From positions 62,001-126,000 of the forward strand of contig NZ_JAMBOL010000010.1 in assembly GCF_023715605.1 (NCBI RefSeq): 64,000 bases of DNA. Direction: 5' to 3'. The DNA comes from Halalkalibacter oceani. GTDB taxonomy: Bacteria > Bacillota > Bacilli > Bacillales > Bacillaceae_D. Shown piece by piece: positions 1 to 64,000 of this stretch. Under the pieces are notes generated by a model. It worked only from the letters and a program-made list of their open reading frames with translations. It searched no databases and was not told where the DNA came from. Position 1 is the first letter of the stretch. Every line of letters starts with the position of its first letter. A program made the position numbers and the translations under genes.

Positions 1-253
1 TTTGGTAAAGCTGTTGTGAGCAGATTTCTCATAAGGCTTATGGCGAGTGACGCCTGCGCGCGTACCAGATTACAAGCCGCCTCTTTTCCGCCACCAAAAA
101 AAAACGAGGCTGAGAGAAAAGGGTGTGTTTTCACCTTTATCTCAAGCCTCTAAGCAATGAGCAAGCCGTCACGAGCTTTCTGTAATGTGACGGACCTCTG
201 CGCCACTGTCATTTTTTCTCGTAAGTCCGCTTTTATCTTATCACTGCATCCGC
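1..253. repeat. Intergenic repeat/terminator region downstream of cstA
   Basis: No gene is seen here. Positions 107-151 form a long imperfect hairpin (GAGGCT...AGCCTC outer arms, AAGGGTG/CACCTTT inner arms) and 174-201 a second one (CCGTCAC/GTGACGG). Positions 8-50 resemble a decayed copy of the GTTGTGAG palindrome module found at 6290, 28925 and 34190. The first hairpin is placed to terminate the leftward cstA transcript. It belongs to the dispersed repeat family described in the findings. Confidence 0.55.
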
Positions 254-1870
254 TTACATTTTGATCGTAGAATCTGCTTCTTCTTCAAAGATCGAACGCC
301 ATCCTTCAAGCGCCAGGAATATACAGAGAACAAATAAGACGAAGGCTGAACCGAACAGCAGCCAGTTGCTTGCTACAAAATTGTTGTACATCAATACACC
401 GAGGGCGGCAACCGTCACTAAAAACATAAATACCATCGGGATGACGACATAGAAATTACGGGCGCCTGTCTTCTTAAGCCAAACAGCGACAGCCAGCAAG
501 GCAAGGGCACCGAGCATCTGATTGGCCGATCCGAATAATGGCCAAACCTGCTCCCATGTGCCAGTTAAAGCAAGAGCAGCAGCACCGATCAATCCTGTCA
601 CTGTTGCAACATGACTGTTTTGAAAAGCTTGCGGCGCCCGGTTTTCAGTGATTTCTTGAACAGCGTAACGCATTAGACGCGTCGCTGAATCAAGAGTCGT
701 CAACAGAAAAGCTGAAGCCGTCAAAGCAGTAAACGTTACCGCGACTGATTCAGAGATACCCCAGAACGACATAAAATAGCCGATTCCTGCTGCGAATGTT
801 CCAATCGGGCCACCTAGCGCCTCTAAGCGGGCGGCAAAATCCGCTTGGGTTAAATAGGCAACAGAGCCAATCGCGATGATCGCCAAGAAGGCTTCAAGCA
901 GCATCCCGCCATAGGCGATAAATTTCCCATTTCGCTCATTATCAAGCTGCTTCGCTGTTGTTCCGGATGAAACAAGGGAATGAAAGCCGGAAATCGCCCC
1001 GCAGGCAATGGTAATAAACAGAATCGGAAATAGGAAGCCCATCGTTTCATGATTAAAGCCCGTGTACGCCGGTAGTTGAATCGTCGGAGCCGCAATCAAA
1101 ATTCCGACAGTCGCACCAATGATCATTCCATATAACAAGAAAGCGTTTAAATAATCACGCGGCTGAAGCAGCAGCCAGACTGGCATGACGGAAGCCACGT
1201 ACGCATAGCCGAGCAAGATCAGCGACCATGTCGTCGCGCTTAAATGCAACGGAAATGAAATGCCGACCCAAATCGCAATCAGCATCGCCACGACCCCTAA
1301 AATGCTACTAATGATAAAATTCGTCCGCAATTGGTTAACTAAAAACCCGAAAATAATAGCAATTCCGATGAATAACATCGATGCCGTCGCCGCTTCCGGT
1401 ACGGACACAAATGTATTCGCCACCAAAATCATGAAAACACCGACGATCAGGATCAGGGTCGCAATCGAAAAGGTGAGAAACAGCACTTGCCCTCTGCCAC
1501 CCATATATTCCTTAATAATGGTACCAATCGACTGTGCTTTATGACGAATGGAAGCCTGAAGCGAGGTATAATCGTGGACACCGCCAATGAATATACTTCC
1601 GACAATAATCCAGATAACAGCGGGTAACCAGCCAAAGACAACGGCCGCAATCGGACCGGTTATCGGCCCTCCTCCGGCAATGGTTGCGAAATGGTGACCT
1701 AAAAGCACCGGTTTTTTCGCCGGTACGTATTCCACGCCATCATTGACGGTCATCGCTGGTGTCTCGCGCCCCGGATCGACTTTCAGCTCGCGCTCAAGAA
1801 ATCTTCCATAAATTCGATAAGCGAATAGAAGAATAACGCCGGAAATCAATAATAAAACTAAAAAGTTCAT
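254..1870 (-). CDS. cstA: Carbon starvation protein CstA (peptide/pyruvate-type transporter)
   Basis: This is a polytopic membrane protein of 538 residues with well over ten hydrophobic segments. Near the N-terminus it carries the family signature LLGHHFATIAGGGPITGP (about residues 56-73), followed by GVHDYTSL. Family members are transporters for peptides or pyruvate that are induced when carbon is short; which substrate applies here cannot be read from sequence. It is somewhat shorter than the roughly 600-700 residues of several relatives. The ATG overlaps the stop of the upstream 177-residue gene by four bases (ATGA), so the two are probably translationally coupled. A hairpin at 107-151 would end the transcript. 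Confidence 0.93.
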   Translation of the reverse strand: MNFLVLLLISGVILLFAYRIYGRFLERELKVDPGRETPAMTVNDGVEYVPAKKPVLLGHHFATIAGGGPITGPIAAVVFGWLPAVIWIIVGSIFIGGVHDYTSLQASIRHKAQSIGTIIKEYMGGRGQVLFLTFSIATLILIVGVFMILVANTFVSVPEAATASMLFIGIAIIFGFLVNQLRTNFIISSILGVVAMLIAIWVGISFPLHLSATTWSLILLGYAYVASVMPVWLLLQPRDYLNAFLLYGMIIGATVGILIAAPTIQLPAYTGFNHETMGFLFPILFITIACGAISGFHSLVSSGTTAKQLDNERNGKFIAYGGMLLEAFLAIIAIGSVAYLTQADFAARLEALGGPIGTFAAGIGYFMSFWGISESVAVTFTALTASAFLLTTLDSATRLMRYAVQEITENRAPQAFQNSHVATVTGLIGAAALALTGTWEQVWPLFGSANQMLGALALLAVAVWLKKTGARNFYVVIPMVFMFLVTVAALGVLMYNNFVASNWLLFGSAFVLFVLCIFLALEGWRSIFEEEADSTIKM

Positions 1871-2400
1871 GACTTCGCTTCCTCCTTTGTTAAGGCATTT
1901 TCAAACCCTTTAACAAACTCTCTCCCTTTTTTGTGCACAAACACATTTTTCTCTTGTAAACTCACGACGGCCATATAGCGATCAGCCCAACCATGCCAGC
2001 CATATTTCAAAAATTTGATTTTACGCGCCCGCTGTATCTCCTTCTGTACCTTCTTGTCAACCGGACCATCTACGACAATGACCCCGAGGAAATAAGTCGA
2101 CATATGCTCCTGTTTTTTCGGTACAAAAGAAGGAATATGTTTATCTATTTCAGCGGCAAATCGCCTGACTTCGGCCACGCTGAGAGCTTGCTCCGCCTTC
2201 CTGACGAACACATATTGTTGATTTTCCACGCTCCATACTTTGATCGATTTCGTCATCAAGTATTTTTCATCCCGCCGTTTAAATTCAGCATAAAAAGCGA
2301 GTGGAAGCTCTCCAATTTTTTCATCGCGGTAGACATTAAACTGCATTGTGTACTGGTTCGCCATCGTATTCAAATATTTGTCTACACCGGTTTGTGCCAT
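1867..2400 (-). CDS. Conserved hypothetical protein coupled to cstA
   Basis: The product is a soluble, lysine-rich protein of 177 residues without signal peptide or membrane segment. I do not recognise a named family with certainty. It is preceded by a good ribosome binding site (GAGGTGG, eight bases before the ATG) and its last codons overlap the cstA start, which argues for a function tied to CstA. Visible features are a mixed alpha/beta N-terminal half and a basic stretch (KKVQKEIQRARKIKFLKYG, about residues 118-136). A role as accessory or regulatory partner of the transporter is inference from gene order only. Confidence 0.75.
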   Translation of the reverse strand: MAQTGVDKYLNTMANQYTMQFNVYRDEKIGELPLAFYAEFKRRDEKYLMTKSIKVWSVENQQYVFVRKAEQALSVAEVRRFAAEIDKHIPSFVPKKQEHMSTYFLGVIVVDGPVDKKVQKEIQRARKIKFLKYGWHGWADRYMAVVSLQEKNVFVHKKGREFVKGFENALTKEEAKS

Positions 2401-2623
2401 CTTCTTACCACCTCAGCTACACTTTTGTTCTCATTCCCCCTCTCACAGCGCCGACTATCTCCCCCTTTAGAAGTTTATTCCTGCTACTGGATAATTAGTA
2501 GGAATATTCAATCAATTTAAAACTCTTCTAAATTATACATTATTTCAGAAAAGAATCGAACCAATCTAAAGACCTGTATAACTTACTGAAAATGGATGGA
2601 GGCATCTTCGACGTTTTTCATGA

Positions 2624-2663
2624 AAAAAGGGCCTCGAAAGCCACTGCCTTCGAAACCCTTTTA
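2624..2663 (-). terminator. Hairpin downstream of the EIIA-Glc gene
   Basis: AAAAGGG and CCCTTTT arms flank imperfectly paired CGAAAG/CTTCG, with a T-rich run on the minus strand. The position is right for the end of the leftward EIIA transcript. Confidence 0.6.
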
Positions 2664-2683
2664 GTAAACCCGGCCCTATGGCC

Positions 2684-3202
2684 TTACTTTGAATGTTTAA
2701 CCGTCAAAAGCGGCGTTTCTCCCGCCACCGTTGCGCTCGCCGGCTCTTTAATGACACTGTCCCTCTGATCTTGATTGGTGATGATCACAGGCGTTAAGGC
2801 ACTGGCCGCTTTTTCTTTCACAAGATTGAGATCAAACTCGACCAGCAAGTCGCCGACTCGAACCTGATCGCCCTCTTTCACGTGGGCTTTGAAGCCTTCT
2901 CCATCCATCGTAACGGTTTCAAGGCCGATATGGATCAGCACTTCTGCTCCGCCTGCAGTCTTAATTCCGACCGCATGCTTCGTTGGAAAAACCTGAACAA
3001 TCTCACCTGAAACCGGAGCAAGCACGGTTCCGTCAGCCGGATCAATCGCAAACCCGTCTCCCATCATTTTCTGAGAAAACGTCGGATCCGGTACATCTTC
3101 TATAGGAACAAGCTTTCCCGTTAAAGGAGCGTGAACCATCTCTTCCTTAGGTTGAATTGGGGAAGCTTCTTTTTTATCAAGCCCGAATAATTTTTTTAAC
3201 AT
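2684..3202 (-). CDS. PTS glucose-family EIIA component (stand-alone Crr-like)
   Basis: The protein (172 residues) is a free-standing EIIA-Glc domain, which accepts phosphate from HPr and passes it to an EIIB domain of a glucose/N-acetylglucosamine-family permease. The start VHAPLTGKLVPI, the pair TKHAVGI (His76) and VLIHIGLETV (His91, the expected phosphorylated histidine) are all present. A charged N-terminal segment of about 20 residues precedes the domain. Nothing PTS-related lies beside it, so its partner EIICB is encoded elsewhere. In Bacillus relatives such single EIIA proteins can serve several permeases; that is family knowledge, not shown here. Confidence 0.92.
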   Translation of the reverse strand: MLKKLFGLDKKEASPIQPKEEMVHAPLTGKLVPIEDVPDPTFSQKMMGDGFAIDPADGTVLAPVSGEIVQVFPTKHAVGIKTAGGAEVLIHIGLETVTMDGEGFKAHVKEGDQVRVGDLLVEFDLNLVKEKAASALTPVIITNQDQRDSVIKEPASATVAGETPLLTVKHSK

Positions 3203-3428
3203 CGTTTTTCGTCACCTCTCTGGAGTTTTCCCTCAGTTAGATTCTTTCTTGTTACTTTACCCTTCGTGTTTCATTATCAAACAACTTTGTTCCTTTTTTC
3301 AAGAGAGATATCTCAATTGTTTCCTGAAATATCAGTAATGACGGCAGAACTGTACCGAAACGTTCAAAATCCTTCTTTATGATCCATGCCTGGATAAAGA
3401 TGTACAGCTAATTTCCGCATTTGATGAG

Positions 3429-3456
3429 ACCGTCCCCTGCCCCGATGCATAGTCTA
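3429..3456 (+). promoter_or_regulatory. Candidate sigma-K promoter for the YjcZ-type gene
   Basis: AC at 3429-3430, a 17-base spacer and CATAGTCTA at 3448-3456 match the sigma-K pattern AC-N16/17-CATANNNTA. It lies 33 bases before the start codon of a predicted sporulation protein, which fits mother-cell late expression. Seen by eye only. Confidence 0.5.
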
Positions 3457-3488
3457 TACTATCTTCTGATGAAAGGCGGTGGATAAAC

Positions 3489-3665
3489 ATGGGATTCTTC
3501 GGCGGATCAGGCTGCGGCTGCGGAGGTTACGGCGGCGGCTATGGATATGGACCGGTTGCCGGTGCTGGCTACGGCGGTGGCGGTTATGGCTGCGGTGGCG
3601 GCTTTGCGTTAATCGTAGTCTTGTTTATTTTGTTGGTTATTATCGGTGCTTCTTATTGTAAGTAA
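3489..3665 (+). CDS. YjcZ-family sporulation protein
   Basis: This 58-residue protein is easily missed. The first 37 residues are Gly/Tyr/Cys rich ([17 protein letters not shown], then more GGY repeats), and the C-terminal 20 residues are one hydrophobic helix ([19 protein letters not shown]). That is the usual architecture of the YjcZ family of small spore-associated proteins. A purine-rich site (AAAGGCGGTGG) precedes the ATG, a sigma-K-like promoter lies upstream and a strong terminator follows. It is a single-gene unit. Confidence 0.85.
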
Positions 3666-3675
3666 GAAAAACCGA

Positions 3676-3723
3676 TGGGGGGCTCCGCTGGAAAATGTTA
3701 AAGCAGGAGCCCCTGCTTTTTTG
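3676..3723 (+). terminator. Terminator after the YjcZ-type gene
   Basis: GGGGCTCC pairs with GGAGCCCC across an A-rich loop and is followed by CTGCTTTTTTGC, a Rho-independent layout on the plus strand. Confidence 0.75.
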
Positions 3724-3850
3724 CTTTCCAACGGCAATGGGCGAATGAATTTTCAGAAATATAGGCTAACATTCGTTTTTTTCGAAAAAACCTTTTATTA
3801 TCTTTTGTTTTGTTCTATACTATCCCCTATATACAAACAATCAGCCAATT

Positions 3851-4631
<781 letters not shown>

Positions 4632-4644
4632 GGAGAGAATGCAG

Positions 4645-6156
4645 ATGTCTACGAAAGAAATTCATTATCCATTATATAAAAAAGAAGATACAGATGCTTT
4701 TTTTGCCTTATTTCAAAACAACCTCGCTAATTTTGTCGTCATTGCCGTGACGATGCTTGGGCTTGGCTTTCCGGCAAGTATTGTTTTTGGAAAAGTGATT
4801 CCCGGAGCGGCCGTTGCTGTCATTGTCGGCAATCTTTATTATGCGTATATGGCGAAACGCCTCGCCCAAAAGGAAGGCCGGACGGATGTCACCGCCCTTT
4901 CCTACGGGATCAGCACCCCTGTCATGTTTGTCTTTTTATTTGGTGTCCTCGTCCCGGCCCACGCCTTGACCGGTGATCACGAGCTCGCCTGGAAAATCGC
5001 TGTCGCCGCCGCCTTTTTAAGCGGTCTCGTTGAAGCTCTTGTCAGCTTCAGCGGCAACTGGATTCGCGCACGTCTGCCCCGCGCTGCCCTGCTCGGTGCG
5101 ATCGCCGGGGTAGCGCTGACGTTTGTCGCCGGGGAAATGCTATTTAACACCTTCTCCATCCCGGTTGTCGGTCTTGTGTCACTTGCGATCATTCTTGTTG
5201 GTATTGTCGGTAAAATCGCGATGCCGTTTCGCATTCCGGCTTCTCTCTTTGCCGTCCTCGCCGGTACAGTGCTTGCTTTCGCGCTCGGTTTTCAATCGCC
5301 TGAACAAATTAGAGAAGGATTGGCAAACATCGGCTTCTACCCACTCCTGCCTTCGCTTGCACCATTTGAAGGAATGAGCTACCTGTTCGGCGCTCTAATC
5401 GGGATTTTGGCCGTGCTGATTCCGATTACTCTTTATAATGCGATTGAGACGATGAACAATGTCGATGCGATGGCTGCTGCCGGAGACTCCTACGACATCC
5501 GCGAATGCCAGGCGGTTGATGGCATTGGGACGATGATTGGTGCGATTTTTGGCGGCTTGTTTCCGACTACGGTGTACATCGCTACAGTCGGCTCAAAGGA
5601 AATGGGAGCTGGCCGGGGCTACAGCATTTTAAATGCGATCGTCTTTGCGCTCGCGGCCATGAGTGGTGTGATTGCTGCACTGGCTGCGATTATTCCATTG
5701 GCCGCTGTTGCGCCGATCCTCGTATTTGTCGGAATGTCAATGATCGGTACAGCTTTTGTATCAAATGAAAAGAAATATTACCCGGCCGTTGCGTTGGCGA
5801 TGCTTCCTTATCTCGCCAACTATGTGATGACCCGCTTTAATAATGCCGCCGGAGAAGTGGTAGCCGGTATTTCAGAAGGAATTGTACCACTCGGTCAAGG
5901 GGCAATGTTCACGGCGATCCTGCTCGGAGCGATGACGGTCGCAATCATTGATCGCCAGTTCCGTCAGGCGACAATTTTCGCCCTTATCGCCGCACTGCTG
6001 TCATTTGTCGGCTTCATGCACGCTCCGGCTCTCGCATTCAATGCGGCAGGCGATTTCGCCGTTGGCTATATGCTAGTCGCCGTATTCTTCATCTACTGCG
6101 CCTTTGCCACACGTACAGCCGCCACAGCCGAAGACCCGCTGAAAAAAGCGGCATAA
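4645..6156 (+). CDS. Xanthine/uracil/AzgA-like purine permease
   Basis: This is a hydrophobic protein of 503 residues with about 12-14 membrane segments. The conserved block ETMNNVDAMAAAGDSY followed by a G-rich stretch and the PTTVYIATVG segment place it with NCS2/AzgA-like nucleobase permeases. It does not look like the usual Bacillus PbuX partner of xpt, so the riboswitch drives a different transporter here. The ATG at 4645 has an ideal distance from AAGGAGAG; the ATG at 4639 would sit almost on the ribosome site. It shares the riboswitch-controlled transcript with xpt, so guanine or xanthine is the likely cargo (inference). Confidence 0.85.
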   Translation: MSTKEIHYPLYKKEDTDAFFALFQNNLANFVVIAVTMLGLGFPASIVFGKVIPGAAVAVIVGNLYYAYMAKRLAQKEGRTDVTALSYGISTPVMFVFLFGVLVPAHALTGDHELAWKIAVAAAFLSGLVEALVSFSGNWIRARLPRAALLGAIAGVALTFVAGEMLFNTFSIPVVGLVSLAIILVGIVGKIAMPFRIPASLFAVLAGTVLAFALGFQSPEQIREGLANIGFYPLLPSLAPFEGMSYLFGALIGILAVLIPITLYNAIETMNNVDAMAAAGDSYDIRECQAVDGIGTMIGAIFGGLFPTTVYIATVGSKEMGAGRGYSILNAIVFALAAMSGVIAALAAIIPLAAVAPILVFVGMSMIGTAFVSNEKKYYPAVALAMLPYLANYVMTRFNNAAGEVVAGISEGIVPLGQGAMFTAILLGAMTVAIIDRQFRQATIFALIAALLSFVGFMHAPALAFNAAGDFAVGYMLVAVFFIYCAFATRTAATAEDPLKKAA

Positions 6157-6161
6157 GAAAA

Positions 6162-6202
6162 GAGCTTAGAGAAAAGGGAAAGCTACCCTTTTCTCTAAGC
6201 TC
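6162..6202 (+). terminator. Terminator after the purine permease
   Basis: A near-perfect 17-base stem, GAGCTTAGAGAAAAGGG with its complement, around a seven-base loop. It is symmetrical, so it may act in both directions, and it is part of the repeat family. Confidence 0.75.
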
Positions 6203-6274
6203 GAAGCAATATGAAAGCATGCGCCTGCTTTAAAAACCATGTGCGGATTTCACTCACCATTTCGGGGATGTGCC

Positions 6275-6412
6275 ATGCAATGGCTTCACACGCCACAAGC
6301 CCGTTGTGAGAAACCCACTCACAACGGGCTTTAAAAGATCGTGGCGGTTCCGCTCATTGCTTAGAGAGGCTGGGAAAAAGGTAAAAAAACAACCTTTGTC
6401 CCAGTCTCTTCT
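6275..6412 (-). repeat. Composite intergenic repeat, inverted copy
   Basis: On the minus strand this reads hairpin GAGACTGGGACAAAGGT..., then GAGCGGAACCGCCACGATC, then the 13-base inverted repeat AGCCCGTTGTGAG...CTCACAACGGGCT and GTGGCGTGTGAAGCC. The first hairpin (6363-6410) also terminates the SDR gene that ends at 6411. Matching copies are at 28866-28990 and 34121-34235. Confidence 0.7.
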
Positions 6413-7151
6413 ACTGTTCATAAATCATTTTGCGGGTCATGCCTCCGTCGATCGTGATGTTCTCTCCGTTAATAAAGGAATTGTCGTCGTCTGCGAGAAA
6501 CAGACAAGCTCGGGCGATATCGTCAGGTTCGCCGACGCGCTTGGAAAAATGCTGGGCGTGATCCTGCTCGCGCAGCTCTTCCCGCTTTCCAGTATGAATC
6601 CAGCCTGGACTGATCGCATTCACCCGGATTCCTTCTTCTTGAAAGGAGGCGGCCAACGCATGCGTCAGCGCGACAATTCCGCCCTTTGAAGCGGCATACG
6701 CTTCCGAATGCGGTTCAGACATTACAGCACGGGTCGAAGCGATATTAATGATCGCCCCTTTTTTCTGCTTGCGCATCACTTTCGCAGCCTCTCTTGAAAA
6801 AAGAAAGACGCTTCTTACATTCGTCGCGAGAATATCATCCCATGCAGATGCGCTAAGATCAAAAGGAGAGCACCATTGCGATTTGCCCGCATTGTTAATC
6901 AGAACATCGATTCTGCCAAATTGTTGCTGAACGTGGCTGACAAGCTCGATAATTTGCTCTTCGCTCCTGACATCACAGCGGATCGGATGAGCTTCACCAT
7001 TCTGCTTTCGGATACCGGCAACCACTTCCCTCGCTCTATCTAATTCGACGTCGGCCAGGATGACGATGGCTCCGCTTTTGGCGAACGCCCGGGAAACGGC
7101 TGCGCCGATCCCTTGAGCCGCTCCTGTTACAATGACAACACGTTTATCCAT
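6411..7151 (-). CDS. SDR-family NAD(P)-dependent oxidoreductase
   Basis: A classical short-chain dehydrogenase of 246 residues. TGAAQGIGAAVS is the nucleotide-binding loop (about residues 9-20), NNAG follows beta-4 (about 86-89), and Ser in NIASTRA plus YAASK give the catalytic Ser-Tyr-Lys. The end has the usual GENITIDGGMTRKM. Closest in type to 3-oxoacyl-ACP reductase/glucose dehydrogenase-like SDRs; the substrate is unknown. It is followed directly by a repeat-type terminator and preceded, 29 bases away, by the MFS gene in the same direction, so the two may be cotranscribed. Confidence 0.85.
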   Translation of the reverse strand: MDKRVVIVTGAAQGIGAAVSRAFAKSGAIVILADVELDRAREVVAGIRKQNGEAHPIRCDVRSEEQIIELVSHVQQQFGRIDVLINNAGKSQWCSPFDLSASAWDDILATNVRSVFLFSREAAKVMRKQKKGAIINIASTRAVMSEPHSEAYAASKGGIVALTHALAASFQEEGIRVNAISPGWIHTGKREELREQDHAQHFSKRVGEPDDIARACLFLADDDNSFINGENITIDGGMTRKMIYEQ

Positions 7152-7180
7152 TTTCCCCCTCCTTTTGTCTCCAGTATAGC

Positions 7181-8401
7181 CTAGCTTACCTGCTTTTGAA
7201 AAAGAACACGATCCTGGGCGGCATACATACCTGTCACGATCATGACGAGACTACATCCGATCAAGAGGAAAATCGCCGGTGTCCAGGAATGAAAGTGATC
7301 AAACAAATACCCCATGAACATCGGGCCGATCGCCGCTAAAAAATAGCCGCCGGATTGAGCCATCCCCGACAAATTAGCCGCCTCTACGCCATTGGATGTC
7401 CGCAAGCCGAATAACGTAAGGGCCAAACTGATCCCTGCGCCCTGCCCTAATCCAAGCAGGATGTTAAAAAGGGTAAGCGAAGCAACGCTTCCTCCGCTGT
7501 ACAGACCGATAAAGCCGACAAGATAAAGCGTAACAATCGCCAGCACAATCGGCCGCTGGCTCTTTAGCCGTACTGCCAGGATCGGAACGACGAGCGTCGC
7601 CGGCAAGCCGGCAATCTGCATCACCGTTAGCAACCAGCCCGCTGTCGGCACATCAACTCCACGGCTGACGAGAATTTCCGGCAGCCAGGCAATCAGGCAA
7701 TAAAAAATCGCCGACTGAAAGCCCATGAAGATCGTGACTTGCCAGGCTAATGGTGAACGGAAGAGCGAGCTGTTCGCTTCAAATACCGGTAACGTCTTTG
7801 GCTTGTGCTGTACGCGCAATTGCGGCAGCCAAATCAGCATGCCCGCTCCTGATAAAAGCGCCCAAACAGCTAATGCCTTTTGCCAGCCGAGCCCGAAAGT
7901 CTCCGCAAGCGGAATACTCAAGCCGGAAGCGAGAGCGGCCATCAGCGACATCGAAGTTGTAAACAGACCTGTCATGACGCCCATTTTTTCTGGATATTTT
8001 TCTTTCACAATTGCCAGGATCAGCACATTACAAATCGCGATCCCGAGACCGATCATCGCCGTCCCGACAAATAAAGCCGACAAGTACCCTGTAGAACGAA
8101 GCAAAATTCCAGCTGTTAGGACGACCAAAGCCAGAAAAACAACCGTTTCATTTCCGAGCCTTCTTCCCATTTTCGGGGCGACAATTGAAAAGACGCCAAA
8201 CGCCAGTAATGGCAATGTTGTCAAAAGCCCGATGGCCGTATTCGACATTCCCGTATCAGCACGGATCCAGCCAATTAACGGTCCAACCGATGTAATAGCC
8301 GAGCGCAAATTAAAAGCAGCAATAATGACGGCAGCAAGAAATAACCATGTGCGTAATGAAACATGCTTACTCCCAGCCAGAGCATTGTTCTTAATGTTCA
8401 T
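7181..8401 (-). CDS. MFS transporter, CynX/NimT family
   Basis: The product has 406 residues and about 12 membrane segments, with the arrangement NLRSAITSVGPLIGWI in helix 1 and a cytoplasmic PKMGRRLGNE loop. This is the cyanate/2-nitroimidazole transporter (CynX/NimT, Bacillus YycB-like) branch of the major facilitator superfamily. No cyanase or nitroreductase gene is next to it, so the substrate cannot be assigned. It starts at ATG 8401 after GGGGAGATCGAG. Confidence 0.85.
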   Translation of the reverse strand: MNIKNNALAGSKHVSLRTWLFLAAVIIAAFNLRSAITSVGPLIGWIRADTGMSNTAIGLLTTLPLLAFGVFSIVAPKMGRRLGNETVVFLALVVLTAGILLRSTGYLSALFVGTAMIGLGIAICNVLILAIVKEKYPEKMGVMTGLFTTSMSLMAALASGLSIPLAETFGLGWQKALAVWALLSGAGMLIWLPQLRVQHKPKTLPVFEANSSLFRSPLAWQVTIFMGFQSAIFYCLIAWLPEILVSRGVDVPTAGWLLTVMQIAGLPATLVVPILAVRLKSQRPIVLAIVTLYLVGFIGLYSGGSVASLTLFNILLGLGQGAGISLALTLFGLRTSNGVEAANLSGMAQSGGYFLAAIGPMFMGYLFDHFHSWTPAIFLLIGCSLVMIVTGMYAAQDRVLFQKQVS

Positions 8402-8671
8402 CTCGATCTCCCCTTATTTCATACCCGCACTTTTTCTTTCGTAATCCAGTGCGTGATATCATAAAATCTAACAATTATCAATTTCCATATTGTAACATGA
8501 AAATGTTCTTTAGTGTGACGAAATAATGACGCTATTTTCGTTGACGTAACCAATGACTTTTAAAAAAGCAACACCATTTCTTACGTTCACGCCTAGCAAC
8601 AGCAATTCATGTTTCATTTTCCTGATAATCGAGAATATAACTTAGAAAGCAGACTTAATGGAGGTGTCGCT

Positions 8672-8836
8672 ATGTATATCCTGCTGAGCTTTGTGCTGAT
8701 GATTTTCGCCGTTATCGGCACGACTTATCAGATTGGCAGTTTTGCTATTTATGTATTGCTGGCGCTAGCTTTTATTCTCCTTTCCGCCCATGTCCTCAAT
8801 CATGTGCCAAAACGTGAAAACATCACGGAGAAATAG
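8672..8836 (+). CDS. Small two-segment membrane protein
   Basis: This hydrophobic protein of 54 residues has two membrane segments (about 2-17 and 22-41) and a charged tail, VPKRENITEK. The ATG at 8672 follows GGAGGTG at a seven-base distance; the longer frame back to 8609 has no such site. I do not recognise a family. A repeat-type terminator follows immediately. Confidence 0.6.
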   Translation: MYILLSFVLMIFAVIGTTYQIGSFAIYVLLALAFILLSAHVLNHVPKRENITEK

Positions 8837-8851
8837 GCTGGCTGTTTTCAA

Positions 8852-8899
8852 GAGGCTGGGAAAAAGGTTGTTTTTTACCTTTTTCCCAGCTTCTTTTTT
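8852..8899 (+). terminator. Repeat-family terminator
   Basis: GAGGCTGGGAAAAAGGT pairs with ACCTTTTTCCCAGCTTC and is followed by a run of T. It is an isolated copy of the hairpin module only. Confidence 0.75.
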
Positions 8900-8978
8900 T
8901 ATGAAGTCAAATGATTATGAATGTTACTTAACTATGTGTTAAACTGTTTATATGTCACATTTCAACAGAGGTTTATGA

Positions 8979-9527
8979 ATGGAATATGTGGACCCGATCC
9001 GAAAGATCGAACAAATCAATCAAATTAAACAGCTATTAAAAGAGCGTTCTTCCCGTGATTATTTACTATTTGTCATCGGGATTAATACAGGACTTCGCAT
9101 TAACCAGCTGCTTCATCTCACCAGAAAAGATGTGCTGGCCCAAGACAGGATACGTGATTTTCTTATTGTTCCTTCCATCGATGAAGCGATTTATCTGAAT
9201 ACCAATGTTAAGAGAGCAATCGAGTATCATCTCGCTGAAATGAAACGGACGGACGATTATTTATTTGCTTCTGTCAAAACAGGCAAGCCGATTTCAAGGC
9301 AGCAGGCGTACCGCATTATTTCTCAGGCGGCTCAGCAAGTAGGCATCCCGGGAAAAATCGGTACCCATACATTGCGGAAAACCTTCGGCTATCATGCTTA
9401 CCGCCGCGGTATCGCAATCTCCTTTTTACAAAAACGCTTTAAACATAAAACCCGTACAACGACCTTGGACTACATTGGCGTAACATCTGAAGATAACCGA
9501 CCCCCAGAAATAGACGTCGATTTATAA
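8979..9527 (+). CDS. Short tyrosine recombinase / site-specific integrase
   Basis: The protein has 182 residues and consists of the catalytic domain alone. Arg in TGLRINQLLHL (about residue 46), Lys in VKTGKP, the HTLRKTFGYH box (about 132-141) and the nucleophile Tyr in TTLDYIG (about 170) are all visible, so the active site looks complete. Length and layout resemble Bacillus YoeC-type proteins rather than phage integrases, which carry an N-terminal arm-binding domain. No attachment site or phage gene lies nearby. Confidence 0.85.
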   Translation: MEYVDPIRKIEQINQIKQLLKERSSRDYLLFVIGINTGLRINQLLHLTRKDVLAQDRIRDFLIVPSIDEAIYLNTNVKRAIEYHLAEMKRTDDYLFASVKTGKPISRQQAYRIISQAAQQVGIPGKIGTHTLRKTFGYHAYRRGIAISFLQKRFKHKTRTTTLDYIGVTSEDNRPPEIDVDL

Positions 9528-9583
9528 TTCCTCTTTTACACGCAGATAGAGACAGAACAAATAAAGGAGTGGAGACCACTATC

Positions 9584-11068
9584 ATGATGAATCAAGCCTT
9601 TTCTATTGATTACTTTATTTTACTGGCCGGACTGTTGCTCGTGGCAGGCGTAATTACTGCCAAATTCTCAACGCGATTAGGAGTTCCCGCGCTCGTTCTT
9701 TTCTTGCTCGTCGGTATGCTTGCCGGCAGTGACGGCCTCGGATTTATTTATTTTGATAACCCGACGTACGCCCAGCTGATCGGTATACTCGCCTTAGTCA
9801 TTATTCTATTTGAAGGGGGCTTGCAGACGAAGTGGTCAACGATAAAACGCGTTGCCGCCCCTTCCTTATCTCTCGCAACAATCGGCGTTATTTTAACTTC
9901 TTCCGGCGTAGCCGTTGCCGCTAAATTCATTTTGGATGTATCGTGGCTGGAGGCCTTTCTTTTTGGCGCGATTGTTGGTTCCACCGATGCGGCGGCGGTT
10001 TTTGCCGTGCTGAAAGGAAAGAATATTCGCAAACGTCTTGGCTCAACGTTGGAAGCTGAATCAGGAACGAACGATCCAATGGCTGTCTTCCTCACCATTT
10101 CCTTTATTGAATTGTTGGTTTCCGATCAGCCGAATTACCTCTTTATGCTCGGTTCCTTCTTTTGGCAAATGGGCTTGGGAATCGTGTTTGGCTTTGCACT
10201 TGGAAAAATCGCTTCACTTGCGATCAATCGAATCAACCTCGACTCGAGTGGATTGTATCCGGTGTTTGCTTTAGCTTTTGCTCTTTTAACATACAGTGTT
10301 ACGGCTCTTATCGGGGCAAGCGGTTTACTTGCCGTTTATATTGCCGCCCTTGTTATCGGAAATTCAGATTTAACTTATCGTCATTCGATTTTCCGCTTTA
10401 ATGAAGGTTTTGCCTGGATGATGCAAATTTTAATGTTTGTCATCCTCGGTCTCCTTGTTTTTCCAACGCAGCTGTTCGATTGGGATATTATTATTCGCGG
10501 AGTTGTTTTATCTTTACTGTTAATGCTTGTCGCCCGGCCAATTGCCGTTTTTCTTTCGACGATTGGAATGGGCTTCTCAGTCAAAGAACGCACCTTCCTT
10601 GCCTGGGCCGGCTTACGGGGAGCGGTGCCGATCGTCCTGGCGACGTTTCCGATGATTGCCGGACTTGAGAACAGTCAGCTGTTTTTTAACGTCATCTTTT
10701 TCGTCGTCTTAACTTCCGCGCTTATTCAAGGGTCGACGATTTCCTTTTTTGCAGAAAAGCTGCATTTGACCGGCACGCAAAAGCAAACGCCTTTGCATTC
10801 GCTTGAGCTTGTCTCAATCGGCAAAGCCAATGCGGAAATCATTGAAATTGAAATTAGCGAGAATAATATAGTCGCGAATCAGTCACTGGCCGAGATCTCC
10901 TTTCCGAAGGATGTGCTCGTCAACGCCATTATCCGGCAGGGAGATTTAATTACGCCGGCTGGCGATACCCGTTTGCAGGCTGGCGATATTCTCTACGTGC
11001 TTGTCGCCAAGCAGAGCAAGCAGGCAGTAAAAACATTGTTCGCGGACAAAGAGCCGATGCTGGATTAA
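9584..11068 (+). CDS. Potassium/proton antiporter, NhaP2/CvrA type (CPA1) with TrkA-C domain
   Basis: A membrane transporter of about 495 residues. The N-terminal 390 residues form the Na+/H+ exchanger domain, including SDGLGFIYFD, the conserved STDAAAVFAVL and EAESGTNDPMAV motifs and GLRGAVPIVLA. The C-terminal 90 residues form a soluble TrkA-C (RCK-C) domain that usually senses ligand. I chose ATG 9584 over the GTG at 9569 because the latter lies within the AAAGGAG ribosome site. It is a single-gene unit ended by a hairpin at 11073. Family role: K+ or Na+ export and pH homeostasis. Confidence 0.88.
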   Translation: MMNQAFSIDYFILLAGLLLVAGVITAKFSTRLGVPALVLFLLVGMLAGSDGLGFIYFDNPTYAQLIGILALVIILFEGGLQTKWSTIKRVAAPSLSLATIGVILTSSGVAVAAKFILDVSWLEAFLFGAIVGSTDAAAVFAVLKGKNIRKRLGSTLEAESGTNDPMAVFLTISFIELLVSDQPNYLFMLGSFFWQMGLGIVFGFALGKIASLAINRINLDSSGLYPVFALAFALLTYSVTALIGASGLLAVYIAALVIGNSDLTYRHSIFRFNEGFAWMMQILMFVILGLLVFPTQLFDWDIIIRGVVLSLLLMLVARPIAVFLSTIGMGFSVKERTFLAWAGLRGAVPIVLATFPMIAGLENSQLFFNVIFFVVLTSALIQGSTISFFAEKLHLTGTQKQTPLHSLELVSIGKANAEIIEIEISENNIVANQSLAEISFPKDVLVNAIIRQGDLITPAGDTRLQAGDILYVLVAKQSKQAVKTLFADKEPMLD

Positions 11069-11072
11069 AAAA

Positions 11073-11114
11073 GAGGCTGTGCCAAAAGGTTGGTTTTACC
11101 TTTTGGCACAGCCT
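11073..11114 (+). terminator. Terminator after the antiporter
   Basis: GAGGCTGTGCCAAAAGGT pairs with ACCTTTTGGCACAGCCT. It is another member of the intergenic hairpin family and convergently also serves the small minus-strand gene that follows. Confidence 0.75.
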
Positions 11115-11146
11115 AGTTTTGGCTCAAGCTCTTTTTAGCATTAAGC

Positions 11147-11272
11147 TTAAGAAAATGCTTTAATGCCGACGACAAAGTGAATAAAAGCAAACACGACAAT
11201 CATCATCACGATCCCAAAGGCTAAGCCGATAAGAGATTCCTTGATATGAAAGTTGTTATTATTGTTATTCAT
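11147..11272 (-). CDS. Small single-span membrane protein
   Basis: This is a reading frame of 41 residues: an asparagine-rich start (MNNNNNNFHIKES), then one hydrophobic helix (LIGLAFGIVMMIVVFAFIHF) and a short tail. The ribosome site AAGGGGG lies nine bases before the ATG, which is the main support. I do not recognise a family. It could be one of the small membrane proteins common in Bacillus envelopes. Confidence 0.6.
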   Translation of the reverse strand: MNNNNNNFHIKESLIGLAFGIVMMIVVFAFIHFVVGIKAFS

Positions 11273-11298
11273 GACATGTTTCCCCCTTCATTTCGTTT

Positions 11299-11625
11299 CT
11301 ATCGCAGAAACAAGGAGGAAATAAACGTACTTTGAAATTTAACCGTCAGCAGCAACGCTTTTGTTTTTATCAGTTGAATCGCGGAGCTGAACCAATCGCC
11401 ATCCGGCAATACCTGTTGTTCTCCGCTTTGCAACGTTGATTCTTCAATCTTTTTCTTTTTTAGCGGCGGAGACGGGGAGCTCAGATCACAGGAAGGATCA
11501 ATATCTGCCGTCAAATACAGGAAGGGCAGGTCCTGCTTGTCCGTCACATCTTGAATGGAGGCGGGCAAAGGCGCAAAAAGAGCAGACAGAAGCAGACTAA
11601 TTACGAGCAATCCTTTTCCGAACAT
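11299..11625 (-). CDS. Small secreted protein of unknown function
   Basis: The product has 108 residues with a signal peptide (MFGKGLLVISLLLSALFAPLPA) and a polar mature part containing PSPPLKKKKIEE. The ATG at 11625 is preceded by GGGGGAAGAGG. The longer open frame upstream to 11964 has no ribosome site and is antisense to the next plus-strand gene. No known domain seen. The C-terminal 25 residues are again hydrophobic and could anchor it. Confidence 0.5.
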   Translation of the reverse strand: MFGKGLLVISLLLSALFAPLPASIQDVTDKQDLPFLYLTADIDPSCDLSSPSPPLKKKKIEESTLQSGEQQVLPDGDWFSSAIQLIKTKALLLTVKFQSTFISSLFLR

Positions 11626-11763
11626 CTTACCTCTTCCCCCTCCCGCAGTTTTTCTTTCATTATAAACAACTTCCCCGAAGCAATCTACCACATTTTCGTG
11701 GCAGCTTTTGGTTGGATAAACTCTTCCTCTTCGACACATCCTAAAAACAAAGGAGGGATGACG

Positions 11764-11955
11764 ATGAAAAGAACAGTGACAGAGCAATATGGGAACTCCG
11801 CTGACGCTAAAGAGCAGGTGACGATCCAAACCGACGATTCTCTTCCGAACAGAAAAAACATCCCCGGCGATTCCGTCGACGCACATAAAGAACTGGAAAA
11901 AGCGAATGCCGCCATCACCGGAGAAGAAATTAAACAGCAGAACGAAAATTTGTAA
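11764..11955 (+). CDS. Small hydrophilic hypothetical protein
   Basis: A highly polar protein of 63 residues (MKRTVTEQYGNSADAKEQV...) rich in Glu, Asp, Asn and Gln, with no Cys and no membrane segment. AAAGGAGGG precedes the ATG at 11764 by seven bases; the ATG at 11758 is too close to that site. Such composition is common in small stress- or spore-related Bacillus proteins, but no family was recognised. Confidence 0.55.
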   Translation: MKRTVTEQYGNSADAKEQVTIQTDDSLPNRKNIPGDSVDAHKELEKANAAITGEEIKQQNENL

Positions 11956-12057
11956 ATTACCCACCTCAAGCCGCCGCTGAAGCTATTTAGTTTGTGAAAG
12001 GAGAAATATCGTTTATACGAGACTAGTAAAAAATGGCTAGTCGAAAGGATGTTTCTC

Positions 12058-12285
12058 ATGTTAAATATTGGTTAAAAAGCTCCAGATTTCAAAGTGGATA
12101 CGGTCTCCACTTTATCAAGCCTGCCGATCCCTGCCACGCTGGAAGGCTATCGCGGAAAATGGCTGATTTTGTTTTTTTATCCGCATGATTTTTCTATCGT
12201 TTGTCCGACGGAAATTAAAGTAATGAACAGCTATTTACCTGAATTCGTAAACTTAACACCGAAGTGCTGGCGATTAGCACCCTTT
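12058..12285 (+). pseudogene. Peroxiredoxin (AhpC/TSA) remnant
   Basis: The frame starts MLNIG, then a TAA replaces the expected Gln, then KAPDFKVDTVS, GKWLILFFYPHDFSIVCPTE (with the peroxidatic Cys) and LPEF follow. A frameshift comes next, because EVLAIST is in another frame at about 12258-12278. The similarity stops there. One nonsense codon, one frameshift and loss of the C-terminal half mean it cannot make an enzyme. Confidence 0.85.
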
Positions 12286-12432
12286 TTTATTGAAGAGAAA
12301 TGAGATAACGCTTGAAAATGCAGCTTTTTTGTCCGCCGCTGCTGCCGTTTCGGCTTCAACCGCGTTTTCCTCTTTGGCCATCGTCCGATTTTTAATAAAG
12401 AAAAGGGCAAACAGACAAGCAAGAGTCGATAT
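12274..12432 (-). pseudogene. C-terminal remnant of a membrane transporter
   Basis: On the minus strand one frame reads a helix end TLACLFALFFIKNRT and a charged tail KEENAVEAETAAAADKK..., closing with NKKGC and a stop at 12274. Upstream of the helix the frame is closed by TAG. This looks like the last helix and cytoplasmic tail of an MFS-type transporter, and it abuts the broken end of the peroxiredoxin remnant, which suggests a deletion junction. Confidence 0.5.
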
Positions 12433-13025
12433 TTCCTACTTCTTGCGAAAATCCGCATTTTGATGAATAGACAATCCCCCCTCCTTTAATCCTTAATTTC
12501 AATAATTCCAAAAATAAAAGAAGGTGGGATGCTGGAATACCGTGATCATGCCAAAGGTAAGAGGTCTTAAGAATGTGTCCGTTTGCATCCTGTTTTCAAG
12601 CTGGATTGAGCACGGTCCATAAAAACAACGACGATTCCATATTGAAGAGAAATCTCGTATGCCAAACAGGCTTTCTTATCGTATAATAATCCTAAGGGCA
12701 GATTTGTGCCGAAACTAGTTTAACCTCGGAAGGTGCTTCTTTTTTCATGTGTGTATCGTCTGCTTATTTTTTCTGTGTCTGTCTCACATAAATTGAAACA
12801 GAAAACAGGCTCAGGCAAGGAACCTGAGAGCCCTACAAGGAAACCGCAATCGTCGTCATTGTATGATGACGCTATTAAATAAATACCTTTCAAAAAAATA
12901 AACTGGGATTTTCGTACGAAAAATGATGCATACTTTTAAAAAAAGCGGGTATCAATCCATATACCCTTATCTAAATACCTATTATTAATGATTCAGTCCT
13001 TTGAAGCAGGAAGAAAGGAGACAGT
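12433..13025. other. Gene-poor, apparently decayed region
   Basis: Almost 600 bases without a convincing reading frame, A+T rich and with no strong ribosome site until the small gene at 13026. It adjoins two pseudogene remnants. I see no intact mobile element. GGGTAT/ATACCC arms at about 12948-12966 are a weak palindrome. Confidence 0.5.
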
Positions 13026-13166
13026 ATGATCTCTAACGAGGAAATGATTATTTTTATTAAAGAATTTTATTTATTGTTAAATGAATATCAAAAGTGCGAG
13101 GACGAAGCTCTCAAGAAGCAAATTCATAACGACATCTTATTTTTAAGCGAAATTATCGAGCATTAA
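13026..13166 (+). CDS. Small acidic hypothetical protein
   Basis: A protein of 46 residues that looks wholly helical (MISNEEMIIFIKEFYLLLNE, then YQKCEDEALKKQIHNDILF). AAAGGAG lies six bases before the ATG. The pattern of alternating hydrophobic and charged residues suggests a two-helix hairpin like those of small sporulation regulators, but the Spo0E signature is absent and I do not assign a function. Confidence 0.5.
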   Translation: MISNEEMIIFIKEFYLLLNEYQKCEDEALKKQIHNDILFLSEIIEH

Positions 13167-13295
13167 ACAACTTTGAAAAAAAAAAGAGGCTCTTATTTCT
13201 TTTTTTATTTGGCAAGTAGTGAAATAATCTGATTTGAAGAAAATAAAGCCCTTTCATAAAAATAGGAACAGATACTTGATTAACCTTTTTCTATC

Positions 13296-13817
13296 TTACT
13301 TTTGGAGGATTCCTAAATATTCTTCCCAAGGACCTACATCCTCCTTGTAGCGTTTCGCCATGACACGGGTCATTTGCGAAATATGGGTTAAGTCATGAAC
13401 AACCCATGTCGCCAGCAGCTCCCTTAGCTTAACAACTCCAAAAGCCGGATGCCCTCCTTTCTTTTCAAGGGGCAGCCCCGCCTCTACAAGTGCTTTAAGC
13501 TTTGCTACATTTTCTCTTCGGCATCTTTTAAATTCAGCTAACTCTTCTTTTATCGACTTTTTTTCTACGTGCAAATGTGAGTAGCGGTCAAATTCCGGAA
13601 AGGGCTTATTCTCTCCTTCTGCCAGAATAAACATCAAACGGGGCATCCAATTATTCTTCTCAGCTTCAGTGAGGTGGCGAACCACTTCCGTCACATTCCA
13701 GGTTCCTTCCCCCTCATTGCATTGCAGCCAGCCATCCGCCAATCCGTCTAAAAAACACTCTAACGTTCGCGGCGTACGCTCAAGCACTTCCATTGCCTCT
13801 TCCAGTGTAAAATTCAT
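13296..13817 (-). CDS. DinB-family protein
   Basis: This soluble protein of 173 residues has the DinB/YfiT four-helix bundle pattern. A first metal-type histidine lies in [13 protein letters not shown] (about residues 47-59) and a second pair in [12 protein letters not shown] (about 137-148). The family contains metal-dependent hydrolases and thiol-transfer enzymes; the reaction is unknown here. Start ATG 13817 follows AAGGGAG by seven bases; a TTG directly before it is less likely. Confidence 0.85.
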
Positions 13818-14250
13818 CAATCTGCTCCCTTCATGGAAATGTACCCTAACTAAAAGAGATATTGTCTTTGCTGCTTAAAGGGCGAACAACCTCTGTTCCT
13901 TGTTATTCATTTTAGCACAACGCAGCCAGACCACACAGTTCTTTCCGTACCTGGCCGTCCAGCTTTCGTCGGCCGGTAAAAACATTTCAAGCCCGAGACA
14001 GAGGTTGTTTTACCCATTGTCCCAGGCTTGAAGCTGTGAACGAAAGCGTGGCGCCGGAATAAAGAGGTCGTGAATTAATATCCCCGAACCAGCGAAGGGA
14101 GGCTTCATCATTGTTTGAAAAGTGAGCAGAGACTTGATTTCTTTCCTCCGCTCACTTTATGAGCAACGGCGCAGCTGTCTTGTTTCATATTAAAACTTTG
14201 CTTTTATCCTCGTCCTTTTTATTTTAGATTCACGGCGACTCTCTTCTTTC
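13818..14250. other. Intergenic region with two hairpins
   Basis: No gene is seen. A repeat-family hairpin lies at 13990-14032 (CAAGCCCGAGACAGAGGT with partial complement ACCCATTGTCCCAGGCTTG), followed by a decayed tail. AAAGTGAGC (about 14118) and GCTCACTTT (about 14150) form a second hairpin that could terminate the leftward collagen-like gene. Confidence 0.5.
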
Positions 14251-17022
<2,772 letters not shown>

Positions 17023-17050
17023 TTCGTCCCCCACTTAGAATGAGATGCCA

Positions 17051-17059
17051 TATTTTATG
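17051..17059 (-). promoter_or_regulatory. Mother-cell sigma-like -10 element before the collagen-like gene
   Basis: CATAAAATA on the minus strand fits the CATANNNTA form used by sigma-K (and is near the sigma-E CATACANT). No convincing -35 was found at the right distance, so this is tentative. Confidence 0.3.
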
Positions 17060-17224
17060 TAGAGAACCATGGTTACGCTACTGCATGTACCTACTCTTAA
17101 GTGAAAAAATTTTTTCTCCCTTTCCCCTCTTGCACTGCCGATCTCAATTCTGCAAATTGAATTTTCTGATAGTTGCGATTATGATGAAGGAGAGAATGAT
17201 TACTTAAAAACAGGAGTCCTGACC

Positions 17225-18730
17225 TTGAAGCTGATTATTCATGATATTGAAACGTTTCTATTAAATGTTTTTATTATTTTTGTCTTTTATTTTGTTTATT
17301 TGCGGATCGTTGAAGCTGCACGAAAACAATGGCGCTACTTTACTCATGAGCTTTTAATGACCCTTCTATCGGGGCTGGCGATCATTCTTTGCATGACCTT
17401 CCCGATTAAGCTGAATCCAGATCATTTTTTTGATTTGCGTCAAGTGCCATTTATACTTGGAGCTTTATACGGCGGGCGCAGAGTAGCCATTTTTTTATTC
17501 CTTATTCTCATTACCTTCCGTTTTACGATGGACGGGGTTGGCGCGTATGGAGCCTTCCTTGTAAACAGCGTATTGCTGCTATGCTTACTGCTGATTATTC
17601 CAAAGTTTAAAAATCTGATCAGCGTAAAAAAACGGGTTTACCTTGCTTTATTCACTTCCTGTCTCGGCGTCTGTATTTTAGCGCTAGTCGTGCTGGGGCT
17701 TTTTCCCGAGCTGACCGGCTCACGGTATTACAGCTTTCTCATTGCCTTATTTGTTGTGCATATTGTGACAACGACTCTCTTTGTTGTGTTCATTGAAAAA
17801 GCACGGCTGGCGATCGCGTTTACTAAAGAGATGCGTAAGCTTGAAAAGCTGAAAACAGTGAGTGAAATCGCCGCAAGTATTTCTCACGAGGTCCGAAATC
17901 CGCTGACTGTTACAAAAGGTTTTATTCAATTGTTGCGGGATCCTGACTTAACCGCAGAGAAGAAAGAGCAGTATATCAAGCTTTCATTAGATGAATTGGA
18001 AAGAGCTGAACAAACGATCACCGATTATCTCACCTTTGCCAAACCATCCCTTGATAATCTGCAAATTTTAGATGTCAACAAAGAGCTGGCCTATATTCTG
18101 CAAGTCGTTACCCCTTATGCCATGATGAACAATGTTCAGATTGAAGTTATTAAAGAAAACGATATTTACATTACCGGAGAAAGCGAAAAGCTCCACCAAT
18201 GTTTAATCAATATTATTAAAAACGGAATTGAGTCGATTGAAGACAACGGACATATTATCATTACGCTTGAAAATAGAAGCAACAAGGCCGTCATCAGCAT
18301 CAAGGATTCAGGTATCGGAATGGACGAGCAACAGCTTAAGCGACTTGGAACACCTTTTTATTCAACAAAAGAGAAAGGAACCGGTCTTGGTACAATAGTC
18401 GTCTACAGCATTGTGAAGGCCATGCGCGGAGAAATTCATGTCGAAAGCCAACCCGATGAGGCACATGTTTCACCATATCCCTGCCCATCCATCAATAAAA
18501 AAGCTCCCCCTGAACCGTTGATAGGCATATTACAAATTTTTCACAGAAACACCGCAAAAGCAGCAGGAAGCGCCGGCACTTCCTGCTGTCTTCCCACCCT
18601 TCTTTATCCCCTTCACAAAGAAAATTGTTCGCTCACAGCGATTTCTTCACTCCTTCAATTTACGTTACATATTTTTCAGGAATTAACCAATCCTAAGAAT
18701 AAAGAAACTTTACTAGGAGGGTGCATGTGA
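17225..18730 (+). CDS. Membrane sensor histidine kinase with 3' frameshift
   Basis: An N-terminal membrane domain of about six helices (5TM-5TMR type) is followed by a kinase core: SISHEVRNP (His221), N-box IIKNGIESI, G1 DSGIGM and G2 KGTGLGT. This is the class of Bacillus sporulation phosphorelay kinases (KinB-like). After HVESQPDE the frame goes astray. Shifting by one base at about 18459 restores GTCFTISLPIHQ and a stop at 18496-18498, the normal end. The remaining 75 codons run through a hairpin and read as noise. Either one base was lost or the sequence has an error. Start is TTG, eight bases after AGGAG. No response regulator is adjacent, as for phosphorelay kinases. Confidence 0.85.
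   Translation: MKLIIHDIETFLLNVFIIFVFYFVYLRIVEAARKQWRYFTHELLMTLLSGLAIILCMTFPIKLNPDHFFDLRQVPFILGALYGGRRVAIFLFLILITFRFTMDGVGAYGAFLVNSVLLLCLLLIIPKFKNLISVKKRVYLALFTSCLGVCILALVVLGLFPELTGSRYYSFLIALFVVHIVTTTLFVVFIEKARLAIAFTKEMRKLEKLKTVSEIAASISHEVRNPLTVTKGFIQLLRDPDLTAEKKEQYIKLSLDELERAEQTITDYLTFAKPSLDNLQILDVNKELAYILQVVTPYAMMNNVQIEVIKENDIYITGESEKLHQCLINIIKNGIESIEDNGHIIITLENRSNKAVISIKDSGIGMDEQQLKRLGTPFYSTKEKGTGLGTIVVYSIVKAMRGEIHVESQPDEAHVSPYPCPSINKKAPPEPLIGILQIFHRNTAKAAGSAGTSCCLPTLLYPLHKENCSLTAISSLLQFTLHIFQELTNPKNKETLLGGCM
18560..18590 (+). terminator. Hairpin after the histidine kinase
   Basis: AGCAGGAAG and CTTCCTGCT flank an eight-base loop, 60 bases past the restored stop at 18498. Its place inside the frameshifted tail supports 18498 as the original end of the gene. 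Confidence 0.6.
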
Positions 18731-19212
18731 TGGCGAGTTTTTTCAGAATCTTTAACGCAATTGTGCTATGGGCTATTGTCATACGTTTTCTCCCGAAGCA
18801 TTCCTTCAAACGATATTTGCCAGTAACGTTATTTTGTTCAAGTTTGCTGTTAATTCAGGCACTTTTAAACCTGATTTTCAAATGGTGGACTGTAAAAGGC
18901 GGCGTGAAATACATGGTATTTGATGCCCTCGCCTTTATATTCGGACCGTTTTTTACGATCAATATGTGGGTGTTTCATTTTACATACGGGAAATTCTCAC
19001 TATATGCCGTCTGTAATTTAATCATGGATCTTATTTTTGCCTTTCCTTTAAATGCTCTATTTCAAAAAATAGAACATTATAAGTTTAAAAAATTTAACTC
19101 TACCATCATTTTCCTTATATTTTATACATTGGCTCTCCTGAATTACGGATTTCAGACCCTCTTTGAACAACCAAATACATCGAAAGGAAGCGATCTTAAA
19201 TCCAGTGAGTAA
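18730..19212 (+). CDS. Polytopic membrane protein of unknown function
   Basis: The product has 160 residues and about four or five membrane helices, a charged loop (KIEHYKFKKF, about residues 114-123) and a polar C-terminus. The ATG at 18730 lies nine bases after AGGAGG. A GTG at 18727 is an alternative. No family recognised; helices and aromatic content resemble small Bacillus membrane proteins downstream of sensor kinases. An inverted repeat-like CTGGATTT/AAATCCAG around 19197-19222 may end the transcript. Confidence 0.65.
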   Translation: MASFFRIFNAIVLWAIVIRFLPKHSFKRYLPVTLFCSSLLLIQALLNLIFKWWTVKGGVKYMVFDALAFIFGPFFTINMWVFHFTYGKFSLYAVCNLIMDLIFAFPLNALFQKIEHYKFKKFNSTIIFLIFYTLALLNYGFQTLFEQPNTSKGSDLKSSE

Positions 19213-19368
19213 GCCTGGATTTTTTTATTTGAGGGCTTTCCGAACGCTTCCATTCCCCTCTTGCATATTCTTGTCGAACGATCAGTTCTTTTGTCAAAAT
19301 AGTTTAATCGTACTAGGAAATTATATATAATGTAGAAGCTTTTCAACTTTCTTGAGAGGGGATTAAGG

Positions 19369-19992
19369 ATGAAAAAGACGATTTTAGCAGTTCTCAGCTT
19401 GTTCTTAGTATTATTGATGATGGCGCCTTCACTGGCCGGCGCCCATCCGGGACGGACAGATGCCAATGGCGGTCATACGTGCCGGACAAACTGTGCAAAG
19501 TGGGGCTTGAAAACAGGAGAATATCATTATCATAATGGAGGCGGCAGCAGCAGTAAATCACCGTCATCACCTACATCATCTTCACCTCCGCCAGCCAAGA
19601 AGCCTGCACCAGCTCCAAAAAAGCCGGAATATGTAAAGACGGACGTCTATATTAACGGGACAAAACAAAACTTCCAGCAAAGTGCTTATATTAAAGACGG
19701 AACTACTCTCGTACCAATGAGACCGATTTTTGAAGCATTAGGCGCAAGTGTCCAGTGGGATAACCGCGCGAAAAAAGTAACGGGAACTAAAGATAAACGA
19801 AAAATCACCTTAAGTGTAGGAAACAAAAAAGGGTACATAACAGAAAACGGCGTCACCGGCTCCGTCGATCTGACTCATCCGGCCGAGATCACAAATGGCG
19901 CGACAATGGTTCCATTACGTTTTATTAGCGAATCACTTGGCGCCAATGTCAAGTGGGACAGCGCTTCAAAATCCGTCAAGATTACTAAGTAA
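19369..19992 (+). CDS. Secreted YHYH-motif protein with copper-amine-oxidase-like domain
   Basis: A protein of 207 residues with a clear signal peptide (cleavage near SLAGA-HPG). Residues 25-60 hold the YHYH-type module (HPGRTDANGGHTCRTNCAKW and EYHYHNGG) rich in His and Cys, possibly metal binding. A Ser/Pro linker follows, then two copper amine oxidase N-terminal-like repeats (VPMRPIFEALGASVQWD, VPLRFISESLGANVKWD), a domain of Gram-positive cell-surface proteins that is not itself an oxidase. Likely exported to the envelope; function unknown. Confidence 0.85.
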   Translation: MKKTILAVLSLFLVLLMMAPSLAGAHPGRTDANGGHTCRTNCAKWGLKTGEYHYHNGGGSSSKSPSSPTSSSPPPAKKPAPAPKKPEYVKTDVYINGTKQNFQQSAYIKDGTTLVPMRPIFEALGASVQWDNRAKKVTGTKDKRKITLSVGNKKGYITENGVTGSVDLTHPAEITNGATMVPLRFISESLGANVKWDSASKSVKITK

Positions 19993-20000
19993 ACTATTCA

Positions 20001-20043
20001 GGCAGATTGTCTAAAAAGGGCCTGTTTCCCTTTTTAGACAGCC
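20001..20043 (+). terminator. Terminator after the YHYH protein
   Basis: GGCAGATTGTCTAAAAAGGG pairs with CCCTTTTTAGACAGCC, followed by TTCTTTG. The body has the repeat-family form but a different stem sequence. Confidence 0.7.
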
Positions 20044-20092
20044 TTCTTTGCCACAGATGAGTCCACAAGCTATTACCTGCTCCATCGTCTTT

Positions 20093-20497
20093 TTATTTCC
20101 TCTTCGATCGCATCCCTTTCAGAATCGTGATAGTAGATGAACCATCGAGAAATTCCTCATATGCTTCGCTCCCTATTTCATATAAAGCGATTTTCCCTTC
20201 GTCATCGTAATGAATCCCCCATCCATACTGCTTCACCAATGGAGAAGCTCTGAAACAAGCTTTAGGCTTCTCAAAAAACTGTTCCCTCACTTGCTGCAAA
20301 TCCCGCTCTCCGATTTGGTTTTTGAGCAAATACGTTTTAAACTGCACATCCGCTTCTGTATATTCGTAAGGATGTTGGCTGATTAACTCATATTCAATTG
20401 AGGCAATCGTAGGCTTGTTATTCCGTGGAAGAGGAACAATAGCCGAAGTAACCGTGGCGTCTTCGGAAACGGTAATAAACGTATTGATGTAGCTCAT
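20093..20497 (-). CDS. DUF6157-family protein
   Basis: A cytosolic protein of 134 residues. The conserved features of the family are visible: MSYINTFITVSEDA at the start, IEYELISQHPYEYTEADV in the middle, and CFRASPLVKQYGWGIHYD near residue 81, followed by GKIALYEIGSE. Function unknown. It is a single gene, followed on the minus strand side by the repeat-type hairpin at 20001. Confidence 0.75.
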   Translation of the reverse strand: MSYINTFITVSEDATVTSAIVPLPRNNKPTIASIEYELISQHPYEYTEADVQFKTYLLKNQIGERDLQQVREQFFEKPKACFRASPLVKQYGWGIHYDDEGKIALYEIGSEAYEEFLDGSSTITILKGMRSKRK

Positions 20498-20546
20498 GCA
20501 TTCCCTCCTGTCTCATAGGTTAAGCCGCTTTCTTCCTTGCACTACT

Positions 20547-21311
20547 CTAATCCATTAAAATTCCGCCATTGACCTCAATGGTTTCCCCGGTAATATAATC
20601 CGCTGAATTTGAGCATAAAAACAAAACAGCTCCCGCACACTCCTCAGGCGCACCCTCCCGCCCTAACGGAATGCCGGCATTAAGCTGCGCCCGCAGCTTC
20701 TCTGGGGTAGACAGTTCATGTAGAGGAGTCGTAATGATCCCCGGGGCAATCGCATTGACCAAAATTCGATCCGCGGCGAGCTCCTTTGCCAGACCTTTTG
20801 TAAAAGTCGCGATCGCGCCCTTCGTTGAGGCATACCCAACTGAACCTCCCCCGCCCCCGGTTTTTGCCGCTAATGAGGAGACGTTGATGATCTTCCCCTT
20901 TCCCCTCTGCTTTAAAAGTGGAATCGCTTTTTTCGAACAGAGAAAAACAGACTTTATATTGACGCTATATAAGAGGTCCCACAGTTCCTCAGGCATCTCC
21001 TCGATCGGCGTACGCTGCATCAGAGCCCCGGCATTATTAACGAGGATATCCAATCCTCCATACGCGTCGATTGTTTTTTGAAAAAGCTGATCGACTTCCT
21101 CGGCCTTCGATACATCAGCCTTTACGGAAATCGCCTCTCCTCCCGCCTTATGAATGCTCGCTACAACGTCTTCCGCTTCTTTAGCACTTTTCCGATAATT
21201 AACCACTACCTTTCCTCCCGCTTCCCCAAAGCCTCTGGCAATAGCGGCTCCAATGCCCGTACTTGCCCCCGTCACTACAATCACCTTTTGATCAAACCGA
21301 ACGTCCATCAT
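20547..21311 (-). CDS. SDR-family oxidoreductase (glucose dehydrogenase-like)
   Basis: A short-chain dehydrogenase of 254 residues. TGASTGIGAAIA binds the nucleotide (about residues 14-25), NNAG lies near 91, and Ser in NVSSLA with YASTKGA forms the active site. Asn-Tyr-Arg after beta-2 suggests NADP preference. GAGGAGGAATAA precedes two tandem ATGs, at 21311 and 21308; either may be used. Substrate unknown. Confidence 0.85.
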   Translation of the reverse strand: MMDVRFDQKVIVVTGASTGIGAAIARGFGEAGGKVVVNYRKSAKEAEDVVASIHKAGGEAISVKADVSKAEEVDQLFQKTIDAYGGLDILVNNAGALMQRTPIEEMPEELWDLLYSVNIKSVFLCSKKAIPLLKQRGKGKIINVSSLAAKTGGGGGSVGYASTKGAIATFTKGLAKELAADRILVNAIAPGIITTPLHELSTPEKLRAQLNAGIPLGREGAPEECAGAVLFLCSNSADYITGETIEVNGGILMD

Positions 21312-21437
21312 TTATTCCTCCTCTTCATAAAGAAAGCGCATTCATTCCTATTGCTACTATAGCATTACTAGAAAAACAGAATCAATGGCACAGCCGGCTC
21401 GGAAGGCACAGCAAAGTTGATATTCGCTCAATCTGCT

Positions 21438-21614
21438 TCATAAGTTCTCCTTTTGACTTATCATTTGTCTCAATTTTTCAATTTCATATTCCAATTCCTT
21501 GATTTTCAATTCATTTTCTACCTTAAAATGTTTCATCGCCCGGTCAATCAAACTCTGAACGATGAGCATGATAATCACGAACAAAACAAGCAATACAAAC
21601 AGAAACTCCAGCAC
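21438..21614 (-). CDS. Small membrane protein with coiled-coil tail
   Basis: The protein has 58 residues from a GTG start: one membrane helix (LEFLFVLLVLFVIIMLIVQ) and then a charged heptad-like helix (NELKIKELEYEIEKLRQMI). AAAAGGGTG precedes the GTG; the longer frame back to 21671 begins at a TTG without a ribosome site. Domain layout is that of a membrane-tethered coiled coil, such as small cell envelope or stress proteins. Family not recognised. Confidence 0.5.
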   Translation of the reverse strand: MLEFLFVLLVLFVIIMLIVQSLIDRAMKHFKVENELKIKELEYEIEKLRQMISQKENL

Positions 21615-21776
21615 AAAGATCACCCTTTTCTTTATCTCTCTTACCCCCACTGTACCATATTTATGAAACAAATGAAGCTACGTAAGTAACCTTTAGTGCT
21701 AATTGAACTGCTCTTAAAAGTTGATATACTTTTACTGTGTAAGAAAGGTATATTTTTGTTATAATAAGAATAACTT

Positions 21777-21885
21777 AAAAAAGACCGCTGGTGCGCCAAC
21801 GCCAACGGTCATGCAATAGAGTCTCCCTTAAGGGACTGGCTCGTGAGTTACTGATAGACCACCCTTAAGGAGCTTATTCTATTGC
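21777..21885 (-). ncRNA. Structured antisense-type small RNA (holin-like toxin antitoxin type)
   Basis: On the minus strand a TGGTATAAT extended -10 (21892-21900) is followed by about 105 bases ending in the hairpin GACCGTTGG...CCAGCGGTC and six T. The body has a long stem in which AATAGA-CCCTTAAGG-type arms pair across the middle. The layout matches RNAs that accompany small hydrophobic toxins in Bacillus type I toxin-antitoxin loci, as far as I remember those loci. No toxin frame was found on the other strand, so this looks orphaned. Confidence 0.5.
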
Positions 21886-21948
21886 TCTTTCATTATACCA
21901 AAAAACCAGTTGTTTCCTTTTTTGTAATTTTATGTTTCTTACTATAAC

Positions 21949-21990
21949 AGCCGGCGGGCAGAAAGAAGGAATTCTTTCTGCCCGCCGGCT
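21949..21990. terminator. Long perfect hairpin after asnO
   Basis: A 19-base stem (AGCCGGCGGGCAGAAAGAA with its complement) around a short GGAA-type loop. It lies directly past the asnO stop and could act on both strands. Confidence 0.75.
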
Positions 21991-21994
21991 CGTT

Positions 21995-23842
21995 TTATTC
22001 TTTAATCTTAATGTTGTATTCTTTCAGCCAGTAGTCCATCTGAATAAAGTGGGCCAGCAGCTGCGGGCCGGCCATGAGTTGGCCGAAATACGGCTTGCCG
22101 GTTGGAAAGCCTCCGGTGTCGGCCATTTCCTGGAGGGCTGCTTTGTTGATAAATTCGAATAGCGGCGCGTCCTTTTGGGCGAGGATTGCTTTCATCTCCT
22201 GCTGGACGGCGGCTGTGTATTGGGGGTGATGGGTTTTCGGATATGGACTTTTTTTGCGGTATAGCACATCGTGCGGTAGCAATCCTTCCAATGCTTTGCG
22301 GAGGATGCCTTTTTCGCGTCCATCGAGCCGCTTCATTTCCCACGGAATATTCCAAACATATTCAACGAGCCGGTGATCGGAAAAAGGTACGCGTACTTCC
22401 AGACTGGCCCCCATACTCATTCTGTCTTTACGATCTAATAGATTTGTCATAAACCAAATAATATTTAAGTATGAGATCTCCCGGCGGCGCGCCTCTTCAG
22501 CAGTATCTTCCTCAAATCTCGGTGTTTCCTGGATCGTTTCCTTATAGCGGTCATATACATATTGCTTGACGGCAAGCTTCTTCTTCCATTTCTCATTTAA
22601 TAGATTTTCCCGATCTTCAATTGAACGCATCCACGGGAAGCCGTCAATGTTCATCACTTCCGGCTTATGGAACCATGGGTAACCGCCAAAGATTTCGTCG
22701 GCGCATTCCCCGGAGAGGCCGACTGTGACGTCTTTTTTAATTTCATGACAAAACCAAAGCAAGGAGGAATCAATGTCGGCCATTCCCGGTAAGTCACGAA
22801 CTAACACAGCCTCCTTCAAGCGATTGGTCAGTTCTTCGATCGAAATCACTTTGTTGACATGGTTCGTGCCAATCGCGTCTGAGACGACTTGCACCCACTG
22901 CGCGTCGGAGTTTGGCTGAAAGGCTGAAGCCTTAAAGTATTTGTCATTTTCATCGTAATCAATCGAATAGCTTCGAATCGGTTCCTTTCCTTGCTTCGCA
23001 TAAACATTGGCGGCTAACGCGGTCAAGGCGCTTGAATCGACTCCGCCTGATAAAAACATGCCGACAGGAACATCAGCAAACAGCTGGCGTTCGACAATAT
23101 CCTCCAATAATTCGCGAATGTAGACAGCTGTTTCCTCGACATCATGTTCATGCTTTTTGCTTTTCAGCTTCCAGTAACGGCTGATCGTGGCGCCGTTCCG
23201 GTCATAAATCAAAGCATGAGCCGGTCTCAGCTCATGAATGTCATCAAAAATGCCGTGGCCCGGGGTTCGCGACGGGGCTAAGCCAATGATATCCGCCAGC
23301 CCTTCCGTTTTCACAACCGGATCAATATTCCGATGCGCGAGAAGAGCTTTCAGTTCTGAGGCAAACAGCAGGCATCCGTGGCGGACGGTGTAAAACAACG
23401 GTTTCACGCCTAAACGGTCTCTTGCCAAAAATAATGACTGGTCCTCCTCATTCCAAATCGCAAAAGCAAAAATTCCGTTCAGCTTTTCTAAAGACTGGTA
23501 GCCCCATTCCATAAATGATGTAAGTAAAACTTCCGTATCAGAGTGCCCGTTGAACGTATGCCCGTGTGCCAGCAGCTCTTTGCGGAGATCCTCTGTATTG
23601 TAGAGCTCACCATTGTAGACAATTGTATATGTTTTATTGCGGTACGTCCGGGTCATCGGCTGAACGCCGCCCTCCGGATCAACAACAATCAGTCGAGCAT
23701 GGCCGAAAGCAGCGTGCGGGGAGGTCCATATATTTTGGTCATCCGGCCCCCGTCGCCCTAATGTTTTCGCCATTTTCGTTATTTCCTTTTCCTCCTTTCG
23801 CAAATCATGTCGCCAATCAATCCACCCTGTTATTCCACACAT
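21995..23842 (-). CDS. asnO: Asparagine synthetase (glutamine-hydrolysing), AsnO type
   Basis: The 615-residue enzyme makes asparagine from aspartate, glutamine and ATP. The N-terminal glutaminase domain begins with the nucleophile Cys2 (MCGITGWIDW) and includes RGPDD and VYNGELYN. The synthetase domain has the ATP pyrophosphatase loop SGGVDSSAL (about residues 265-273). Length and start sequence match Bacillus AsnO (YisO, 614 residues), the copy known for its part in sporulation, better than AsnB or AsnH. It is a single gene. Confidence 0.92.
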   Translation of the reverse strand: MCGITGWIDWRHDLRKEEKEITKMAKTLGRRGPDDQNIWTSPHAAFGHARLIVVDPEGGVQPMTRTYRNKTYTIVYNGELYNTEDLRKELLAHGHTFNGHSDTEVLLTSFMEWGYQSLEKLNGIFAFAIWNEEDQSLFLARDRLGVKPLFYTVRHGCLLFASELKALLAHRNIDPVVKTEGLADIIGLAPSRTPGHGIFDDIHELRPAHALIYDRNGATISRYWKLKSKKHEHDVEETAVYIRELLEDIVERQLFADVPVGMFLSGGVDSSALTALAANVYAKQGKEPIRSYSIDYDENDKYFKASAFQPNSDAQWVQVVSDAIGTNHVNKVISIEELTNRLKEAVLVRDLPGMADIDSSLLWFCHEIKKDVTVGLSGECADEIFGGYPWFHKPEVMNIDGFPWMRSIEDRENLLNEKWKKKLAVKQYVYDRYKETIQETPRFEEDTAEEARRREISYLNIIWFMTNLLDRKDRMSMGASLEVRVPFSDHRLVEYVWNIPWEMKRLDGREKGILRKALEGLLPHDVLYRKKSPYPKTHHPQYTAAVQQEMKAILAQKDAPLFEFINKAALQEMADTGGFPTGKPYFGQLMAGPQLLAHFIQMDYWLKEYNIKIKE

Positions 23843-24048
23843 GTATTATCAGCCCCTTTTGGGAAGTTTCTCATTCTGTCTCCACTACTTTATTCACCCC
23901 TGCTAGGCTCAATACCCATAAGCTATCCTATTCAGCAGCTTGAATGGATGTGAAATGTCCGCAGTTTCTTCTTTTGCTTGATTGAGCAGCTTGGATCGAT
24001 TTATGATGGAGAAAGAAAAAGAGGCGAAAGGAAAGGGATTGACGCCAG

Positions 24049-24258
24049 ATGAAGCCGGATAGCGCATTTTTTAAAAAGCAAATACAGGCTGTCGCCAGAA
24101 CGTATACAAATAGTGAAATGGATTTACCGTTGACGGAAGAGGAAGAGGCACAGCTCCTGCACGGGATGCAACAAAAGCTTGAAGCAGAGCCGGAAATGGA
24201 GCTGCACGAGGTGGTGCATGATGTCGTCTATCGTTTTTTTGCTGATCAGGAGGAGTAA
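24049..24258 (+). CDS. yqzH: YqzH-like small protein
   Basis: An acidic protein of 69 residues with the pattern DLPLTEEEEAQLLHGM and the family ending LHEVVHDVVYRFF. The neighbourhood (next to a YqjQ-type SDR and the proline genes) is that of Bacillus yqzH, which supports the name. Function unknown. Its last 13 bases overlap the convergent gene that ends at 24246. A GGAAAGGG site sits before the ATG. Confidence 0.7.
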   Translation: MKPDSAFFKKQIQAVARTYTNSEMDLPLTEEEEAQLLHGMQQKLEAEPEMELHEVVHDVVYRFFADQEE

Positions 24259-24434
24259 ATCCCTTCTTTTTTCATTAATCGTTTGACCTTTGCCGTCGGC
24301 TCCCAGCATGTAAACGTGTAGGACGGTTTTGTCTCATAGCCGAGACGGACACAGCGGTACGCCATGCCGCCTTTCTCCTTTTTTTCGGCGGCAAAATGAA
24401 TACAGGTTGCACAACAATGAAAGCGGTTCTTCAT
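24246..24434 (-). CDS. Small cysteine-rich protein
   Basis: A basic protein of 62 residues with the arrangement CCATCIHF...YRCVRLG...FTCWEP, that is four spaced cysteines after an initial pair-like CC, suggesting a zinc-binding knuckle. It overlaps yqzH tail to tail and lies 13 bases past the SDR gene in the same direction, so it may be cotranscribed with yqjQ. GGAGGCC precedes the ATG. Family not named with certainty. Confidence 0.65.
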   Translation of the reverse strand: MKNRFHCCATCIHFAAEKKEKGGMAYRCVRLGYETKPSYTFTCWEPTAKVKRLMKKEGIYSS

Positions 24435-24447
24435 CCACGGGCCTCCT

Positions 24448-25233
24448 TTATTTTTGCCTGAATTGCTTGCCGGCGATCTTCTCGATAAAACCAGGCATCA
24501 GCTGGTAGGCGACCGCTCCCCAATTCATCCAGCCCGGCAAATTGCGCTCGCGCTTTGGTTTATCAAGGAGCTGAAGCGTCGCTTTCGCTACTTCCTCCGG
24601 CTTCAGAATCCATTTGTCTATTTTGGCGAGATAGCTGCCATGCTCATCAGCACGGGTAAAAAAAGGCGTCTTGATCGGTCCCGGATTGACCGCGCTAACC
24701 TTAATATTCGTCTCGCTCAGCTCCAGACGCATCGCATTCGTAAAGCCGAGAACGGCATGTTTGGTGGCTGCGTAGACGCTCGCTTTCGCTGTCGCCAGCT
24801 TGCCGGCCTGCGAGGCGATATTGATAATATGACCGCGGTTCGCTTCCAGCATAAAAGGAAGCACTGCCTTCGTGAACGTCATTAATCCGGTCACATTGAC
24901 GGCAAACATTTCCTCAATCGTTTCAACCGGGGTATCGGTTAATTCAGCAAACTTTCCGAAGCCGGCATTGTTAATCAGGACATCGATTCCGCCGACCTCT
25001 TTCATTATATGCGGAATTCGCGTCTCTGTTGTTGACAGGTCACTTACATCAAGAGGGAAAGCATCCGCGCTTCCGCCGAGGGCTTCAACCTCTGCTTTCA
25101 CTTCATTCAGCCGTTTTTCATTTCTTGCCAGCAGGACAACATGCGCCCCGCGTCTCGCTGCCGCAAGGGCCAGCTCCCGTCCAAGTCCACTTGACGCCCC
25201 TGTAATCCAAATCGTTTCTCTCTTCGTCTTCAT
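24448..25233 (-). CDS. yqjQ: YqjQ-type short-chain dehydrogenase
   Basis: The product has 261 residues: TGASSGLGRELA binds the nucleotide, NNAGFGKF follows strand 4, and Ser in NIASQAGKLA with YAATKHA gives the catalytic set. A C-terminal extension (LPGWMNWGAVAYQLMPGFIEK) is typical of the YqjQ/DltE branch. In Bacillus the gene also lies near yqzH and proI, so synteny and sequence agree. Substrate unknown. Confidence 0.82.
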   Translation of the reverse strand: MKTKRETIWITGASSGLGRELALAAARRGAHVVLLARNEKRLNEVKAEVEALGGSADAFPLDVSDLSTTETRIPHIMKEVGGIDVLINNAGFGKFAELTDTPVETIEEMFAVNVTGLMTFTKAVLPFMLEANRGHIINIASQAGKLATAKASVYAATKHAVLGFTNAMRLELSETNIKVSAVNPGPIKTPFFTRADEHGSYLAKIDKWILKPEEVAKATLQLLDKPKRERNLPGWMNWGAVAYQLMPGFIEKIAGKQFRQK

Positions 25234-25330
25234 TGTCGCCTCCTGTTACTTCGTTTAAGTTCATCTTACTGGAAATTGAGTTAGACTGCTATTCAGATCC
25301 TTATTTAATGATGAAAGGAATAGATTGTAG

Positions 25331-25360
25331 TTGACTGACAGCTCGTCTTGCTTTTATAAT
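25331..25360 (+). promoter_or_regulatory. Sigma-A promoter of the proBAC operon
   Basis: TTGACT (25331-25336), 18 bases, TATAAT (25355-25360). Transcription would start about 25367, just before the T-box leader. Confidence 0.75.
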
Positions 25361-25366
25361 AAATGA

Positions 25367-25622
25367 TAATATCATGTGGCGTTGAAAGAGATTAGTAAAT
25401 ATTGCTCATGTGAACAGAGAGTGACCTCACCGGCTGCAAGGGTCATCACCGCTGACGATATTGAACCTGCTCCAGAGCCTGTCAGCCCGGCTGTCCAAGT
25501 CGGAAAACGCTGGCCGTTCCCCACGATACGGGTGTAAAGTGGACATGAATAATGTCAACAAAGGTGGTACCGCGGATGAAGCTCTTCCGTCCTTTTTCAG
25601 GACGAAGGAGCTTTTTTATTTT
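25367..25622 (+). ncRNA. Proline T-box leader
   Basis: The leader holds the stem I region with CTGCAAG, the specifier loop TTGAACCTGC in which CCT (25466-25468) reads proline, and the universal AAAGGTGGTACCGCGGA (25559-25575). The terminator follows: GAAGCTCTTCCGTCCT with complement and a run of six T. Uncharged tRNA-Pro would stabilise the antiterminator and switch on proBAC. The specifier agrees with the downstream pathway. Confidence 0.93.
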
Positions 25623-25662
25623 TCATTTGTTCAAGAATTGAGCTAGAAACGAGGTGAGCAAG

Positions 25663-26784
25663 ATGAGCAGGCAACGTGTCGTCGTGAAGATTGGCAGCAG
25701 TTCATTAACGACAAAGGCAGGAGCTCTCAGCCTGAAAAAGGTTTCAATGTTTGTCGAGGCCGTCGCCAAACTGAAGCAGGCCGGCCATGAAGTGGTCGTC
25801 ATTTCCTCCGGTGCGGTGGCAGCCGGCTTCTCAGCCATCGGCTACCCGACCCGTCCGGTGACAATTGCCGGCAAGCAGGCGGCGGCGGCCGTCGGTCAGG
25901 CGCTGTTGATGCAGGCGTATATCGAGCAATTTTCCAAGTATGAGCTTATTCCCGCCCAGCTATTATTAACGCGCGAGGATTTCGCCGATCAATCCCGTTA
26001 CAGCAACGCCTATTCCACATTAAATGAATTGCTGAAGCGCGGCGCCATTCCGATCATCAATGAAAATGATTCAATTTCAATTGCCGAACTGACCTTCGGG
26101 GATAACGACATGCTGTCGGCCCTCGTCAGCGGCATGATCCACGCCAACACGCTTTGTATGCTGACGGATGTCAATGGCTTGTATGATGCCAATCCGAAGC
26201 TGGATCCGAACGCTAAGAAAATTCATTATTTGCCGGCATTGACTGATGAGCTGATTGCTCTTGCCGGGGAATCAACCTCCAAGGTCGGGACCGGTGGAAT
26301 GAAATCAAAGGTCAGTGCGGCGCAAACCGCCCTGTCGCTCGGCGTCAATGTTTTTATCGGCAAATCAGATTCGAGTGACACCTTTCTCGACATTCTTGCC
26401 GGTAAAGGAGACGGCACCTATATCGGAACCTTCCTGCACGAGCCGGTCATGCCGACGACTAAACAGTGGATTGCCCTCCATTCACGCTCGATCGCCAAGA
26501 TTACCGTCGATCAAGGCGCCGAAGCCGCCCTGTTAACGCGCGGCAAGAGCCTTTTGCCCGTAGGCATTACGAACGTAGAAGGGAGCTTTTCCGTCGGCGA
26601 TGTGATTGAAGTGTACGGGGAAGATGACAAGCTGCTCGGCAAGGGAAAAGCGAGCATGACGGTTCATGAGCTGGAAAAGTTCCGGGCGGAGTGTCAAAAG
26701 GATAAAGAAAGTCGATACAAGCATCCAGTCGTCATTCACCGTGATGAGTGGGTACCGTTAAAAAAGGAGATGATGAAGCGATGA
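25663..26784 (+). CDS. proB: Glutamate 5-kinase
   Basis: First enzyme of proline synthesis: glutamate plus ATP to glutamyl 5-phosphate. 373 residues: an amino acid kinase domain ([10 protein letters not shown] at the start, [14 protein letters not shown] near 150, GTGGMKSKV near 210) and a C-terminal PUA domain ([12 protein letters not shown]...DVIEVYG). ATG 25663 follows GAGGTG; an upstream GTG is inside that site. T-box control suggests this is the anabolic enzyme rather than an osmoadaptive copy such as ProJ, but that is inference. Confidence 0.95.
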
Positions 26785-28028
26785 GTGAACTTCTTACAAA
26801 AGCAAAAGCAGCAAAAGAATGCGCGCGTACATTAAGTCAAAAAACAACCGAACAAAAAAATCAGGCATTGCTCGTAATGGCTGAACAGCTGCTTGCCGAA
26901 AAGGATTATTTACTGGAAGAAAATGCCAAGGATCTTGAAACAGCACGGGCTAACGGAACGAGTGCGAGCTTACTTGATCGCCTTACCTTGACAGCGCAGC
27001 GTCTTGATGAGATGGCGACTGGGCTGAAACAGGTCGTGGAGCTTCCTGATCCAATTGGCGAAAGCCTGAGTACCCACACGCGGCCGAATGGCTTGCACAT
27101 TGAAAAAGTCCGGGTGCCACTCGGTGTCATCGGCATGATTTACGAGGCTCGTCCAAATGTGACTGTTGATGCGTCAAGCCTTTGCTTAAAAACCGGCAAC
27201 GCCGTCCTCCTGCGGGGAAGCTCTTCGGCGATTCACTCCAATATCGCGCTCGTTGCCGTGCTGCAGCGCGCTTTAGAAAAAGCCGGTCTTCCAATTGAGG
27301 CGATCCAGCTTCTTGAAGATACGAGCCGTGAAACAGCGTCAGAGATGTTTACTTTAAATGAGTATTTGGATGTGCTTATCCCGCGTGGAGGGGCGTCATT
27401 AATCCAGTCTGTTATTAAAAACGCCTCTGTCCCTGTGCTGGAAACAGGAACCGGCAATTGCCATCTGTTTATCGACCGCAGCGCCCGGCCGGAAATGGCG
27501 ATTTCCGTTGCCGTCAATGCGAAAACGCAAAGACCGTCCGTTTGTAATGCGATTGAGACCATTTTAGTTGAAAAGCAGTGGGCAGCTGAGCATGGAAAAG
27601 AGCTGCTCGAAGCACTCTTTGAGAAAAACGTCACGATTGCCGGCGACAAACAGGCTCAGGCCTTTGACAGCCGGATCACCCCTGCCAGTGAAGAGGATTG
27701 GGAAACCGAATTTAACGATTTGAATGTCGCCTTGAAGATTGTCAACAGCTGCGAGGAAGCGATTGCCCATATTTATCAGTATGGGACGAAGCACTCCGAA
27801 GCGATCATTAGTGAGGATGCGACCAACGTTGCCCTCTTCCTTAATGAAGTCGACGCGGCGGCCGTTTACCATAACGCCTCCACCCGCTTTACCGATGGTT
27901 TCGAGTTCGGTTTCGGAGCCGAAATCGGGATCAGCACCCAGAAATTACATGCCCGCGGTCCAATGGGACTTGAAGCGCTGACGTCAACGAAGTATCTTGT
28001 TCGCGGGAATGGTCAGGTGAAAGGCTAG
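26781..28028 (+). CDS. proA: Glutamate-5-semialdehyde dehydrogenase (gamma-glutamyl phosphate reductase)
   Basis: Second step of proline synthesis, NADPH-dependent reduction of glutamyl phosphate. The product is 415 residues with [17 protein letters not shown] (about 113-129) and the catalytic cysteine in RPSVCNAIE. Its ATG overlaps the proB stop (ATGA) and is preceded by AAAGGAG, so it is translationally coupled to proB. An upstream frame extension to 26748 is within proB. Confidence 0.95.
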
Positions 28029-28037
28029 GTGACAGAC

Positions 28038-28865
28038 ATGCTCGAACAAAAAACGATCACATTTCTTGGCGCCGGTTCGATGGCAGAGGCGATTCTTGGC
28101 GGCCTGATCAACAAACAAATCGTCAAGCCTGAGCAAATTATTGTCACAAACTTGCAGGATCAGCAAAAGCTTACCCGGCTCGCCGGCACTTACGACGTAA
28201 ACACAACATCCAACCGAATGGAAGCCGTCAGACGCGCCGACATTATTATTTTGGCGATGAAGCCGAAGCATGTGAAAGAAGCGCTTGAAGAGGTTCAAAC
28301 GGTGACTCGCCCGGATCAACTGTTCGTCTCCGTACTCGCCGGGATTCCGACAGACTATATGGAAAGCCTGCTGAAAGGAAAAGCCAGTGTGATCCGCACA
28401 ATGCCAAATACGTCAGCGAAGGTCGGCGCATCGGCTACCGCGATTAGCAAAGGCGCCTACGCGAATGACGAGCAGCTTCAAGTGGTCGAGGCTTTATTTG
28501 CGGCGATTGGCACGGTCACCGTCGTCGAGGAGGAGAAGCTCGATGCTGTAACCGGTCTTGCCGGAAGTGGCCCTGCCTACTTCTATTATCTGATTGAAGC
28601 AATGGAAAAAGCGGCGGTCGACAACGGACTAACAAAGGAAGAAGCGTCCGCGTTGATTACCCAGACCGTTATCGGAGTCGGCCAACGTCTGCAAAAAACG
28701 GAAAAATCCGCCAAGGAACTTTATGAAGAAGTGATGAGCCCGAATGGGACGACAGAAGCCGGAATCGGAGTTTTGCGTGAATATCATATGCAGGACGTGA
28801 TGGAAAAAGCAATTGCCCAAGCGATTGCCCGTTCCAAGGAATTAGGCGTCGTCTTTCATAATTAA
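28038..28865 (+). CDS. proC: Pyrroline-5-carboxylate reductase
   Basis: Last step of proline synthesis. 275 residues, with GAGSMAEAILGGL for NAD(P)H at the N-terminus, AMKPKHV, and the family signature GSGPAYFYYLIEAM near residue 174. The ATG at 28038 is seven bases past AGGTG; a GTG at 28029 is possible. It follows proA by nine bases, so proB-proA-proC form one T-box operon. Bacillus has several P5C reductases; this one corresponds in place to ProI. Confidence 0.95.
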   Translation: MLEQKTITFLGAGSMAEAILGGLINKQIVKPEQIIVTNLQDQQKLTRLAGTYDVNTTSNRMEAVRRADIIILAMKPKHVKEALEEVQTVTRPDQLFVSVLAGIPTDYMESLLKGKASVIRTMPNTSAKVGASATAISKGAYANDEQLQVVEALFAAIGTVTVVEEEKLDAVTGLAGSGPAYFYYLIEAMEKAAVDNGLTKEEASALITQTVIGVGQRLQKTEKSAKELYEEVMSPNGTTEAGIGVLREYHMQDVMEKAIAQAIARSKELGVVFHN

Positions 28866-29015
28866 AGAGGCGTGGGACAAAAGGTGTTTTTTTACCTTTT
28901 GCCTGAGCGGAACCGCAAGATCTTTTAAAGCCCGTTGTGAGGAAGCTGCTGACAACGGGCTTGTGGCATGTGAAGCGATTGCCAGTAGGTCCAAAGCTAG
29001 TTTTGTCTCAAGCTC
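28866..29015 (+). repeat. Composite intergenic repeat, forward copy
   Basis: Hairpin AGAGGCGTGGGACAAAAGGT with partial complement, then GAGCGGAACCGCAAGATCTT, then AGCCCGTTGT...ACAACGGGCT and GTGGCATGTGAAGCG. It has the same order as the inverted copy at 6275-6412. Its first hairpin also serves as terminator of proC, and a decayed TTTTGTCTCAAGCTC end faces the lipoprotein gene. Confidence 0.7.
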
Positions 29016-29021
29016 TTTTCT

Positions 29022-29987
29022 TTACTGAGCTGTATCAAGGAGCATCTCAACAATCAGATCGATTTGACCCTTGACCGCAATCGGATCATAGCGGTAAAAC
29101 GTATCAAAATCGTTATAAAATAACGTCTCATTTTGGACGGCATCAAGACTGTTCCAGACGGCCGAGTTTTGCAGCTCAGCAAGCGCCTCGCCTTTTTTCT
29201 CCGGATCATACGTTGTTAAAAACATATAATCGGCTGCATACTCCGGTAAAACTTCAAGCGAAATCTGTCCCGTCCCGCTCTCTTCGACTTCCGCTTTGAT
29301 TTTCTCCTGCATCTTCAACCCTAACGCATAATAGACGGCTTGACCCGCTCGTCCCGCATTCTCGCCAAATATCCACAAGTCGCCTTTATCCGTCAGCTCA
29401 TAAAGGCCAAATGTCGCATCTTCCTCAATGACACCCGCCAAACGCTCACGACCTTCTGCCGCGGCTTGTTCAAATTCTTCGAGGAACTGCTCCCCCTGCT
29501 CCGGGTCGCCGACCACATCGGCGAACAGCTTGACTGTCTCTTCGATATTGGTCGCCGTGCCATACGGGATATGAATCGTCGGCGCGATTTTTGCTAACTC
29601 CTCATAGTTATCATCATACATGACGACAATGAGATCAGGCTGTAATTCCAACGTTTTTTCTGGATTTACCGGATAGCCGACTTCCACAGCTTCCGTTAAA
29701 TAGTCTGTCAAAAAAGGATTATCAAATGTCGACGGCTCCACCCCAACAACATTTCCACCAACGGCAAGAAGCTCCCCTCCGTAATAATCTGTGACAATTC
29801 GTTGCGGCGCGCTCGGGATCTCCACCGGGCCTTTTACCGTTTCAAAGCTGCGCATCCCGCTGTCAGCAGCCGGGCCTTCTACTTCCTCCCCAGCCCCGGC
29901 CTGAGGCTGTTCCATCTCTTCATTGCCGCAAGCCACAACGAGCATGGCCAGCAGCAGGAATAAAGCAAGCTGTATGATACGCTTCAT
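29022..29987 (-). CDS. Iron-siderophore ABC transporter substrate-binding lipoprotein
   Basis: 321 residues with a lipoprotein signal peptide (LLAMLVVAC, lipidation at Cys20) and an acidic linker. The mature protein has the type III periplasmic-binding fold marks: PQRIVTDYYGGELLAVG, LQPDLIVVMYDD, and the C-terminal DPIAVKGQIDLI. This is the FhuD/FeuA/YfiY group that binds ferric siderophores. No permease or ATPase gene lies beside it. A strong Fur box precedes it, so it is iron repressed. Confidence 0.9.
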   Translation of the reverse strand: MKRIIQLALFLLLAMLVVACGNEEMEQPQAGAGEEVEGPAADSGMRSFETVKGPVEIPSAPQRIVTDYYGGELLAVGGNVVGVEPSTFDNPFLTDYLTEAVEVGYPVNPEKTLELQPDLIVVMYDDNYEELAKIAPTIHIPYGTATNIEETVKLFADVVGDPEQGEQFLEEFEQAAAEGRERLAGVIEEDATFGLYELTDKGDLWIFGENAGRAGQAVYYALGLKMQEKIKAEVEESGTGQISLEVLPEYAADYMFLTTYDPEKKGEALAELQNSAVWNSLDAVQNETLFYNDFDTFYRYDPIAVKGQIDLIVEMLLDTAQ

Positions 29988-30012
29988 TCTCCTGACTCCT
30001 CCTCCAATAAAC

Positions 30013-30031
30013 GATAATGGTTATCATTATC
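30013..30031 (-). promoter_or_regulatory. Fur box
   Basis: GATAATGGTTATCATTATC is a near-perfect 19-base Fur site (GATAATNATTATC core), 25 bases upstream of the lipoprotein start. The same stretch is symmetrical but the divergent gene starts 147 bases away. Confidence 0.88.
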
Positions 30032-30177
30032 ACCAATTGTAGCAATCTCTCTACGGATTCGTCAATCCTAAAAAAATTCGCGGGATTGCAACACTCGCGG
30101 AGAAGAAAAGGTTTTTCCTTCGCGCAATATCTTGTAGAATAAGAACTAGCTTAACGGAGGAGGAGTTTAATCATCCC

Positions 30178-30993
30178 ATGAGTGAATTATCGTCATCACC
30201 TTTCATTAGAACGATTCAGCAAATCGTTCACCATCGCTTCTTTACAGGAACGATTATTACGTTAATTATGATTAATGCGATTATCGTCGGGTTGGAAACA
30301 TATCCGGCTTTATACGGCCAATATAAAGAGCTGTTTTTTGCCATTGATTATGTTTTATTATGGATTTTTACGATCGAAATCCTCATGCGTTTGCTGGCGG
30401 CCAGACCGACTTCCTCCTTTTTCAAAAACAGCTGGAATTGGTTTGATCTGATCATCGTCGCCTCCAGCCACATTTTTATCGGTGCCCACTTCATTACGGT
30501 GCTGCGGATTCTCCGCGTCCTCCGGGTGCTCCGGGCGATTTCCGTCATCCCGTCACTGCGCCGGTTGGTCGATGCTTTGCTGCTGACGATTCCGTCTCTC
30601 GGGAACATTATGATTCTGATGGGAATTATTTTCTATATTTTTGCCGTGATGGGAACGATGCTCTTTGCTTCGATCGCTCCAGAGTATTTCGGCAATCTTC
30701 AGCTGTCGCTGTTAACGCTCTTTCAGGTCGTAACGCTTGAATCGTGGGCCAGCGGCGTCATGCGGCCAATTTTTGCGGAAGCATGGTGGTCATGGATTTA
30801 CTTTGTCCTCTTTATCCTTGTCGGGACGTTTGTCATCTTCAACCTCTTTATCGGGGTGATTGTCAACAATGTCGAAAAAGCAAACGAAGAAGAAAAAAAT
30901 GCAGAAACAAGCAGCGAACTGACAGCCCTCCGCCAGGAAGTCGCCGAATTAAAAACAATGCTGCAAGCATTAACGAAGGAGAAGAGAAAGTAG
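30178..30993 (+). CDS. Voltage-gated sodium channel, NaChBac family
   Basis: 271 residues forming one six-helix subunit; four assemble a channel. S4 reads RILRVLRVLRAISV with a positive charge every third residue (about residues 109-122). The pore has the exact NaChBac selectivity filter TLESWAS (about 187-193), and S6 ends NLFIGVIVNNVEKA. A C-terminal coiled coil (LTALRQEVAELKTMLQAL) would hold the tetramer. Family members in alkaliphilic Bacillus support Na+ re-entry for pH homeostasis, flagellar drive and chemotaxis. GGAGGAGG lies upstream of the ATG. Confidence 0.93.
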   Translation: MSELSSSPFIRTIQQIVHHRFFTGTIITLIMINAIIVGLETYPALYGQYKELFFAIDYVLLWIFTIEILMRLLAARPTSSFFKNSWNWFDLIIVASSHIFIGAHFITVLRILRVLRVLRAISVIPSLRRLVDALLLTIPSLGNIMILMGIIFYIFAVMGTMLFASIAPEYFGNLQLSLLTLFQVVTLESWASGVMRPIFAEAWWSWIYFVLFILVGTFVIFNLFIGVIVNNVEKANEEEKNAETSSELTALRQEVAELKTMLQALTKEKRK

Positions 30994-30995
30994 AA

Positions 30996-31021
30996 GAGGC
31001 TGTGTCGAACGACACAGCCTT
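30996..31021 (+). terminator. Terminator after the sodium channel
   Basis: AGGCTGTGTCG and CGACACAGCCT pair with a short loop, directly after the stop. A second hairpin (AGCTAGAAGGAAAG with complement, 31057-31090) follows. Confidence 0.7.
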
Positions 31022-31133
31022 AAAGCAACGAGTGGAGTCTGCGCAAGGGTTTTAAAGCTAGAAGGAAAGCGGGTTTCTTTCCTTCTAGCTGCGCGCAGTA
31101 CGGAACCGTTGCCATCCTTGAGTTTGCCTCATT

Positions 31134-31161
31134 AAGAGGGTGTCCTGAAGGACATCCTCTT
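31134..31161 (-). terminator. Hairpin at the end of the aspartokinase gene
   Basis: AAGAGGATGTCC pairs with GGACACCCTCTT on the minus strand and overlaps the stop codon. The T-tract after it is short. Confidence 0.55.
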
Positions 31162-32530
31162 ATTGCACCGTCTCCCCTGCTCCGGCGAAGAATTCTTCGT
31201 AGAGGGCGCGTACGGCACGGTCGGCATCCTCCTGATGGACGCCCAGCACGAGGCTGACTTCGGAGGAGCCTTGGTTGATCATCTCAATGTTGACGTTTGC
31301 CCGTGCCAACGCTGCTGTTGCCCGGGCGGAGACACCGACGGTATTATGCATTCCTTCCCCGACGATCATCACCATCGCAAAATCCTTCTCGACATACACA
31401 TCATCGACACAAAGCTCTTCGCGAATCCGCTTGATGATGCGCGCTTCCATTTCAGGTGTCAACTGATTCTGACGGAGGATAACGGACGTATCATCAATCC
31501 CGGAAGGAATATGCTCATAGGACAGACATTCATCCTCCAAAATTTGCAGCAGCTTGCGGCCAAAGCCGACTTCCCGGTTCATCAGATACTTGCGGACATA
31601 AATCGTGGAGAAGCCTTCATCGGCCGCGATGCCGATCACCGGATTCAAAAAGTATTCCCGCTCTGAAATAATCATCGTACCGGACGAAGCTGGATTATTC
31701 GTATTTTTCACACATACCGGAATCCGTTTGCGGAAGGCTGGAATGAGCGCCTCATCATGAAAGACGGAAAATCCGGCATAGGACAGCTCGCGCATTTCAC
31801 GATAGGTCATCCGCTTAATTTTGACTGGATTGGCGACAACATTCGGATTGGCTGCGAACACCGAATCTACATCGGTGAAATTTTCATAAAGCTCAGCCTC
31901 CACTCCCGCTGCAAGAATCGAGCCGGTAATGTCCGAACCGCCGCGCGGAAATGTGACCAGCTTCCCTTCCTTCGAGTAACCGAAAAAGCCGGGAAATACA
32001 ATGATTTCTTTCGTATCAGCCAGCTTCGACAGATGGTCGAATGCTTCCGGCAACACCTGGGCATTGCCCGGCTCGTCACTGACATATAAGCCGGCATCCT
32101 GCGGATTTAAATAAACCGCATTCAGACCGAGACTTTGAAAATAATTGGCGATCAATTTCGCATTATTGTCTTCTCCGCTCGCCTTAATTAAATCGATAAA
32201 CGATTCCGGCTGATTCCGATCAAATTCTAGCCGTTTTCTTAAATCAGCTTCGATTGTCGCTACAATATCATCGCCCAATCCTAGTCCTGTCGCAATGTCC
32301 GAATAGCGAGCCACGACAGCCTCCAGCGCATTTTCCGTATCCCCTTGGCTTAAAGCCTCCTCAGCAAGACGAATAAGCAGATCCGTTACCTTTGTATCAG
32401 CACTGCTCCGCTTTCCTGGAGCTGAAACGACGACAATTTTCCGCTCTTTATCAGCAGCAACGATATCGGCTACTTTCTTTATTTGCTCCGCGCTCGCAAC
32501 AGAGGTACCCCCAAATTTTGCTACTTTCAT
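31160..32530 (-). CDS. thrD: Aspartate kinase III (YclM/ThrD type)
   Basis: The 456-residue enzyme phosphorylates aspartate at the head of the lysine/threonine/methionine pathway. VAKFGGTSVA (kinase start), GRGGSDITG-like FPRGGSDITG (about 196-205) and two C-terminal ACT domains (with VMIVGEGMHNTVGV) are visible. It lacks the internal start of the LysC alpha/beta form, and its length matches B. subtilis YclM (454), a threonine/lysine-sensitive type. No lysine riboswitch is seen upstream. Single gene. Confidence 0.9.
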   Translation of the reverse strand: MKVAKFGGTSVASAEQIKKVADIVAADKERKIVVVSAPGKRSSADTKVTDLLIRLAEEALSQGDTENALEAVVARYSDIATGLGLGDDIVATIEADLRKRLEFDRNQPESFIDLIKASGEDNNAKLIANYFQSLGLNAVYLNPQDAGLYVSDEPGNAQVLPEAFDHLSKLADTKEIIVFPGFFGYSKEGKLVTFPRGGSDITGSILAAGVEAELYENFTDVDSVFAANPNVVANPVKIKRMTYREMRELSYAGFSVFHDEALIPAFRKRIPVCVKNTNNPASSGTMIISEREYFLNPVIGIAADEGFSTIYVRKYLMNREVGFGRKLLQILEDECLSYEHIPSGIDDTSVILRQNQLTPEMEARIIKRIREELCVDDVYVEKDFAMVMIVGEGMHNTVGVSARATAALARANVNIEMINQGSSEVSLVLGVHQEDADRAVRALYEEFFAGAGETVQ

Positions 32531-32731
32531 GTTTGCTCTCCAGCTCCTTATTTCAACATTTCTCTCTACTATCAGTTATTAGAACATTCCAACTATACCA
32601 TATGTAGATTATCCCGAAAAGCCCCACATAACCGATTTTTGCAAGAGATCCAATGCTCACTGGGCATGAGTGGGGATGACATCTTTCTTCCATACGATTA
32701 GCTCTTCTGGGTGGAGGATACGTAGCCATCT

Positions 32732-33019
32732 CTACTGAAAGATTGCAATCAAAAACGGCTTTCGTTCAGTTGCCAGCTCCTGATCCGTACAGCTTGATTC
32801 GCTAAGATAGGATAAGTGCCGGGCTTGAGCGAGCGTTGTTTCTTCCAGATTATTGGTCAAATCAGCTTGATCAAAACAAGCAGGGGCGCTGTATACCTTT
32901 TTTGTATGATCAATGACAACCCTTGCATCCTCTGGCGGACCGACAGATATTGGAATCACAAAACCGAGAATGAGCAACACAACAGCTCCACCTATTAACA
33001 TGATTGTCCCTTTTTTCAT
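32732..33019 (-). CDS. Small exported hypothetical protein
   Basis: The protein has 95 residues. One membrane or signal segment (MLIGGAVVLLILGFVIPISV) is followed by a polar part with two cysteines (SAPACFDQ and ESSCTDQE) that could form a disulphide outside the cell. Start ATG 33019 has only a moderate ribosome site (GTAGG). Family not recognised. The region 32531-32731 between it and aspartokinase holds no other gene. Confidence 0.6.
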   Translation of the reverse strand: MKKGTIMLIGGAVVLLILGFVIPISVGPPEDARVVIDHTKKVYSAPACFDQADLTNNLEETTLAQARHLSYLSESSCTDQELATERKPFLIAIFQ

Positions 33020-33198
33020 AGTAAACCTACTTTCTTGTCTCTTTTTCCCTTTGTAGTGTAATATGGAGGAAGCGTCAATGCAATACTATTGACTTACTTA
33101 GCCGTCTTTCTTACTATTTGAATATTGGGTAGAAAAAAAGCGAGGAACCATAAGCTAGGTCTAGATAGAAAACATGAATTTTCAGGAGTGATGAGTAG

Positions 33199-34083
33199 AT
33201 GAAACGTTCGTTACCACCAAAGGCTGAGCGTCATCGTCACTTTGGTTCTGTCGATCCGATTGTCGGCAGCAAACCAACGGACAAAGAGAAGATGCCAGAC
33301 CTTCAAAATAAACCAGATGATTTTTATTTTCCGATTCAACAAGTTGGCATTTCCAACGTTAAATACCCAGTGATGATTGAAGCGGAGCTTGCGCCGACGA
33401 CGCAAACCACAACAGCGGAGTTCGCGATGACAACAAGCCTCGAGCAGGACTTTAAAGGAATTAATATGAGCCGTTTAACCGAACAGCTCCATCTCTTTTT
33501 CCAAACTCACCTGCTATCAGTTGAAACGCTGCGTGAATTTACAGCGATTTTGGCGAAGGAAATGAAACAGACGAGTTCGAACGTTCGCGTAACGTTTCCG
33601 TGGTTCTTTACGAAATCAAGTCCCGCCCTGCAAAAGGAAGGGATGGCTCACGCCGACGTGACATACGATGTCACCTATGACGAAAAAGAAGGCTATCAAT
33701 CGAAGATCACCTTAACCGCCGCTGTCACGACGCTCTGCCCGTGCTCGAAGGAGATCAGCGAGTACAGTGCACATAATCAGCGTGGTTTTGTCACGATGAC
33801 AGTGACGGTGGATGAGACATTTGATGCTGACTGGAAGAAGGTTTTATTAGAAGCGGCGGAAACAAATGCCAGCTCGATTCTCTATCCAGTGCTGAAGCGT
33901 CCTGATGAAAAGGCCGTAACCGAGCACGCTTATGAAAACCCGCGCTTTGTCGAAGATTTGGCCCGCCTTGTCGCTGCCGACCTTTATGAGCATGAGGCGG
34001 TGCAAGCTTTTGAAATCGAATGCCGCAATGAAGAATCAATCCATCAGCATGACGCGATTGCCCGCTTATCGTTTGCGAAATAA
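33199..34083 (+). CDS. folE2: GTP cyclohydrolase FolE2 (type IB)
   Basis: 294 residues, catalysing GTP to dihydroneopterin triphosphate, first step of folate (and queuosine) synthesis. Family marks: the N-terminal DVGISNVKYP-like QVGISNVKYPV, the catalytic cysteine in TTLCPCSKEIS (about residue 180) and SAHNQRG. Type IB enzymes use various metals and are often induced by zinc shortage in Bacillus. I looked for a Zur box upstream and saw none. CAGGAGTG precedes the ATG. Confidence 0.92.
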   Translation: MKRSLPPKAERHRHFGSVDPIVGSKPTDKEKMPDLQNKPDDFYFPIQQVGISNVKYPVMIEAELAPTTQTTTAEFAMTTSLEQDFKGINMSRLTEQLHLFFQTHLLSVETLREFTAILAKEMKQTSSNVRVTFPWFFTKSSPALQKEGMAHADVTYDVTYDEKEGYQSKITLTAAVTTLCPCSKEISEYSAHNQRGFVTMTVTVDETFDADWKKVLLEAAETNASSILYPVLKRPDEKAVTEHAYENPRFVEDLARLVAADLYEHEAVQAFEIECRNEESIHQHDAIARLSFAK

Positions 34084-34120
34084 CACTTCTCGATAGAAGT
34101 GGTGCGAGTAAATGAAATGA

Positions 34121-34235
34121 AGGGGGTGGGAAAAGGTTGTTCTCTTACCTTTTCCCACCCCCAAACTAATGAGCGGAACCGTCACGATCTTTTATCTCAC
34201 AACGGACTTGCGGCGCGTGAAGCCATGTCGACTCC
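34121..34235 (+). repeat. Composite intergenic repeat, shortened copy
   Basis: Perfect hairpin GGGGGTGGGAAAAGGT...ACCTTTTCCCACCCCC (34122-34164), then AATGAGCGGAACCGTCACGATC and CTCACAACGGACTTGCGGCGCGTGAAGCC. The left arm of the inner palindrome is missing compared with the copies at 6275 and 28866. The hairpin serves folE2 and, in reverse, the amidohydrolase gene. Confidence 0.7.
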
Positions 34236-34299
34236 ATGCTTGCTATCTAGTCTCGACTCGTCTCACCTATGTGTGGAATGACGTTTGCCGCTACCTTGC

Positions 34300-35451
34300 T
34301 CAAGACAGTTTCTGCTTTCCATCCTTCATTACCCATTCGACATTCAGCAATGCTTCACTGTCCGCCTGAACATTTCCCCGAACTGCCACAATATCCGCTT
34401 TCTTTCCTGCATGTAATGATCCGATGCTATTTTCCATTTCGCACAGCTCAGCAGCACGCGATGTAATTCCTTGTAATGCTTTTTCAAGCGGTTCGCCAAT
34501 GTTCTCCAGGAAGATGACATCCTTTGCCAGTTCCCCATGTGTCGCATCCGTTCCAACCGCATAGCGAACCCCTGATTGAAGCAGCCTTTTATGGGTGTCG
34601 AGCACCTCTTCTTTATTGCACTGGAAGCTGAGAGCGACGCTGTGCGGGACCGTATTCCATCTGTCCTGATGAAAGAAGATGCTCGGCGTTAACACGACCC
34701 AGCGACTTTGTTTTATCATCTCTTCAATTTGACGATCGTCAGCAAAATAGGCGTGTTCGATCACATCGACTCCTTCCGCGATGCAGTCGGTCAGCCCTTT
34801 TCCACCGATCGCATGCGCCGCGACTTTCTTTCCGACCTGATGAGCTTCCTCGACGGCGACGCGGATTTCGGCCGCTGTCATATAAGAAGGAAGGAACTCT
34901 CCTTTCCGTACGGTATCCGTCGTGAAAATTTTAATAAAATCAGCTCCATGAAGCAGGTTTTCACGTACGGCCGTTCTAATTTGCTCGCCGCCGTTAAAAA
35001 CCGTACCTACAGAGCCGTGCGCATGGCTTGCTTTAATGCCACGTGTACACGTCACAATTCGCGGCCCCTCGACGATCCCCTGCTCAACCGCCTCCTTCAG
35101 GTACACATCAATGAAATTTTTATCGCCGAGACAACGGGACGTCGTAATGCCGCTGGCAAGATCGATTTTCATATTTTCAATACCGCGCAATAGTAAGAGC
35201 GGGTCCGGATCGTTCATCAATTGCGGGTGGTTTTCAAGCTGCGGTGAGAGCGAGAGATGATCGTGGGCATCGATAAAGCCCGGTAAAAGCGTGCAGCCGT
35301 CCAGATCGATGACTTCCCTGCCCTCAGGAATTTCAATCTCGCCAAATTTAAGCTCAATAATCGTATCACCTTCAACCGTCAGCACCGGGTCCCGCGTAAA
35401 CGTTCCTTCTATACTATCAAACAGCCAGCTCGCTTTAATGTACATGGGCAT
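34300..35451 (-). CDS. Amidohydrolase-family metal-dependent hydrolase
   Basis: Of 383 residues. The TIM-barrel amidohydrolase signs are PGFIDAHDHLS (metal HxH, about residue 65), DFIKIFTTD with a Lys on strand 4, AAHAIGG and IEHAYFAD (two His), and GTDATHGEL (Asp). This is the imidazolonepropionase/prolidase-like branch; substrate unknown, a lactone or amide is possible. I chose ATG 35451, nine bases past AAAGAGGA; ATG 35460 sits on that site. It overlaps the upstream epimerase gene by 17 bases, so the two are coupled. It is the last gene of the TRAP-linked operon. Confidence 0.85.
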   Translation of the reverse strand: MPMYIKASWLFDSIEGTFTRDPVLTVEGDTIIELKFGEIEIPEGREVIDLDGCTLLPGFIDAHDHLSLSPQLENHPQLMNDPDPLLLLRGIENMKIDLASGITTSRCLGDKNFIDVYLKEAVEQGIVEGPRIVTCTRGIKASHAHGSVGTVFNGGEQIRTAVRENLLHGADFIKIFTTDTVRKGEFLPSYMTAAEIRVAVEEAHQVGKKVAAHAIGGKGLTDCIAEGVDVIEHAYFADDRQIEEMIKQSRWVVLTPSIFFHQDRWNTVPHSVALSFQCNKEEVLDTHKRLLQSGVRYAVGTDATHGELAKDVIFLENIGEPLEKALQGITSRAAELCEMENSIGSLHAGKKADIVAVRGNVQADSEALLNVEWVMKDGKQKLS

Positions 35452-36415
35452 CGACTTCATTCCTCTTTTTCAATTCCGTTTTCAGCCAAGTAAAATATGC
35501 TTCGAGCGACTCTCTGAAGTCAGCAGAGGGCTTGTAGCCGATCTGTTCCTTATAATTGGAGACAAGCGGCCCCCTGATTGGTGCCTGAAGCACGAATGGC
35601 TCAGCCCCTTCGCCGACATTGATGTTGCTGGCGGGGCATTTTTGCTGAAGAAACTCAATGATTTCCTGGTTGGCGTATAATTGTTCACTGCTTAAATGCA
35701 CGCATGGAGGTGCCTCATCTGTTTCGAGCAGGCGGACGATGCCTTCCGTCACATCATCGACATACGTGAAATTGGCGATGAAATCCCGGCCCGAGCGCTC
35801 CTCTAATTGATTTTCAGTCAGAACTTTATACGTATAATAGGCAATCGGGCCATTGCTCCAGCGCGGCTCTTTGACTGTCGGTAAGGGGCCGAATACCCAG
35901 GAGACGCGAATGTTGATCGTTTCCATTCCATAATTCACACGGTAGCAATGCAGCAGCTCCTCACTTAAGCGCTTCGTCGTCGCGTACGTATTCATCGGCG
36001 TCGCCGGCACCGTTTCATCAATTGGATCCGTTGACGTTTGTTTCCCGAAGACCGAACCGGAGCCAATATAAATGAACTTTTGAACTTGGTGGATTCTCGC
36101 CAGTTCCAATAAGCTTAATGTGCCGATTGTGTTCGTCTCCACCGCATCTGTAGGATTAGCTTTGCAATACATTCCATTTAGATTGGCTGCCGCATGGATG
36201 ATCGCATCAAAGCGATGCTTCGCAAAAAGAGCGGTAACGGTAAAATGGTTCGTCACATCGCCTTGTTCAAATTCGATCGAATCACTACCGGTAAAGAAAT
36301 CCGTATCCCGGTCAATCGTTTTATCAAACAGAACAACGTGATGCCCTTCCTGCGCCAGCCTTTTTACCGCATTCGCTCCGATCAGACCGAATCCTCCCGT
36401 AACCAAAATCTTCAT
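35435..36415 (-). CDS. NAD-dependent epimerase/dehydratase (extended SDR)
   Basis: 326 residues. VTGGFGLIGANAVKRL binds NAD, Ser in GSGSVFG and the YATTK pair give the catalytic residues (Tyr about 148), and VSWVFGP is the conserved turn. Extended SDRs include sugar epimerases and uronate dehydrogenases. In a cluster with acid-sugar dehydratase and TRAP transporter, an aldose or uronate oxidation is plausible (inference). Upstream gene ends 31 bases away. Confidence 0.87.
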   Translation of the reverse strand: MKILVTGGFGLIGANAVKRLAQEGHHVVLFDKTIDRDTDFFTGSDSIEFEQGDVTNHFTVTALFAKHRFDAIIHAAANLNGMYCKANPTDAVETNTIGTLSLLELARIHQVQKFIYIGSGSVFGKQTSTDPIDETVPATPMNTYATTKRLSEELLHCYRVNYGMETINIRVSWVFGPLPTVKEPRWSNGPIAYYTYKVLTENQLEERSGRDFIANFTYVDDVTEGIVRLLETDEAPPCVHLSSEQLYANQEIIEFLQQKCPASNINVGEGAEPFVLQAPIRGPLVSNYKEQIGYKPSADFRESLEAYFTWLKTELKKRNEVDAHVH

Positions 36416-36445
36416 TCGCCCAGCTCCTCTCTCTGTAAACGTTTT

Positions 36446-37333
36446 TTATTTCGCCGCCTGTTCAAAATCATCGCAGATTTGTTGAAAAATAGCCGTATAG
36501 TCAATACCTCCCCCGTAGTGATCCACCAATCGGGCAAACATTTCTTCTATTTTCCGTAAAAGCGGCAATTCGAGCCCTTCCTCCCGCGCTTTATCGACAG
36601 CAAGACGGACATCCTTCAGCAGCAGCTCCGCTTTAAAGCTTGGAGAGTAATCTCCGGCGATCATTCCAGCTGCCTTGTGCTCCAAATGCCAGCAGTTCGC
36701 TCCTCCCGACTGTAAAACATCGCGGACATGGTAAAGGTCGAGTCCCTCCTTTTTGGCAACCGCCAGCGCTTCACTCATTGTTGTCACCGTGCCAGCGACC
36801 ATGATTTGATTGCATATTTTCGTTGTTTGCCCGGCGCCGCTTCCTCCCATATACATGACCCTTCCACCTAATACATCAAGGATATCCTTTACTTCAGAAA
36901 AATAATGACGCTCTCCCCCAACCATAATTGATAAAGTGCCTGCTTCCGCCCCGACGCGGCCGCCGCTCACCGGGGCATCGATAAAGCCGACTCCTTTTTC
37001 CTGAAAAGCATGATGGATTTCTTTTGTGACATTGGGTGAGATACTGCTCATATCAATCACGATCGTACCCGGTGCCGCATAGTGAATCACCGCCTCAGCA
37101 CCGTCTGTTAAAGCCGTTTTGACATGAGGGGAATTCGGAAGCATTGTAATCACAATCTCATTTCCTTCGATCAGCTGTTCAACCGTTTTTGCTCTTTTCG
37201 CACCTTGTCTGATCAACTCCTCAACCGGCTGTTCCACCAAGTCAAAAACGGTAACATCATAACCGGCTCGAACTAAATTACCTGCCATTGGTTTTCCCAT
37301 AATTCCCAACCCGATAAACGCGATTTTCTTCAT
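36446..37333 (-). CDS. 3-hydroxyisobutyrate / tartronate-semialdehyde-type dehydrogenase
   Basis: The protein has 295 residues of the beta-hydroxyacid dehydrogenase family. GLGIMGKPMAGNLVRAG binds NAD(P), DAPVSGGRVGAEAGTL is the substrate loop, and GQTTKICNQI holds the catalytic lysine (about residue 171). Known activities are reduction of tartronate semialdehyde to glycerate or oxidation of 3-hydroxyisobutyrate. The former would suit hydroxyacid catabolism next to a glycolate regulon, but this is inference. Confidence 0.88.
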   Translation of the reverse strand: MKKIAFIGLGIMGKPMAGNLVRAGYDVTVFDLVEQPVEELIRQGAKRAKTVEQLIEGNEIVITMLPNSPHVKTALTDGAEAVIHYAAPGTIVIDMSSISPNVTKEIHHAFQEKGVGFIDAPVSGGRVGAEAGTLSIMVGGERHYFSEVKDILDVLGGRVMYMGGSGAGQTTKICNQIMVAGTVTTMSEALAVAKKEGLDLYHVRDVLQSGGANCWHLEHKAAGMIAGDYSPSFKAELLLKDVRLAVDKAREEGLELPLLRKIEEMFARLVDHYGGGIDYTAIFQQICDDFEQAAK

Positions 37334-37422
37334 GCCGTCTCTCCTTGTCTCTTCGTTTTACAGAAGAAGGCCAGAAGTCACAAACTGCTCACTTCCAGCC
37401 TTTTTCTTCTTATCGCAATTCG

Positions 37423-38487
37423 TTACTCCGCCGCCCGAATCCGTTCGACGAGGTCCGGAGCCCACTCCCCTTGAAACTGCTCGACAATATTGCTTTCCTC
37501 CAATTTCTTGGCAAACGCATCACGGTCCACGTCATCAATTATCGTCGTTCCATCGTCGATAATCTGCTGTCTGTAAATTTCCTCGTTTTCTTTGACGAGC
37601 TGCTTCTGATAGGTCCCCGCTTCTTCAATCGCTTCAACGACTTGTGCCTGCATCTCTTCCGGGAAGCTTTCAAACGTATCATTGTTGATGACAACGACCA
37701 TTGGGGCGATTAAATGCTGGGTCGTCATCACATAATTTTGCACCTCATGCAGCTTTGACGTATAAATCATATCGAGCGGATTTTCCTGCCCGTCAACAGT
37801 TTTTTGCTCCAGCGCGACGTACAATTGATCAAATGCCATCGGCGTCGGATTGGCGCCAAGGATTTTCCATGCTTCCACGACTAATGGAATTTCAGGAACC
37901 CGCAGCTTCATTCCATTTAAATCGTCCGGCGTCCGGATTTCCGTATTGGCCGTCAAGTTTCGCGGCCCGCGGTGCCAGTAATCCAAAATGCGCGAATTAA
38001 GGGACTCATTGATTGCCGCATTAATTTCATCGCCGACTTCTCCATCAAGCACGCGATCTAAATGGTCGGTATCTTTAATTAAAAACGGCAATGACAACCC
38101 GCTGTATTCCGGGGCGAACATTCCGAATATCGCATCGCCGGTGATAACCATGTCAACGGTTTGCAGCGACATTCCCTCAAGCAAGTCGCGTTCCCCGCCG
38201 AGCTGAGCATTGGCGAAAATGTTGACCGTCAGCTCTCCACCTGTTCTTTCCTCAATCAGTTCCTTGAACTTCTGTGCTCCTAAATCCGTCTCACTGTCAG
38301 TCGCGTTAATATAGCCGATATCGATCGAGTAACTGCCGCCGCCTTCCGCCGGTGCTTCCTCTCCCTGATCCCCGGCATCTGCACCCGGGTCTGCTTCCGT
38401 CTGAGTGTCGGAGCTTCCCCCGCATGCAGTGAGCAAGAATGCAAAGAGCAAGGCCATTACAGTAAAGAAAAATTTCGCTTTCATCAT
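37423..38487 (-). CDS. dctP: TRAP transporter substrate-binding lipoprotein DctP
   Basis: 354 residues with a lipoprotein signal (LLTACGGSS) and an acidic Glu/Gly/Asp linker. The DctP fold signs are clear: a central Arg in DLNGMKLRVPEIP (about 170, the carboxylate-binding residue), NPTPMAFDQLYVALEQKTVDGQENPL. These proteins bind organic or sugar acids. It follows the DctQ and DctM genes, as usual for a TRAP set. Tandem ATG at 38487/38484. Confidence 0.93.
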   Translation of the reverse strand: MMKAKFFFTVMALLFAFLLTACGGSSDTQTEADPGADAGDQGEEAPAEGGGSYSIDIGYINATDSETDLGAQKFKELIEERTGGELTVNIFANAQLGGERDLLEGMSLQTVDMVITGDAIFGMFAPEYSGLSLPFLIKDTDHLDRVLDGEVGDEINAAINESLNSRILDYWHRGPRNLTANTEIRTPDDLNGMKLRVPEIPLVVEAWKILGANPTPMAFDQLYVALEQKTVDGQENPLDMIYTSKLHEVQNYVMTTQHLIAPMVVVINNDTFESFPEEMQAQVVEAIEEAGTYQKQLVKENEEIYRQQIIDDGTTIIDDVDRDAFAKKLEESNIVEQFQGEWAPDLVERIRAAE

Positions 38488-38592
38488 TAACCCTCCTTAA
38501 AATGTACGATCAACAAGGAATAAGAGCCGTGAGATGACTTCACAAAATCTGGCACCCCTCCTTTCAGTAGCGGGCATTCATCTGTCCATTTT

Positions 38593-39864
38593 TTATAAAA
38601 GATTCGGCAGCCAAAGACTAATCACCGGTAAGAACGTTAAAATGAGCAGGTTAATAATCAAGACGAGTAAGAAAGGCAGAATCCCTTTCGTAATTTCTTC
38701 GAGCGTAATCCCGGCGATCCGGCTTGAGATGAACAAGTTGACCCCAACTGGCGGTGTCACCATCCCCATCGCTAAATTGACGATCATAATAATCCCGAAG
38801 TGGACCGGGTCGACGTCAAACGTTAGCGCAACCGGCAAGAGAATCGGCGCTAATATAATAATCGCTGCGCTCGTCTCAAAGAACATGCCGATAAAAAAGA
38901 GAAACAGATTGACAAGAAGCAGGAAGATGACTTTACTTGTCGTGAAATCGGTAATGAGCGAAGCCGCTTGCTGTGGAATCATCCCCTTCGTCATAATCCA
39001 GCCAAACAGTCCGGCCGCTGAAACAATGATCATAATAATTGCTGATAAGACGGCCGATTCCCCGAGGATTGGCAGGAGATCCTTTATTTTAATTTCTTTG
39101 TAAATCCATAAGCCGACGATCAGAGCGTAAGCGACTGAAACGGCCGCAGCTTCTGTCGGTGTGAAGATTCCTCCGTAAATCCCGCCTAAAATAATGACGG
39201 GCATCAGCAAGGCCAGTGTCGACTCCTTCAGAGCGATCCATTTATCCTTCCATGTCGTTTTTACATCGTTCGGATAGCCTTTCATTTTGGCAAGGATCGT
39301 AACGGTAATCACAAGCAGCAGCCCGATAATCAGCCCGGGGACAATCCCGGCGAGAAACATCGCGCCAATCGATGTTCCGGTTGACACCCCGTAGAGAATC
39401 ATCGGAATACTCGGTGGAATAATGACGCCCAGTTCACCGGAAACGGCCTGGGAAGCGGCGGCAAAGCGCTTGCTGTAGCCTTTTTTGATCATCGCCGGAA
39501 TAAGGATCGCCCCTAAAGCGGCAACCGTCGCCGCACTGGAGCCGGAAATCGCGCCAAAAAGCATCGAGGCGACGATTGTCACGACAGCCAATCCACCAGA
39601 CATATGCCCAATAAACGCTGATGCCAGGTTGACGAGGCGGCGTGAAATTCCCCCGGTCCCCATGATTTTTCCAGCTAATACGAAAAAGGGCACCGCCAAC
39701 AGCGCAAAGGAATCAATCGAGGTAAACATCCGCTGTATCAACAATTCATACGGTAAATTCCCGTCAATGAGAATCGCCACAATGGAAGAAAGGCCAAGGG
39801 AAAAGGCGATCGGCACACTCAGCAGCATCAGCACAAGCAAAGTGATAAACATAAAGAGCGCCAT
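38593..39864 (-). CDS. dctM: TRAP transporter large permease DctM
   Basis: 423 residues with about 12 membrane helices and the family elements SGSSAATVAALGAI, PPSIPMILYGV and GMVTPPVGVNLF. It drives uptake with the sodium or proton gradient. The gene ends 105 bases before dctP and starts one base after the dctQ stop. Confidence 0.94.
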   Translation of the reverse strand: MALFMFITLLVLMLLSVPIAFSLGLSSIVAILIDGNLPYELLIQRMFTSIDSFALLAVPFFVLAGKIMGTGGISRRLVNLASAFIGHMSGGLAVVTIVASMLFGAISGSSAATVAALGAILIPAMIKKGYSKRFAAASQAVSGELGVIIPPSIPMILYGVSTGTSIGAMFLAGIVPGLIIGLLLVITVTILAKMKGYPNDVKTTWKDKWIALKESTLALLMPVIILGGIYGGIFTPTEAAAVSVAYALIVGLWIYKEIKIKDLLPILGESAVLSAIIMIIVSAAGLFGWIMTKGMIPQQAASLITDFTTSKVIFLLLVNLFLFFIGMFFETSAAIIILAPILLPVALTFDVDPVHFGIIMIVNLAMGMVTPPVGVNLFISSRIAGITLEEITKGILPFLLVLIINLLILTFLPVISLWLPNLL

Positions 39865-39865
39865 C

Positions 39866-40360
39866 TTACTCCCCCCTTTCTTCTACTTGAAACGTTCGAA
39901 TTAACACGCTGAATACGTTCAGTAAGATGAGGAGTCCACCGACCGGAATGGCTGCATACGGGATCCACATCGGGAGCCGCAATGCTGTTGATCGCTGAAC
40001 GGCGACTTCCTGTACCATGCTGAAGCCGTAAATGATTAAATAGAGACAAAAAACAATCGAAAAAAAGAGAACGACAACTCTGAAGGCCTTTTCGATTTTT
40101 TCTGGAATGAGCTGCATAATCGCTTCAACAGAGATCAGCTCCCGTCTGCCTGCCGCGATGCTCGCCCCGAGAAAAACAGACCAGATGCTAATATATTTCG
40201 TCGCCTCTTCTGTCCAGCTCAATGATTGATTGAGCGCATAACGGTAAAAGACTTGCGTACAAATAAAAATCGTCATCACACCAAGTAAAATCCCGACAAA
40301 GATCAGCATCCATTTATTCAGTCGCTCCATAAAACTGACATACGGTTTGAACAGCTGCAT
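39866..40360 (-). CDS. dctQ: TRAP transporter small permease DctQ
   Basis: 164 residues with four membrane helices; the signature SLSWTEEATKYISIWSVFLG (about 52-71) is typical. The ATG at 40360 lies eight bases past AAGGGGAG; the GTG at 40369 is inside that site. First gene of the dctQMP-reductase-epimerase-amidohydrolase unit. Confidence 0.92.
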   Translation of the reverse strand: MQLFKPYVSFMERLNKWMLIFVGILLGVMTIFICTQVFYRYALNQSLSWTEEATKYISIWSVFLGASIAAGRRELISVEAIMQLIPEKIEKAFRVVVLFFSIVFCLYLIIYGFSMVQEVAVQRSTALRLPMWIPYAAIPVGGLLILLNVFSVLIRTFQVEERGE

Positions 40361-40413
40361 CTTCACCACTCCCCTTCTCTGAATTCTCCTAAAGGTTCAA
40401 TTTACCGCCAAAA

Positions 40414-40427
40414 AGAAAGCGCTTACT
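40414..40427. promoter_or_regulatory. Cre-like catabolite control site before dctQ
   Basis: AGAAAGCGCTTACT, or AGTAAGCGCTTTCT on the minus strand, matches the CcpA site TGWAANCGNTNWCA except for the two outer bases. It lies 54 bases upstream of the dctQ start, where binding would block the leftward promoter. Confidence 0.6.
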
Positions 40428-40445
40428 TTTATTAAAATGCTATAC

Positions 40446-40458
40446 ACTACCATACTAC
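40446..40458. promoter_or_regulatory. GntR-operator-like motif before dctQ
   Basis: ACTACCATACTAC shares the nine-base core ACTACCATA with the palindrome at the gntR promoter (44857-44876). It may be a second, weaker site of the same regulator. Confidence 0.4.
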
Positions 40459-40596
40459 TTGTATCTATATGCGCCTCTGGACAAAATCTTTCAATAAATC
40501 TATTCGCCTGATAAAAGACCTTTAGGAGTAAGAAGACTATGGTGCTTCTACCATTTCCATCCTGGCATCATTCATCTGACTGGTCTTTCATCCAGG

Positions 40597-41823
40597 TTAT
40601 GCGCTGACGATCGGCTTTTGGTAGCGCGATACCCGCTTCGACATATCTTCACGATCAAACACTTCCGGGCGTAAGGCGGTCCCAAGACCAGGGCCCTCCA
40701 ACGGGTAGACATAGCCGTCCTTGACGAGAGGAACTTCTGTGACGAGCTCCTTGTACCAGCCTGAATAGAAAGCGCGCACGCATTCCTGGACAAAGGCATT
40801 CGGTGCATTAATCGTCAAATGGACATCGACGGCAAAGGAGACCGGACCAACGCAGTCGTGCGGTGTAACGGGAACTTCATATGTCTCAGCGAGCGTCGCG
40901 ATCCGTTTTCCTTCTGAAATCCCTCCGGTAAAGGTTGGATCATAAATGATCACCCCTGCTGCGTTCCGTTCTAAAATATCACGGAAGGCCCAGCGCGTTC
41001 CGAGCGTTTCGCTCGCCGCCGTCCGCACGCGTGTTGAACGGGCAAACTCCTGCAACGCATCAAGATTATCCATATTAATCGGATCTTCATACCAAAATGG
41101 CTCAAATTCCTCCAACGCTTGCGCGATCTGCTTCGCTGTCGGCAAATCCCATAACGAGTGCAGCTCGACCATAATTTCGATTTTGTTGCCGACCCGTTCC
41201 CGTATTTGTCTAAAAGGTTCAAGCGCTTTGTTCAAATCGGCCGGCGAAATATAACGCCCTTTCGTTGCTTCCGCATATAAATCGAACGGCCAGATTTTCA
41301 TTCCCATAAACCCTTCCTCAACTAGGCTTTCGGCTAAGTCACCGGCATGATAGAGAAAGCCGTCCAGATCCTCATATGGCCCTTGCGCATCACCTACTCC
41401 CCAATTATCAACAGGCAGGCTGGCATGCTTCGGGCGCTTACGCGTGTAATGATAGCCGGCACACGTATTGTAGGCTTTGATTTTCTCGCGGCATTTTCCG
41501 CCAAGCAGCTGGTAGATTGGCTGCTTTGTTACTTGCCCGAAAATATCCCACAGCGCGATATCCAACGCAGACCGCCCACGGTTTTCCACCCCCGTGCTGC
41601 GGGAGCCGATAAATCCCACCATTGCCTGCCAATGCCGTTCAATCGCCAGCGGGTCTTCTCCAAGCAATACAGGAGCGCCTGATTCATGAATCCAGGCTTC
41701 CACCGCTTCTGCGGCAAAATACGTTTCCCCAAGTCCAATATGACCTTGATCGGTGTGAACCTGGACAAAACAAATATTCGGAAACTCTTCTAAACGGATC
41801 GTTTCGATCTGAGTAATTTTCAT
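40597..41823 (-). CDS. Mandelate racemase/muconate lactonising-family dehydratase
   Basis: The product has about 408 residues, enolase superfamily. Metal ligands are Glu/Asp in IMVELHS (about 213), FWYEDPIN (about 239) and AASETLG (about 265). A general base pair is formed by Lys in MGMKIW and His in VTPHDCVGP (about 320). The HD pair and the length resemble galactonate/gluconate-type acid-sugar dehydratases, which remove water to give 2-keto-3-deoxy acids. Which acid is used cannot be read. Start ATG 41823, after GTGGTGG. Confidence 0.85.
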   Translation of the reverse strand: MKITQIETIRLEEFPNICFVQVHTDQGHIGLGETYFAAEAVEAWIHESGAPVLLGEDPLAIERHWQAMVGFIGSRSTGVENRGRSALDIALWDIFGQVTKQPIYQLLGGKCREKIKAYNTCAGYHYTRKRPKHASLPVDNWGVGDAQGPYEDLDGFLYHAGDLAESLVEEGFMGMKIWPFDLYAEATKGRYISPADLNKALEPFRQIRERVGNKIEIMVELHSLWDLPTAKQIAQALEEFEPFWYEDPINMDNLDALQEFARSTRVRTAASETLGTRWAFRDILERNAAGVIIYDPTFTGGISEGKRIATLAETYEVPVTPHDCVGPVSFAVDVHLTINAPNAFVQECVRAFYSGWYKELVTEVPLVKDGYVYPLEGPGLGTALRPEVFDREDMSKRVSRYQKPIVSA

Positions 41824-41847
41824 CTTTTCCACCACTTTCTTTTTTAT

Positions 41848-42795
41848 TTAATAGTTTGCTTGCAAATCAACCTGATTTTTTAACGGTTTATTTGCAAGGA
41901 AGTTAGCGACATTGTCAAGCACAATCCGAAACACTTTCTCCATATAATGATCGGAATTTCCGGCAATGTGGGGCGTGAGAAAGACATTCTCCATCTCCCA
42001 CAATGGACTTTCGGGCCCAAGCGGCTCCTTTTCAAATACGTCCAGCGCCGCGCCGCCGATTTGGCCGCTTTCCAGCGCGGTGATTAAATCCGCTTCCTTC
42101 ACAACATGGCCTCGCGCCAAATTGATGAAAAAGCAATCCCGCGGCATCGCAGTAAAATGCTCCTGACGGATAAAATGCTTCGTCCGAGGGGTCAATGGCA
42201 GCAGGACAATGACAAATGAGCTTTCCGGTAAGAGCGTCTCCCATTGTTCCTCTTTAACGATGCGATCAAAGTGAGGCTTGCTTGCGCCTCCGCGGCTAAC
42301 CCCATTGACGTTCATCCCGAACACCTGGCACATCTCGGCAATCGCCGAGCCGATCGCGCCGGCACCGACAATCGTTACCGTTTTTCCGGCTAACTCTCCA
42401 CCGATAAACCCGCCTTCCCATTGATGCTTTTTCTGCAGCCCCCGATAGTGTAATAGCTTGCGGGTATGGGCGAGCATCATTCCGAGCGCGTATTCTCCCA
42501 TTTGTGAGCCGTGAATTCCTTTTGCGTTTGTCACGGTAATTCCTCGTTCCGCAATTTTCGCAAACGGAATATTTTCGACGCCGGCGGTCGTGAGCTGAAG
42601 CCATTTCAGCCTCGGTGCCTTTTCGATCGACTCCGGGTTGAAGTTCAAATGATCAGACAACACAATGTCAGCCTCTTCTAAATAAGGCTGCGCCTCCCTT
42701 TCTGAGTGACAGTGACAAATTGTGATCTCAGGATAGCTCTCTCTTAATTCATTCAATTGTTTTTCCGGAATGTTGATCGTTGTTACGAGTTTCAT
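41848..42795 (-). CDS. D-2-hydroxyacid dehydrogenase
   Basis: 315 residues. VTIVGAGAIGSAIAEMC binds NAD(H) (about 137-153), Arg in INLARGHVV (about 224), Glu in DVFEKEPLG (about 253) and His in LTPHIAGNS (about 272) make the catalytic Arg-Glu-His set. Such enzymes interconvert 2-keto acids and D-2-hydroxy acids. ATG 42795 is five bases past GAGGGAGG. It lies between the LarA-like and dehydratase genes with short gaps. Confidence 0.9.
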   Translation of the reverse strand: MKLVTTINIPEKQLNELRESYPEITICHCHSEREAQPYLEEADIVLSDHLNFNPESIEKAPRLKWLQLTTAGVENIPFAKIAERGITVTNAKGIHGSQMGEYALGMMLAHTRKLLHYRGLQKKHQWEGGFIGGELAGKTVTIVGAGAIGSAIAEMCQVFGMNVNGVSRGGASKPHFDRIVKEEQWETLLPESSFVIVLLPLTPRTKHFIRQEHFTAMPRDCFFINLARGHVVKEADLITALESGQIGGAALDVFEKEPLGPESPLWEMENVFLTPHIAGNSDHYMEKVFRIVLDNVANFLANKPLKNQVDLQANY

Positions 42796-42812
42796 AAGTC
42801 CCTCCCTCAACG

Positions 42813-44114
42813 CTACTTGATTAGATTTCCGTTCTCGTCAAACGTCCAGGAGACAGCTGTCTCTCCCACCTCCATTTGGGCATGCCCTGCCGCCTCGTTG
42901 ACTAAATTTTCAGAAATTAAAATTTGGTCAAGCTCGAGTGTATTTTTAATGCGGACCACTTTTACATCGTTTATCTTTCTTCGCCCGGCCGTCCGGATCG
43001 CTGTTACAATCGCTTTCTGATCAGTGGCGAGCATAACCGGCAGCTTGGCGCCGTTAATTTCGACCGCCGTCGTTGAATTAGCATACAGCGCGGCAAAATC
43101 GATGCTTTCGACCGTCCTGACGGTCGTATAGTCCGCCAAACCAATTCCGGAGGCGTTGCCTTTTGTTTCTTTCGTTAAATTCAGCACGACAATTTTATTG
43201 ATCGGCGGGGCATCAAACACTAATGACTGATTACAGGAGGAACGTCCGATAATATTCGAGTCCATCCCGCTGCCGCTTATGTTCTTCCCGATTTCATCCA
43301 CGATCAGCACATCAATTTCCTTACACAGCAGCTTCGGCATCAGCCGCTTCGCTTCTGCTAGCAGCTCTTTTTCCCTGCCGGGCAGCTGGTCTTTTAACAC
43401 GATTTCGATATGGGCCGTTTCGTGAAATGAATTTTCAATAATGCCTACACCAAACAGAAACGGCGTATGCTCAATAATATGACGGCCTACTGCCGGTATC
43501 AGCTCGGCGAAGTCTCCCATCCCTCCTTTATGAAGATAGCTCGCTCCTTTATGCTTGCCGAGGCCAATGCCAAGCATCTTCATGATACCGCTTTCAATTT
43601 CACCTTTAAAATCAGTATGCGGCTTAATTCTCGCAATGACGATGATTCCCTCCGCTTCTTCATACGCCAACCGATCAAAGTATACCTCAACGTCGCCAAA
43701 GGCTTTGCCGAGGTAGACCGTCTCCATGCTCGCCCTGACCGGGGCGCCGACTTCCGCTTCCGTAATGCCGTAGCCTGCTAAAATCTTCGCCTGACCCTCG
43801 GCTTTTCCCGCGCCATGACTTCCCATGGCCGGCACAATAAACGGCTCAGCCCCCAATGCTTTTAATTCGGTAATGGTCGCTTTGACAATCGCCTGCAAGT
43901 TTGTAATGCCCCTGCTGCCGACTCCGACCGCAATTTTCATCCCCGGCTTGATCTTTGTCGCCAGCTGCTTTCGCTGAGACTCCGTGTGCATCAGTGCCGG
44001 AATCGCCTGCGCCTCTATTTTCGTCCTGGCAAACTTTTGCCTTGCCGGATACATCGCAGGTAATTCCAGCTCAAATCCGCCTTCCAGTTGAAACTCTTCA
44101 ATTTTCAGCTCCAT
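42813..44114 (-). CDS. LarA-type nickel-pincer isomerase homologue
   Basis: 433 residues of the lactate racemase (LarA, DUF2088) superfamily. The N-terminal half has KIAVGVGSRGITN and PAMGSHGAGKAEGQ with the conserved His, then IARIKPHTDFKGEIESG (His and Lys about 190-200) and GLGKHKGA, where lysine and histidine anchor the nickel-pincer cofactor in LarA. Homologues isomerise diverse 2-hydroxyacids; the sugar-acid-type branch is suggested by context. No larB, larC or larE maturation gene is in this window. GAGGAAAGTT-type weak site precedes ATG 44114. Confidence 0.82.
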   Translation of the reverse strand: MELKIEEFQLEGGFELELPAMYPARQKFARTKIEAQAIPALMHTESQRKQLATKIKPGMKIAVGVGSRGITNLQAIVKATITELKALGAEPFIVPAMGSHGAGKAEGQAKILAGYGITEAEVGAPVRASMETVYLGKAFGDVEVYFDRLAYEEAEGIIVIARIKPHTDFKGEIESGIMKMLGIGLGKHKGASYLHKGGMGDFAELIPAVGRHIIEHTPFLFGVGIIENSFHETAHIEIVLKDQLPGREKELLAEAKRLMPKLLCKEIDVLIVDEIGKNISGSGMDSNIIGRSSCNQSLVFDAPPINKIVVLNLTKETKGNASGIGLADYTTVRTVESIDFAALYANSTTAVEINGAKLPVMLATDQKAIVTAIRTAGRRKINDVKVVRIKNTLELDQILISENLVNEAAGHAQMEVGETAVSWTFDENGNLIK

Positions 44115-44159
44115 CTGTTAACTCCTTTCTATGACGTAGTCGACCAGCTTCATCAGTAC

Positions 44160-44843
44160 CTATGATTTCGAAAAAAATTCAGTATATGTCTCCTTGTACA
44201 GTTCAATGATTTCTACTGTGCTCTCTTTAATATGCTTGCTCAATTGAAACTGGGCCATCTCGACATCCTTTGCGATGACCGCATTCAAAATCTCTTCATG
44301 CTCTTCAATCAGTTTGCTCGTCTTTCTCGTCGCCAGCAAACTGAGATAACGGACGCGATCAAGATGCAGCTTTTCTGCCTGAATAACGGACCAGACATTT
44401 TGATAGCCGCTCATTTCAATCAGCTTCTCATGATACTTTTCATCAAAGTAATAGAAAGTTTCGCGCCCTTTTTCATCCTGGAATTCTTTTTGTTTAGCAA
44501 TCAGCGCCCTTAATGCGGTGATATCATCCTGATTCAGCCGGGCAATGCTTTGGCGAAGAGCGGCGCATTCTAACGATTCCCGGACGAAGAGTGATTCTTT
44601 CACTTTATCAATGTCGATATAGGAAACGAACGTCCCTCTTTGCGGATAAATTTCCAGCAGCCCTTTTTCAGAAAGTCTAATGAACGCTTCTCTAATCGGC
44701 GTTCTACTCACATCGAGCATCGCCGACAGCTCTTTCTCCGATAAGCGTTGCCCCGGCAAAAATTCCAGCGAAATAATCGCTTCTTTGATTCCTTCGTATA
44801 CTTGGGAATGGATCGATTTCGTTTTATCAATGGTTAGTTTCAT
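44160..44843 (-). CDS. GntR/FCD-family transcriptional regulator
   Basis: 227 residues. N-terminal winged helix (SIHSQVYEGIKEAIISLEF, then ELSAMLDVSRTPIREAFIRL) and C-terminal all-helical FCD domain with metal-type His (about residues 140-220). FadR-subgroup regulators sense small carboxylic acids. It is the first gene of the hydroxyacid block, 45 bases before the LarA homologue, and is preceded by a palindrome over its own promoter. ATG 44843 follows AAAGGTGA. Confidence 0.9.
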   Translation of the reverse strand: MKLTIDKTKSIHSQVYEGIKEAIISLEFLPGQRLSEKELSAMLDVSRTPIREAFIRLSEKGLLEIYPQRGTFVSYIDIDKVKESLFVRESLECAALRQSIARLNQDDITALRALIAKQKEFQDEKGRETFYYFDEKYHEKLIEMSGYQNVWSVIQAEKLHLDRVRYLSLLATRKTSKLIEEHEEILNAVIAKDVEMAQFQLSKHIKESTVEIIELYKETYTEFFSKS

Positions 44844-44856
44844 TAGGATCACCTTT

Positions 44857-44876
44857 CATACTAATATGGTAGTATG
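44857..44876. promoter_or_regulatory. Putative GntR operator
   Basis: CATACTA and TAGTATG are perfect inverted arms separated by six bases. The site overlaps the likely -10 of the leftward promoter whose -35 is TTGACA (44894-44889, minus strand), so autorepression relieved by a metabolite is likely. Confidence 0.7.
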
Positions 44877-44932
44877 TTACCCTCTTGATGTCAAGAAAGT
44901 TTTTTGTTTTAAATGAATTTTCTGATTTATCA

Positions 44933-44978
44933 CAAAAAAAAGCCTGGAACAAAGGTAGGTTCACCTTTTCCCAGGCTA
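44933..44978 (-). terminator. Terminator after glcB region (repeat hairpin)
   Basis: On the minus strand AGCCTGGGAAAAGGTG pairs imperfectly with ACCTTTGTTCCAGGCT and is followed by eight T. It lies 170 bases downstream of the glcB stop; it belongs to the repeat family. Confidence 0.65.
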
Positions 44979-45148
44979 ACAGCAAGACGCAGGAGGAAGC
45001 CTTTTCACGGCTTCCATCTCTCACTTCGTTCTAGTTTATTTTTTCTGAATTACTTTTTCCCTGATACAAGTCGATTTTTCAGCCCACCTATTTCTTTTAA
45101 TTGAACATTCCATTACTGCTCCCGCACCAAGTGGGCCTCCCGTTAAAA

Positions 45149-47335
45149 TCATTTACTATATAGGCGTTGCGCAGCTTTTTCCTTAAACTCAATCCGACGA
45201 CGATGCAAAATTGGTTCTGTGTAACCGCTTGGCTGTTCTTTCCCAAGGAAAATCAAATCTTTTGCTGCTTGAAAGGCAATCGACTGCTCAAAATTAGCAG
45301 ACATTGGACGATACGCCGGGTCACCGGCATTTTGCTCGTCAACAACCTTTGCCATCCGCTCCAACGTTTCAATTACTTGCGCCTCCGTGCAAATCCCGTG
45401 GTGAAGCCAATTGGCAACATGCTGGCTCGAGATACGTAATGTCGCACGATCCTCCATTAATCCAATATTATTAATATCCGGTACCTTCGAGCAACCGACG
45501 CCTTGTTCAACCCAACGAACAACATAGCCCAGAATACCCTGTGCGTTGTTATCAAGCTCTGCCTGAATCTGTTCCGGGCTCCAATTTGTATCTTCCGCGA
45601 GCGGAATTGTCAGAATCTCATCTATATAATTTCCGTTTTGTATTTTTAATTCATTTTGAATCTCAACAACATTTATTTCGTGATAATGAAGCGCATGAAG
45701 CGTTGCTGCTGTAGGAGAAGGGACCCAGGCTGTATTGGCACCTGCTTTGATTTGCCCGCCTTTTTGTTCAAGCATGGCCTTCATTAAATCAGGCATTGCC
45801 CACATTCCTTTTCCAATTTGCGCCTTTCCTTGTAAACCCGCCGCCAAACCAATTTGGACATTTGATTTCTCATATGCTTGCAGCCACGCTGAAGCTTTCA
45901 TATCATTTTTACGGACCATCGTTCCAGCTTCCATCGATGTATGAATTTCATCACCGGTGCGATCCAAGAAGCCTGTATTAATAAAAACAACCCGTTCTTT
46001 CACTTCATAAATACAATTCTTTAAGTTAAGGGACGTTCGCCGTTCTTCATCCATGACACCAATTTTCAAGGTAAAGCGCTCCAGCCCTAACAAATCTTCC
46101 ACGCGCGCGAATAATGTATTGGCAAATGCCACTTCTTTAGAGCCGTGCATTTTTGGTTTCACGATGTAAATCGAGCCGGTTGTTGAATTCTGATACTTTC
46201 CATTTCCGAGCAGCGTATGTTTAGCGATTAAACTCGTTACAACCGCATCCAAAATTCCTTCAGGAACTTCATTTCCATCCTTATCAAGTACAGCGTTGAT
46301 CGTCATCAAATGCCCGACATTACGGACAAGCATCAGCGAGCGGCCGCGAAGCGTTACTGTTCCGCCATTCGCTGTTGAATAAACCCGATCCGGATTTAAT
46401 GTTCGCGTCACTGTTTTTCCAGCCTTTTCAAATGATGCTGATAAATCACCTCTCATCAAGCCAAGCCAGTTGCGATAGACGACCACTTTATCCTCTGCAT
46501 CAACCGCTGTTACCGAATCTTCACAATCCATGATGGTGGTGATCGCCGCTTCAACAAGAATATCTTTCACACCGGCTTTATCCGTTTTACCGATCGGGTG
46601 ACGGCGATCAATCTGAATGTCAACATGAAGACCATGATTGTTTAATAATATCGCTGTAAGCTCACCCTCTTTTTCTTGAAAACCTCTGTATTTTTCGGCG
46701 GCTTGCAATGTCGTTTCTTCACCATTTGCCAGTGTAGCCGTAAATGCTGCACCAGCCTTGTATTCTGTTACATCGTGATGCGATCCCGTTTGAAGCGGGA
46801 ATGTTTTATCAAGAAAGTCTTTTGCAAAGGCGATGACTTTATTCCCGCGCGCTTCATTGTAGGTGGCCAAGCGTTCCGCACCACCCTCTTCAGGTATCAC
46901 GTCCGTACCATATAAAGCATCATACAGACTTCCCCAGCGCGCGTTCGCGGCATTGATGGCATACCGCGCATTATTCACTGGAACAACTAACTGCGGGCCA
47001 GCTTGCTGTTTAAATTCTAAATCGACATGATCCGTTCTAACTTGATAATCTTCTTTCTCAGCCTCCAGATAGTTGATGTCTTTTAAAAATTCTTTGTAAA
47101 CAGCAGGATCAAAAGAGTCTCGATGCTGCTTATGCCATTGATCAATTTGCTGCTGAATTCGATCACGCTCTGCTAACAAAGCTTTATTTTCTGGTGCGAG
47201 CTCTTCAATAAGTCTCGAAAAGCCATCCCAAAACTGCTGTTGATCAACCCCGCTCTCTGGCAAAGCCTCTTGATTAATAAACTCAAATAACTCCGTCGCG
47301 ACTTTTAATTGACCTACTTTTTCGTACTGTTGCAT
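45149..47335 (-). CDS. glcB: Malate synthase G
   Basis: 728 residues, the usual size of the single-chain GlcB form that condenses glyoxylate with acetyl-CoA. Conserved segments include [29 protein letters not shown] (catalytic Arg region), [10 protein letters not shown] and [19 protein letters not shown] 47335 follows AAGGAGGAT. A three-half-site motif shared with glcE lies 50 bases upstream, tying it to the glycolate regulon. Malate synthase removes glyoxylate made by GlcDEF. Confidence 0.95.
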
Positions 47336-47382
47336 CGGTTCATCCTCCTTATTTTTGAGTGTACCCTTAATCAATCTTTTTT

Positions 47383-47408
47383 GTTTCCTAATAAGAAACG
47401 ATGTTTCT
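47383..47408. promoter_or_regulatory. Shared glc operator, glcB copy
   Basis: GTTTC (47383-47387), GAAAC (47395-47399) and GTTTC (47403-47407) with conserved spacing; AGAAAC-GAT-GTTTCT is an inverted pair. The same arrangement lies before glcE. Likely the site of the IclR regulator at 47623. Confidence 0.65.
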
Positions 47409-47622
47409 CTTTACTACAATCATAGCACACCATCCAAAGAATTTCCAATTACTTTTTCATTAATTTAAATTTTTAGATAATGGCACAAAGCAGCGTACGT
47501 GAAGCCGTTATCATTTATAGGAGGGAGGCTGAAAGTGCAAGACGTGTAACGGGCAAGCCCGCTCCCTCTTGAGTAAGCTCCCAGCCCCTTAAGGATTGGC
47601 TTTTCTAAAATCAAAGATTGGC

Positions 47623-48375
47623 TTACTCCGTATAGCCTAATCTCGCTGATATTTTCTTGCCAATTTCGATAATCAATTGCTGCAAATCATGTAAACGTTC
47701 CGCCGTCATTCGAAGGGTGGGCCCTGAAATACTTACAGCTGCTGTCACCCTTCCGAGGTGATCAAAAATCGGCGCGGCGATACAGCTAATCCCGGCTTCA
47801 TTTTCCTCTATTTCAACGGCATAGCCTTGTTTGTAGATTTTCTGCAATTCTACAAGAAACGCTGCTTTGTCTGTAATTGTGTTTTCCGTATGTTTCGGTA
47901 AGCCCTGCTTTTGGATTATTGCCTCTACCTCCTGTTCAGTCAAATGGGCAAGGATCACTTTCCCGACACTCGTGCAATGAATTGGAGCTCTGCGTCCAAT
48001 CTTCGAGTGCGTGCGAAGCGTTTCATTCCCTTCCAATTTCTCAATGTAATACACTTCCCCTTGATCAAAGACGACCAGATGGATGACCTCATTTGTCTGA
48101 CGCTCTAATTCCTCTAAATAGACACGTGCCTGACTGCGCAGATCAATGGAATCAAGCAATAATGAGCCGAGCTCCAAATATTTATAGCCTAAGCGATACT
48201 TTTTCGTCGTTTGATCTTGTTCAATAAATCCATGACTAACAAGTGTGCTCAAAATTTTGTAGATCGAGCTTTTATTTAATTCGATCTGAGATGCTAATTC
48301 CGTTACACCTAGTCCGTCTTTATTTTGACTCACTAAGCTGATAATTCTTAGTGCTCGGTCTACCGACTTAACCAT
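47623..48375 (-). CDS. IclR-family transcriptional regulator (glycolate regulon)
   Basis: Its 250 residues comprise an N-terminal winged helix (ALRIISLVSQNKDGLGVTELAS, then KSSIYKILSTLVSHGFIEQ) and a C-terminal effector domain (APIHCTSVGKVILAHL, GISCIAAPIFDHLGRVTAAVSISGP). It sits between malate synthase and the glycolate oxidase genes on the same strand, so it is the obvious regulator of both. Its own upstream region lacks the GTTTC motif. Confidence 0.9.
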   Translation of the reverse strand: MVKSVDRALRIISLVSQNKDGLGVTELASQIELNKSSIYKILSTLVSHGFIEQDQTTKKYRLGYKYLELGSLLLDSIDLRSQARVYLEELERQTNEVIHLVVFDQGEVYYIEKLEGNETLRTHSKIGRRAPIHCTSVGKVILAHLTEQEVEAIIQKQGLPKHTENTITDKAAFLVELQKIYKQGYAVEIEENEAGISCIAAPIFDHLGRVTAAVSISGPTLRMTAERLHDLQQLIIEIGKKISARLGYTE

Positions 48376-48493
48376 ACATAACCTCCATTACGCTGCTTCA
48401 TTAGTAGGGACATTATACCATAAGATAGCATCTCCGATTAAAGTACGGAGGTCGATATGGTCATTTTCCTTCGTCATCTCGTTGACATCAACC

Positions 48494-49942
48494 TTAGACC
48501 TTTTCTGCCTGTTTAGCCAGCTTCACTTCCACACATCTTCCCGGTGAAGGAAACAGCTTCCCGTCGTTGAGCAGGCGATCCGGGTTGAAAACCTCTCGAA
48601 TATCCGTCTGGGCAGAAATTTCTTCTTCCGAGAAAATATAGCGCATCTCATTCATCTTCTCAATCCCGACACCATGTTCACCGGTGATCGAGCCGCCGAC
48701 ATCTGCACATACCTTCAGGCAAGCGCTTCCTACTTCTAATGCTTTTTCAGCTTGACCGGGAATCCGCGCGTCAAACAAAATGAGCGGGTGGAGATTTCCG
48801 TCTCCAGCATGAAAAATATTCGCAATTCGCAAACCACTCTCTTTGCTAATTTGATTGATGCACGTTAGCACCTCAGGCAGCTTGCTTCGGGGAATGACTC
48901 CGTCCTGGACGAGATAATCAGCGGAAATCGCCCCCATCGCGCCAAAACCCGTTTTACGATTAGCCCACCATCTGGCTCGTTCGCCCTCATCCTGCGCCAC
49001 CTTCACTTCTCGAACATGATGCCGTTGACAAACGGTGAGAATATGGTCAATTTGCTCCTCTATCCCGGCAGAAATCCCGTCTACTTCGATCAAAAGAAGC
49101 GCTTCTATATCAAGCGGGTGCCCGACCGGAAAGGCAGCTGACTCAACACCTTCAATCGCCGTTTTATCCATCATTTCTAGTGCAGCCGGCACAATCCCGG
49201 CAGAAATAATATCGGATACAGCCTGGCTCCCAGCCTCAACCTTATCAAAATACGCCAGCACGGTCTGCTTTGCTTCAGGATTTTTAAGAATCCGCACCGT
49301 AATCTTCGTCACAATCCCAAGCGTCCCTTCCGAACCGGTGAATAAGCCTAGTAAATCATAGCCGGGTGCATCCGGAATGCCTCCCGCTCCAATTTCAATA
49401 ATGTCTCCATTCGGCAGGACAATCTCAAGTCCAAGAATATGATTCGTTGTGACCCCGTATTTCAGACAATGAGCACCGCCGGCATTTTCAGCGACATTGC
49501 CGCCAATCGTACAGCAGGATTGACTGGAAGGATCCGGCGCATAATAATACCCTTTATCGGAGATGGAATTGGTTAGTTTAAGATTAATATAGCCCGGTTC
49601 AACAACAGCGCGCCGATTTTCTAAATCGACTTCCAAAAGCCGCTTCATTTTCACGAGACTGATAATCACTTCGCCATTTACCGGAATCGCGCCCCCACTT
49701 AGTCCTGTGCCGGCTCCGCGCGCTAAAAACGGCAGCCGATGGCGTGCGCAGTAACGCACAATCGCAGCGACCTCCTCTGTCGTATTGGGAAAGACGACAG
49801 CTTTCGGCAAATGCTTATGGATCGTGAACCCGTCGCAATCATACGCTAATAAATCTTCACGTTCGTAAAGAATGGAGTAAGGACCTGATACGAGCGCTGC
49901 CAGTTCACGAATATGGGGATCTTTTGTTTTCAGTTTACTCAT
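48494..49942 (-). CDS. glcD: Glycolate oxidase FAD subunit GlcD
   Basis: 482 residues, FAD-linked oxidase of the VAO type. FLARGAGTGLSGGAIP (about 67-82) and CTIGGNVAENAGGAHCLKYG bind the flavin, and ITGEHGVGIEKM near the C-terminus is typical of GlcD. With GlcE and GlcF it oxidises glycolate to glyoxylate at the membrane. ATG 49942 follows AGGAGGGG; the longer frame lies within glcF. It overlaps the glcF stop by eight bases. Confidence 0.93.
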   Translation of the reverse strand: MSKLKTKDPHIRELAALVSGPYSILYEREDLLAYDCDGFTIHKHLPKAVVFPNTTEEVAAIVRYCARHRLPFLARGAGTGLSGGAIPVNGEVIISLVKMKRLLEVDLENRRAVVEPGYINLKLTNSISDKGYYYAPDPSSQSCCTIGGNVAENAGGAHCLKYGVTTNHILGLEIVLPNGDIIEIGAGGIPDAPGYDLLGLFTGSEGTLGIVTKITVRILKNPEAKQTVLAYFDKVEAGSQAVSDIISAGIVPAALEMMDKTAIEGVESAAFPVGHPLDIEALLLIEVDGISAGIEEQIDHILTVCQRHHVREVKVAQDEGERARWWANRKTGFGAMGAISADYLVQDGVIPRSKLPEVLTCINQISKESGLRIANIFHAGDGNLHPLILFDARIPGQAEKALEVGSACLKVCADVGGSITGEHGVGIEKMNEMRYIFSEEEISAQTDIREVFNPDRLLNDGKLFPSPGRCVEVKLAKQAEKV

Positions 49943-51299
49943 TCTTTTGCCCCTCCTGCTCATCTTCTTTTTGATACGCCCAATCCAATAATTGAACGGT
50001 ATGAACAACCTTTTGATTTCGTCCATATTTTTCAACGCCGATCGCCATTTGCAGCATACAGCCTGGATTTCCCATCGAAATCATTTCAACATCCCTAGGA
50101 ACATTGGACATCTTTGAATCAAGCACAGCGCTTGCCATCTCAGGGTTTGTTATATTGTAGACACCCGCACTCCCACAACAACGATCCGCGTTTGCCATGT
50201 GAACCATCTCGACACCGGGAATATCGATTAATAAGTCACGCGGCTCTTGCCGAACACCTTGACCATGAGCGAGATGGCAGGCATCGTGATACGTAATTCT
50301 AGCATTCAGCTTTGCTTTTGGTTTTTGGTAGCCTGTGTCATGTAAATGCTTTGATATATCTTCTACCTTTTCAGCAAAGCGTTCCGCTCTTTCATACCAT
50401 TCTGTGTCCACCTCTTTAAAAAGCTCTCCATATTCTTGAAGCATGCAGCCACAACCAGCCGCATTGACAATGACCTTATCAGCTTGCTCAAATGCTTCAA
50501 TATTTTGCTTCGCCAGCTTTCGCCCCATATCACGATCCCCGGCATGGACATGTAAAGCACCACAGCACGTTTGATTTTTAGGAATCGTGACTTCGTTACC
50601 ATTTCTCGTTAGCACATTAATCGTTGCCTGATTAATATCGCTGAACATCACATCCATGACACAGCCTGTTAAAAAAGCGATCTCTTGCTTTTTTTCGCCT
50701 TTGGCAGGAATGGTTTCCTGATTTTTATAACGTTTCATCACAGGTCTGGCAATGGTCGGCATAACCGCTTCCATTTGAGCCAAATGCTTAGGCATTATTT
50801 TTGTCAAACCTGTTTTTCGAACCACTTTTTGAACGCCTGTTTTCTGATAGAGCTTCAGCAGCTGACCAAGCGAGTGAAGTCGACTTTGATGGGGAAAAAT
50901 CCCTTGCAAAAACAATTTGCTTACTTGGCCCTTCCACCCTGTTAATGGCATCGCCTGGCGAATCTGCCCACGCGCCTCCTCAATTAGACCACCTACGTCA
51001 ACATCAGCTGGACAAGCAGTCGTACAGGCTCGACAATCCAAACAAGCAAACACCGGATCGGAAAATTGCTCATTTACGACCAGCTTTCCTTCGGCAACCG
51101 ACTTAATTAAATGAACGCGTCCGCGCGGCGAATGCTGCTCCTGACCTGTTAGTTCATAGGTCGGACATGATTCTAAACACATCCCGCAGTGAACACAATC
51201 AGCCCATTTGTTTTCATCCGGTTGATCTTTCCATAAATAATTGTTCATGCTGCTCGTGCACGGAGGCTCTTGCTTTTGCTTTCCTTCAACTGTACTCAT
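49935..51299 (-). CDS. glcF: Glycolate oxidase iron-sulfur subunit GlcF
   Basis: 454 residues. Two 4Fe-4S motifs, CVHCGMCLESCP (about 35-46) and CLDCRACTTACP (about 87-98), then two cysteine-rich (CCG) domains with CCGALHVHAGD and CCGSAGVYN. Passes electrons from GlcD/GlcE to the respiratory chain. Start ATG 51299 follows GGGAGGG, one base after the glcE stop. Confidence 0.93.
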   Translation of the reverse strand: MSTVEGKQKQEPPCTSSMNNYLWKDQPDENKWADCVHCGMCLESCPTYELTGQEQHSPRGRVHLIKSVAEGKLVVNEQFSDPVFACLDCRACTTACPADVDVGGLIEEARGQIRQAMPLTGWKGQVSKLFLQGIFPHQSRLHSLGQLLKLYQKTGVQKVVRKTGLTKIMPKHLAQMEAVMPTIARPVMKRYKNQETIPAKGEKKQEIAFLTGCVMDVMFSDINQATINVLTRNGNEVTIPKNQTCCGALHVHAGDRDMGRKLAKQNIEAFEQADKVIVNAAGCGCMLQEYGELFKEVDTEWYERAERFAEKVEDISKHLHDTGYQKPKAKLNARITYHDACHLAHGQGVRQEPRDLLIDIPGVEMVHMANADRCCGSAGVYNITNPEMASAVLDSKMSNVPRDVEMISMGNPGCMLQMAIGVEKYGRNQKVVHTVQLLDWAYQKEDEQEGQKNE

Positions 51300-51300
51300 C

Positions 51301-52626
51301 TTACATCCCTCCCACAAAGCGCTTAGGATTGAGAATCTTATTCGGATCAATCTTCGCTTTCATTCCTTCCAGCAGAAAGAAATACGATGGCTCCTCGCCC
51401 CATACCGAGATGTTTTTTCGAATCGACAGTGGGATATGTTTGACAATCACATAGCCGGATAATGCGGTTACTGCCTGCTGAATAGCATCGATTGCCGTGA
51501 TCACATTCTTTGCCGCCCCTTTTAGCACCACTTGACTTAAACCATGCCCTAAGCCTCCATGCGCCGCAACTTCGATATGATGTGACTCCTCCAGCATATG
51601 GCAGCTGCGGATGACTTGCAGAACATCGAGGTTTTTGACGCCTATTTTTAAGATGGCTTCTGTCTCATGCTCCTCTGGTTGTCCTAAGCCATTAGGAGGA
51701 AGCTCATAAAAGCGCTTCCAAAAGTTCCTTGCATCTTCGCCTGCCAAAACCCGCGGCTCTGCGCCAGCAGGCTTAAGCTGTTTTGTAAACTCCTCCTGAT
51801 AACGGACAGAGCTCTTCACATCTTCAAAGCTAATCGCCAATGTATACCGCTCATTTCTAGTCATTGCTTTCGCAAGCGTTGGATTGAAAAGCTCAAGCGC
51901 GACCGGCTCCAATGCTGAATCCAAAAAACGAACGGCAAATTTGCGAACTTCCTCTAGCTGTTCTTGGGCAAAAGCAAGCAAAATGAGACTTTGTTCCTTC
52001 GGAATTGGGCTGAGCTTAAATGTGATTTCCGAAATCACAGCAAGCGTTCCCATTGAACCGATAAATAATTTATTCATATCATAGCCTGCAACGTTTTTGA
52101 CGACTTTTCCACCTGCGCGGATCACCCTCCCATCTGGATAAATCAATTTCATTCCGATAACAGCATCCCTTGCAGACCCATAGCCAAGGCGCTTTGGTCC
52201 GCTGTCATTTGCCGCTACAATTCCACCGATCGTCGCTGAATCAGGCCAGAACGGATCAAGTGGGATCATTTGCTTATGGGCAGCGAGGTAATCCTGAATG
52301 TCTTGAAACCGAGTGCCCGCCCTTACCGTCAGTGTCATATTGCCGACAGTATGCTCGATGATCCCGGTATAGTTTTCTAATGAAAGCAGAAGATCAGATT
52401 GTGCGATCACGCCACCAAAGGCTTTTTTTGTCCCTCTACCGGCCACCGTTACGCTCTTACCATTGTCATTGGCATAGGTGAGGACGCTTACAATTTCCTG
52501 CTCTGTTTTGGGATAGACGGCCACCCGCCCTTCGTTCCCAAATAGAGTTTGTTCTTCCCCTTTTTCTTCAATCTGCTGTTCCGGCACTAGTGTTTTTAAC
52601 TCCTTGAATTCTTCTGAAACAATCAT
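51301..52626 (-). CDS. glcE: Glycolate oxidase FAD-binding subunit GlcE
   Basis: 441 residues with an FAD-binding type 4 domain: VTVAGRGTKKAFGG and SATIGGIVAANDSGPKRLGYG near residues 57-145, KNVAGYDMNKLFIGSMGTLAVI near 180. It is the usual third flavin-fold subunit of glycolate oxidase and is first in the glcE-glcF-glcD operon. AGAGGTGATAGC precedes the ATG. The regulon operator lies 17 bases upstream. Confidence 0.92.
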   Translation of the reverse strand: MIVSEEFKELKTLVPEQQIEEKGEEQTLFGNEGRVAVYPKTEQEIVSVLTYANDNGKSVTVAGRGTKKAFGGVIAQSDLLLSLENYTGIIEHTVGNMTLTVRAGTRFQDIQDYLAAHKQMIPLDPFWPDSATIGGIVAANDSGPKRLGYGSARDAVIGMKLIYPDGRVIRAGGKVVKNVAGYDMNKLFIGSMGTLAVISEITFKLSPIPKEQSLILLAFAQEQLEEVRKFAVRFLDSALEPVALELFNPTLAKAMTRNERYTLAISFEDVKSSVRYQEEFTKQLKPAGAEPRVLAGEDARNFWKRFYELPPNGLGQPEEHETEAILKIGVKNLDVLQVIRSCHMLEESHHIEVAAHGGLGHGLSQVVLKGAAKNVITAIDAIQQAVTALSGYVIVKHIPLSIRKNISVWGEEPSYFFLLEGMKAKIDPNKILNPKRFVGGM

Positions 52627-52642
52627 GCTATCACCTCTTTTT

Positions 52643-52668
52643 GTTTCGTATTAGGAAACACAGTTTCC
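52643..52668. promoter_or_regulatory. Shared glc operator, glcE copy
   Basis: GTTTC (52643-52647), GAAAC (52655-52659) and GTTTC (52663-52667) at the same spacing as in the glcB copy. GGAAAC-ACA-GTTTCC is a perfect inverted pair. The TTTTTGTTTC lead is identical in both copies. Confidence 0.65.
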
Positions 52669-52865
52669 GAAATCACCCAAAAGAAGTCTGTAAAAATTTT
52701 CACTTTTAGTAATATTCCTCATTTTATGCGAATGTCCTTCTTTATAATACTTTTTTCATGAGGTTTTTTTACTTTGAAAATGGCGGGCGTATAAAGACTG
52801 GTGCGGAGCCTTTGCCCTTGAAACCGCTCAAAAACCTCGCTGGAATTTTATTAATTCTATCTTTT

Positions 52866-52905
52866 AAAAAAGGATTTTCATACCTAATTCCGATACGAAA
52901 ATCCT
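52866..52905 (-). terminator. Terminator of the siroheme-cobT operon
   Basis: AGGATTTTCGTA pairs with TATGAAAATCCT on the minus strand and is followed by six T. It lies 34 bases after cobT. The rest of 52669-52865 shows no gene. Confidence 0.8.
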
Positions 52906-52938
52906 CTTGTTGCCTTTATTAGTCTTGCTATAGCTTTT

Positions 52939-53958
52939 CTACATGCCTAAATCCTTAAACGTTGCCATTTCTCGCATCATGCGGGATGCAGCTTCGACGA
53001 TCGGATAGGCGAGCGCCGCTCCGGTGCCTTCTCCGAGACGCAGATCAAGCTGAAGCAACGGCTTGATCTGTAAATAATCGGTAACAATGCGGTGGCCATC
53101 TTCAACAGATTGGTGAGCGATCATTAAATAAGGATGGACTTCCGGCTCCAGCTTGGCGGCGGCAAGCGCCGCGGCCGAGGAAATAAAGCCGTCGATCAGA
53201 ACGGGCACCCGCCGGGCCGCTCCTTCAAGTATCACACCGGCAAGCGTCGCGATTTCCAGTCCGCCGACTTTCGCCAAAATAGAGAGCGGCGGGGTTTGCG
53301 ACGTAATGCCACGGTTCGTGAGCGCTCTTTCGATAATCGCGATTTTCTGCTGCTTCGTCTCCTGATTAATGCCGGTGCCAAATCCGACGACATCGGCGAC
53401 CTTCGCACCCGTAATCGCCGCGGTCAGCGCGCTCGAAGCCGATGTATTGCCGATCCCCATCTCACCGGTAATTAAAAGGCGATGCCCTTTTTCAATTTGT
53501 GCAACAGCCAACTGGCGTCCGATTTCCACTGCCGAGGCTGCTTCCTCCTCCGTCATCGCATCCTCAAGCAGGAAATTCCCCGTGCCATAACGGATTTTAT
53601 GATGGGCAATCGGCTGGCTGCCGAGCTCATAATTGACGCCGACATCGGCTACGGTAACCGCTGCGCCGATTTGACGGGCGAACACATTGATCGCCGCTCC
53701 CCCTTTCACAAAATTATCAATCATCAGCGCCGTTACTTCCTGCGGATACGCCGACACTCCTTCGTTTACGATCCCGTGGTCGGCCGCTGCGACGATAATC
53801 GCCGGTTTTTCGATCACAGGTTGTACCTCGCCGGTAATCCCGGCCAGCTGCACGGCCAGCTCTTCTACCCGGCCAAGGCTGCCAAGCGGCTTTGTCAGCT
53901 GGTCGAGATGTGCTTTTGCCTGCTCGATTATTGCTAGATCAAATGGTTGAATCGTCAT
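52939..53958 (-). CDS. cobT: Nicotinate-nucleotide-dimethylbenzimidazole phosphoribosyltransferase
   Basis: Of 339 residues. Family marks: LTKPLGSLGRVEELA, VAAADHGIVNEGVSAYP, LLITGEMGIGNTSAS and the catalytic Glu in LDLRLGEGTGAAL (about 311). It activates the lower base of cobalamin. Its place behind siroheme genes is unusual, since no other late cobalamin genes are here; they may be elsewhere, or CobT may serve salvage. Gap to sirC is 15 bases, so it is cotranscribed. Confidence 0.93.
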   Translation of the reverse strand: MTIQPFDLAIIEQAKAHLDQLTKPLGSLGRVEELAVQLAGITGEVQPVIEKPAIIVAAADHGIVNEGVSAYPQEVTALMIDNFVKGGAAINVFARQIGAAVTVADVGVNYELGSQPIAHHKIRYGTGNFLLEDAMTEEEAASAVEIGRQLAVAQIEKGHRLLITGEMGIGNTSASSALTAAITGAKVADVVGFGTGINQETKQQKIAIIERALTNRGITSQTPPLSILAKVGGLEIATLAGVILEGAARRVPVLIDGFISSAAALAAAKLEPEVHPYLMIAHQSVEDGHRIVTDYLQIKPLLQLDLRLGEGTGAALAYPIVEAASRMMREMATFKDLGM

Positions 53959-53973
53959 CGTATCTTCCTCTTT

Positions 53974-54600
53974 TCAATTGTTTCTTATCGCTTCTTCCAG
54001 CAGCAATGTGAAAGAACGCTCCCGTTCAGGCTGGCGGAGGAATTCTTCAGCAGCCGCCTGTTGTAAGAGCTGTTTTCGCATTGCCGCCGGAAGCTGGCTG
54101 GAGAGCACCCGCTGGCGGACATCCTCCAAAAAAGCTAAATCCTGTTCACTATCCTCGGGGAGAGTCGCAACCAGCCTCTGTTTGATCCGCCTTGCATAGG
54201 TTGGACTGATTCCGCTTGTCGACACGGTAATCAGCAGCTTTCCTTTTTTCACTGTTAATGGAAAGGTAAAATCACTTAAAGCCGGGTCCGTGGCGACATA
54301 CACCCATTGAGAGGGCCGACGGTTTCGATAGAGCGCTTGATGAAGGGAATGGTCATCGCTCGTCAGCAGCAGCAGGTCGGATGAAAAGCTTTCTTCAGCG
54401 GTTACCGTTCTTTCCATCCATGTAACCTCGCTTTGTTCGAGATAGCCAGTCAACTCCGGATTAAGACGCGGCGATATCATGACCACGCTTGACACTCCGG
54501 CTGCCAGTAATTTCGGCAGATGCCGTGCTGCGACTTTTCCCGCGCCGACAACGGTCACACTTTTTCCTGCTAGATTGATCATCACCGGCAGCTCGTTCAT
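53974..54600 (-). CDS. sirC: Precorrin-2 dehydrogenase (SirC/YlnF type)
   Basis: 208 residues; NAD-dependent oxidation of precorrin-2 to sirohydrochlorin. VTVVGAGKVAARHLPKL binds NAD, followed by the ISPRLNPEL and LLLTSDDHSLH segments and VSTSGISPTYARRIKQRL. A C-terminal helical part of about 60 residues makes it longer than B. subtilis YlnF. The ATG overlaps the sirB stop (ATGA), so it is coupled. Confidence 0.9.
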   Translation of the reverse strand: MNELPVMINLAGKSVTVVGAGKVAARHLPKLLAAGVSSVVMISPRLNPELTGYLEQSEVTWMERTVTAEESFSSDLLLLTSDDHSLHQALYRNRRPSQWVYVATDPALSDFTFPLTVKKGKLLITVSTSGISPTYARRIKQRLVATLPEDSEQDLAFLEDVRQRVLSSQLPAAMRKQLLQQAAAEEFLRQPERERSFTLLLEEAIRNN

Positions 54601-55409
54601 TGTTGCAGCCACCGCCTGTTCAGATTATCAGCCGAAAACGGCTCGGCCTCCAGCGCTTCTTGAACACGCTCGGCCAGCACATCAACCAGTCGGTCGTCAA
54701 AGCCAAGATAGTCACAAAGAATAAAGGACTTTTCCGTCTTTTTCGACCACTGCGCAAGCTGCTTTTCCAGCGTTTCCATCAACACGCCGGTAAATAGCAG
54801 ATAAGGGATGACGTAGACCGTTTCATTCGGCAGGCGGGTAACACGAGCAAGCCCTTCTTCGACATTCGGGTGCGTCGCCGCCATAAAGCACACTTCCACG
54901 TCTGTTACCGGCGTATACTCCCACACGAGCCTCGCAATCTTCATCAAATCGCTCGTCGCATCCGGATCACTGCTGCCCCTGCCGACAAGCAAGAGCGAGA
55001 CCGGCTGCCGTTCTTCATAGTTCGGCCGCGCTTCTGTCAAACTCATTCCGGCTTTTTTTAGGCGTGCTTTCATAATTTCAATCATCGTCGCCTCAATTCC
55101 CATCGGCCGGCCATATGTAAAGCCCACATCCGGATAACGCGCCCGCTGGCGTTCGATTTCCTGCGGAATATCAACTTTGGCGTGCATCGCGGTTAATAAA
55201 AGAACAGGAACAACGGCAATCCTCGTCGCTCCCTGCTTTATACAGGCCCGCACTCCCTCCGTGATATCCGGCTCAGCCAGCTCCAAAAAACAGCATTCCT
55301 GAATGGCGACTTCCGGATGAGCGGCTTTTGCTTTTTCGACAAAATTACGTAACTCTTCATTCCCTGCCTGCACACGGCTTCCATGTCCGATATAAAGAAT
55401 CGCCTGCAT
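54597..55409 (-). CDS. sirB: Sirohydrochlorin ferrochelatase (SirB/CbiX type)
   Basis: 270 residues, inserting Fe2+ into sirohydrochlorin to give siroheme. Two similar halves: YIGHGSR near residue 8 (metal His) and LLLVGRGSSDPD near 130, with LLTAMHAKVDIPQEI as second His region. Context with a siroheme reductase and cobA/sirC supports iron rather than cobalt insertion, but with cobT also present the latter cannot be excluded. ATG 55409, one base after the cobA stop. Confidence 0.92.
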   Translation of the reverse strand: MQAILYIGHGSRVQAGNEELRNFVEKAKAAHPEVAIQECCFLELAEPDITEGVRACIKQGATRIAVVPVLLLTAMHAKVDIPQEIERQRARYPDVGFTYGRPMGIEATMIEIMKARLKKAGMSLTEARPNYEERQPVSLLLVGRGSSDPDATSDLMKIARLVWEYTPVTDVEVCFMAATHPNVEEGLARVTRLPNETVYVIPYLLFTGVLMETLEKQLAQWSKKTEKSFILCDYLGFDDRLVDVLAERVQEALEAEPFSADNLNRRWLQQ

Positions 55410-55410
55410 C

Positions 55411-56883
55411 TTACACCCTTCCTTTTGCAAAGTGAGCCTTCATTACTGCCTCGCTCAAAGCTTCCCTCGTCGGCTCCTGTAACGTTTCCCTGATCTCATA
55501 TCCTAACCGGCGCGCTTCGTTTGCCGAAGCCGGCCCGAAGCAGATCACCGCCGCCCGCGAAGAGAGGCTTGCCGGCGTTTCTGAGCAAACTTTGATTTCT
55601 TCCGTCACGACGCGAACCGCCTCCGCGCTTGGGAAAACAATCGTATCGAGCCGATCCTCCTCCAGTAAGCGCCGGCACGTCATATGCGATTGAGCGACGA
55701 CGGTTTCACGGTGGGAGCGGCAAAATTGATAGCTTCCGTAATCGGGGAGCTGTCTCTTCTCAACCCTCTCGTCACCAATGACTAGCCGCTTTCCCTGCTG
55801 GTGGCGAGTAAGCTTAGTTACAGGATAAGCGAGACAGGTGTAACTTTCAATTGCTTTCACCGACTTTCCTGAAGCCCCGTACAAGTCAGCCGTTAATGAA
55901 CGAATATCAATTCGCAGCTCCTTCAGCTTCGCAAAGAACCAGTTGACACTCGCCGGCGAATGAAAGATGATCTCCTGAAACTCTGCGAATGAAGGAACAG
56001 GAGCCGTTTCCCAGATCGTTTGAAAACGAGGGTATTCAAACACCGTCGCCCCAAGCTCGGTTAGCCCGGCGGCGATTTCGCTTTTCCCGCTGCCGGTTCG
56101 CGCAAACAGAAGATGCGTACCGAAGAGGGGCTGCCGTTCAAACCAGCTCTCCTTCGTCCGCAGCTTGGCGACATCGCCGATTAAGGTGATCGCCGGATTG
56201 GAAAAACCGACGCGGCTTGCTTCCGCTGAAATCGTCGCGATCGTCCCTTCAAGGACCTTCTGCTTTCCAAGCGTCCCCCATTGAATGAGCAGCACCGGCG
56301 TTTGTCCGGGTTTCCCATGCGCCAGCAGCTGCTCGCAAATATAAGGCAGGTTTTTCACTCCCATATAAAAGGCGATGGTATCAATCGTCGCCAGCCCGCG
56401 CCAATCGAGCAACGGCCGACCGTTGTCCGATTTATCATGGCCGGTGACCATCGCGAACGATGCGCCATGATCGCGGTGGGTAACCGGAACCCCGACATAT
56501 GTTGCTGCGCCAATTCCCGCCGTAATACCGGGAACAATTTCATAACGGATACCGGCCTGCTCCAACGCCTGCGCTTCCTCTCCGACCCGGCCGAATACAC
56601 TTGGATCTCCTCCCTTTAAGCGAACGACCCGTTTTCCAGCCTGACTGTATGCGACAAGCAGCTCATTAATCGACTCCTGGCGAAGAAGGTGGCGATCAGG
56701 CAGCTTGCCGCAATAGACAAGCTCAGCTTCTGGCTTAGCCAGTTCAAGCAAGAGCGGATTGACTAAACGGTCATACAGAATGACGTCCGCTTCTTTAATG
56801 ACCTGTTCCCCTTTTAGCGTCAGAAGCCTTACATCTCCCGGTCCTGCTCCGACTAAAAACACATAGCCTTTTTGCTCTCCCAT
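55411..56883 (-). CDS. cobA: Uroporphyrinogen-III C-methyltransferase fused to uroporphyrinogen-III synthase
   Basis: A fusion of 490 residues. The N-terminal 245 residues are SUMT: FLVGAGPGDVRLLTLKG, LKGGDPSVFGR and VPGITAGIGA, making precorrin-2. The C-terminal 240 residues look like a HemD domain (KELRIDIRSLTADLYGASGK, RLDTIVFPSAEAVRV), poorly conserved as usual. Such CobA-HemD fusions are known in bacilli and clostridia. ATG 56883 follows AAAGAGG; the longer frame to 56982 reads into the promoter region. First gene of the cobA-sirB-sirC-cobT operon. Confidence 0.88.
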   Translation of the reverse strand: MGEQKGYVFLVGAGPGDVRLLTLKGEQVIKEADVILYDRLVNPLLLELAKPEAELVYCGKLPDRHLLRQESINELLVAYSQAGKRVVRLKGGDPSVFGRVGEEAQALEQAGIRYEIVPGITAGIGAATYVGVPVTHRDHGASFAMVTGHDKSDNGRPLLDWRGLATIDTIAFYMGVKNLPYICEQLLAHGKPGQTPVLLIQWGTLGKQKVLEGTIATISAEASRVGFSNPAITLIGDVAKLRTKESWFERQPLFGTHLLFARTGSGKSEIAAGLTELGATVFEYPRFQTIWETAPVPSFAEFQEIIFHSPASVNWFFAKLKELRIDIRSLTADLYGASGKSVKAIESYTCLAYPVTKLTRHQQGKRLVIGDERVEKRQLPDYGSYQFCRSHRETVVAQSHMTCRRLLEEDRLDTIVFPSAEAVRVVTEEIKVCSETPASLSSRAAVICFGPASANEARRLGYEIRETLQEPTREALSEAVMKAHFAKGRV

Positions 56884-56995
56884 CCCGATTCCTCTTTTCT
56901 GTATCCCGACTTTTTTTATAAGTTTTATCAAGTATAATACAACATCTGGATAATCACAATACAGGAATTCAACAAAAATCACCTCCTAAAAAAAA

Positions 56996-57012
56996 TGTAA
57001 GATTATCTAACA
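56996..57012. promoter_or_regulatory. TnrA/GlnR box
   Basis: TGTAA-GATTATC-TAACA is an exact match to TGTNA-N7-TNACA. It lies between the divergent cobA and tnrA genes, about 95 bases before the tnrA start, so tnrA autoregulation is likely and a role for cobA is possible. Confidence 0.85.
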
Positions 57013-57106
57013 TGAACGGACACTTCTTTACACTCAATGTGATATGATATTGCAAAAGGTCCGAACATTCCAACGAGAAAAACAGCATATGGCGGGGGTG
57101 GTGACA

Positions 57107-57409
57107 ATGTCCTACAAAGATAAAAAAGTAATTACGATTGGGATGGTAAGTGAGTTAACCGGACTGTCTGAGCGTAAGATCCGATACTACGAGGAGCGAA
57201 AATTAATTTATCCCGAGCGTTCCAAAGGCGGAACGAGAAAATACTCTTTCCTTGATGTTGAAAGACTCGTTGATATTGCGAATAAGATGGAAGATGGCAT
57301 GCAGACATTTGAAATTAGACGAATGGAACAAAAACAGTTGCAGAAGCAGGAAGTACGGGAAAGAATGTTGCGTGGTCAGTTGAATGCCGCGTTCAACATG
57401 CGAAAATAA
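57107..57409 (+). CDS. tnrA: Nitrogen regulator TnrA (MerR family)
   Basis: 100 residues. The MerR winged helix reads [20 protein letters not shown] then [25 protein letters not shown], nearly identical in pattern to B. subtilis TnrA, and the C-terminal [12 protein letters not shown] is the region bound by feedback-inhibited glutamine synthetase. TnrA activates or represses nitrogen genes on limitation. The ATG at 57107 follows GGGGGTGG. A perfect TnrA box precedes it and a strong terminator follows. Confidence 0.92.
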
Positions 57410-57418
57410 CATACGCTT

Positions 57419-57466
57419 AGAGAGGGTGCCGTAAAAGTGTCGACTTTTACGGCACCCTCTCTTTTT
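57419..57466 (+). terminator. Terminator after tnrA
   Basis: A perfect 20-base stem (AGAGAGGGTGCCGTAAAAGT with its complement) with a two-base loop and TTTTT tail. Confidence 0.9.
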
Positions 57467-57581
57467 GCCGGCGCGTCAAAAGGAAATACAATCCATTTGG
57501 CGCGCCCTTACTTTTTCGCTCATAGAAAAAAGTCTCCTATGGCAAACTAGACAAAAGATCAAGAAATGAGGGACTTATGAA

Positions 57582-58394
57582 ATGCCACGTTTGATACAGG
57601 TTACCTTGCTCTTGTTTGCTGTATTGACCATCTACTGTGCACCTTTGCCGCTTTCCGCCGCAGAACAGAACCAGGTTGCAATCATTATTGATGATTTTGG
57701 CGGGGATGTGAAGGGAGTTGACGATTTTCTGACAGGAGACATTCCGATCACAGCGGCGATTATGCCGTTTCAGCCCTTTTCCACAGAGCAGGCGGAGCGG
57801 GCTCATCAAGCCGGCCTCGAGGTGATTATTCATATGCCGATGGAGCCGAAAAGAGGAAAAGCTTCCTGGCTCGGTCCAAAAGCGATCACCAGTCAATTAT
57901 CTGATGATGAAATTCGCGCCCGTGTCCGCGAGTCGATCGCCGATGTTCCCCATGCAAAAGGAATCAACAATCATATGGGTTCTAAAGTTGTCGAAAATGA
58001 ACACATTGTCAAAGTCATTCTGGAAGAAGTGAAAGCCCACAATTTGTATGTGATTGACAGTGGGACAAGCCCTCGTTCAATGATTCCAAAAGTAGCCGAG
58101 GAACTGGGAATCCCGTATGCGACGCGGCATATTTTTCTCGATGATACATTGTCTTCACGCGCTCATGTTCACAAGCAGATGACCTCGCTTTTGAAGGTGG
58201 TGGAAAAGCAGCATAAGGCGATCGGCATCGGCCATGTTGGCATAAAAGGAAACGAAACATTTGCCGGCATCAGCCATGCCCTTCCGATCTTTAAAGAAAA
58301 AAGAGTCGACATTGTCCCGGCCTCCCACCTGCTTGATTCACCGATTGATAAAGATTATCAATTTTTTTGGCAAGCGAAATGGAAGGAGGAATAA
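57582..58394 (+). CDS. Divergent polysaccharide deacetylase (YibQ family)
   Basis: 270 residues with a signal peptide ([20 protein letters not shown]). The NodB-like barrel has [10 protein letters not shown] (Asp pair near residue 37), [17 protein letters not shown] (metal His near 129) and FLDDTLS. Members are secreted glycan or peptidoglycan-linked hydrolases of unknown substrate. GNAT and subtilase genes follow within a few bases, so a three-gene unit is likely. Confidence 0.87.
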
Positions 58395-58398
58395 GCAG

Positions 58399-58971
58399 AT
58401 GGCAAATCAAGTTCAAGACAAGCCTTTGATCTGGTCCTTTGCCGCTAACGACCAGACGAAGGTGACGCTGCGCCCCGTTGTGAAAGGCGACGCCAGTGCG
58501 ATTATCGCTTCAGCCGCCGGAATTGTGTCCCAAGGCACCTATCTTCAAAAGGAACGTGTCCACACCCTTGCCGAAGAGGAAGCCTTTATTGAACAAATTG
58601 ATCGAAAAGACAATATGTACATCGTCGTTGAGATTGGCGGAGCGGTGCAGGGAGTCGCCCGCGTTTTGCGGGGGGAACTGGCGATGAAGCGCCATACAGG
58701 TCTCTATCGGATGTGGCTCGACGACAGCGCTCAAGGGAAAGGGATTGGCAAAAAAGTGTTGGACTATACACTTGCCTGGTGCCGCCAGCACCGGCTTCAT
58801 AAGCTTTGCCTGACTGTGTTTTCCACCAATGAAGTTGCCAGGCGGTTATATGAAAAAAGCGGCTTTGTTACGGAAGGCGTGCAGAAGGACCAAGTATGGC
58901 TTGAAGACCATTTTGCTGATGAAATGTTTATGGCCTATTTTTTTGACGAAAGCTCCACTACTTTTAAATAA
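58399..58971 (+). CDS. GNAT-family N-acetyltransferase
   Basis: 190 residues. The acetyl-CoA loop is DDSAQGKGIGKKVLDYTL (about residues 111-128), with LCLTVFSTNEVARRLYEKSGF after it, as in RimI/YhhY-like enzymes. Substrate unknown. The start overlaps almost the end of the deacetylase (five bases apart) and has GGAGGAATAAGCAG before it. Confidence 0.88.
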   Translation: MANQVQDKPLIWSFAANDQTKVTLRPVVKGDASAIIASAAGIVSQGTYLQKERVHTLAEEEAFIEQIDRKDNMYIVVEIGGAVQGVARVLRGELAMKRHTGLYRMWLDDSAQGKGIGKKVLDYTLAWCRQHRLHKLCLTVFSTNEVARRLYEKSGFVTEGVQKDQVWLEDHFADEMFMAYFFDESSTTFK

Positions 58972-58997
58972 ATCACCAAGAAAGGATGACAACAAGA

Positions 58998-60827
58998 ATG
59001 ATGTGGAGAATGGCAAAAACTGTACTTATCGTTGGAGTGATTGGACTTGGTCTGGCGATTATCGGCAGAACGCTGATTACCGATAATCAATACTCGATTC
59101 AAACAAAGGATATCCCGCAAACGCTAGAAAACTCAGCGATGGACAAGCTGATGGCGGAAGATTTAGCGATGACCACCTCGCTCTTTTTAAAGCAGCTGTC
59201 CGCACAAATGCAGCGCTGGGCGGATTCCAGTCAAAAGGATGAACTACCGGAAAAATTTACAGAGGAAATTAACGAGCATCCCCACTTCCATGGCTTTGCG
59301 ATTTTAGATGAGAAAGAAGTAGAGGTCGAGGTTGGCGAGGTGGAGCGTTTTGACACCTCGAAGCTGACGCATACTCATATGCACAGCCAATTTTCTGATC
59401 CTTATTCCGTTGACGGCAAACAGTATATGCTAATGGGGGAAAAGCTAGAGGATGGACGGACGGTGCTTGGTGAAATTGATCTCACCTTCGTCCAGCAGTT
59501 CGTTAAGGATTTGGCCTTTGTCGCCGATGCGAATGGCAGCTTTTTCGTTTCCGGAGCCGACCCTGATATCGGCTGGAAAACGACAGACGACATGCCGGAG
59601 AACCTGCAGGCAGAAATCGTCCCCGAACTGGGCTGGCAAATCGTTGTCCAGTCCGATAATCAAAAGCCTGAACATTTGCAGCATACTTATCATGAAAATC
59701 AAGCCGTCATTAAATTCAAACGGCCTCTGGCAGCGGCAGACTGGTTTGCCGCCCAGGAAAATTTAATCGTCAAAGAAAACCATGATCCTTTCTATGTCGT
59801 CGAATCCCCAACTGAATCGACCGAGGGATTAATCGGCCGGCTTCGGCGGGAATATGACTTAGAAATCGCTGAACCGAATTATATTTTCTCAAAGCAAAAC
59901 CTTCTGCTTTCGACTGTGCCGAAGGAGGAGGAACCGACAAAGCCGAGACAGCGGGTCACAGCCGAGGGCGCCGTGCCGAATGATGAATTTTTCCAGCCTT
60001 ATCAATGGAATCTGAATCAAATTTATGCCGGCCAAGGGTGGAATCTGTCGGGCGGCGAGGATGTTACGATTGCCGTTCTCGATACCGGCGTTGACCCGAA
60101 CCATCTTGATTTAAAAGATAAACTTTTACCTGGCTTCAATGCCTTTGATGAAAGTGACGATGTGTCCGACAGCCACGGTCATGGGACACATGTCGCCGGA
60201 ATTGCCGCGGCTCTCACGAACAACGTAACCGGAATTGCCGGCGTTTCGTGGAAAAGCCAGGTCCTCCCTGTGAAAGTGTTGAATGAAAAAGGAGAGGGTT
60301 CCTCGTTCGAGGTCGCGAAAGGCATTTATTGGGCGGTTGATCACGGGGCCGATGTGATCAATATGAGCCTCGGGGACTATTATGACTCCGATGCACTGCA
60401 TGACGCGATTCGCTACGCTTATGAACATGACGTCGTCTTAATCACGGCTTCAGGAAATGACAATGTGGAAGACCCGATGTATCCATCGCGCTACGATGAA
60501 GTGCTGACTGTAGCGGCGGTTGATGATACGCGAAACAGAGCCTTCTTCTCAAATTACGGTCAGCACGTCGATGTCGCTGCGCCCGGGGAGCATATTCCAA
60601 GCCTGTTTCCGGACAACAACTATACGGTCATGTCAGGAACGTCGATGGCAGCGCCGCACGTCGCCGGACTGGCCGGTCTCATCCGCGCCTTACGTCCGGA
60701 CCTGACGAACCAGGAAGTGTATGACGTCATCACCTCCACCGCGGAAGATCTCGGCACCGCAGGCCATGACCCTTATTACGGCTTCGGGGAAATCAATATC
60801 GTCGCAGCGCTGGAGTCGATTTCATAA
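58998..60827 (+). CDS. Subtilisin-like serine peptidase (S8)
   Basis: 609 residues. An N-terminal membrane segment (TVLIVGVIGLGLAIIGRTLI) anchors or exports it, then about 230 residues of unfamiliar sequence, then an inhibitor-like prodomain (QAVIKFKRP...AEPNYIFS). The catalytic domain has Asp362 (VLDTGVD), His395 (HGHGTHVAGI) and Ser549 (GTSMAAPHVAGL). The triad is complete. ATG 58998 lies nine bases after AAAGGATG. Confidence 0.9.
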   Translation: MMWRMAKTVLIVGVIGLGLAIIGRTLITDNQYSIQTKDIPQTLENSAMDKLMAEDLAMTTSLFLKQLSAQMQRWADSSQKDELPEKFTEEINEHPHFHGFAILDEKEVEVEVGEVERFDTSKLTHTHMHSQFSDPYSVDGKQYMLMGEKLEDGRTVLGEIDLTFVQQFVKDLAFVADANGSFFVSGADPDIGWKTTDDMPENLQAEIVPELGWQIVVQSDNQKPEHLQHTYHENQAVIKFKRPLAAADWFAAQENLIVKENHDPFYVVESPTESTEGLIGRLRREYDLEIAEPNYIFSKQNLLLSTVPKEEEPTKPRQRVTAEGAVPNDEFFQPYQWNLNQIYAGQGWNLSGGEDVTIAVLDTGVDPNHLDLKDKLLPGFNAFDESDDVSDSHGHGTHVAGIAAALTNNVTGIAGVSWKSQVLPVKVLNEKGEGSSFEVAKGIYWAVDHGADVINMSLGDYYDSDALHDAIRYAYEHDVVLITASGNDNVEDPMYPSRYDEVLTVAAVDDTRNRAFFSNYGQHVDVAAPGEHIPSLFPDNNYTVMSGTSMAAPHVAGLAGLIRALRPDLTNQEVYDVITSTAEDLGTAGHDPYYGFGEINIVAALESIS

Positions 60828-61331
60828 GAAAAGCGCCACAGGCGTTTTTCTTACAAGCAATGTGCGAAGCCGCTACATTGTTTCAAGTCCATCTCCAAGT
60901 GGTGTTCTTGGTGACGGACGCGTAGCGAGCGTAGCCATTGCCCTCCTTGAATGAGCTTTCCAACTTCCCGGCTGGCTATGGAGGCAGCCGGCATGTTATA
61001 AAGAAAAGCGCCACAAGCGTTTTTGGAAATCGCTGCTGTGTTGAAGCGTTATCCCTTTGCTTGAGTAAAAACTTACCTTTCTACTATCTAACATTAGCAA
61101 GGGCTCCGTTCTGCGCCAATCCCCAACCGAAGAAACCCGCTTCGGTTGGGGATTTTAAAAGAAGCGCAGACTTCGCCCCCTGCTTCGAGCTTAAGAAACT
61201 ACCTTTGACAACATTGGCAATCGCTCCGCGCGCTGCCCGTCTGTTAGGAGAAAAACTGCTCCTAATAGACTTCAAACCCTTGCAGCGGCTCCGCTAATTG
61301 CTTATAAGGTTGTGCCCGTTTGGGCACAACC
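60828..61331. other. Hairpin-dense intergenic region
   Basis: About 500 bases without a gene. It contains AAGAAAAGCGCCACAGGCG-type hairpins at 60827-60852 and 61001-61025 (near-identical copies), CCGGCTG/CAGCCGG at 60968-60991, a 15-base stem AATCCCCAACCGAAG (61118-61154), TTAGGAG/CTCCTAA at 61245-61266 and ATAAGGTTGTGCCC with complement at 61303-61335. The first ends the subtilase transcript, the last the sulfite reductase operon. Confidence 0.65.
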
Positions 61332-61529
61332 TTATACCATAAACGCGGCTGTTTTGCGTAGTGGTTTTTTTTCAAGTAAGGTTATTTCACCGATCTCCGG
61401 GAGTTTGAGGAAGCTTTTTTCGACTTCCTGTTCAGCGGCGGTAAAGGCCGCTTCTTCGGAGTCAGCGGCGACGATCACTGTCACGCTTTTTTCTGCGAGG
61501 TCGACTTCGAATTTATAAAGGTACCGCAT
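61332..61529 (-). CDS. DUF3906-family small protein
   Basis: 65 residues, MRYLYKFEVDLAEKSVTVIVAADSEEAA..., then VEKSFLKLPEIGEITLLEKK. This matches the DUF3906 pattern found next to sulfite/nitrite reductase genes in bacilli (from memory). Its ATG overlaps the reductase stop by one base (TGATG), so it is translated by reinitiation. Function unknown; assembly or regulation of the reductase is inference. Confidence 0.75.
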   Translation of the reverse strand: MRYLYKFEVDLAEKSVTVIVAADSEEAAFTAAEQEVEKSFLKLPEIGEITLLEKKPLRKTAAFMV

Positions 61530-63151
61530 CAGGAAGCCACACCGAGAATTTCATCGAGCGCGTTTTGCAGCGCTTCGTGACCGACCCGTTGGTAAAAATC
61601 AAAGAACACCTCATTCGGTTCCTTATTTTCTTCGAAATAGCGCAAAAGTGAGGTTAACGCGGGCGCCAACTCTTCTGCCTCGACCTTTCCCTTCAGCTTA
61701 TTGTTGAATTGCGCATGCTCTGTATCCAAAGTTCCGCCGACGTAAAACTCAAACGCCTCCACCATCTGTTTATCCTTCGTTTTCATCTTTACCCCTTGGA
61801 GACCGATATCGGCAATTTGCCGTTGCCCGCACGCATTCGGACAGCCGATCATATGAATCCGGACAGGAACATCGACCGAAATATGCTCATCCAAATATTC
61901 CGCTACGCGCCGCATCCGCTCTTTCGTCTCAACAAGCGCCAGGTTGCAATATTCAATTCCGGTACAGGAGACGGAATAGCCGATAAAATGCTTTGGCTCA
62001 AGCTTAATCCGCTCAAACAACGGCTCCGCCAACAGCTCTTCCACTTTCTCGTTTGCAACATTTGGAATGATGATATTTTGCGAATTGCATGTGCGAATTT
62101 CACCATTTCCATATGTTTTCGCAATCCGGGCCAGCTCAAACCACTCCGCCGAGTTCATTCTTCCGACCGGAACATTAAAGCCGACATAGCTTAAACCAGC
62201 CTGCTTTTGCGGATGAACGCCATAGAAATAGCCGCCATTCCATTTCTCAAGCTTGCACGTCCCCTTTGACGGCAGCTCTCCTGTATATTCGAGCAGCTTC
62301 TCTTTAAAGCGGTCGACGCCCCAGTCGGCCACGAGAAACTTCAGACGCGCCCGATGACGCTTTTCCCGGTAGCCGTAATCGCGGTAAATCGTCGTAATCG
62401 CGATCGCCACTTCCTTCACCCGCTCCGGCCGGACAAACACATCAAGCTCTTCAGCCAAATAAGGCTTTGCTGACAGGCCGCCGCCGACCTTGACATGGAA
62501 GCCGACGACTTCCTCGCCATCCACTTCCTTCACAGCCGGTGTAAAGGCGACGCAGTTAATCCGGTCGTGCCCGGCGTTATGAATATTAGCTGAAATCGAC
62601 ATTTTAAATTTACGCGGTAAGTTGGAAAACTCCGGATTGCGCTGGAAATACCAGTAAACATCCTCGACAATCTGGCGCGTATCAAGCAGCTCATTCGGGT
62701 CGATCCCAGCGAGCGGATTGCCGACAATCGTCCGCGGGATATCGCCGCAAGCCCCGACCGATGATAAACCGACCGATTCGAGACGCTTGAAAATATCCGG
62801 CATTTGCTCAATCTGAAGCCAGTGATATTGAATCGCCTGGCGTGTCGTAATATCAATCACATCGCGCCCATAATCTCTCCCGATTCCGGCAATCACTTCG
62901 GCCTGCTCATTTGTGATGACGCCGCTCGGAATGTTGACGCGCATCATGAAATAACCGTCTTCCTTCGGCTTCTGCAAATAAAGACCTGCCCATTTAAACA
63001 GACTCCAGTCTTCTTTCGGAATCGATTCAAATCCCTCTTTCGCATAGCGCTCGATATCCTGTAAAATTTCAAGGCCGTCCTTTTCCAGCTTGCGCAGCTC
63101 ATCTTTATTCAACTTATCAGGCTCGTTTGCCCAAATCTTTTCGTATGCCAT
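61529..63151 (-). CDS. sir: Ferredoxin-type siroheme sulfite/nitrite reductase
   Basis: 540 residues with two ferredoxin-like half domains (FMMRVNIPSGVITNEQ, TTRQAIQYHW) and the 4Fe-4S/siroheme ligands CTGIEYCNLA (about residues 394-403) and GCPNACGQRQ (about 434-443). Sulfite and nitrite reductases of this class cannot be told apart by motif alone. APS kinase and a sulfate permease upstream favour sulfite. Siroheme comes from the cobA-sirB-sirC operon at 53-57 kb. Confidence 0.9.
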   Translation of the reverse strand: MAYEKIWANEPDKLNKDELRKLEKDGLEILQDIERYAKEGFESIPKEDWSLFKWAGLYLQKPKEDGYFMMRVNIPSGVITNEQAEVIAGIGRDYGRDVIDITTRQAIQYHWLQIEQMPDIFKRLESVGLSSVGACGDIPRTIVGNPLAGIDPNELLDTRQIVEDVYWYFQRNPEFSNLPRKFKMSISANIHNAGHDRINCVAFTPAVKEVDGEEVVGFHVKVGGGLSAKPYLAEELDVFVRPERVKEVAIAITTIYRDYGYREKRHRARLKFLVADWGVDRFKEKLLEYTGELPSKGTCKLEKWNGGYFYGVHPQKQAGLSYVGFNVPVGRMNSAEWFELARIAKTYGNGEIRTCNSQNIIIPNVANEKVEELLAEPLFERIKLEPKHFIGYSVSCTGIEYCNLALVETKERMRRVAEYLDEHISVDVPVRIHMIGCPNACGQRQIADIGLQGVKMKTKDKQMVEAFEFYVGGTLDTEHAQFNNKLKGKVEAEELAPALTSLLRYFEENKEPNEVFFDFYQRVGHEALQNALDEILGVAS

Positions 63152-63164
63152 CGCTATCGCCTCC

Positions 63165-63770
63165 TTAGATGATCGCTCTCTTTTTCAAATAATCCACTAT
63201 TTCGTCGACGGACTGCTCAACCGTTTTTTTATCGGAATCAATAATCAGCTCCGGTGCTTCCGGTTCCTCATAAGGTGAGCTGATTCCGGTGAAAAACGGG
63301 ATCTCCCCTGCGCGCGCCTTCTCGTAAAGTCCTTTCGGATCACGTGCTTCACACTCTTCAAGCGAGCAGCGCACATAAATTTCAATAAACTCGCCTTCTT
63401 CAACGAGCGCGCGAACCTGTCGGCGATCGTCCCTGAACGGCGAAATGAAGGCCGTACAAACAATCGTACCCGCATCGACAAACAGCTTGGCAACCTCGCC
63501 AATTCTGCGGATGTTTTCCTTTCGGTCCTCCTCGCTAAAGCCAAGTCCCTTATTCAACCCGTGACGAATATTATCGCCGTCTAACACATAGCTGCGTGTT
63601 CCTTGCTCAAACAGCTTCTTCTCCAAAGCGTTGGCGAGCGTCGACTTTCCCGCGCCTGATAAGCCGGTAAACCACAGGATCGCGCTTTTATGACCGGTCT
63701 GCTCCCAGCGCTCTTCCTTGCTTACCGCTGCCTCGTGCCAGACAAGTTGTACCTCTTTCGATTGAGTCAT
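63165..63770 (-). CDS. cysC: Adenylylsulfate (APS) kinase
   Basis: 201 residues; makes PAPS from APS. Walker [10 protein letters not shown] (about 34-42), [11 protein letters not shown] (about 61-71) and [13 protein letters not shown] are all present. It precedes the reductase by 13 bases and follows the sulfate permease gene, so the three share an operon. The ATP sulfurylase and PAPS reductase genes are not in the window. Confidence 0.94.
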
Positions 63771-63799
63771 CTTTTTCCCTCCAGCTCGTTCTCTATCTT

Positions 63800-64000
63800 T
63801 TAGATTCCTGCCCCATCATCATATGTCGTTCTTCGTTCCTGCTGAACCGATTTGTAAAGGCTGTAGGTTCCCACTGTCGCGATGAAAACGCTGAGCAGCA
63901 TAAACAGCGAATAGTAATCACTCTTCCTGAACAGTAAAACAAGTAAGTATGACAAAACGAGTGAAAAAACCGGGGAAACGACCCACACCTTGATAATTTG
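63800..64000 (-). CDS. cysP: PiT-type sulfate permease CysP (C-terminal part, cut by window edge)
   Basis: The last 66 residues are visible; the frame is open to the edge, so the gene starts beyond it. [20 protein letters not shown] is the final helix typical of phosphate-transporter-like (PiT) permeases, and CysP of B. subtilis, encoded with cysH-sat-cysC, is of this type. A charged tail ([15 protein letters not shown]) follows. Position before cysC supports sulfate rather than phosphate. Confidence 0.75.

Follow-up and report, generated by a model that had tools for sequence, protein, structure and literature searches.

Organisation of the operon

Which acid is taken up and degraded by a gene set that combines a LarA-like isomerase, an enolase-superfamily protein, a TRAP transporter and several dehydrogenases is the question raised by this locus of Halalkalibacter oceani. 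We think it probable that the locus is a regulated operon for the use of a sugar acid as carbon source, with proposed import, C2 epimerisation and dehydration, and a lower pathway borrowed from a paralogous cluster (cluster A). The ten genes of the preliminary description, at 34300-44852 of the window (the whole 64,000-nucleotide stretch analysed), are all intact in the ORF list and run in one direction on the minus strand. The family names given there agree with Pfam and NCBIfam: FCD and GntR; MR_MLE; DctQ, DctM and DctP; 2-Hacid_dh; NAD_binding_2 and NAD_binding_11; Epimerase; Amidohydro_1. The order of transcription is GntR/FCD regulator, LarA-like isomerase, D-2-hydroxyacid dehydrogenase, enolase-superfamily protein, dctQ, dctM, dctP, beta-hydroxyacid dehydrogenase, extended SDR and amidohydrolase, with intergenic gaps of 45, 2, 12, 227, 1, 105, 89, 30 and -26 bases.

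The regulator gene (44160..44852, minus strand; PF00392 and PF07729 over cut-off) starts at GTG 44852 or, equally possible, at ATG 44843. Directly 5' of it is a promoter-like sequence (TTGACA-17-TACCAT, 10/12; 44866..44894, minus strand), whose -10 element is overlapped by an inverted repeat found by eye, CATACTA-N6-TAGTATG (44857..44876, minus strand), a candidate operator of the GntR protein. The region aligns in H. oceani P106, where the repeat is kept with one change and the -35 element reads TTGGCA. Since eleven promoter-like sites were found in the region against 12.7 expected by shuffling, the promoter-like site is weak by itself. A terminator-like hairpin with a T-run (44933..44977, minus strand; arms 44941-44952 and 44966-44977), conserved in H. 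oceani P106, sets the operon apart from the malate synthase G gene that precedes it. At the other end, a GC-rich hairpin read by eye between the amidohydrolase gene and folE2 (34123..34162, minus strand) is the probable end of the operon. The terminator scan of the region listed neither hairpin.

Immediately upstream of the operon, in the window and in H. oceani P106 alike, the same strand carries malate synthase G, an IclR-family regulator and glcDEF-like genes. An alternative route would have a C3-C5 2-hydroxy acid handled by LarA and the D-2-hydroxyacid dehydrogenase, feeding the adjacent glycolate oxidase and malate synthase G. Such a route is also in keeping with the dehydrogenase, whose closest models are those of D-2-hydroxyacid, phosphoglycerate and glyoxylate dehydrogenases, and with the small acids on which many of the LarA homologues tested are active (PMC7583248, PMC11770544). 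It is nevertheless the least probable of the alternatives considered: the dehydratase requires a polyol acid, malate synthase G is found in only 1 of 76 LarA loci (H. oceani P106; flanks under 9 kb), and GlcD relatives occur near LarA, among these 76, in H. oceani P106 and, distantly, in locus L010. A role of glcDEF and malate synthase G in the pathway of the operon was dropped because the conserved hairpin and T-run lie between the two units.

Nine of the ten operon genes are syntenic in H. oceani P106 (L002) with 89-98% identity; the amidohydrolase gene is missing there except for a 5' remnant of about 39 bp. The joint conservation on which the preliminary description had staked its reading was found in one other genome and went no further; no other of the 41 family genomes contains a close dehydratase. 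At E<=1e-100 the dehydratase was found in 1 of 397 order genomes and 1 of 398 phylum genomes, that one being the genome of the window itself. With the gene set in only two genomes, co-selection is little tested. The genes could then be a loose collection of similar catabolic functions in which only the core of isomerase, dehydrogenase, dehydratase and TRAP transporter cooperates; the loss of the amidohydrolase in H. oceani P106 would agree with this, as would the relatives of the SDR and of the beta-hydroxyacid dehydrogenase, each found in the vicinity of LarA at 2 of the 77 loci, namely the window and H. oceani P106. The tight gene spacing, the bounding elements and the high identity of the nine shared genes speak against it, and we regard a loose collection as improbable.

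The nickel-pincer isomerase

The second gene (42813..44114, minus strand) encodes a nickel-pincer-nucleotide-dependent isomerase of NCBIfam group 22 (NF052515, 515.2 bits, cut-off 400), a proposed sugar-acid C2-epimerase. As Pfam at E 1e-3 yielded DUF362 below its cut-off and nothing for LarA, the LarA call was made by the group-22 model and by fold comparison, in which the modelled protein agrees with the LarA fold. The PDB sequence search, by single sequence and by profile, gave no usable match. The two catalytic histidines (H100, H166) and the cofactor-binding Arg, Lys and His (R68, K179, H195) are invariant, the key residues being those listed in PMC11770544 and mapped here by motif spacing, not structural superposition. 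Cofactor genes are present elsewhere in the genome: LarE (362 bits, cut-off 150), LarB (306, cut-off 175), LarC1 (224, cut-off 90) and, by Pfam, LarC2 (PF01969, 173, cut-off 22). An invertible larC2 segment was considered and rejected, the two imperfect inverted pairs found not flanking larC2.

Four LarA copies are present in this genome and six relatives in H. oceani P106; the group-22 cut-off is passed also by the three paralogues of the former and by two of the five further copies of the latter (531-556 bits). In the main text of the LarA papers searched the term group 22 was unmatched; supplementary tables, outside that search, may discuss it. The tested gluconate epimerases reported there are LarAH15, 19, 20 and, weakly, 10 (PMC7583248, PMC11770544), and in a control search the group-22 model was unmatched in Thermotoga maritima and C. 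glutamicum, the hosts of LarAH20 and LarAH19. Sporomusa termitida DSM 4440, source of the malate racemase LarAH62 and the small-acid racemase LarAH66 (PMC11770544), carries at least one group-22 gene; if this gene is LarAH62 or LarAH66, group 22 would extend to a C4-acid racemase, which would count against the sugar-acid reading.

Neighbourhoods of related isomerases

Of 385 isomerase relatives found, 80 were kept, and nine fetched loci brought the candidates for the tree to 89; 13 loci without an intact LarA ORF under the overlap filter were left out, and the remaining 76 make 77 with the window. Neighbouring genes were counted in flanks of up to 8 kb, some of them shortened by contig ends, and the labels malic-enzyme-like (L002), UxaA-like (L101) and transporter (L127, L129) were given by eye from sequence starts.

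A clade of 53 rows (46 Paenibacillaceae and 7 Bacillaceae) carries nearby genes for gluconokinase (48), a mannonate-oxidoreductase-type SDR (45), 6-phosphogluconate dehydrogenase (37) and glucuronate isomerase (8), counts which are not independent since the rows share common ancestry. Gluconokinase-type kinases had first been scored in 51 loci and the SDR in 47; the three kinases outside the clade have 26-28% identity and are other kinases of the family, and the two outside SDRs have 31% identity. Representatives of two loci scored 671.9 and 462 with the gluconokinase model (cut-off 648.6) and 286.5 and 259 with the mannonate oxidoreductase model (cut-off 281); Gnd (782, cut-off 413) and glucuronate isomerase (624, cut-off 387) passed theirs. 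The setting recalls the GntE hexuronate route of T. maritima, where a LarA homologue turns mannonate into gluconate for a gluconokinase (PMC7583248, PMC6978723). Both would use a LarA-superfamily C2-epimerase within sugar-acid catabolism, and the Paenibacillaceae and Bacillaceae relatives have the gluconokinase context; the partners of the proposed epimerase of the window are instead a dehydratase, a 2-hydroxyacid dehydrogenase and a TRAP transporter. No gluconokinase is encoded in the operon, and the best match in the genome is below cut-off (510 against 648.6).

The other 24 rows look different. In 14 of the 77 loci, all of them among these rows and none among the 53, LarA has a 2-hydroxyacid dehydrogenase at most 8 kb away, and an enolase-superfamily dehydratase is near LarA in four of the 24: the window, H. 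oceani P106, P. cymbidii (L005) and cluster A. The clade of the window isomerase itself has five rows (support 100/99) and includes P. cymbidii, whose LarA directly adjoins a galactonate dehydratase (376 bits, cut-off 311); near the LarA genes of the nearest relatives, P. ginsengarvi (L003) and P. mesophilus (L004), no sugar-acid dehydratase was found. Outside the 77 loci, a plasmid of S. termitida carries a group-22 LarA (532 bits, cut-off 400); an enolase-superfamily protein with 31% identity to the window dehydratase is encoded 3.2 kb away, and UxaA-family genes, a GntR regulator and a TctABC-type transporter accompany them. The contexts of the 77 loci, with the paralogous clusters of the genome itself, back the acid uptake, C2 epimerisation and dehydration first read from gene families in the preliminary description.

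Proposed dehydratase and TRAP transporter

The enolase-superfamily protein of mandelate racemase type (40597..41835, minus strand; PF02746 51 bits, cut-off 22; PF13378 185, cut-off 29) is a proposed acid-sugar dehydratase. Its motifs MVELHS, WYEDP, ASETLG, YDPT and TPHDC, at residues 222-328, may provide three acidic metal ligands and a His-Asp dyad. It passes none of the NCBIfam cut-offs; the best model is galactonate dehydratase with 218.9 bits against 311, and it was consequently not filed as DgoD (D-galactonate dehydratase, PRK14017). The nearest solved chains, 2pod (E 1.7e-153) and 4dx3 (E 8e-137), match over nearly the full length and are named by superfamily only; a literature search on the two PDB codes found no function. 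For relatives on alphaproteobacterial plasmids, 25 of 1331 plasmid records were listed and nine of these, one of them unannotated, were opened by choice. In the eight annotated regions the relative lies beside an SDR in seven and beside an annotated L-idonate 5-dehydrogenase in five; one SDR and one L-idonate dehydrogenase were tested against models and both fell below cut-off. Gluconate-5-dehydrogenase-like genes are also found there, and LarA is absent from the regions opened.

DctQ (39866..40369; PF04290), DctM (38593..39864; PF06808; TIGR00786 456 bits, cut-off 268) and DctP (37423..38487; PF03480; TIGR00787 245, cut-off 175), all on the minus strand, are encoded by adjacent genes, and with all Pfam families over cut-off they form a TRAP transporter. 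The best solved relative of DctP by sequence is 4pc9; we take 4pc9 and 4pcd to hold D-mannonate and L-galactonate, and a literature search on the 4pc9 code gave nothing relevant. Binders of sialic acid, uronates and aldonates all score within about 2 Z of one another on the DctP fold, which leaves the substrate class undecided, so that no substrate claim rests on DctP.

Other enzymes of the operon

The D-2-hydroxyacid dehydrogenase (41848..42810, minus strand; PF02826/PF00389; NF041369 248 bits, below the cut-off of 400) probably interconverts a 2-keto acid and a 2-hydroxy acid at C2. The beta-hydroxyacid dehydrogenase (36446..37333, minus strand; PF03446, PF14833; TIGR01505 291 bits, below the cut-off of 341; best PDB match 1vpd) is closest to tartronate-semialdehyde reductases. 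The extended SDR (35435..36415, minus strand; NAD-dependent epimerase/dehydratase family, PF01370 155 bits) passes no NCBIfam cut-off among the matches listed (best 25 of 39 families), and its PDB relatives are sugar-nucleotide enzymes (best E 2.7e-26). The amidohydrolase-superfamily protein (34300..35460, minus strand; PF01979; NF051886 Xaa-Pro dipeptidase 225 bits, below the cut-off of 500) has Xaa-Pro dipeptidase and arginine carboxypeptidase as solved relatives, the nearest being peptidase- and amide-hydrolysing amidohydrolases. This enzyme is accessory to the operon, and the lactone or amide hydrolysis earlier proposed as a pathway step is not supported; the lactonase role was given less weight because the gene is lost in H. 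oceani P106.

These last three enzymes fit no clear step of the proposed route, and the reductase-like one would suit an aldarate pathway better. In an oxidative uronate/aldarate route the SDR would act like a uronate dehydrogenase, the amidohydrolase would open the lactone, the isomerase would epimerise the aldarate, the dehydratase would act on it, and tartronate semialdehyde would finally be reduced. A further group-22 LarA of H. oceani P106 (L127) adjoins a 5-dehydro-4-deoxyglucarate dehydratase (440 bits, cut-off 374), and LarAH32 weakly epimerises D-arabinarate epimers (PMC11770544). We still consider this route unlikely, if less so than the other alternatives: the window dehydratase scores 120 bits with the talarate/galactarate model against 219 with galactonate dehydratase, uronate dehydrogenase is not among the names of the SDR matches listed, the amidohydrolase looks like a peptidase and is dispensable, and the operon has no aldolase.

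Proposed pathway

For the preferred hexonate route, the TRAP transporter would import the sugar acid and the isomerase would invert its C2, so that either C2-epimer may be used; the D-2-hydroxyacid dehydrogenase would connect the corresponding 2-keto acid with this pool. One epimer would then lose water through the mandelate-racemase-type dehydratase to give a 2-keto-3-deoxy acid, which the KDG-kinase-like protein of cluster A may phosphorylate and the KDPG aldolase of the same cluster cleave. The computed basis is formed by gene families, the modelled LarA fold, conserved key residues, cofactor genes, recurrent neighbourhoods and sister clusters. From it we infer the reactions and their direction, the substrate and the shared lower pathway.

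Cluster A, which lies on the same contig at a distance of about 60 kb, encodes a TRAP transporter, a 2-hydroxyacid dehydrogenase, a LarA (50% identity), a galactonate dehydratase (726.7 bits, cut-off 311), an aldolase (Eda, 179.9, cut-off 156) and a KDG/KDGal kinase (278.9, below the cut-off of 400). The lack of a KDG kinase and aldolase remarked on earlier thus holds for the operon but apparently not for the genome, in which the cluster A aldolase is the only PF01081 protein over cut-off. For two of the genome's four LarA genes a dehydratase gene is found no more than 5 kb away; with five or six such dehydratase genes the chance of this is roughly 1e-3, an estimate which ignores duplication of whole clusters.

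A hexonate is the most likely substrate class. D-gluconate/D-mannonate is a possible first candidate, with L-idonate/L-gulonate or D-galactonate/D-talonate ranked behind it. The genome also encodes two proteins of the UxuA (mannonate dehydratase) family that would already yield KDG from D-mannonate, which counts against the proposed route.

Comparison with known pathways

The De Ley-Doudoroff pathway of D-galactonate uses a dehydratase, a KDGal kinase and a KDPGal aldolase. Each of these has a counterpart in cluster A, in addition to LarA; the operon shares the enolase-superfamily dehydratase, at 219 of 311 bits, and differs in having neither kinase nor aldolase. Wichelecki and co-workers in 2014 reportedly described L-idonate/L-gulonate routes with D-gluconate/D-mannonate dehydratases of low efficiency that belong to the enolase superfamily. 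The dehydratase superfamily is the same and the plasmid relatives sit with L-idonate and gluconate 5-dehydrogenase-like genes, but the window has no L-idonate 5-dehydrogenase and its nickel isomerase would invert C2. In the L-gulonate pathway of Haemophilus influenzae (PMC5788505) an aldonate likewise enters by a TRAP transporter and KDG is formed by a later dehydration; that pathway differs in its two dehydrogenases and UxuA, with kinase and aldolase in the same neighbourhood, and LarA is not among the enzymes named.

As a tentative wider reading, less than evenly probable, LarA in Halalkalibacter may be a plug-in stereo-adaptor, most copies standing in acid clusters of their own and bringing both C2-epimers of C4-C6 sugar acids to one enzyme; the window operon would then be the first described pathway in which an epimerase of this kind works with a dehydratase of mandelate racemase type, its substrate being a rare hexonate. 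The clusters would be of hexonate/dehydratase (window), galactonate (cluster A) and D-threonate type (beside the cofactor genes). If so, P. cymbidii and the S. termitida plasmid would be further epimerase-dehydratase cases. The operon suggests a testable function for nickel-cofactor isomerases of a large group missing from the published LarA activity tables examined, with dehydratase, transporter and kinase as partners for coupled assays, and the solved dehydratase relatives 2pod and 4dx3 might gain a substrate. Keeping several isomerases in one cell would make sense if they let a sugar acid be used whatever its configuration at C2.

Operon structure and conservation

The operon is real and probably functional: at 34300-44852 the minus strand carries intact copies of all ten genes of the preliminary description, and domain searches concur with the family names it had read from the sequence. 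The spacing is operon-like, with eight intergenic gaps of -26 to 105 bases; the ninth, which separates the dehydratase from dctQ, is 227 bases long. The regulator is preceded by a hairpin and T-run (44933-44977) and by a promoter-like element (TTGACA-17-TACCAT), the latter overlapped by the inverted repeat CATACTA-N6-TAGTATG (44857-44876), and this whole block aligns well to Halalkalibacter oceani P106. The promoter scan alone gave 11 sites against 12.7 expected, not above chance, and the terminator scan included among its terminators neither this hairpin nor the GC-rich one read from the sequence 3' of the last gene, the amidohydrolase (about 34123-34162).

Conservation of the set as a neighbourhood holds for nine of the ten genes in H. 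oceani P106 (order kept, 89-98% identity) and fails for the amidohydrolase, which is absent there. Since about 39 bases of its 5' end still align before the sequences diverge, this gene was probably lost in H. oceani. Directly upstream of the operon (45149-52626) lie genes for malate synthase G, an IclR-family regulator and glcD-, glcF- and glcE-like glycolate oxidase subunits, a block also kept in P106; in H. oceani an extra gene of 400 amino acids, malic-enzyme-like by eye, separates malate synthase G from the GntR gene.

Among 41 family genomes the dehydratase query matched three at E<=1e-50: its own, G812 (97%) and a third genome whose match is partial (41%). In the drawn order and phylum samples only the own genome was matched at E<=1e-100 (1/397 and 1/398). 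A 45% paralogue of the dehydratase, adjoining a GntR gene, is present in the own genome and in G812.

Relatives of the dehydratase

The closest solved chains, 2pod and 4dx3, are named only mandelate racemase/muconate lactonizing enzyme, and the top NCBIfam model, galactonate dehydratase, stays under its cut-off (218.9 < 311 bits). Nine records of alphaproteobacterial plasmid relatives (53-56% identity) were opened, none with a LarA relative in the region. The eight annotated ones carry an adjoining SDR (7/8), a nearby L-idonate 5-dehydrogenase (5/8), TRAP genes (5/8) and a 2-hydroxyacid dehydrogenase (3/8, one phosphoglycerate dehydrogenase included). One SDR scored 308 bits with an unspecific SDR model and 280-285 with gluconate 5-dehydrogenases, and one L-idonate dehydrogenase 343 bits with L-idonate 5-dehydrogenase; none of these scores reaches its cut-off. 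A 76% relative in Aneurinibacillus tyrosinisolvens has a group-22-like LarA (45%) about 9 kb away, and the stretch between the two holds a DctP gene and one that looks altronate-dehydratase-like by eye. These neighbourhoods point to a hexonate near gluconate as substrate, no single acid being singled out.

Group-22 isomerases

A tree was made of 77 proteins resembling NCBIfam nickel-pincer isomerase group 22 (NF052515), and flanks of up to 8 kb on either side of each gene were scored for their neighbours. A clade of 53 rows (Paenibacillaceae and Bacillaceae) lies in gluconate/hexuronate loci, its neighbours being gluconokinase (48), a mannonate-oxidoreductase-like SDR (45), Gnd (37) and glucuronate isomerase (8); in two representative loci these names exceed NCBIfam cut-offs, with one exception each among the two SDRs and the two gluconokinases. 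This context is the same type of route as that of the gluconate 2-epimerase GntE, proposed for and assayed from T. maritima in passages of PMC7583248 and PMC6978723.

The other 24 rows are diverse, with a 2-hydroxyacid dehydrogenase nearby in 14 and an enolase-superfamily dehydratase in four, against none of the 53 for either. The window isomerase groups here with that of H. oceani and those of three Paenibacillus in a clade of five rows (support 100/99). Of the three, P. cymbidii has a galactonate dehydratase (376 > 311) as the gene adjoining LarA; the other two Paenibacillus have no such dehydratase within flanks of up to 8 kb. Outside the 77 proteins, Sporomusa termitida plasmid pSPTER (4702-17925) carries a group-22 LarA, 3.2 kb from an enolase-superfamily protein (31% identity to the window dehydratase; galactonate dehydratase 257 < 311), with two UxaA-family genes, GntR and a tripartite tricarboxylate transporter. 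LarAH62 and LarAH66, as a passage of PMC11770544 has it, are two assayed LarA homologues from the same strain.

Paralogous clusters

The own genome has four isomerase relatives at E<=1e-50, all over the group-22 cut-off; from the six in H. oceani, two apart from the syntenic ones were scored against this model. One of two further group-22 LarA genes in H. oceani has 5-dehydro-4-deoxyglucarate dehydratase (KdgD) and, by eye, a tripartite tricarboxylate transporter next to it; the other neighbours an HpcH-type aldolase and a TRAP system of the TAXI type (labels by eye).

Cluster A (contig C11, 26478-35767; window operon at 96.3-106.9 kb) encodes TRAP, a 2-hydroxyacid dehydrogenase, LarA (50% identity), KDPG aldolase, a KDG-kinase-like protein (below cut-off) and galactonate dehydratase (726.7 bits), and is predicted to serve D-talonate/D-galactonate use. 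Its aldolase is the only protein genome-wide over the PF01081 cut-off, a count outside which DHDPS-type KDG aldolases fall.

Cluster B (contig C113) holds larE, larB, larC1, a 2-hydroxyacid dehydrogenase, a PdxA-like gene (375.9 > 290), Fe-ADH, ALDH, LarA, TRAP and a D-threonate-kinase-like protein (301 < 450), that is, a group-22 LarA within a D-threonate-type gene set beside cofactor genes. This LarA is a predicted D-erythronate/D-threonate C2-epimerase; a Rubrobacteraceae relative likewise adjoins a PdxA-like gene. The larC gene is split into larC1 and larC2, convergent on opposite strands with a 13-base overlap (L125, the cluster B locus, 2649-3853; L128, in H. oceani, 1597-2801), and co-directional in Domibacillus. 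LarC would thus be two separate chains. A search for an inverted repeat flanking larC2 found none.

The fourth LarA (contig C36) has no comparable sugar-acid gene company. A further sugar-acid cluster, without LarA, opens contig C46 (L147:170-6794), with galactonate dehydratase (374 > 311), TRAP, a GntR-like gene, KduD (356 > 339) and a threonine-dehydrogenase-like dehydrogenase.

Proposed pathway

The imported acid would undergo C2 epimerisation and C2 redox, then dehydration, and lastly a kinase and an aldolase shared with another cluster would act. Given the aldolase and KDG-kinase-like protein of cluster A, lower steps of the right kind lie on the operon's own contig, and we infer that they may serve it. 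The genome already encodes two UxuA-family proteins, and its best gluconokinase score stays under the cut-off (510 < 648.6). An outlet for gluconate by way of LarA, a dehydratase or both would therefore make sense, but D-mannonate by itself would not require the operon. The beta-hydroxyacid dehydrogenase and the extended SDR have no explained step in this epimerisation-dehydration pathway, and the former would suit an aldarate pathway; fold comparison of DctP does not discriminate among sugar acids. The epimerisation-dehydration pathway is proposed as a variant in which a GntE-like nickel epimerase is coupled to an enolase-superfamily dehydratase. The wider and more interesting point, directly testable, is that the nickel epimerase paralogues are mostly tied to different sugar-acid clusters.
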